Virus record (IMG/VR): IMGVR_UViG_3300021964_000436
Coordinates: 1-26,424 of that record
Direction: 5' to 3' (one strand)
DNA length: 26,424 nucleotides
From: a virus
Part shown: piece by piece, positions 1 through 26,424 of the stretch
Layout of the letters: each line of letters starts with the position of its first letter
Position numbering within the stretch: position 1 is the first letter of the stretch
Translations under genes and position numbers: made by a program
The notes under the pieces: model-generated
Databases searched by the model: none
What the model saw: only the letters and a program-made list of their open reading frames with translations
Told to the model about the DNA's origin: nothing

Positions 1-3000
1 ATTATGAATAAATCGGGATGTATCTTTGTAGATTATCCCCGTTGTCGCAGTTGAATTCGGTAATCGGAAATTTTTTGTAATTTCAAGCTGTTGGGCTGGT
101 GCCGTTGTACCTATACCAACATTACCATTATTTAAAATAGTTACTTTTGTTGAATTCGCTGTTTGAAAATAATAGCCATAAGAAATGTTATTAAACGTTG
201 TATATCCTGTCGCTGGATCGTAAAGCTGAACTCTTGCATACGAAGCGTTTGCTGTATTTCCATATATAGAGCCTTGTCCTAAATACCCAGTATATCCAAT
301 ATCACCAGCTACTGTTAGATTGTTTACTGGATTTACTGCACCTATACCAACATTACCATCGCCTTCAATAGTTACAGCAGTTATTGCGGTGCCGCTAGTT
401 TTTGTTCTAAAACGTATATCTCCCGATGAGCTATTATATGCGTTATCTATGTAAAGAATCGATGTAGCATTGTCATAAGAGAATAACCCATGGAAAGCAG
501 ATTCTTCCCCTAACTGAATTGCTCCTCCGTCATTTCCTGCAGAATCTGGACCCCAACCTTTCGCTAATATTTGGGCTGCTGTACTATTAACGACTTCTAA
601 TTTTTTGGAAGGAGCGTTTGTACCTAACCCTAAGTTTCCATTGGTGTCTAGATAAAAATCATTCTGATTATACCTGCCTGCGACTATATGATTATCAGCA
701 AATACCTCAAATACAGGTAAACCAGCGATTGTGTTTACTGACATTAAACTGCTACTTAGGTCATCAGTAACCTCAAAAATAGTTCCGCTTGTCCCGTCAA
801 CTTTTAATACTGAAGAGCCTGAAGTTGAGTCTGAAACATGAAGAGTCGAAGAGGGGACCGAAGTTCCTATGCCTAAATTACCATTAGTATTATCCCAATG
901 AAAATTGTTGTTATAAGAAATTGTGTCGGTGTCTGTCCAATATGTTACTTTATTAGCAGCGCCTGATCCATCAACAGCGCCAGAACCTATAGGAATTTCA
1001 ATTACATTTCCGCTGGAATCTACCGCTAATCTCTGGGTAGCTGTACCCGTAAATGTTCCTGAACCATAAGCATTAAATTGTATCTGCTGAGTTGGGTATA
1101 TAGTTATAGCACTGGTGCTATTCGTTTGTAAAATTAGATTATTGCTAGTAGTAGTTCTAATAGTACCAGTCCCACTAGTAAAACTCAGTCTTCTGCTAGT
1201 ACCGCAGATATTTAAATCGGTTGCCCCCTGAACATTTACATCACTACCAATATTCAATCTCTCAGTCGCAGATGAGTAAAATTTAAGCACTGCCCATTGA
1301 CCAGATTTATAACCGCCAAAATGAATATGATTAGCATTATCCCACTTTAATAAATCATATGCATTTAAATTTAAAGCATCATTACCCGAACCTGCATCAA
1401 TCCTAACTTTACCTGCTACTTGTAATTTACCTCCTGTAGGACTTATAGTACCTATACCAACATTACCACTAGAATCAATACGCATCGCTTCTGCAGTAGA
1501 GCCTGCAGCAGCAACTTCAAAAGCTATTTCACCGTCATCTTTATTAGTGGTGTCATCACCTGTTTTAAGAGCTATTTTTGCAACAGTCGTGCCATCCCAA
1601 ACTCCTATTATTTGGCCTATAGCAGCATTAGCTGCTGTTCTATCAGCTCCTAATTTGAAGTTAGCTGCACTATTAGCTGCTGTATCTATATGTAATAAAG
1701 ATGTTGGATCAGTAGTACCTATACCAACATAACCACATTCGAATATTGTTTTAGTATTGGAAGTATTACCTATGTTAATTGTATTTGAACCGCAAGTATT
1801 AACATTATAACCAATAGCAATTGCATTCGTATCAGAAACAGAACCACCTTCTGTAAATGCTCCAATGAATATATTACATGAACCTGTTGTGATATTACAA
1901 CCAGCTCCTCTACCAATAGCAGTATTATAACTACCTGTTGTGTTACAGAAGAGAGAATTATAACCATGAGCTGTATTACAACAACCTGTTGTGTTGCATA
2001 AGAGAGAACAATTACCTGAAGCAGTATTGTGTGAACCGGTTGTGTTACAAACCATTGAATTATCCCCAACAGCTACATTACCAATACCTGTTGTGGTGCA
2101 ATATAAGGCATCTGTACCTATCGCAGTATTTCTTCCTGTTGTGTTATAGCGGAGAGCTCGATATCCAACAGCTGTATTATAACATCCTGTTGTGTTAGAG
2201 AGGAGAGACTCAGTTCCGACAGCTGTATTACCTTCACCTGTTGTGTTACAGAAAAGAGATCTAGACCCTTGTGCTGTATTATATACACCTGTTGTGTTAG
2301 TGTAGAGAGAACAAAACCCGGTAGCTGTATTCTGATGACCTGTTGTGTTAGAGCGGAGAGAACACATTCCAAGAGCTGTATTCTGACTACCTTCTGTGTT
2401 ACAGAAGAGAGACGAATATCCAAAAGCTGTATTACAACAACCTATTGTGTTATAGCGGAGAGAAAACGATCCGCTAGATGTATTATAACATCCTGTTGTA
2501 TTTGTAAATAAAGAATATGAACCCAGTGCTGTATTATAACTACCTGTTGTGTTTTGAAAGAGAGATTGTAAACCTACAGCTGTATTATCTGCCCCTGTTG
2601 TGTTTAAATAGAGAGTACAAGCTCCGTGTGCCGTGTTACCAGTACCTGTATTAAATACTAGTGCGCCGAAACCTACACCTGTATTATGACTACCTGTTAT
2701 GTTCCATTTAAGTGCAGCATGTCCTATACCAATGTTTCTTATACCGGTTGTTGTATGGAATAACGCGCAAGTACCAATAGCAAGATTATGACAAGCTGAT
2801 GTATTATTTAGTAGAGATTTCCATCCAACTGCTATATTACAGGCACCTGTTGTGTTATTACAGAGAGAAAAAGCACCTACTGCTGTATTACTACAACCTG
2901 TATTATTTTTTAAAGTTGATGAACCAAATGAAGTGTTATTATCAGCCGTTACTACAGTATATTGAGAGCAAAAACCAACAGCTGTATTATTACAACCTGT

Positions 3001-6000
3001 TGTGTTACATGCAAGGGAAACATAACCACTAGCTGTATTATTGGTACCTGTTGTGTTAGAGTTGAGAGACCAAAACCCTTGTGCTGTATTACAACTACCT
3101 GTTGTGTTATTCTCCAGAGATTGATACCCCTGAGTTGTATTCCGAGAGCCTGTTGTGTTAAAGTTTAGAGAACTATAACCAACAGCTGTATTCTGACCAC
3201 CTGTTGTGTTAAGATAGAGAGAATGCATCCCAACAGCTACATTATAGGATCCTGTTGTGTTAGAGTAGAGAGATCGATACCCATGAGCTGTATTCTGACC
3301 ACCTGTTGTGTTAGAGAAAAGAGATCTAGACCCTTGTGCTGTATTATTTACACCTGTTGTGTTATAGCAGAGAGATTGATACCCCTGAGCTGTATTATTG
3401 GTACCTGTTGTGTTATTGTTGAGGGAACTCACCCCAACAGCTGTATTACAACTACCGGTTGTGTTACTAAGAAGAGAATTGTAACCTACCGCAACGTTGA
3501 GACATCCACTTTCATTATAATATAATGATTGAAAACCAATAGCGGTATTACAACTACCTGATATGTTACTGAAGAGAGTAGAATTACCAAGAGCTGCATT
3601 AGCAAAACCAATTGTATTACAAAGCATGCTTTGAGTTCCAACAGCTGTATTAACATACCCAGTAGAATTAGAAAGTAAAGAATTAAATCCTACAGCTGTG
3701 TTTCTACATCCTGTAGTAGTGTTAATTAAAGCTTGATAACCCAGACCTGTATTACAGGCGCCTGTAGCATAATTTAACGCATTTAATCCTACTGCAGTAT
3801 TATTTGATACATTACATCTACCTCTTCCAACTCTCACACTGTTGATACAAGCATCCCCTACTACATCTAGTTTAGCAGCAGGAATTACTGTACCTATACC
3901 AACATTACCAGATGAGTCAATAACCACCCTATCTGCGCCTGCAGAGGCATCTCTGAATCTAAAGTTAAGATCGTCTGTTCCAGTACCTCCTGCAAATATA
4001 GCGTATGCTCGATCTGCTCCTCTTGTGGTTTTGATTACGAGTCCTGCATACTCACTGTCGTTGGTGGGTTCTATATATAATTGGCCATTCGCAGATTGAT
4101 CACCTTTTATATTTAATTTAGTAATAGGCGATGAAGTACCCAAACCTAAATTTCCATTTGTATCTAGATAAAAGTCGTTTTGATTATATCTACCTGCGAC
4201 TATATGATTATCAGCAAATACCTCAAGCACTGGTAACCCAGCCGCATCATTCACAGACATTAATGAGTCGCTTAAATCATCAACTACTTCAAACAATGTT
4301 CCGTTTGTTCCATCAACTTTCAGTACAGAATCTCCAGAAGTAGAACCGACTATTTGTAATCTAGTATCAGGACTTACTGTACCTATACCAACATTTCCGC
4401 CAAATGGATTTAAAGTTAAACTTATTGCAGAATTCCCAGTAGACAAAGCCTGTAAAGTATATCTTGCGTTACTAGAGCTAAAATTAAGACTTCCAGATGA
4501 AGCTGCGCCTCTAACTTTTAATCCATAAGTAGTTGCAGATGATGATAAGCTGCTAGCAGTGCCGCTATTAGTACTTTCTAATAAAGTATCTCCCGTTACA
4601 TGTAATTTTTTGGCAGGACTTGCTGTACCTATACCAACATTAGTGTTATTATCATAAAGTACTCCTGTCGTAAGCGTATCTTCATCAGCCCAGCGAGCTA
4701 CATAATTAGTGGCACCAGAACCTCCCACTCCAGACAATACATCTTCAATCTGTTTCCATTGAGGACCTCCTTCTTCAGAGGCTAAAACATACCCTGCTTC
4801 ACCTGTGGTGTTTTGCGAATCATATAGATATCCGCTTATTTGAGCATCCCCGCTAACATGAAAATGATGTTCAGGAGTGCTTACGTTAATTCCAAAGCCA
4901 CTTCCACTTGAAAATAAATTATCAGATATATTTAAAATATCTAAATCAGCATTATAAAAAGCTAACCCACTATTAGTATCGCCATTAAATAATCCCGTTG
5001 AATAACCAGCCCCACTTATAGCTGAAACAATAGCTCCAGAACTAACATACAGAGGATCAGAAAATAATGATTTTCCATCCTCTTCCATATTTAATCTTAT
5101 TCTAAAAGAATAAGACGAGCTTTCATCTATATCATATATAAATCTTGGCTCGTATTCTGATAATATAAAACCTGACAAATTGGAAGCTACTAAAACTCCA
5201 GTTTGACTATCTATATTAGGAGCATATCCACTTACAGAATAATTTGAAGTGGGATCTTTTCTATAAGTTACTACTCCTCCCGTTGGGTTATCAGCGTATG
5301 TGCCAGTATAAAATCCCGAAGGATGCAATCCTCCAGTAGGGTATAATAAAAATTGATTTAAGTTTTCATTAAAATTTAAATCTATGTATATTTCAGAACT
5401 ATAAGTATAACCTGAAGGTATAGCAATATCACGTATAGAAGAAGTGTTTTGGCTAAAACCATTTTCAACTAGTTTACTTTCATCTACAATTAAAGTGTGA
5501 TCTGCCCATTGTATTCCAGTAGTATCGTAAGGAGAAAAAACTGGCTCAGAATTTGATCCGCTATAATAAAAATCTTGAGCATAAAAAGGGTTGCCAGAAG
5601 TCAAAGACGTTATATTTAGTTGTTGACCCCCTGTGCCCTGAACTATTGCCTTAAAACCATTTATGTTTGGAGTGCCTATGTAAAGAGTTGAATTTTTTCT
5701 AGCAATACCGCTTTCTTCAACATAAACTTCGTATCTAGTTTTTTCTGCAGCAAATTCTCTCTGAGTTGTACCTACAAATTTAGTTTTTATTTGCTTGTTA
5801 AAGTTGTCTCTTTCAGCTACAATTTTACCTCTAAAACCAGAAGATATAACATTATACTTTAAAGGATCTATTGTGTAAGGGGCAACTGAAGATGGAAAAT
5901 AGTAAGCTGAACCTGTGCCAAAATTATCCTTAGCTACAGCAGCATAATAAAAACCTGAACGCCTATCGAGAGGAGATATTTCTCTTTGAAACCCTTCGTT

Positions 6001-6690
6001 TTGCCCTAATATAACTTTATTGTATTCTACTTGGTATACGTTTTGACCAGAACCAGTCACATCTATATCAAAACCACTGATAGTACTAGCATAATAGCAT
6101 ATACTATTTACGCCAGACGATTTGCTTACAAAAGGATCAATGAAAACATTTTGATCAATATCTATTTGACCACCTGTTACATTCGGAGGCGGAGAATTTA
6201 AAAAATATACACCAGTGTATTTTCTACCATAATAATCATTTGAAACTACCTGAAACCTAAACCTCCTATAATCTTCAGAACCGACATTCCTAAAAGACTC
6301 TATAATATCTAAAGTAGAAATTTCAAATGAAGTATCCTTGTATCCACTGGCTAAATTTTGAATCAACATTCCAGTCTCATCATGCAAACTAATATCAAAC
6401 CCATTAAAAACCTGTAACAAATTGATATTTTCTTCAGTAAACACGGAGCCATCGTAAGGGTTTACTAAATTCCAGTTTATAATAGGCCTAGACTGAAAAA
6501 ATTCACCGCTAGCGACATTAACGCCTAAAGGTATACCGCTCCCCCCAGAGAACACAGCAAGAGACCCATCAAAAGCAAACGGCTCTTGATTAGGATAATC
6601 AGTTATTTCATTTTTTATTGAAAACCCAGATACTTTTAGTGCTTCACCAAAATCCTGAGGTGTTTGAGTTATATATTTTGATTTAGGCAT
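1..6690 (-). CDS. giant repeat-containing tail fibre protein, partial (3' end outside window)
   Basis: The frame starting at ATG 6690 stays open for 2230 codons to base 1, so the C-terminus is missing. Residues 1 to about 600 are beta-rich and FN3-like, similar to what often follows a J-type tip protein. From about residue 685 the chain carries ten motifs of the form G-N-[VL]-G-[IL]-G-T-x-x-P followed by a short K/L-rich strand, at nt about 4630, 4385, 4145, 3895, 1725, 1455, 875, 630, 345 and 110. This motif is typical of phage fibres and often precedes an S74-type C-terminal chaperone. Residues 976-1601 are 37 tandem 17-residue repeats (separate entry). The gene follows J directly (TAA-T-ATG junction), with only a weak GAAAG ahead of the start. 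It is inferred to be the distal or side fibre that binds the receptor. Translation of the whole stretch shows no frameshift or stop. The fibre call is strong; the receptor is unknown. Confidence 0.85.
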   Translation of the reverse strand, partial: MPKSKYITQTPQDFGEALKVSGFSIKNEITDYPNQEPFAFDGSLAVFSGGSGIPLGVNVASGEFFQSRPIINWNLVNPYDGSVFTEENINLLQVFNGFDISLHDETGMLIQNLASGYKDTSFEISTLDIIESFRNVGSEDYRRFRFQVVSNDYYGRKYTGVYFLNSPPPNVTGGQIDIDQNVFIDPFVSKSSGVNSICYYASTISGFDIDVTGSGQNVYQVEYNKVILGQNEGFQREISPLDRRSGFYYAAVAKDNFGTGSAYYFPSSVAPYTIDPLKYNVISSGFRGKIVAERDNFNKQIKTKFVGTTQREFAAEKTRYEVYVEESGIARKNSTLYIGTPNINGFKAIVQGTGGQQLNITSLTSGNPFYAQDFYYSGSNSEPVFSPYDTTGIQWADHTLIVDESKLVENGFSQNTSSIRDIAIPSGYTYSSEIYIDLNFNENLNQFLLYPTGGLHPSGFYTGTYADNPTGGVVTYRKDPTSNYSVSGYAPNIDSQTGVLVASNLSGFILSEYEPRFIYDIDESSSYSFRIRLNMEEDGKSLFSDPLYVSSGAIVSAISGAGYSTGLFNGDTNSGLAFYNADLDILNISDNLFSSGSGFGINVSTPEHHFHVSGDAQISGYLYDSQNTTGEAGYVLASEEGGPQWKQIEDVLSGVGGSGATNYVARWADEDTLTTGVLYDNNTNVGIGTASPAKKLHVTGDTLLESTNSGTASSLSSSATTYGLKVRGAASSGSLNFSSSNARYTLQALSTGNSAISLTLNPFGGNVGIGTVSPDTRLQIVGSTSGDSVLKVDGTNGTLFEVVDDLSDSLMSVNDAAGLPVLEVFADNHIVAGRYNQNDFYLDTNGNLGLGTSSPITKLNIKGDQSANGQLYIEPTNDSEYAGLVIKTTRGADRAYAIFAGGTGTDDLNFRFRDASAGADRVVIDSSGNVGIGTVIPAAKLDVVGDACINSVRVGRGRCNVSNNTAVGLNALNYATGACNTGLGYQALINTTTGCRNTAVGFNSLLSNSTGYVNTAVGTQSMLCNTIGFANAALGNSTLFSNISGSCNTAIGFQSLYYNESGCLNVAVGYNSLLSNTTGSCNTAVGVSSLNNNTTGTNNTAQGYQSLCYNTTGVNNTAQGSRSLFSNTTGGQNTAHGYRSLYSNTTGSYNVAVGMHSLYLNTTGGQNTAVGYSSLNFNTTGSRNTTQGYQSLENNTTGSCNTAQGFWSLNSNTTGTNNTASGYVSLACNTTGCNNTAVGFCSQYTVVTADNNTSFGSSTLKNNTGCSNTAVGAFSLCNNTTGACNIAVGWKSLLNNTSACHNLAIGTCALFHTTTGIRNIGIGHAALKWNITGSHNTGVGFGALVFNTGTGNTAHGACTLYLNTTGADNTAVGLQSLFQNTTGSYNTALGSYSLFTNTTGCYNTSSGSFSLRYNTIGCCNTAFGYSSLFCNTEGSQNTALGMCSLRSNTTGHQNTATGFCSLYTNTTGVYNTAQGSRSLFCNTTGEGNTAVGTESLLSNTTGCYNTAVGYRALRYNTTGRNTAIGTDALYCTTTGIGNVAVGDNSMVCNTTGSHNTASGNCSLLCNTTGCCNTAHGYNSLFCNTTGSYNTAIGRGAGCNITTGSCNIFIGAFTEGGSVSDTNAIAIGYNVNTCGSNTINIGNTSNTKTIFECGYVGIGTTDPTSLLHIDTAANSAANFKLGADRTAANAAIGQIIGVWDGTTVAKIALKTGDDTTNKDDGEIAFEVAAAGSTAEAMRIDSSGNVGIGTISPTGGKLQVAGKVRIDAGSGNDALNLNAYDLLKWDNANHIHFGGYKSGQWAVLKFYSSATERLNIGSDVNVQGATDLNICGTSRRLSFTSGTGTIRTTTSNNLILQTNSTSAITIYPTQQIQFNAYGSGTFTGTATQRLAVDSSGNVIEIPIGSGAVDGSGAANKVTYWTDTDTISYNNNFHWDNTNGNLGIGTSVPSSTLHVSDSTSGSSVLKVDGTSGTIFEVTDDLSSSLMSVNTIAGLPVFEVFADNHIVAGRYNQNDFYLDTNGNLGLGTNAPSKKLEVVNSTAAQILAKGWGPDSAGNDGGAIQLGEESAFHGLFSYDNATSILYIDNAYNSSSGDIRFRTKTSGTAITAVTIEGDGNVGIGAVNPVNNLTVAGDIGYTGYLGQGSIYGNTANASYARVQLYDPATGYTTFNNISYGYYFQTANSTKVTILNNGNVGIGTTAPAQQLEITKNFRLPNSTATTGIIYKDTSRFIHN
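619..807 (-). repeat. 63-residue fibre module, copy 2
   Basis: This is the second copy of the 63-residue module, residues 1962-2024 of the fibre, C-terminal to the 17-residue array. It differs from copy 1 at seven positions. The two copies are about 3.5 kb apart in direct orientation, so homologous recombination between them would delete the whole cysteine-rich array in frame. Confidence 0.9.
1888..3765 (-). repeat. 37 tandem 51-bp (17-residue) coding repeats, cysteine-rich beta-roll-like array
   Basis: The consensus unit is T-G-x-x-N-T-A-x-G-x-x-S-L-x-x-N-T. There are 34 units of 17 residues and three of 16 (units 17, 22 and 33, counting from 3765 downward). This gives exactly 1878 nt, matching the span. 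Degenerate units flank it at about 3766-3816 and 1840-1887. The fixed N, T, A, G, S and L with variable pairs between them resemble the YadA-head/beta-roll repeats of trimeric adhesins and the N-T-A-x-G repeats common in marine phage fibres. About 33 cysteines fall in these 626 residues, while the roughly 940 residues before them have very few. Cysteine recurs at unit positions 3/4, 11 and 15; units 33-36 all have it at position 15. Fold and trimer state are inferred. Confidence 0.92.
4135..4323 (-). repeat. 63-residue fibre module, copy 1
   Basis: Residues 790-852 of the fibre, from L-K-V-D-G-T to G-N-L-G-L-G-T, match copy 2 (619-807) at 56 of 63 positions by hand alignment. The stretch around F-A-D-N-H-I-V-A-G-R-Y-N-Q-N-D is identical in protein and nearly identical in DNA, so the duplication is recent or kept similar by recombination. 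It lies N-terminal to the 17-residue array. Confidence 0.9.
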
Positions 6691-6691
6691 A

Positions 6692-9600
6692 TTATAAATT
6701 TAAACTTTCTAGTTTATAATCTGTATCATATCTATATATATCATAAGATAAGTATTTAAATAGATCTCCGTTCCCCAAAAACACAACGAAAGAAGTATTA
6801 TCGTAACCGTCTAAAGCAAATCTGATTTTTTCACCATCTTTATATACTTCTACTATATATCCCCCAGTATTTAGATTGTTAAATCCAGAAGATTGTCCAC
6901 TAAAATCTACACTTAATTGCTTATCGTTATTTGATGTTTTTATAGTAAAATAACCATCATAATAACTGCTATTTGCCACACTCAAATTATTAATATCCGG
7001 GTTATCTGAAGATATAGGCTCTGGAAAGTTAGAAATTATAACCTTTTGAGGTTTAGAGTCTTGATTGCTTTCTAGTTCATTTTGAAAATCAATCGCATCA
7101 AATTTTGTACTATTATACATCATCGCTGTGATAGAGTAGTCATTTTGATTCTGCTCGTTGACGCTCAAAATTCTATATTTTATTTCTTTAATATTGTATT
7201 CAGGGCTTGTGTTTTGAACTGACCATAAAGACCCTAAAGGTATCAAATTAAAATCTTGATCTGATGCCTCTGTTATGGAGATGATATTAGATTGAGATAT
7301 GGAACTTATTGTAAATTCTTTTATTTGCGTCTGTCTCGTTTCATTAATATCTAGCTGTGTTATAGGTGTGTCATCAGGGTCTTTTAGTTTTATTTTTGCC
7401 TGCAGATTTAAATCTCTATAACTTTTTATTTTTTTAGGCACCATTACTGTGATTTTTTGGCCGACCAAATCATCACTTATGCCTTTATCTAAAGTTATTT
7501 TTTTTGTAGCGTAATTTATAGAAGATATTCTGCCACCATATCTAGATATTGTTTTTAATTTATCTTGAATTTTAATAATATCACCCGGCAACAGGATGCT
7601 TCCTTCTGCTCCCGTATTAAACGTTACTATATCTTGCTCTGTCTGCTCTGTATAAAGAGCCCACTTACCTATACGTTGAGCTTGAGTTTTAGACGTAACT
7701 CCAATAGCAGTGATTTCTTTTAATAAATAACCATACTCGCGCATACCTTTTATATCTTCTATATATATAGCTTTAGCTTTAAAATTGTCTCTTTTATCGT
7801 TATATCTAACTAGAGCAGCAGTGCTTCTTGCGGTTTTAGAGCTTCCAGAATAATTAAAAAGGCCATCTTTTACATTAGCATTGTTAAAAAGTAAAACTGC
7901 ATCCCTCTCTTTATCGTTTGAAACAAATACGTAATTATTAGCCCAATATATCAACCCCCTAAATAAAGATGCCACTTGATTTAAAGCGTCTATCGCTTGC
8001 TGGAATTTATCAAAATATAGATTACAATTAAATCTAGGCTCTAATATTTCGTTCTTAGAAAAACTTTCCCCAACAACTAAGCCACTCCTAACGCTTGAAT
8101 CCAAAGGCAAACCCGAAGTATAATTACTAATGTAAGGACTTTGAGAATTTTGCGAATAAAGCCATTTAGAAATTATCCAATCTTTTTTTGAATAATTTTC
8201 TGTATTAGTATAGTATTGATTTTTTAAATTCGGATAAGTTTTAAATATCTCTGTTATTGGAGGTTCTTGCAAAATCGTAAAAGAAAATTTGTTGGTACCT
8301 TGATCATAAAAAGGTCTATAAACTATTCTTTTGTAACCTTTGTTAATTGAATCCCCAGTTCCATCAGACGATTTTTTTAAATCATATAAGCAAATAGTTG
8401 ACCCCTCAGGGTAACGATTTAATAAAATTTCTTCTCCTAATTTGTCAGAACTATCATCTATCGTGACTTTTGTCCCCCCAGCATTTACAGAGAATAACAT
8501 AGGGGGAACCAAAGCTGTCTCTCCAGTAGTAACAAGATCATCACAATATTTTGATATTTCATATAAGTTCCATTTATCAACAAAAGACCTTTGAAAATCA
8601 TACTTACCTAAACCGTACCTTTTATTAGTAAGTAAATCATATAATACCCAAGCCGGATTATCTGTCCAATATAACTCTTTTTTGAATGAACCGTCCCAAT
8701 TACCATTATAAAAACGTGTTTCTGGGTCATAATTTGAAGGAATCCTAACTTTTAACAATTTAAAATCAAATGTTCTTTTAGGAATCTGAGAAAATGCCCT
8801 AGCATCAAAAATAGAGCCAACTATACAAGAGTTGGTATAATTTATATCTTCTATTATTATTTCTGAAATGCTTTTTACTGATAAAGATGAAGTGTAAACG
8901 CTACTAGTTTCAGATCGCTCATTTTTTCTATCTATCCTATATATTTGAACCTGTCTATCTACGCCCTGTATTGATGGAGGCAAAGGCAATAAGTAAGAAC
9001 GTACATAATTAGATGTAGCTATTCCGTGTATCGAACAATAAAGATAAACAATTGATCCCCCTTCAGTTAACAACAGGTCGTCCCCCTCATAACCAACCTT
9101 GATTACAAAGTTTACAGAGTTGCCGTATACACTACCGCTAGTGCTATTAGCAGATAATATAACAGACATATCTATATTAACAGCAACAGTATTATCATTT
9201 GTTACTGAATGTGAGAATTTAACTGATTGATTTTTTTCCGCTGACCTTAAGGCTGACAAGCCATCGCTAGAACGATCTAAAGGTTCAGCATAATTTCCAG
9301 CAAAAGCCCATGTCACACCACTTCTTGGGGGCTTAGATATAGTTATCTGCGAACCTTTTGCTGTTGTTAGACTGAAAGCGCTAGGGAAAACGCTAAAATT
9401 GTTTTTATTTAAAGGGGTTAAATCTAAATTCACCTCAAAAGTCTGCCTGCTAAAAAAATTTAAAATATTATTTTCAAATTTAGTTAGTATATTTTGATCC
9501 GCAGTACCTAATCTAACATCTACGAATGTTCTGTTAAAATTAAAAGTGTCAGCTACAGAATTTTTAACCGGAAAATCATTTAGATACACACCCTTTAAAA

Positions 9601-9928
9601 CATTTTCATTTTGATTTGTGTTATTTGTTAACTCCGTAACATCTCCTTTTTTATCACATAATCCGTAAACAGGCCCTTCACTTAATAGGTCGATTGTCTG
9701 ATACACGGAAACCGACTCTAACTCTTGATTATAAGAAGCGTCTTGCGAAGTGTTAGGGCAAATATTACGATAATTTAAATTTTGCCATATACTCCTATAA
9801 GTAAGTTCTTTATCAGATTGGGTAGTAAATAAATCTGAATAAATATTTCCATGTTTACTTTGATCTATTTTATCCAAATAAAAAGAATAAAAACTGCTTG
9901 AATTAGATGATAAAAAATCTGTGGACAT
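6692..9928 (-). CDS. tail tip / host-specificity protein, lambda J-like
   Basis: This 1078-residue protein is close to the length of lambda J (about 1130). Residues 71-121 hold the J signature: a T-I-D-L-L-S-E-G-P-V-Y-G-L segment followed by L-K-G-V-Y-L-N-D-F-P-V. The lambda counterpart reads I-D-A-I-S-E-G-P and S-V-L-L-N-S-T-P-V. A central region around residues 400-440, with N-P-A-W-V-L-Y-D-L-L-T-N-x-R-Y-G-L-G, is characteristic of the phage-tail_3 domain, and a G-D-I-I-K-I segment near 780 fits the later beta domains. J proteins form the trimeric tip that contacts the receptor and closes the tube. The start follows the I-like stop with one base between (TGA-T-ATG) and no clear Shine-Dalgarno, suggesting translational coupling. 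The C-terminus ends in a short beta domain, and the FN3-like fibre region is a separate downstream gene. Family call is firm. Confidence 0.93.
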   Translation of the reverse strand: MSTDFLSSNSSSFYSFYLDKIDQSKHGNIYSDLFTTQSDKELTYRSIWQNLNYRNICPNTSQDASYNQELESVSVYQTIDLLSEGPVYGLCDKKGDVTELTNNTNQNENVLKGVYLNDFPVKNSVADTFNFNRTFVDVRLGTADQNILTKFENNILNFFSRQTFEVNLDLTPLNKNNFSVFPSAFSLTTAKGSQITISKPPRSGVTWAFAGNYAEPLDRSSDGLSALRSAEKNQSVKFSHSVTNDNTVAVNIDMSVILSANSTSGSVYGNSVNFVIKVGYEGDDLLLTEGGSIVYLYCSIHGIATSNYVRSYLLPLPPSIQGVDRQVQIYRIDRKNERSETSSVYTSSLSVKSISEIIIEDINYTNSCIVGSIFDARAFSQIPKRTFDFKLLKVRIPSNYDPETRFYNGNWDGSFKKELYWTDNPAWVLYDLLTNKRYGLGKYDFQRSFVDKWNLYEISKYCDDLVTTGETALVPPMLFSVNAGGTKVTIDDSSDKLGEEILLNRYPEGSTICLYDLKKSSDGTGDSINKGYKRIVYRPFYDQGTNKFSFTILQEPPITEIFKTYPNLKNQYYTNTENYSKKDWIISKWLYSQNSQSPYISNYTSGLPLDSSVRSGLVVGESFSKNEILEPRFNCNLYFDKFQQAIDALNQVASLFRGLIYWANNYVFVSNDKERDAVLLFNNANVKDGLFNYSGSSKTARSTAALVRYNDKRDNFKAKAIYIEDIKGMREYGYLLKEITAIGVTSKTQAQRIGKWALYTEQTEQDIVTFNTGAEGSILLPGDIIKIQDKLKTISRYGGRISSINYATKKITLDKGISDDLVGQKITVMVPKKIKSYRDLNLQAKIKLKDPDDTPITQLDINETRQTQIKEFTISSISQSNIISITEASDQDFNLIPLGSLWSVQNTSPEYNIKEIKYRILSVNEQNQNDYSITAMMYNSTKFDAIDFQNELESNQDSKPQKVIISNFPEPISSDNPDINNLSVANSSYYDGYFTIKTSNNDKQLSVDFSGQSSGFNNLNTGGYIVEVYKDGEKIRFALDGYDNTSFVVFLGNGDLFKYLSYDIYRYDTDYKLESLNL

Positions 9929-9929
9929 A

Positions 9930-10580
9930 TCATAAAGGCGTTGAAGCTGAAGAACCTTGGTCTTCTAATCTGGTATTTTCAATAGATAAATCAATATTGC
10001 TTTGAGACAAAGTGTTGTAAAAACTTTCATCTTCAAATATATTTTTATCGACATTAAATGATGAAACTGAAATAACTTTCCCAGCCACAATCAATCTACC
10101 ATAACCAACCGGAACTGGCTCTCCTTGAGATGACACATTTTCAGGAGAACCAAAAATAAAAGATGTCGTGCTTACAGTTTTAGGGTCATCAGGCGCAAGT
10201 AACTTAGATATTAGCATACTTATGCCGAAAGATATAGCTGCATTTATAATCCCTGCAACTATAAAAGTTGAAGCAGTAGCAGTTGCCATAGTTGCGCCTG
10301 TTGCAGCTAGCGCTATTGTCATACCAACCGCCCCCATCAAAATAGGAAGGATTGTTACTTTAGAATATTTTACGTTATAATTATCAGCAAAATCTGAATT
10401 TACGCTTTTATCGTTTATAAAAACAGCAAATTTTCTTTTTTTATTTCTTAGTAAATATTTCCGAAGTTTACCTGTGTTACACTCTATCGCAGTAAAAACC
10501 TCTTTCAAAGTAGAGCAGTGTAAAGTATGCGTTCTGCCTACTACATCTCCTAACCTACCTTGTATCAAAACTTCTGTCAT
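9930..10580 (-). CDS. tail tip assembly protein, lambda I-like
   Basis: This is a 216-residue protein. Residues 1-75 look like a compact beta-grasp/ubiquitin-like domain. Residues 77-98 and 103-127 are two strongly hydrophobic, Ala/Gly/Thr-rich segments that could insert in membrane or line the tip. Residues 150-163 carry S-S-Q-G-E-P-V-P-V-G-Y-G-R-L, the hallmark of the lambda I family. The position between the K-like and J-like genes is the lambda order. In lambda, I is needed to assemble the J-containing tip but its exact role is unsettled. It starts 19 nt after the K-like stop with no visible Shine-Dalgarno. The C-terminal 40 residues are polar and unrecognised. Confidence 0.9.
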   Translation of the reverse strand: MTEVLIQGRLGDVVGRTHTLHCSTLKEVFTAIECNTGKLRKYLLRNKKRKFAVFINDKSVNSDFADNYNVKYSKVTILPILMGAVGMTIALAATGATMATATASTFIVAGIINAAISFGISMLISKLLAPDDPKTVSTTSFIFGSPENVSSQGEPVPVGYGRLIVAGKVISVSSFNVDKNIFEDESFYNTLSQSNIDLSIENTRLEDQGSSASTPL

Positions 10581-10599
10581 CGTGTAATATTATACACTT
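10581..10599 (-). other. only appreciable intergenic gap, with a small inverted repeat
   Basis: The 19 nt between the JAMM and I-like genes contain GTGTA and TACAC arms around a 6-nt loop, and a TATAAT on the minus strand 7 nt before the I-like ATG. In an AT-rich operon this can arise by chance; no convincing -35 or Shine-Dalgarno accompanies it. Confidence 0.25.
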
Positions 10600-10986
10600 T
10601 TAAACAGAAAAATAAACCAGTTTAACACTTTTATAAGAGAAAAAAGAAAAACTATCAGTGATACAAGAATAAATTAAAGAATTAATCTGCGCTTCCTGCG
10701 ATGTTAAAATATCATATTCGCTAGGCCTTTCATTTCCAAAAACGTGGGAATGCCAAAAATAAAGTATATTTTTATTTTTTATTAAATATAAATATTCATC
10801 AGGATCAACGATAAAAAAACAGCAAGGATTTTTAGCTATATTTTTAAGCTCAAAAACCCCATCAGAACAACACACCCCACAAGATTCTATTGGTTTTTTT
10901 TTAGATATATCTTTTATTTTACCTAAATCTGAACGATTCAATAGAAGGGAAGCCTCCAAAGGGTAAACCATTTTTGTATTTTCCAT
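10600..10986 (-). CDS. JAMM/MPN metallopeptidase, tail assembly protein (lambda K N-terminal domain only)
   Basis: The 128-residue protein has a complete JAMM zinc site: E34, H79-S-H81, then seven residues to S89 and D92, exactly the E / HxH-x7-S-x2-D pattern. Lambda K joins such a domain to an NlpC/P60 cell-wall hydrolase; here only the JAMM half is present, and no NlpC/P60 gene is visible nearby. JAMM domains cleave isopeptide or peptide bonds; in tails the role is presumed to be processing of an assembly partner. Five cysteines (36, 39, 40, 55, 56) lie in the first half. The gene overlaps the L-like gene by 68 nt when read from the first ATG, and by 53 nt from M6 (ATG 10971). No ATG after the overlap would leave E34 in place, so the overlap seems real. 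The start is uncertain between these two. Confidence 0.87.
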   Translation of the reverse strand: MENTKMVYPLEASLLLNRSDLGKIKDISKKKPIESCGVCCSDGVFELKNIAKNPCCFFIVDPDEYLYLIKNKNILYFWHSHVFGNERPSEYDILTSQEAQINSLIYSCITDSFSFFSYKSVKLVYFSV

Positions 10987-12241
10987 AATTTTTATATCTT
11001 ACTTGGCAACCACTTAGATCTTTTCTACATTGATCTTGAACCCAATATTGCCTTTCAAATCTCGGGTCTAAGGTTGGGGCCGCATTTTTAATGCATACAA
11101 AAAATGAGTCAGGCTCATCAATTAAATCTTCTTCCGGGTCAACTACCTCTAATTTAGATAAATTTTTAAATCTACTTTTGATTCTTACTATATCACCTAT
11201 AACATATTTTGTGACTCCAGAAGAGTTGGCTCCAACACCAGCAGAACCTTCCCTAACAAAATAACCAGTGATAGATGTAGCGCCTTTTTCAGCTGCATAA
11301 ATTACCCTAAAAGGCACTTTTGTAGTTCCGTCAGTAGAATCTGTGAAAATAATTGTTCTATTCGCCTCTATCCCCGCCGAAAGAGCAGAAACACTCAAAA
11401 CTATATGTACCGAACTTCCTGCACCAGTAGGAGTAGTAACCGTAATTTGATTATTGTTATAATCTCCGGCCCAATTAATCCTTTTAATATTATAGCCTTC
11501 TTGCTCAAAAAATAATTTATTATTTTCATCAGCTAAAGGTAACCCTAAATTACCGATTGGTTGAGAGCCTTCTACAATGAAAACATTCGAAGGTTTAGCT
11601 GTAGTAGTGCTTTCTGTCGTTGTGCTTGCAGAATTCATAATTTTATCTGCAATTAATTGTTCTGGATTTGTAAAGTTAGAACGTTGCCCATATCTACATC
11701 CAGCACCTCTATATTTCCAAGGGCAATAATTTGCAATCATTATTCTAGTTGGTAACTTTGCATCTTCAAACTCTAAAGGAGACACTAATTCAAATTCAAC
11801 AAAAAATTTATTTTCTGTGCTCTTTTTGTTAACAATGTATAAATCATCTTCAAACCTTGAGTTCGAGTCAGGAACAGCATAAGGGTTAAAATTATTAGGA
11901 AAATTTTCTGCATCCAAAAATTTCAGAAAAACTCTTTTTCTAATAAAATGTTTACCAACTAAATCTTTCCTTCCCTTTAAAATGTCTGATATTAATCCTT
12001 CAGGGTTAGCAAAAGTTAAAGTTGGTCTTGCCATTTGACCATCAGCTCTTTTTTCAAACCCAGAAGCGTCTACAGGTAGCGCAAAATAAGGCTTAGAACC
12101 AAAAATTAACTGATCTGTGGATATTATACCGGGGTGAAAACGATAAATACCGTCTTGCTCCCCTAGATCTATTTCAAAAAGTTCTATTATAGTATCTGGA
12201 ACAAGGTCCAGTAATGATGAGTTATGTTCTTGACTTGGCAT
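10919..12241 (-). CDS. iron-sulphur tail tip protein, lambda L-like, with large insertion
   Basis: This is a 440-residue protein against about 232 in lambda L. Residues 1-190 match the L family, ending in C173-P-W-K-Y-R-G-A-G-C182. The second pair, C405-R-K-D-L-S-G-C412, precedes the typical N-G-L-P-F-G-G-F-P end. Spacings within pairs (9 and 7 residues) equal those of the [4Fe-4S] ligands of lambda L (C173, C182, C205, C212, from memory), so cluster binding is likely. Between the pairs there are 222 residues instead of about 22. They comprise a Thr/Ser-rich linker (204-218), an unrecognised beta-rich region, and a Y-x-x-G-D-I-V segment near 335 that recalls carbohydrate-binding modules. The gene is 4 nt downstream of the adhesin-like gene and overlaps the JAMM gene. 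L normally sits in the tip complex with J. Confidence 0.93.
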   Translation of the reverse strand: MPSQEHNSSLLDLVPDTIIELFEIDLGEQDGIYRFHPGIISTDQLIFGSKPYFALPVDASGFEKRADGQMARPTLTFANPEGLISDILKGRKDLVGKHFIRKRVFLKFLDAENFPNNFNPYAVPDSNSRFEDDLYIVNKKSTENKFFVEFELVSPLEFEDAKLPTRIMIANYCPWKYRGAGCRYGQRSNFTNPEQLIADKIMNSASTTTESTTTAKPSNVFIVEGSQPIGNLGLPLADENNKLFFEQEGYNIKRINWAGDYNNNQITVTTPTGAGSSVHIVLSVSALSAGIEANRTIIFTDSTDGTTKVPFRVIYAAEKGATSITGYFVREGSAGVGANSSGVTKYVIGDIVRIKSRFKNLSKLEVVDPEEDLIDEPDSFFVCIKNAAPTLDPRFERQYWVQDQCRKDLSGCQVRYKNYGKYKNGLPFGGFPSIESFRFR

Positions 12242-12245
12242 ATAT

Positions 12246-15203
12246 TTAAGAGTTTAAAGATACATATCCAGCAAAACCATTTAAATCTAATAGATTATTT
12301 TTCTGACCAATTGTGCTCGCTGTTATGCTACTATTCACTATTGTTTTTACTACTCTATTTTTTTCAGAAAGAAAAGACGATACGCTTTCTCTTTCATTTA
12401 TGTTTAACCTTCTATTAAAAATAATTATATCTGAGATAGCAAAAGCCATCTTTTGAGTAGATGAGTTGTAAGCGCCTAAAACAGGGTTATCTATAAAAGA
12501 TATATTTTTATTTCTAAAAATTGAGTCATGTAAAAGCAGTTTATTGTAATAAGTTTTGTATGATATGACACCCTTATTTATTAAACTGGCCGACACGTTA
12601 TAAACAAAAGATGTACTAGGTTCCTGTAAAGCATTATTTTGATAATTAGTATCTGTGAAAGATACAACCTCTTCATCAATACCTAAATTTTCAACAATAA
12701 AACCCCTAGAATCGTAAAAAAAAGATCGAAACTGCTTTTGATCACCTATATCGCTCCATGTATGAAAAATGTAGCTTTCTTTTTTATGTCCATTCCTGTT
12801 GAATTGGTTACTGTTACTAGTAGCAGGATTAGCAGGCAACATATTGTAAAAAATATCAAAACCTACAATATCATTGCCTAAAAGAAGGCTGTTACTATTG
12901 TCAATTATATTGTTGAATTGAGCCGACATAGAGCTTCCTGTCCATAGTACATATTTATTACCATTGAATTTATCCATAGAAGAATTTTTAACTACTGGTG
13001 GAGTAGATCCCGGTGTTATCGTTGGTTGAGTTATATCTAAGTTATATAAATTAGAATTCCAAGTGCCAAGATTTCCTGCTGTAAGGTCCTGAGCATCCCA
13101 GTAAGCAACGAATCCTTTTATTTTGTCTATATTTTTACCTTTTTTAATGAAAAATAAATTAGATCTAAAATTAGAAACAGTATAATTAGGGTTATCAGAT
13201 GCATCTATAGCATAACCAGCTTTGCCCCCTTCAAAACCTTTTGTATCATTGTTTCGACCTTGCAAATTTAGACTTCTAATATAACTATGCTCTAATTCTA
13301 TAGTTGGAGCCCTTTCGCCATCTTCACCAAATGCTCCCCCATTACCACCCTCACCCATTCTTTTATTGAATGATAAAGAATTTCCTAAGCCATAACCTGC
13401 TATATTTCCCCTTGCTGATGGGTTAGGTTTGTCAGTTAATCCTAGTAATTTCCCCCCCAATGAAAAAAAGCCTTGTCCTCCTCCACCTGCGCCCCCAAAA
13501 GTTTTACCTTTCACACTATTAGCCGAATAGTAGATCGCCTCATTAGGCTCATAAGCTTGATCAAACCGATACTCTAGATTCGCAGAATAAATGATGCCAT
13601 CAAAATTATCATCAATTAAGTACATGCTGTGGTTAGCGCCCTGCATACCAACATAATAATACTGCATATTTTTTATAGCATCAAACCAAAATGTAGAGTC
13701 TCCGCCTCCGCCCCCTCCGCCTCCACCATATATTTTAGCGTCTTGATGCGCAATAATTTTAAATAAAGAAGAATTATTATTGGTTATTTTGATTGCCGCA
13801 GTACCATTTGTTCCCTTTGTACCCTCATGCTCTATTTTAAATCTTATTTGTGGTACCTCCATCCCTTCATTGCTAGTTATATCTTTGTGCAACTTAAAAT
13901 CTTCTATAATTATTTCTCCAGAATCTCCTCCGTTACCCCCTCTTCCAGCAACTATAGAATTAGAATTTAAATAAAGGTGAGTTTTTATTTCGCTTTGGCC
14001 CGCATCTTCTATTCTGTCTCCTGTTTCTATACCTGCATTTGTTATATTATTAGATCCCACGACATAACCCTCGGGTAATATAAAATGTACACCTGTAAAA
14101 TTATAATTGTTATTAGACGGAGTAAAATAGCTACGATCAAGACCTCTAGAATCTAACTCTTGTTCGAATTTATTATAAAGATTTATGTTTGACTCGTTAT
14201 TTTCAAAATATATCCCTAAAGCAGACCTAGAACCAACTGGAGATTTAATTATAGAGCTAGGATCTCCCCCTACAGGCAGAGTGCTTGAACCAGAAACTAA
14301 GCCAGTCAAGATATCTATATTAGTAATATCTTGCTGTATATCTGCGACAGGGTACCCGTATACCCAATCTGTTTGCGATACCAATGCAGGGCTAGAAGTA
14401 TCAAATTGATCATAGTGTTCTCCCCTAATTCTATAATAAAAATCTTTATTGAAATCTGACGTTTTATGGGCGTATGTTTTTGTTTCGTTTAGCCCTGTAG
14501 GTGTACCATAATAAAATCCATTGATAGTATTTCCAGCATCAATAAAGGTTTTTTCTTTGCGCTCAAATTCTATGGTTTGTAAATCACTCCAAGAATTAGT
14601 GTTTTCTTCAGCGACTTGTATTTTGTATTTTTCAAAATAATAGCCTGCAGAAGGATGCTGCCAATGAAGGCTGTTTACAGTTTGACCTTTGTCATCGTAT
14701 TGGCCGGTTAACACAAGAAAGCCGCTAGGATGAGAAGGCACGAATTCAACGCTAGCAGGTTGCGCTGTTGGGCCCGTGGCGACAACGTATCCAGCGGCTA
14801 ACCCTGTCAAATAATTTCGTATAACCCCTACAGGTTGCGGCCCACTGTAATATGTATCATCTTTAAACCCATCGGCATCAGAAGTAAAACCTAAATCTAT
14901 AGTTCCTATTATAGCCCCTGTATTATAATTCTGTTTAGCTGCGTAAAAATCAAACTCAATGAAACTCGTTGAACCTGCAGGAATACTCACTGGCTCATTG
15001 ACCCCAGATAAAAATTCAAAAAACCCCTCGTTTCTAGGGTAAGATACGTCCTCAACACCCATTGAAACGCCATAGTTTCCACTATTTGTTATATAAAAAC
15101 CTGTTCGTATAGCAAAGCCAGTTTGCGCAACAAAAGTCATACCGGTGTTACCTATATACGAATTGCCTTCAGCCCTATTTGTTACTTTTGTTGGTAAGCT
15201 CAT
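12246..15203 (-). CDS. tail-tip adhesin-like protein with FN3-like, glycine-rich and LamG/ConA-like regions
   Basis: The protein has 985 residues. The first 170 residues are beta-rich and unrecognised. Residues about 175-285 look like an FN3 domain. Residues about 415-630 hold glycine-rich runs (near 419, a G9 run at 493-501, G-G-A-G-G-G-G near 570 and G-E-G-G-N-G-G near 615) that could pack as a polyglycine-II sandwich like some phage adhesins. Residues about 697-955 resemble a LamG/ConA-like lectin: an A-Y-W-D-A-Q-D-L opening, K-F-N-G-N-K-Y-V, and a closing I-I-I-F-N-R-R-L followed by E-R-E-S-V-S-S-F-L-S. Lectin plus FN3 suggests glycan binding at the tip. The gene overlaps the previous one by 1 nt (TAATG) and sits between the M-like and L-like genes, which are adjacent in lambda. 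Function is inferred from domains only. Confidence 0.72.
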   Translation of the reverse strand: MSLPTKVTNRAEGNSYIGNTGMTFVAQTGFAIRTGFYITNSGNYGVSMGVEDVSYPRNEGFFEFLSGVNEPVSIPAGSTSFIEFDFYAAKQNYNTGAIIGTIDLGFTSDADGFKDDTYYSGPQPVGVIRNYLTGLAAGYVVATGPTAQPASVEFVPSHPSGFLVLTGQYDDKGQTVNSLHWQHPSAGYYFEKYKIQVAEENTNSWSDLQTIEFERKEKTFIDAGNTINGFYYGTPTGLNETKTYAHKTSDFNKDFYYRIRGEHYDQFDTSSPALVSQTDWVYGYPVADIQQDITNIDILTGLVSGSSTLPVGGDPSSIIKSPVGSRSALGIYFENNESNINLYNKFEQELDSRGLDRSYFTPSNNNYNFTGVHFILPEGYVVGSNNITNAGIETGDRIEDAGQSEIKTHLYLNSNSIVAGRGGNGGDSGEIIIEDFKLHKDITSNEGMEVPQIRFKIEHEGTKGTNGTAAIKITNNNSSLFKIIAHQDAKIYGGGGGGGGGDSTFWFDAIKNMQYYYVGMQGANHSMYLIDDNFDGIIYSANLEYRFDQAYEPNEAIYYSANSVKGKTFGGAGGGGQGFFSLGGKLLGLTDKPNPSARGNIAGYGLGNSLSFNKRMGEGGNGGAFGEDGERAPTIELEHSYIRSLNLQGRNNDTKGFEGGKAGYAIDASDNPNYTVSNFRSNLFFIKKGKNIDKIKGFVAYWDAQDLTAGNLGTWNSNLYNLDITQPTITPGSTPPVVKNSSMDKFNGNKYVLWTGSSMSAQFNNIIDNSNSLLLGNDIVGFDIFYNMLPANPATSNSNQFNRNGHKKESYIFHTWSDIGDQKQFRSFFYDSRGFIVENLGIDEEVVSFTDTNYQNNALQEPSTSFVYNVSASLINKGVISYKTYYNKLLLHDSIFRNKNISFIDNPVLGAYNSSTQKMAFAISDIIIFNRRLNINERESVSSFLSEKNRVVKTIVNSSITASTIGQKNNLLDLNGFAGYVSLNS

Positions 15204-16393
15204 TATGTTAATGGTAAATATGGGTCTATAGTAATTAAATTTAAAAACTCGACCTTAACAGATAAATAGTTTATAGGTTGCTCCAAAAATAAAACTGTTA
15301 TAGAATTATTATTTTTATAATTTATAGAATGTGCCCACTCTGGACACACAAAAACTTTTTGCTCATCATATGGTGCTGGGGGAGTGAATAGAAACTGATC
15401 TTTACCTCTATGTTTTTCTAAAAAATGAACTATAGCTTTAGCTTCTGTGTCGGATCTACCCTTTAGAGTAAAATTTAACTCCAATAAACTTTTATTTATC
15501 CCGTCATCTACTCTTATAAAGTATCCGTTTGAAAAATTTTGTTTATAAAACCTTGGAGACTCTTCAAAAACAACACCTTTGTTGACAGGAAAATAAAAAA
15601 CATCTTTAGTCCATTTTGACGAACTCCCAACAGGCCCGTTGGATGGCGTAGAACTTGTTGGTTCCGTACCTGAGTAATAGTACCAACCGCTAGTGTACTT
15701 GCTAAAAGATGAGCCACTAGCATAAATTATATTATCAGGATAGTATTCTTTGCCTTGCTCAAAAAATCCTTCAGTATTTTTAAATGGTATATAAAAGTTC
15801 TGCCAATCAGTTACAGATTCAGATTCGTTATAAAAAGATGTGGATATATTATTTACATTCGGGTATTCTAAATCATTATCAAATTGTTCAATATAAAATT
15901 CATGCTCCCTATCGTAAGGAGGAAAAGGTGTCCAATAAATTCCAGTATAACCGCCGCTAGGCTTATTACCTTTATTAAAAGAGTCCTCAAAAAGATGAAT
16001 AACGGCTTTAGCCTCTTTATCACTTCTTTTATTTAAATCAATATTAAAAGTCGCTGTTAAACTGTTTTCACTCTTGCTCAAGTTGCTAAAATAACCATCG
16101 CCAAACTGCATTCCATAATATTCATTTTTGTATGACACAGTTGATCCATAAGAACTTTCACTAAAAAATTTATTTGTCCAAGGTCCATTTGCGGTTATTG
16201 GTAAATTAGAAGTAGTTGAGGTTGCTGCAGCGCCAGTATAGTAATAATGGCCAGAAGCATTTTGTGCAGCAGGATATTCGACGCTCGAATCAGTATATCC
16301 TGAATAATAAACTATATCGAACTTTGAATAATTATTCCCTAATTCAAAAGCTGAAATATTTGTTATATTTGTTTGTCCAGAATTTAAAATCAT
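15203..16393 (-). CDS. minor tail protein, lambda M-like, internally duplicated
   Basis: The 396-residue protein is two related halves offset by about 191 residues. Each has a tyrosine/tryptophan-rich segment (14-78 and 206-271) with a D-I-V-Y-Y or N-I-I-Y start, Y-Y-Y-x-G and a closing W-T-[NK], like CBM5/12-type modules. An M-like domain follows, starting at G-D-G-Y-F-S-N (98) and N-G-Y-F-I-R (289). Both contain R-S-D-x-E-A-K-A and a P-P-x-P-Y-D or P-P-Y-D turn. The second half keeps the lambda M-like F-x-F-T-P-P ... F-V-C-P-E-W pattern; the first lacks the cysteine. Position and pattern support an M-type tip-assembly protein. The start overlaps the previous stop by 4 nt (ATGA), with a good AAGG seven bases upstream (16401-16404). 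The carbohydrate-binding reading is weaker than the M reading. Confidence 0.75.
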   Translation of the reverse strand: MILNSGQTNITNISAFELGNNYSKFDIVYYSGYTDSSVEYPAAQNASGHYYYTGAAATSTTSNLPITANGPWTNKFFSESSYGSTVSYKNEYYGMQFGDGYFSNLSKSENSLTATFNIDLNKRSDKEAKAVIHLFEDSFNKGNKPSGGYTGIYWTPFPPYDREHEFYIEQFDNDLEYPNVNNISTSFYNESESVTDWQNFYIPFKNTEGFFEQGKEYYPDNIIYASGSSFSKYTSGWYYYSGTEPTSSTPSNGPVGSSSKWTKDVFYFPVNKGVVFEESPRFYKQNFSNGYFIRVDDGINKSLLELNFTLKGRSDTEAKAIVHFLEKHRGKDQFLFTPPAPYDEQKVFVCPEWAHSINYKNNNSITVLFLEQPINYLSVKVEFLNLITIDPYLPLT

Positions 16394-17208
16394 ACAGCAG
16401 CCTTACCTGTTAAATATTCTTGGCTAACAGACAAGTCTCCCTGAACATACCCATCTGACTGTGCTGACAAATTGTTTTTATAAATCTGCCCGGTGCAACC
16501 GAACTCAAATAATGCAGACTCACCATAAACATCGTATATTTTAGCGACAATAGCAGCATTATTTCCTGTATAAGATATTACGTTTCCAAAATCTTCACCA
16601 TTTACTGTCATATCGATTGAAACATTTTCTTTAGTTACCCTGTAAGGTAACTCGTTACCTATAGTAACTACAGGGTTTCTGTCAGCACTAGAAGAATAAC
16701 TAAATGAAAGATTTTTATTTATACCTATATCATCTCCTGCTAAAAATGATCGAAGGCTATGAGCTATCTTTGTGTCTTCAGGGTAGCTCTCTAAAGAGTT
16801 TTTTACATCAAGATCTTGACTCCCATTATTGTTTAATTGCGTTAATTCTCCATATATATCTATTTCAGAATTAAAAATTATAGGTTGAAATGGTTGAACT
16901 TCAAAACTTAAAGATTTAATGTACCCACTAGTAAAATTTACTCCCGCAAAACTACCCATAAAAGGTTCCCCTGTGTGCTCTATTGCAGTTATAGGATTCA
17001 AAAAATCATGAAAATCACCCGTACAATAATGGCTAAAAGATAAAGATCCCTTAACAGGAGAATTAGGAGCATATCTTAAAACAGAGCCATCTACATCAGA
17101 AACAGGCTCTAGTGATGCTTCGACACCTAAACTAGCTGAATTAGCAAAAATTGTTTTTCCCGCTATCTCAACTAATGCATTTTCATATTTTATAAATTTT
17201 GTTGCCAT
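16390..17208 (-). CDS. tail-tube-like structural protein, paralogue 2
   Basis: This 272-residue beta-rich protein has no signal peptide or membrane segment. It shares with the 310-residue protein at 18986-19918 a clear segment: F-T-S-G-Y-[IL]-x-S followed by alternating strands and a closing Y/F-G-[EK]-[LM]. It also shares a preceding S-L/Y-G-V strand and, in the second half, a similar terminal strand pattern ending in an aromatic/Leu-rich tail. Two related halves in one chain resemble duplicated tube proteins such as T5 pb6, but this is inferred. It lies downstream of the tape measure, so it may form a terminal ring or distal-tail element rather than the main tube. The start overlaps the previous stop by 1 nt (TAATG). 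Confidence 0.6.
   Translation of the reverse strand: MATKFIKYENALVEIAGKTIFANSASLGVEASLEPVSDVDGSVLRYAPNSPVKGSLSFSHYCTGDFHDFLNPITAIEHTGEPFMGSFAGVNFTSGYIKSLSFEVQPFQPIIFNSEIDIYGELTQLNNNGSQDLDVKNSLESYPEDTKIAHSLRSFLAGDDIGINKNLSFSYSSSADRNPVVTIGNELPYRVTKENVSIDMTVNGEDFGNVISYTGNNAAIVAKIYDVYGESALFEFGCTGQIYKNNLSAQSDGYVQGDLSVSQEYLTGKAAV
16401..16408 (-). promoter_or_regulatory. Shine-Dalgarno AGGTAAGG for the M-like gene
   Basis: AGGTAAGG lies 7 nt upstream of ATG 16393, inside the end of the preceding tube-like gene. It supports this start together with the 4-nt ATGA overlap. Confidence 0.6.
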
Positions 17209-18986
17209 TATACAATATCAAATTCGTATGTTAAAGTAATAGTAACATATCCGTCGTCTCCTCCCCCAGATCCTTGTACAGCAAAAGCTAACATATCGTT
17301 TTGAGCAAAAGTCAAAGAGTTAGATGTTTCATCGTAATCGCTCACACCCTTAGTTATAACAGATGTCGTAGTTAATGTATCAATACCTATGAAAGAAGTA
17401 TTTTTTAATATAACGCTATCGCTACTTGATAAAGTGCTTGGCGGAGCGGCTGCACCGGGAGTAGTCTTATTAAAGTAGGATATTAAATGCCTGCCATAAG
17501 GCCCCCCTGAAGTATCGGAACCATAAAATTGAGTATTTATTAACTTGCCAGAAAACGGCGCAGGCATATAAATCTGAGACACATATGTGCCCGATATAGG
17601 AATCATAGATGTATTATTAAGATTGTTGCCAAAAGCACCTAAAACAACCTGATTATCGCCATCAAGATAAGCTCTAACAGAGTAACTTTGAACAAATCTA
17701 CCTGTATTGTGCCCAGTGTTAGTTTTATTATGAGTATGGATAGATTTGCCTAAATACTGATCGCCCGAAGTATTTATATAAAATAAATTATTTGTTAATA
17801 CTGAAGTGTCAAAAGTCGCATTTGCTTCACTCAAACTAACATCTTTATTATGTATACCAAAATAAGATCCACTAGAATAAAAAGTACCCGCCAACCAATT
17901 CACCCTAGCCGTGCTGGAAACTGTACGAGAAAAAGATAAAGCAATATTTGTAGGATTCTCTTGATTACTTAAAATAGAAAAAGCCGAACCCGTACTAGCT
18001 GTAGAATTAAATCTGCCTAATAAATAATTGCTAGAAGTTGCTTGAAATTTATAAGTTGTATCTGTACCTCCTATATGAGTATTTGCATTACTTGAAATAT
18101 TAATGTTATTTGCATTAACACTATTTGTTGAACCTAAAAATAGCCCACTTGAACTATTACCAAAATACGCAGAATTAATAGAATTAGATATTTCAATGTA
18201 ACCAGAGTTAGCAGATGTTTGACCTTTTAAAACTGCAGAATTACTAGATACGACATGTAAAGCGTTAGATGGAGAATTAGTGTTGATACCCACTCTTAAA
18301 GAAGATGAGTCTGCAAAAAATAATGGAGAATTTGATCCTTGACCGTAAATCTGAACATCGTTTGTTTGGGGTGCACCACTCGTTCCTCCTCCATATTCAT
18401 TTATTTTTAATGTTCCCCCGCTTAACCTTATTTCATTATTTGCTGCGTCTAAATACAAATCATTTGTACTATTAACTAATATATCATCAGCTACATTTAA
18501 TTTAGCAGAAAAAGCTGTTGTACCGATATCTATATTACCACTAGTATCAATTTCTAAATATTTAGCTGTTGTAAAATCTGCAACACCTTTGCTTACAGAA
18601 AATGTATCTGTTGAAGTTGTGCCAAATGTCCAACCTTGAGCATCATTTTTAGTAACTATGCCTACGCTTGAATTTGCAGAAGCAGCCTGATTATAATTAT
18701 AAACATTGCCCGTTGCTCTACAAACATGCAAGGGATATTGAGGGCCCGTTGATCCTATTCCTACATTTCCTCCGTCAGCTACAAATATAGAGGAGTTCCC
18801 ACCGTCATCCGTTACATTTAGTCCAGAAGAATTTGCTGCTGCAATAGACGACCTTTTAAATAGGTCATCCGTGCATACGTATTTTATTTCTGGATTAGGT
18901 GCGTTTACAGAAATATCTCCTATAAACATAACATCTCCACCAGCTGGCGCACCGTTTAAATTGGAATATGATAATATTTTTCCCAT
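17208..18986 (-). CDS. fibre-like structural protein with G-N-V-G-I-G motifs
   Basis: This is a 592-residue protein rich in Ser, Asn, Thr and Gly. It contains G-N-V-G-I-G-S near residue 70, followed by a P-L-H-V strand, and weaker relatives of the motif (S-G-N-I-D-I-G-T near 150; L-R-V-G-I-N-T near 230), as in the large fibre at the left of the window. The middle is low-complexity Asn/Ser-rich beta sequence. The last 130 residues form a distinct domain, from about A-P-F-S-G-K-L to D-G-Y-V-T-I-T-L-T-Y-E-F, that looks like a beta-sandwich/jelly roll. It has 1-nt overlaps (TAATG) with both neighbours, which are the two tube-like paralogues. This suggests a fibre or decoration anchored on a terminal ring, but nothing in the sequence proves attachment. 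Confidence 0.68.
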   Translation of the reverse strand: MGKILSYSNLNGAPAGGDVMFIGDISVNAPNPEIKYVCTDDLFKRSSIAAANSSGLNVTDDGGNSSIFVADGGNVGIGSTGPQYPLHVCRATGNVYNYNQAASANSSVGIVTKNDAQGWTFGTTSTDTFSVSKGVADFTTAKYLEIDTSGNIDIGTTAFSAKLNVADDILVNSTNDLYLDAANNEIRLSGGTLKINEYGGGTSGAPQTNDVQIYGQGSNSPLFFADSSSLRVGINTNSPSNALHVVSSNSAVLKGQTSANSGYIEISNSINSAYFGNSSSGLFLGSTNSVNANNINISSNANTHIGGTDTTYKFQATSSNYLLGRFNSTASTGSAFSILSNQENPTNIALSFSRTVSSTARVNWLAGTFYSSGSYFGIHNKDVSLSEANATFDTSVLTNNLFYINTSGDQYLGKSIHTHNKTNTGHNTGRFVQSYSVRAYLDGDNQVVLGAFGNNLNNTSMIPISGTYVSQIYMPAPFSGKLINTQFYGSDTSGGPYGRHLISYFNKTTPGAAAPPSTLSSSDSVILKNTSFIGIDTLTTTSVITKGVSDYDETSNSLTFAQNDMLAFAVQGSGGGDDGYVTITLTYEFDIV

Positions 18987-19918
18987 TACTTTAAATAATT
19001 TCTAAACTCTAAATTAACATTTAATAATCCATCTATAGATGTAGTTACACTTTCTGAAATCAAATTTCCAGAAATAGAAGCAAATTCAAACATAGTTTTA
19101 TAACCTGCGTCTTCAATAACATTATTGCTATCGTCTCGAATAAAATCCCCTATAGGACCAGAATGATCTCTTAAGCCATTAATATTGTCTTCAGGGAATT
19201 TGATTACACCATTTATTCTTTTGTATACGCCGCTCCTTGTGTTATCCATTAAATTGGCGGTTTCAAAATCGTCAATTTCTACAGTGAATGAAGATGTAAC
19301 TTCTATTGGAGTTTTTGTTATAATTTGGGTTGGCGCATAATAATTTTCACTTGTTTTTTCTTTTAAATCGTATATGGGGACTCTTTCTACATTAAAAGAT
19401 TGTTCAAATTGAGTAATTCTATTAGTCGTAGACTGTTCTATACTAACTTCTATATCTCTTTGGTTTAAAAAACCAACGATTTGCGTAGGAGTAACCCCAG
19501 AATAATCTAATTCCCCTAGTCTAACGCCACTTCCCATTTTACCGAATACTGAAAAATTTGTTTGTATTGTTGGTACATCTCCTATAGATGCGCTAACAGA
19601 GTAACTTGTTAAGTATCCAGAAGTAAAACCTATAACTTGGCCACTGCTTTCACTTAAATCTGAAGCATATATAATTGATCCATCTATAGAGACATCTCCA
19701 GTTAGGCTCAATATAGGGTCAGAATATATTAAATCTCTAGTCATAGATATTTCCCCCTGCAACGCTTCTGCTAAAACAGGTTGAACATGACCTACGCCAA
19801 GAGCATTCACAGGGGTCCTAGAAACACCATAACTAAAATTCAAGTCTCTTATACCAGAGATACCTGTCCCTCCGATATAAAAAATGTGCTCGTAACTTGG
19901 TGATGCATTATACGCCAT
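18986..19918 (-). CDS. tail-tube-like structural protein, paralogue 1
   Basis: This 310-residue beta-rich protein comes directly after the tape measure gene. The segment G-F-T-S-G-Y-L-T-S-Y-S-V and the strands up to V-F-G-K-M align with the 272-residue protein at 16390-17208. Its second half (from about residue 165) again shows long alternating strands ending in F-R-N-Y-L-K, so the chain is probably two tube-like domains. Candidate roles are a distal tail ring, a tube terminator or a second tube subunit; the sequence does not decide between them. It has the clearest Shine-Dalgarno of the operon (GAGAGG, 6 nt spacing), which fits a need for high expression. No lambda gene between H and M corresponds to it. 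Confidence 0.6.
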   Translation of the reverse strand: MAYNASPSYEHIFYIGGTGISGIRDLNFSYGVSRTPVNALGVGHVQPVLAEALQGEISMTRDLIYSDPILSLTGDVSIDGSIIYASDLSESSGQVIGFTSGYLTSYSVSASIGDVPTIQTNFSVFGKMGSGVRLGELDYSGVTPTQIVGFLNQRDIEVSIEQSTTNRITQFEQSFNVERVPIYDLKEKTSENYYAPTQIITKTPIEVTSSFTVEIDDFETANLMDNTRSGVYKRINGVIKFPEDNINGLRDHSGPIGDFIRDDSNNVIEDAGYKTMFEFASISGNLISESVTTSIDGLLNVNLEFRNYLK

Positions 19919-19920
19919 AA

Positions 19921-22900
19921 TTAACCTCTCTTAGAGTTACCTCCAGATAATATACCTCCGACTCTTTGCTCTTTTTGTATTACTTGAAGTACTGCATTTT
20001 CAATTCTTTTGCCCAATTCTTTACTTTGCTCTATATCTTTTGCTCCACCTTGAGAATTAACACTTGCGTTAGAACCTTGAGTCTGACTACTAGCTCCCAT
20101 ATTAACATTTATACTAACATTATTAGTATTAGATCCCATATTTCCAAGAGAATTTGCAGAAGTTTCTGCAACAGAGCCTCCATTTTGATATTTTGGAATG
20201 TAGCCCCCATTCAAACGGCTCATGAAACCTAAGCCATATTTTTTTACTGCCCTATTGTTCATAACATATTCGCCGCCAGCCATAAATGCCGGAATAGAAT
20301 CTGTATTGCGAGGCCCTCTAGACATGTAACCTCCTCTTTGTACAGTTGAATAACTAAAACCCTTATTAAACTGATCTGCAGTGCGCTGCCCAGTTACATC
20401 TAATGAGATGTTTCCTGTCTTTGTTAACTCTACCGGCTCTTTATTAGAACCAAATCTCGACATGGCTCCACTAACAGCACCCATTGCTAATGTGCTGATT
20501 AATGCATTTACAAATTGTTTATTTTTTGCTTTTTTAGCCGCTTTAGCAGCTAAAGAATCTTCTATAGCTTTTCTTTTTTCCGCTAACTCAGGGTTATCTC
20601 CAGTTAAAAAGTAACCGCTCATGTTATCACTCATAACATCTTTATTCAAAAATACAGATCCACCACTATTAAATCTCGGTGCCATTCCAAAATTTAATTG
20701 ATCTATTGACCTTGGGCCACCTAAAGCTTTAACAGCGTTTCTGTTAAGAACGTATTCTCCATCTTCAAGTAAAGCCGGATTTCTATCTCCGGTTCGACCG
20801 CCAGAAATATACATACCATTTTGAGCCCTGATATATCCTCCTACTTGACCTTGAGGGCCAAAGCTATCGAACATCTTTTTGCCACCAGTCATTATTTGGC
20901 CAACAGCTTGTTGCGTGAATGCGTTTCTTATCTCTGTTAAAAATCCTACAGCAGCATTTCTTAAAGCATCTCCTAAGTCATCAGCTTTATCCATAGCTGT
21001 ATTAAGAGCGTTAACCATATTGTTTTGAAAACTTAATGGTATTTCAGTTCCTAATCTGTATGAAAATGTTTCTGTTTCAGATTGTATTTTGGTAAATGAT
21101 TCTGTCATTCCCAAGCCAGCAGCAGCAAAACCGGGCGTTCTAGTTTTAAGCTCTCTTAAAAATCTTGTATTTTCTTCTTGATAATCCGCATTGAATTTGT
21201 CCATGTCTTCGCCAGCTTTTATTCGAGTAGCTTCTGCATCGGCAGCTGCTTTTTCATTTATTCTTTTTTCTTCTTGTATGTATTTTTGCGCTGCAGCAAA
21301 TCTTGTTTCCTCATCTTTTCCACCTATCATTGCCGGTTCTAACTCTCTAAATACTGTAGCAAGTTCTTGCTTCCTATTTTCTTCAATTCTTTGTAAATCT
21401 ATATCTCTTTGCTGTGCTGTTAAATCTATGTCTGATCTATATCTGCTACGAGCTATACCAAAATTTCTTCTGATTTTTTCTGCTTCAGTTAAACTTGGGT
21501 CCATTTCTAACTGAAACTCCCTAGCTCTCAATGCTCTTTCGCCAGCTCCTTTTGTTGCGCCCATTTGAGCATCTTCAATAATTCTTTGAGACTGCATTCT
21601 GCTTATTTCGTATTGAGCATCTAATTCGGCCTGAGTATTACGAGCTCTAATTTCTTCAATACGTAATGTTTCTTTATTTATAGCTTTTTGATTTTCTTGA
21701 CCTTGAATCATATTGCTATAAGATTGATCCAAGTTACCCATTTCTTCGAAAAAATCTGATTGAGCGGGGGTAAGCTGATCATCAAAAAGTTCTCTCATTT
21801 GATCTTCAAATTCAGATGTATCATCTCCGGCTCTTAATGCTTTTTGGAAATTAGTTAAAATTCTTAGACCTTCCTGACTATGACCCGTTCCACCAAACAA
21901 ATCTGCGTACTTAGCAGCATTATCTTTAAAAAATTGGTCCCTCTCGTTTTCTATTTTATAAGTAAAATCTGCTTCAGTTTTAGATTTTGATCTTTCGAAT
22001 TTTAACATAGGAGCCTTAATCCCATCTAATATGGAATCTTGTAATTTTCTTATAGAATCAGTAAATTCTTTTTCAAGATTTCTCTTTTGCATTGTTAGGC
22101 CAATTTCTTTAACAGATTGTTTAATAGAGTCTTTAATTCTGGTAAAATTTTCAAAAAATGCTTTTTGTTGTGGAGTTAAGTCAGTTTCTGCCTTTATTCT
22201 TTGCGACATATACTGAAAAAGAGATACAATTGTTTTCATAGAAGGCCCCAAAGACGTAAAGAACTCTAAAAGCATGGGCATATGCTCTGTATTTAATTTA
22301 TCTGAAAATTCTATCATTTTTTCAGCAACTGCTTTAGGACCTTGGTCTGCTGCAGCGATGTCTAACTGTTCTTGTTGGAGCAATGTTATATTAGGCAAAT
22401 ATTCTTGAGCCATAAATCCAAACTGAGCAGTTGCCTTTTCTTTTCCCCGAGAACCTAACTTTAGATTAGCTGTCAACCCAAGATCACTCATTACTCGATC
22501 AGTAATTTCACTACGCATATTAGCAACTTGTTCATCGCTATATGATGCGTTCATATTTTGCAATTCTTCTTTAATTCTTATTTGAGCTCTCTCAAGTCTT
22601 CCTCTTGATATTTCTTTTTCAGTTTTTGTACTAGGATCAATAAAAGAAGGAGAATATTCTTCAGCTCTTACTGTTGCTCTTTGAATATCTGAAAATATAG
22701 CTCTTTCTTGTTCGTATCTTTTTAAGTTATCTGCAAGTTGAGCAATGTTCCCTCCGGCACTTAAAAAAGCTTGATCTAAATTTGATCCAGAACTCGTTAA
22801 CTCCTCGAAAGCTTTTGTGGCTCTGTCTTGAGCATCAAAATAATCTTTTTTGCTTAAAGCTGACGCCATATCTTCTTGGGCTTTGATGTAGCGGTCTGCA

Positions 22901-25900
22901 GAAGATGTTACTTCTTCGGTAGTTTTATCATAATTTTCAGCTTTTTCTTTTAACTCTTCTAAAGATAAAGAAGTGTCCATAGCTGCTTTGCCAAGACCTA
23001 TTAAACCCCCAACGAAAGCTCCATAAGGTCCGGCTATCATAGCTCCAGATGCAGCAAAACTGGTGACATTAGAAACAGCTGAACCAGCGAACCTTTGCAT
23101 ATCACTTTGATCCAGACGAGATTTTCCTCCTGTAATACCCTGCTCTGCTAAACCAGCTAACATTGGAGCCCCAAACATCAGACCCATTGAAACTCCGGGT
23201 CTCTGCAGCTGCTTGCTCATTCTTTGCATTAAGGTTTTTTGCTTTTTCGATTCTTTGGCTGTTTGCTGCAAGTTATTGCCTAATACATAGCTTGCCATAT
23301 TACCTTTTGAAGCATTATTAGATAAACTTTTGAATTTAGGTTCTAATTTTTTTATAGTTTCTCCAGTTAAATTCAAACTTTTAGCCGTGTTTCTTAGCAC
23401 GTTTAAAATAGCATCTCCATACAAGCCAGCTTGAGACATTGATTGTGCTATTTTTTCAAATTGAGCTTGCGCTCTCCCAGCTTTACCCTTACCCATTTTT
23501 TTCCCAGAAGTCATAGCACTCACTCCAAAAATTTCACCTTTAGCAAAATTCGGAACATAACCTCTGGCCATATTAGCGCCTTTACCCATTCCTTTGCGCA
23601 TCATTCCGGTCATTTTATAAGGATCGGGGCCTATTTTTCTTGTCGCTAAAATAGAGTCGTATTTTAAGTTTTCCGGCCCTTCTTTTTTAAACATGTTTTG
23701 CACTATAGGTAAGTGCAAATTTTCTGTGATGGCCCTTAAAGGTTTAGATATTGTTTCAGGTTTTATGCCTCCAGCTTTTAACTCCATTACGCCAGTCAGA
23801 GCCCCTCCCTTAGGTAGCCCATTGCTAGTTTTTATAAAATCTACTGCACTATGCTCAGCGTTAAACATTCCAGCCTTATGAGCTGGGAAATACCCCATCT
23901 TTTTAACAATCGGTGCAGCTTTCTTCTCTGCATTGTTTCCGAATTCTCTATTTATATTTCCTCCGCCTTTTTTATCTCCGCCTTTTTTATTCGTTAACCT
24001 AATGTTCAATTTTTCATGTCGATCAAAACCTAATTTGCCTGTATCTAGAGAATTGATAAAAGGGTTTTCAGCTTGAGCTGCTTTAAGGCTTAATGGGTCT
24101 GCTGTCGAAGATAAAGTTCCTCTTCCTGCAGCAAAATTAGGAATATAACCAGAAGATAATGAAACGTAATCTTGGTTAAACTTAGTGAAAAAATCTTGAC
24201 CCTCAAGGTCCGAATATCTTTTTTTAGCTCTCGAACCAAGACTGCTAAAATTGCTTTTTCTAGTAACTCCGCGACGATCTTTTCCTGCGCCGATTATCTC
24301 AATGAACCCACTATCTAAAACAAAAGTGTTTTTAGCGTCATCCCAACCTAATTTAATATTAGATTCTGGCTTTTGATGAAGCTCATTTAACAATTTAGAT
24401 ATAATTTGAGAAGCTGTATGTCCCAAACCGGAATGTGCATCAGCTATAGCATTTTTTCTGTATAAATGGGGGCCAAAACCTTTACTTACAGGCTTTCTGA
24501 TTACAGAGCTAAAATCTATAGGAGAATTGTATGACGGATTAACGCCTATAGCATTACCAACATCTTTTTCAAACTGTCTGCCAACTTTTTTGTTTTTAGA
24601 CACTAAGCCTTTGCTTGCTATAGGTACAGCCCCATTAGGCATACCATACTGAGAAATCATTTGCTGATTAAATATAGCGCTTCCTCCAGAACCCCCATAA
24701 TTGGGAACCATAACTTCGCTACTATTAGCGACAACAGGACCAACATTTCCCCCACCAAAAGCAAAATTAGGAATAACAACAGGATAAGCTCCACTTCCTG
24801 CTCCCCCTACCCCTCTATTAATCGCGCTTTGCTCTGCATTAATGCTTGGGGTATAACCTCCGGCTTTATTTTTTATTTCTGAAGCGGTGCTACCCTTAAC
24901 GCCTGACGCAGTAATGAAAGATCCACCACTAACAATTGCTCCCCCTAATGAAGTAGACAAGCGATATTGTGCTTGATATTGTTCAGTAATAGCTCTTGAT
25001 TTTGCTAAAACTAGTTCCAATTGCCTTGACTGATTACCTTCTGCTGAAACAATTTGTTTTGCTAAATCTACATCTGAACGCAACAAGTTATTAATGAACT
25101 CTTCTGTTTGGGCTCTTTTTTGAGCTTGAGTAGTTATATTAAGCAAAGTTGGTACAGCTTGAGCTAAAAAAGTAAACGATTGTTTAGCGACTTTTAATAT
25201 GATCTGCAGAGCACCTATCAATACAGGACCTTGTAAAACATTACTTAAACCACTAACAAACCCTTGTGCAAAAAATGCCCCTGCACCGGTAGAGTCTTTA
25301 TCCAAGGCGCTATTTAAACTTTTTAAGGCAGTCTGCATCGCCCCTACTATACCTTTACCTAAATCAAGAAACGCAGCATCACCTAAATTTTTCTGTAGTT
25401 TTGCAAATTCAGTCGCAGTGTTTTGCAATAAAGCTGACATTGTTTGATTTAATTTCTCATTAGCTTGCGCAGCATTTTCTGTGGCATTAACAGAAACATC
25501 CAAAGCTCTTGAAAATGTGGATTGCTCTTTATTTAAATCTTTTAATATCGCTGAAAGAATATTAGCTTGGAACACGCCTGCCACTTGTTCACGCAAATAA
25601 GCTTGAGTAGAATCAGCTAGTTTATCATATTTTCCCGCAAAATTATCTAGCACTTGAGTCGCCGGTAATATGTTGCCTTGAACATCCCTTACTGTAACAT
25701 TAAATCTTTCCAAAGCTTCCAATGTCGATTCACGTTGCAAGCGTGTGAAAATAGTTTTTAATGCGTTACCAATAACAGCTCCACCTCTACCAGTAGTTTG
25801 CTGAACAGCAGTAATCAAAGCATTAAGCTCATTGAAATCAACTTTGGCATCAACAGCTGCAGAACCAACTCGACTTAAGCCTTCAACCAAATCTCTAGCC

Positions 25901-26424
25901 GCAACAGCGAACTTTGTTTCAACTGCGACAAATTTATCAACAGCAGATGTCGTATCAAGATCTGTAAATGCATTAACCGTAGCAGTCAAAAGGTCAACAG
26001 ACTTTTTAGCATTCATTCCCGTTAAACGAACGAGCGTTAACGCATCAGAAGTTCTTTTTAAAACCTCTTCTGTTTTTAAACCTTGACGAGAAAATTCTAG
26101 AGCAGCAGAAGACGCAGCCTGAAACGTTGAAGCTGTTTTTTGTGCTGTGTCAAATAATTTATTACTAAACTTATCTAAATTGCCGCCCGAAAGATTTAAA
26201 ATACGATTTATATCAGCGAAAGCAGCTTCGACCTCAATAGATACATTTACTAAATCTTTTAAACTTTTAACGACTGTAGCTAAAACTGCAGTTGAGGCAC
26301 CGAAAGCAATAACACGCGCATTTGCTGCTTCCATCGCAGATTCGAACATGTTAACTTGGCCAGTGATTTTACCAAGTGGCCGAGAGAAAGATTTTTCATC
26401 AATAGCAAACTTCAGTTTAGTTTT
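19921..26424 (-). CDS. tape measure protein, TP901-type, partial (5' end outside window)
   Basis: The frame is open to the right edge, giving at least 2167 residues. The internal ATG at 26349 is not the true start, because the 25 codons before it (including F-A-I-D-E-K-S-F-S-R-P-L) continue the same helical protein. Numbering from that ATG: residues about 40-240 are the TP901-type core; 527-936 hold two cassettes bounded by P-N-F-A motifs; 1050-1123 contain hydrophobic Gly/Ala-rich segments; about 1130-1780 are charged and helical, probably coiled coil; about 1855-1880 and 2015-2040 carry two copies of a G-E-Y-V-[LM]-N-x-x-A-V motif. The protein sets tail length and is ejected through the tube with the DNA. 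By the lambda ratio of roughly 1.5 angstrom per residue the tail would be around 300 nm, less any globular cassettes. The closing segment is Gly/Asn/Ser-rich. Confidence 0.95.
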   Translation of the reverse strand, partial: KTKLKFAIDEKSFSRPLGKITGQVNMFESAMEAANARVIAFGASTAVLATVVKSLKDLVNVSIEVEAAFADINRILNLSGGNLDKFSNKLFDTAQKTASTFQAASSAALEFSRQGLKTEEVLKRTSDALTLVRLTGMNAKKSVDLLTATVNAFTDLDTTSAVDKFVAVETKFAVAARDLVEGLSRVGSAAVDAKVDFNELNALITAVQQTTGRGGAVIGNALKTIFTRLQRESTLEALERFNVTVRDVQGNILPATQVLDNFAGKYDKLADSTQAYLREQVAGVFQANILSAILKDLNKEQSTFSRALDVSVNATENAAQANEKLNQTMSALLQNTATEFAKLQKNLGDAAFLDLGKGIVGAMQTALKSLNSALDKDSTGAGAFFAQGFVSGLSNVLQGPVLIGALQIILKVAKQSFTFLAQAVPTLLNITTQAQKRAQTEEFINNLLRSDVDLAKQIVSAEGNQSRQLELVLAKSRAITEQYQAQYRLSTSLGGAIVSGGSFITASGVKGSTASEIKNKAGGYTPSINAEQSAINRGVGGAGSGAYPVVIPNFAFGGGNVGPVVANSSEVMVPNYGGSGGSAIFNQQMISQYGMPNGAVPIASKGLVSKNKKVGRQFEKDVGNAIGVNPSYNSPIDFSSVIRKPVSKGFGPHLYRKNAIADAHSGLGHTASQIISKLLNELHQKPESNIKLGWDDAKNTFVLDSGFIEIIGAGKDRRGVTRKSNFSSLGSRAKKRYSDLEGQDFFTKFNQDYVSLSSGYIPNFAAGRGTLSSTADPLSLKAAQAENPFINSLDTGKLGFDRHEKLNIRLTNKKGGDKKGGGNINREFGNNAEKKAAPIVKKMGYFPAHKAGMFNAEHSAVDFIKTSNGLPKGGALTGVMELKAGGIKPETISKPLRAITENLHLPIVQNMFKKEGPENLKYDSILATRKIGPDPYKMTGMMRKGMGKGANMARGYVPNFAKGEIFGVSAMTSGKKMGKGKAGRAQAQFEKIAQSMSQAGLYGDAILNVLRNTAKSLNLTGETIKKLEPKFKSLSNNASKGNMASYVLGNNLQQTAKESKKQKTLMQRMSKQLQRPGVSMGLMFGAPMLAGLAEQGITGGKSRLDQSDMQRFAGSAVSNVTSFAASGAMIAGPYGAFVGGLIGLGKAAMDTSLSLEELKEKAENYDKTTEEVTSSADRYIKAQEDMASALSKKDYFDAQDRATKAFEELTSSGSNLDQAFLSAGGNIAQLADNLKRYEQERAIFSDIQRATVRAEEYSPSFIDPSTKTEKEISRGRLERAQIRIKEELQNMNASYSDEQVANMRSEITDRVMSDLGLTANLKLGSRGKEKATAQFGFMAQEYLPNITLLQQEQLDIAAADQGPKAVAEKMIEFSDKLNTEHMPMLLEFFTSLGPSMKTIVSLFQYMSQRIKAETDLTPQQKAFFENFTRIKDSIKQSVKEIGLTMQKRNLEKEFTDSIRKLQDSILDGIKAPMLKFERSKSKTEADFTYKIENERDQFFKDNAAKYADLFGGTGHSQEGLRILTNFQKALRAGDDTSEFEDQMRELFDDQLTPAQSDFFEEMGNLDQSYSNMIQGQENQKAINKETLRIEEIRARNTQAELDAQYEISRMQSQRIIEDAQMGATKGAGERALRAREFQLEMDPSLTEAEKIRRNFGIARSRYRSDIDLTAQQRDIDLQRIEENRKQELATVFRELEPAMIGGKDEETRFAAAQKYIQEEKRINEKAAADAEATRIKAGEDMDKFNADYQEENTRFLRELKTRTPGFAAAGLGMTESFTKIQSETETFSYRLGTEIPLSFQNNMVNALNTAMDKADDLGDALRNAAVGFLTEIRNAFTQQAVGQIMTGGKKMFDSFGPQGQVGGYIRAQNGMYISGGRTGDRNPALLEDGEYVLNRNAVKALGGPRSIDQLNFGMAPRFNSGGSVFLNKDVMSDNMSGYFLTGDNPELAEKRKAIEDSLAAKAAKKAKNKQFVNALISTLAMGAVSGAMSRFGSNKEPVELTKTGNISLDVTGQRTADQFNKGFSYSTVQRGGYMSRGPRNTDSIPAFMAGGEYVMNNRAVKKYGLGFMSRLNGGYIPKYQNGGSVAETSANSLGNMGSNTNNVSINVNMGASSQTQGSNASVNSQGGAKDIEQSKELGKRIENAVLQVIQKEQRVGGILSGGNSKRG
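19925..19930 (-). promoter_or_regulatory. Shine-Dalgarno GAGAGG for the first tube-like gene
   Basis: GAGAGG ends 6 nt before ATG 19918 and overlaps the last codons of the tape measure gene. It is the best ribosome binding site in the window; most other starts have a weak one or none and probably rely on coupling to the preceding stop. Confidence 0.75.
23542..23553 (-). other. P-N-F-A motif 3 in tape measure
   Basis: Residues 933-936, in the context R-G-Y-V-P-N-F-A-K-G, 196 residues after motif 2. It closes the nuclease-like cassette; the following region returns to a helical tape-measure character. Confidence 0.8.
23650..23967 (-). other. PD-(D/E)XK nuclease-like domain inside the tape measure
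   Basis: Covers residues about 795-900 of the tape measure (numbered from ATG 26349). A helix with E802 and E808 (R-E-F-G-N-N-A-E-K-K-A) is followed by a K-K-M-G-Y turn, then V-D837-F-I, and 18 residues later E856-L-K858-A-G-G. This G-x-x-A-E / D / E-x-K layout and spacing match the PD-(D/E)XK fold seen in YraN-like and resolvase-like nucleases. All expected catalytic residues are present. It lies in the cassette between P-N-F-A motifs 2 and 3. Nuclease activity is inferred, not shown. Confidence 0.6.
24130..24141 (-). other. P-N-F-A motif 2 in tape measure
   Basis: Residues 737-740, in the context S-G-Y-I-P-N-F-A-A-G, 210 residues after motif 1. It separates cassette 1 from cassette 2. Confidence 0.8.
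24142..24759 (-). other. tape measure cassette 1 between P-N-F-A motifs 1 and 2
   Basis: Covers residues 531-736. It contains a helix G-R-Q-F-E-K-D-V-G followed by P-I-D612-F, resembling the first half of the PD-(D/E)XK pattern in cassette 2. The next candidate acidic motif (I-E684-I-I-G-A-G-K) is 72 residues away, so a canonical active site cannot be drawn. It may be a degenerate or divergent nuclease-like domain, or something else. Confidence 0.35.
24760..24771 (-). other. P-N-F-A motif 1 in tape measure
   Basis: Residues 527-530, in the context V-V-I-P-N-F-A-F-G-G; a related V-P-N-Y-G-G follows about 20 residues later. It opens the region holding the two cassettes. Confidence 0.8.

Follow-up and report, generated by a model that had tools for sequence, protein, structure and literature searches.

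A predicted PD-(D/E)XK nuclease-fold cassette within the tape measure protein of an uncultivated siphovirus

Tape measure proteins are usually viewed as rulers of tail length and conduits for DNA, and cell-wall hydrolases are the extra function known for them. The protein fills the tail tube and is expelled as the genome enters. To our knowledge, the enzymatic tape measures known so far degrade peptidoglycan. An enzymatic motif within a siphovirus tape measure has been described in mycobacteriophage TM4 (motif 3; PMC1796659). Polyvalent phage proteins combine several unrelated enzyme domains in one polypeptide and are thought to enter with the DNA, an account that makes no mention of tape measures (PMC5512222). 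Tape-measure-related effectors of the Sle1 type are found in contractile injection systems (PMC13277306). A search of open-access papers found none that describes a tape measure with a nuclease domain.

The domain described here, residues 796-918 of a tape measure protein, is like TM4 motif 3 an enzyme-like domain inside a siphovirus tape measure, but its predicted fold is that of a nuclease, it lies between PNFA motifs and it is exchanged as a cassette. Several unrelated enzyme domains are a feature shared with the polyvalent proteins, whereas in the present case the tape measure itself is the carrier. The Sle1-type effectors likewise join a tape-measure-like carrier to variable functional domains; in that case, however, the functional domain is C-terminal and belongs to a bacterial nanomachine, while here it is an internal cassette of a phage tail module. 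With the PD-(D/E)XK superfamily (LHK and lambda exonucleases, Hjc/Hje, Cas4-like and restriction enzymes) the domain is predicted to share the order of helices and strands and an E...D...(D/E)xK site. It differs from these free enzymes in being embedded in a tape measure, in having no detectable sequence relation to them and in adding an invariant R-x-x-x-E-N motif. The reading that we favour, with a probability of roughly 0.55, is that this cassette would be a metal-dependent nuclease delivered at DNA entry.

The window, by which the whole stretch of DNA analysed is meant, is an entire viral record of 26,424 bases and represents a genome fragment. The tape measure gene occupies 19921-26424 on the minus strand, as do all features of the protein given below, and its 5′ end is cut off by the end of the contig. 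In profile searches the N-terminal part of the protein matched TIGR01760 (E 7e-29) and PF10145 (E 2.5e-24), and several PHROGs also match this part. The downstream genes match the lambda-type minor tail proteins M and L, a JAB-domain K-like protein, I and J, and the locus is therefore a siphovirus tail module, so that the protein has both the domain and the gene position of a siphovirus tape measure. The preliminary description was right in placing the named residues in a tape measure ORF. The ATG at 26349, taken there as the start, is internal: the reading frame is still open at the end of the contig, and, judging by relatives L003-L005, the true start is 56 residues further upstream. Residue numbers throughout are counted from this internal ATG. 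Pfam and PHROG searches gave no match for four tail-module genes beside the tape measure (12246-15203, 16390-17208, 17208-18986 and 18986-19918). The contig start truncates another protein, encoded at 1-6690 and at least 2,230 amino acids long, which has PHROG matches to tail spike, tail fibre and virion structural proteins.

The nuclease-like domain had been proposed on the order and spacing of E802/E808, D837 and E856-x-K858. All five residues are present at these positions. Their spacing by itself is near chance and not significant in shuffles: an E-(24 to 34)-D-(14 to 24)-(D/E)xK pattern has seven matches in the whole protein against 5.3 expected, and 11.6% of shuffles of the 150-residue segment around the domain contain E...D...(D/E)xK at such spacing. 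The spacing motif alone was consequently rejected as evidence, and sequence alone would be no justification for a nuclease claim. What takes the domain beyond chance is that homologues keep the site residues, together with the predicted fold, and it is on these that the proposal as a whole now stands. The extent of the domain was revised from 23650-23967 to a core of about residues 796-918 (23596-23964, cassette C2), which is supported by homologues, predicted structure, structural neighbours and selection.

A scan of viral contigs recovered two near-identical relatives and contig L005, at 75%, which also has a second, diverged copy of the domain in the neighbouring slot. Further members of the subfamily are found in L129 and L130 (two copies each), L065, L006 and L185/L190. 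Thirteen columns are invariant in nine copies that are 27-73% identical to the window: G804, E808, K816, D837, E856, K858, G860, K869, R872, E876, N877, F887 and L901. These include the acid of the first helix, E808 (23926-23928), D837 of the second core strand (23839-23841) and the (D/E)xK motif E856-L-K858 of the third core strand (23776-23784), the strands being those of the predicted structure; downstream of the site lies the motif R872-x-x-x-E876-N877 (23719-23736). Every homologue found retains D837, E856 and K858, and the acid in the second predicted strand and the (D/E)xK in the third that characterize the superfamily are thus both present and conserved. E802 varies among homologues and was rejected as a catalytic residue, so the nuclease interpretation stands for the conserved site and predicted fold and falls for this one residue. 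For the domain, dN/dS comes to about 0.33 in the comparison with L005 (0.174/0.534) and to about 0.25 with L129 (0.495/1.99); judged by these ratios, the domain is evolving under purifying selection. A search of 50,697 deposited phages, a collection that may omit records very near the window, gave no relative of any cassette or of the linker, and no relative of C2 was found in the bacterial and archaeal genomes searched. Profile searches of Pfam, NCBIfam, PHROG and PDB sequences, the first of which had been proposed in the preliminary description, gave no match of the domain to any known nuclease family. A missing sequence-profile match is common for remote members of the PD-(D/E)XK superfamily.

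Structure prediction from nine sequences gave a model of middling confidence (pLDDT 69.7, pTM 0.64), and only the best of five models scored so well, the other four reaching 50-56. An earlier model from four sequences (pLDDT 49) had only four structural matches, at Z 2-3, and was rejected, its fold matches being meaningless. In the better model, helix 2-22 is followed by a short strand near 26, strands 43-46 and 56-64, helices 74-81 and 86-94, and strand 101-107 (model numbering). The alpha-beta-beta-beta-alpha-beta order, whose absence from a confident prediction was to have counted against the nuclease proposal, is therefore found, at this middling confidence and with structural neighbours from the PD-(D/E)XK superfamily. 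The model puts E808 on the first helix and E856 and K858 on the third strand, with D837 at the margin of the second. Foldseek with this model returned no significant match. VIA-align was run on the Foldseek candidates, and the 50 solved structures among the matches listed have Z scores of 3.9-6.2, a range where chance resemblance occurs, over about 73-108 aligned residues. The best match listed is the LHK exonuclease (Z 6.2, 93 residues, 3.1 A); others listed are a hantavirus cap-snatching endonuclease, BsaXI, Hjc/Hje, AddAB, Cas4-like enzymes, lambda exonuclease, HincII and I-Ssp6803I. Essentially all 50 entries are, judging by their titles, PD-(D/E)XK or closely similar endonuclease folds. 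Despite the modest Z of 4-6, this uniformity is hard to explain otherwise, and C2 very probably has the PD-(D/E)XK fold as modelled. Holliday-resolvase folds, suggested in the preliminary description for comparison, are among the neighbours and are not singled out by them.

A second family occupies the same slot in related tape measures. A DNA pattern for G-Y-(I/V)-P-N-F-A found at least 120 stretches, and nearly all those listed lie in large tape-measure-like frames with several such motifs and varied segments between them. Most of these loci carry a G-x-x-(F/Y)-E ... F-D ... (D/E)xK domain at the position of C2, and D and K are invariant in 45 aligned copies. Since this family model was built from motif loci, environmental loci were rescanned with the upstream linker only, giving a set that overlaps in part with the contigs of the first. 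All 53 linker-selected environmental loci with a readable cassette region carry either the second family or the subfamily of the window. In this set the G, the D, the K and a D or E two before the K are each present in 49/49 second-family copies, whereas the acid of the first helix is E in 48 of them, D in the remaining one. Of these 49 copies, 41 have fewer than half of their 8-mers in common with the training sequences. By motif and slot, the second family is assigned as putatively nuclease-like. Profile-profile comparison showed no homology between it and the subfamily of the window, and a joint alignment of both was set aside for folding because the (D/E)xK column was misplaced. L185 and L190 have both families, in neighbouring slots. 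The same type of tape measure, with a cassette from one of these two groups, was found through the linker in contig L137, from an uncultured Verrucomicrobiales genome bin; this is the sole indication of a host that was found, and the binning may be wrong.

Cassette C1 of the window (residues 581-733; 24151-24609) resembles the second family with His in place of Lys (D612, D637-A-H639) and ranks 6th-7th against 2,000 shuffles, which is suggestive only of a possible degenerate nuclease-like member. If inactive copies occur, as C1 appears to indicate, C2 itself might be a catalytically idle fold, serving as a tail spacer or a DNA-binding element that, for example, holds or guides the phage's own DNA, to which the tape measure is close during entry. 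Against such a role, E, D, (D/E) and K are kept exactly in both sequence families (9 and 49 copies) while most other positions vary, and we consider it unlikely.

The cassettes are bounded by short motifs. The first, VVIPNFAF (residues 524-531; 24757-24780), begins a conserved linker; the second, GYIPNFA (residues 734-740; 24130-24150), follows C1, and the third is GYVPNFA (residues 930-936; 23542-23562). When the window is compared with L003 and L004, DNA identity is 98-100% over the whole part that runs from the N terminus to the end of the third motif, C1 and C2 included, and directly past this motif it drops to about 40%. Against L005 the N-terminal part is 95% identical at the DNA level, but where the window has C1, from the linker to the second motif, L005 has an unrelated cassette throughout. 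These sharp breaks mark the PNFA motifs as exchange junctions; the repeat motifs that the preliminary description took as domain boundaries are indeed boundaries, and the third is a recombination junction. Replacement at sharp boundaries inside otherwise near-identical genes would also be produced by a selfish cassette of the homing type, which cuts tape measure genes lacking it and is copied in by repair, the PNFA-flanked slot being its homing site and virion delivery incidental. PD-(D/E)XK homing enzymes exist, and I-Ssp6803I is one of the listed neighbours. However, the slot was filled in all 53 linker-selected loci and no empty targets were seen, other cassettes are not nucleases, and the second family has been conserved vertically over a long time; homing is thus a rather improbable explanation.

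Under the delivered-nuclease reading that we favour, residues 796-918 would fold as a PD-(D/E)XK domain and belong to a series of exchangeable cassettes that occupy the middle of the tape measure. The domain would probably be stretched or unfolded in the tail tube and, after ejection, would refold at the inner membrane or in the cytoplasm. We infer that E808, D837 and E856 would bind a divalent metal, with K858 as the catalytic lysine, and that the refolded domain would cleave nucleic acid either where the genome enters or in the cytoplasm. Its most likely targets would be DNA of the host, of plasmids or of rival phages, or else a nucleic-acid component of host defence, struck once at the start of infection; the few copies per particle would fit an early single strike over bulk degradation. 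The presence of a staphylococcal nuclease and an acetyltransferase among the other cassettes is what one would expect of a payload. Against delivery, folded domains may not fit the tail tube. During genome injection, the lambda tape measure gets to the inner-membrane entry complex (PMC13190303). In TM4, when the hydrolase motif is removed from the tape measure, the tail becomes shorter by roughly as much as the residues of the motif predict (PMC1796659), so that an enzyme domain counts toward tail length; it is presumably in extended form inside the tube and refolds once it leaves. For Sle1, a similar idea has been put forward (PMC13277306). The nuclease might instead act on the phage's own genome, trimming or resolving its ends after entry, as the tape measure enters with the leading end of the DNA and Holliday-resolvase folds are among the structural neighbours; a swapped, polymorphic cassette suits a variable target better than a constant task of this kind, and we regard this as quite improbable. 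A chance motif in an unrelated fold, for which near-chance spacing and weak Foldseek scores could be cited, is highly improbable given a site invariant in divergent homologues, the predicted core and the uniform nuclease-fold neighbours.

If nearly every member of this large environmental family has a nuclease-fold domain with an intact site, the tape measure would be a carrier of enzymes delivered at the very beginning of infection, and the cargo of the slot would evolve through exchange at short motifs. The ruler of tail length may double as an enzyme delivery arm, one that in environmental relatives nearly always carries a nuclease-like domain. More tentatively, and with some doubt, this may extend to a broad uncultivated siphovirus group, whose tape measure would be a modular delivery rod with a near-obligatory nuclease and exchangeable enzyme cassettes bounded by G-Y-(I/V)-P-N-F-A, all injected at DNA entry and reshuffled at the motifs.

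Across the family, one cassette matches staphylococcal nuclease (PF00565, E 1.9e-8), one an acetyltransferase, and there are P-loop matches. The cassettes between PNFA motifs are very diverse, for example in L076, L009, L038, L036, L077 and L107, and some contain, by eye only, putative ADP-ribosyltransferase-, kinase- or metallopeptidase-like segments. The linker motif (SSEVMVPNYGGSGGSAIFN; window 24601-24801) resembles GEYVLN...AVKKYG repeats near the C terminus of the tape measure (19921-20900), and the PNFA motifs may thus derive from a wider tape measure repeat.
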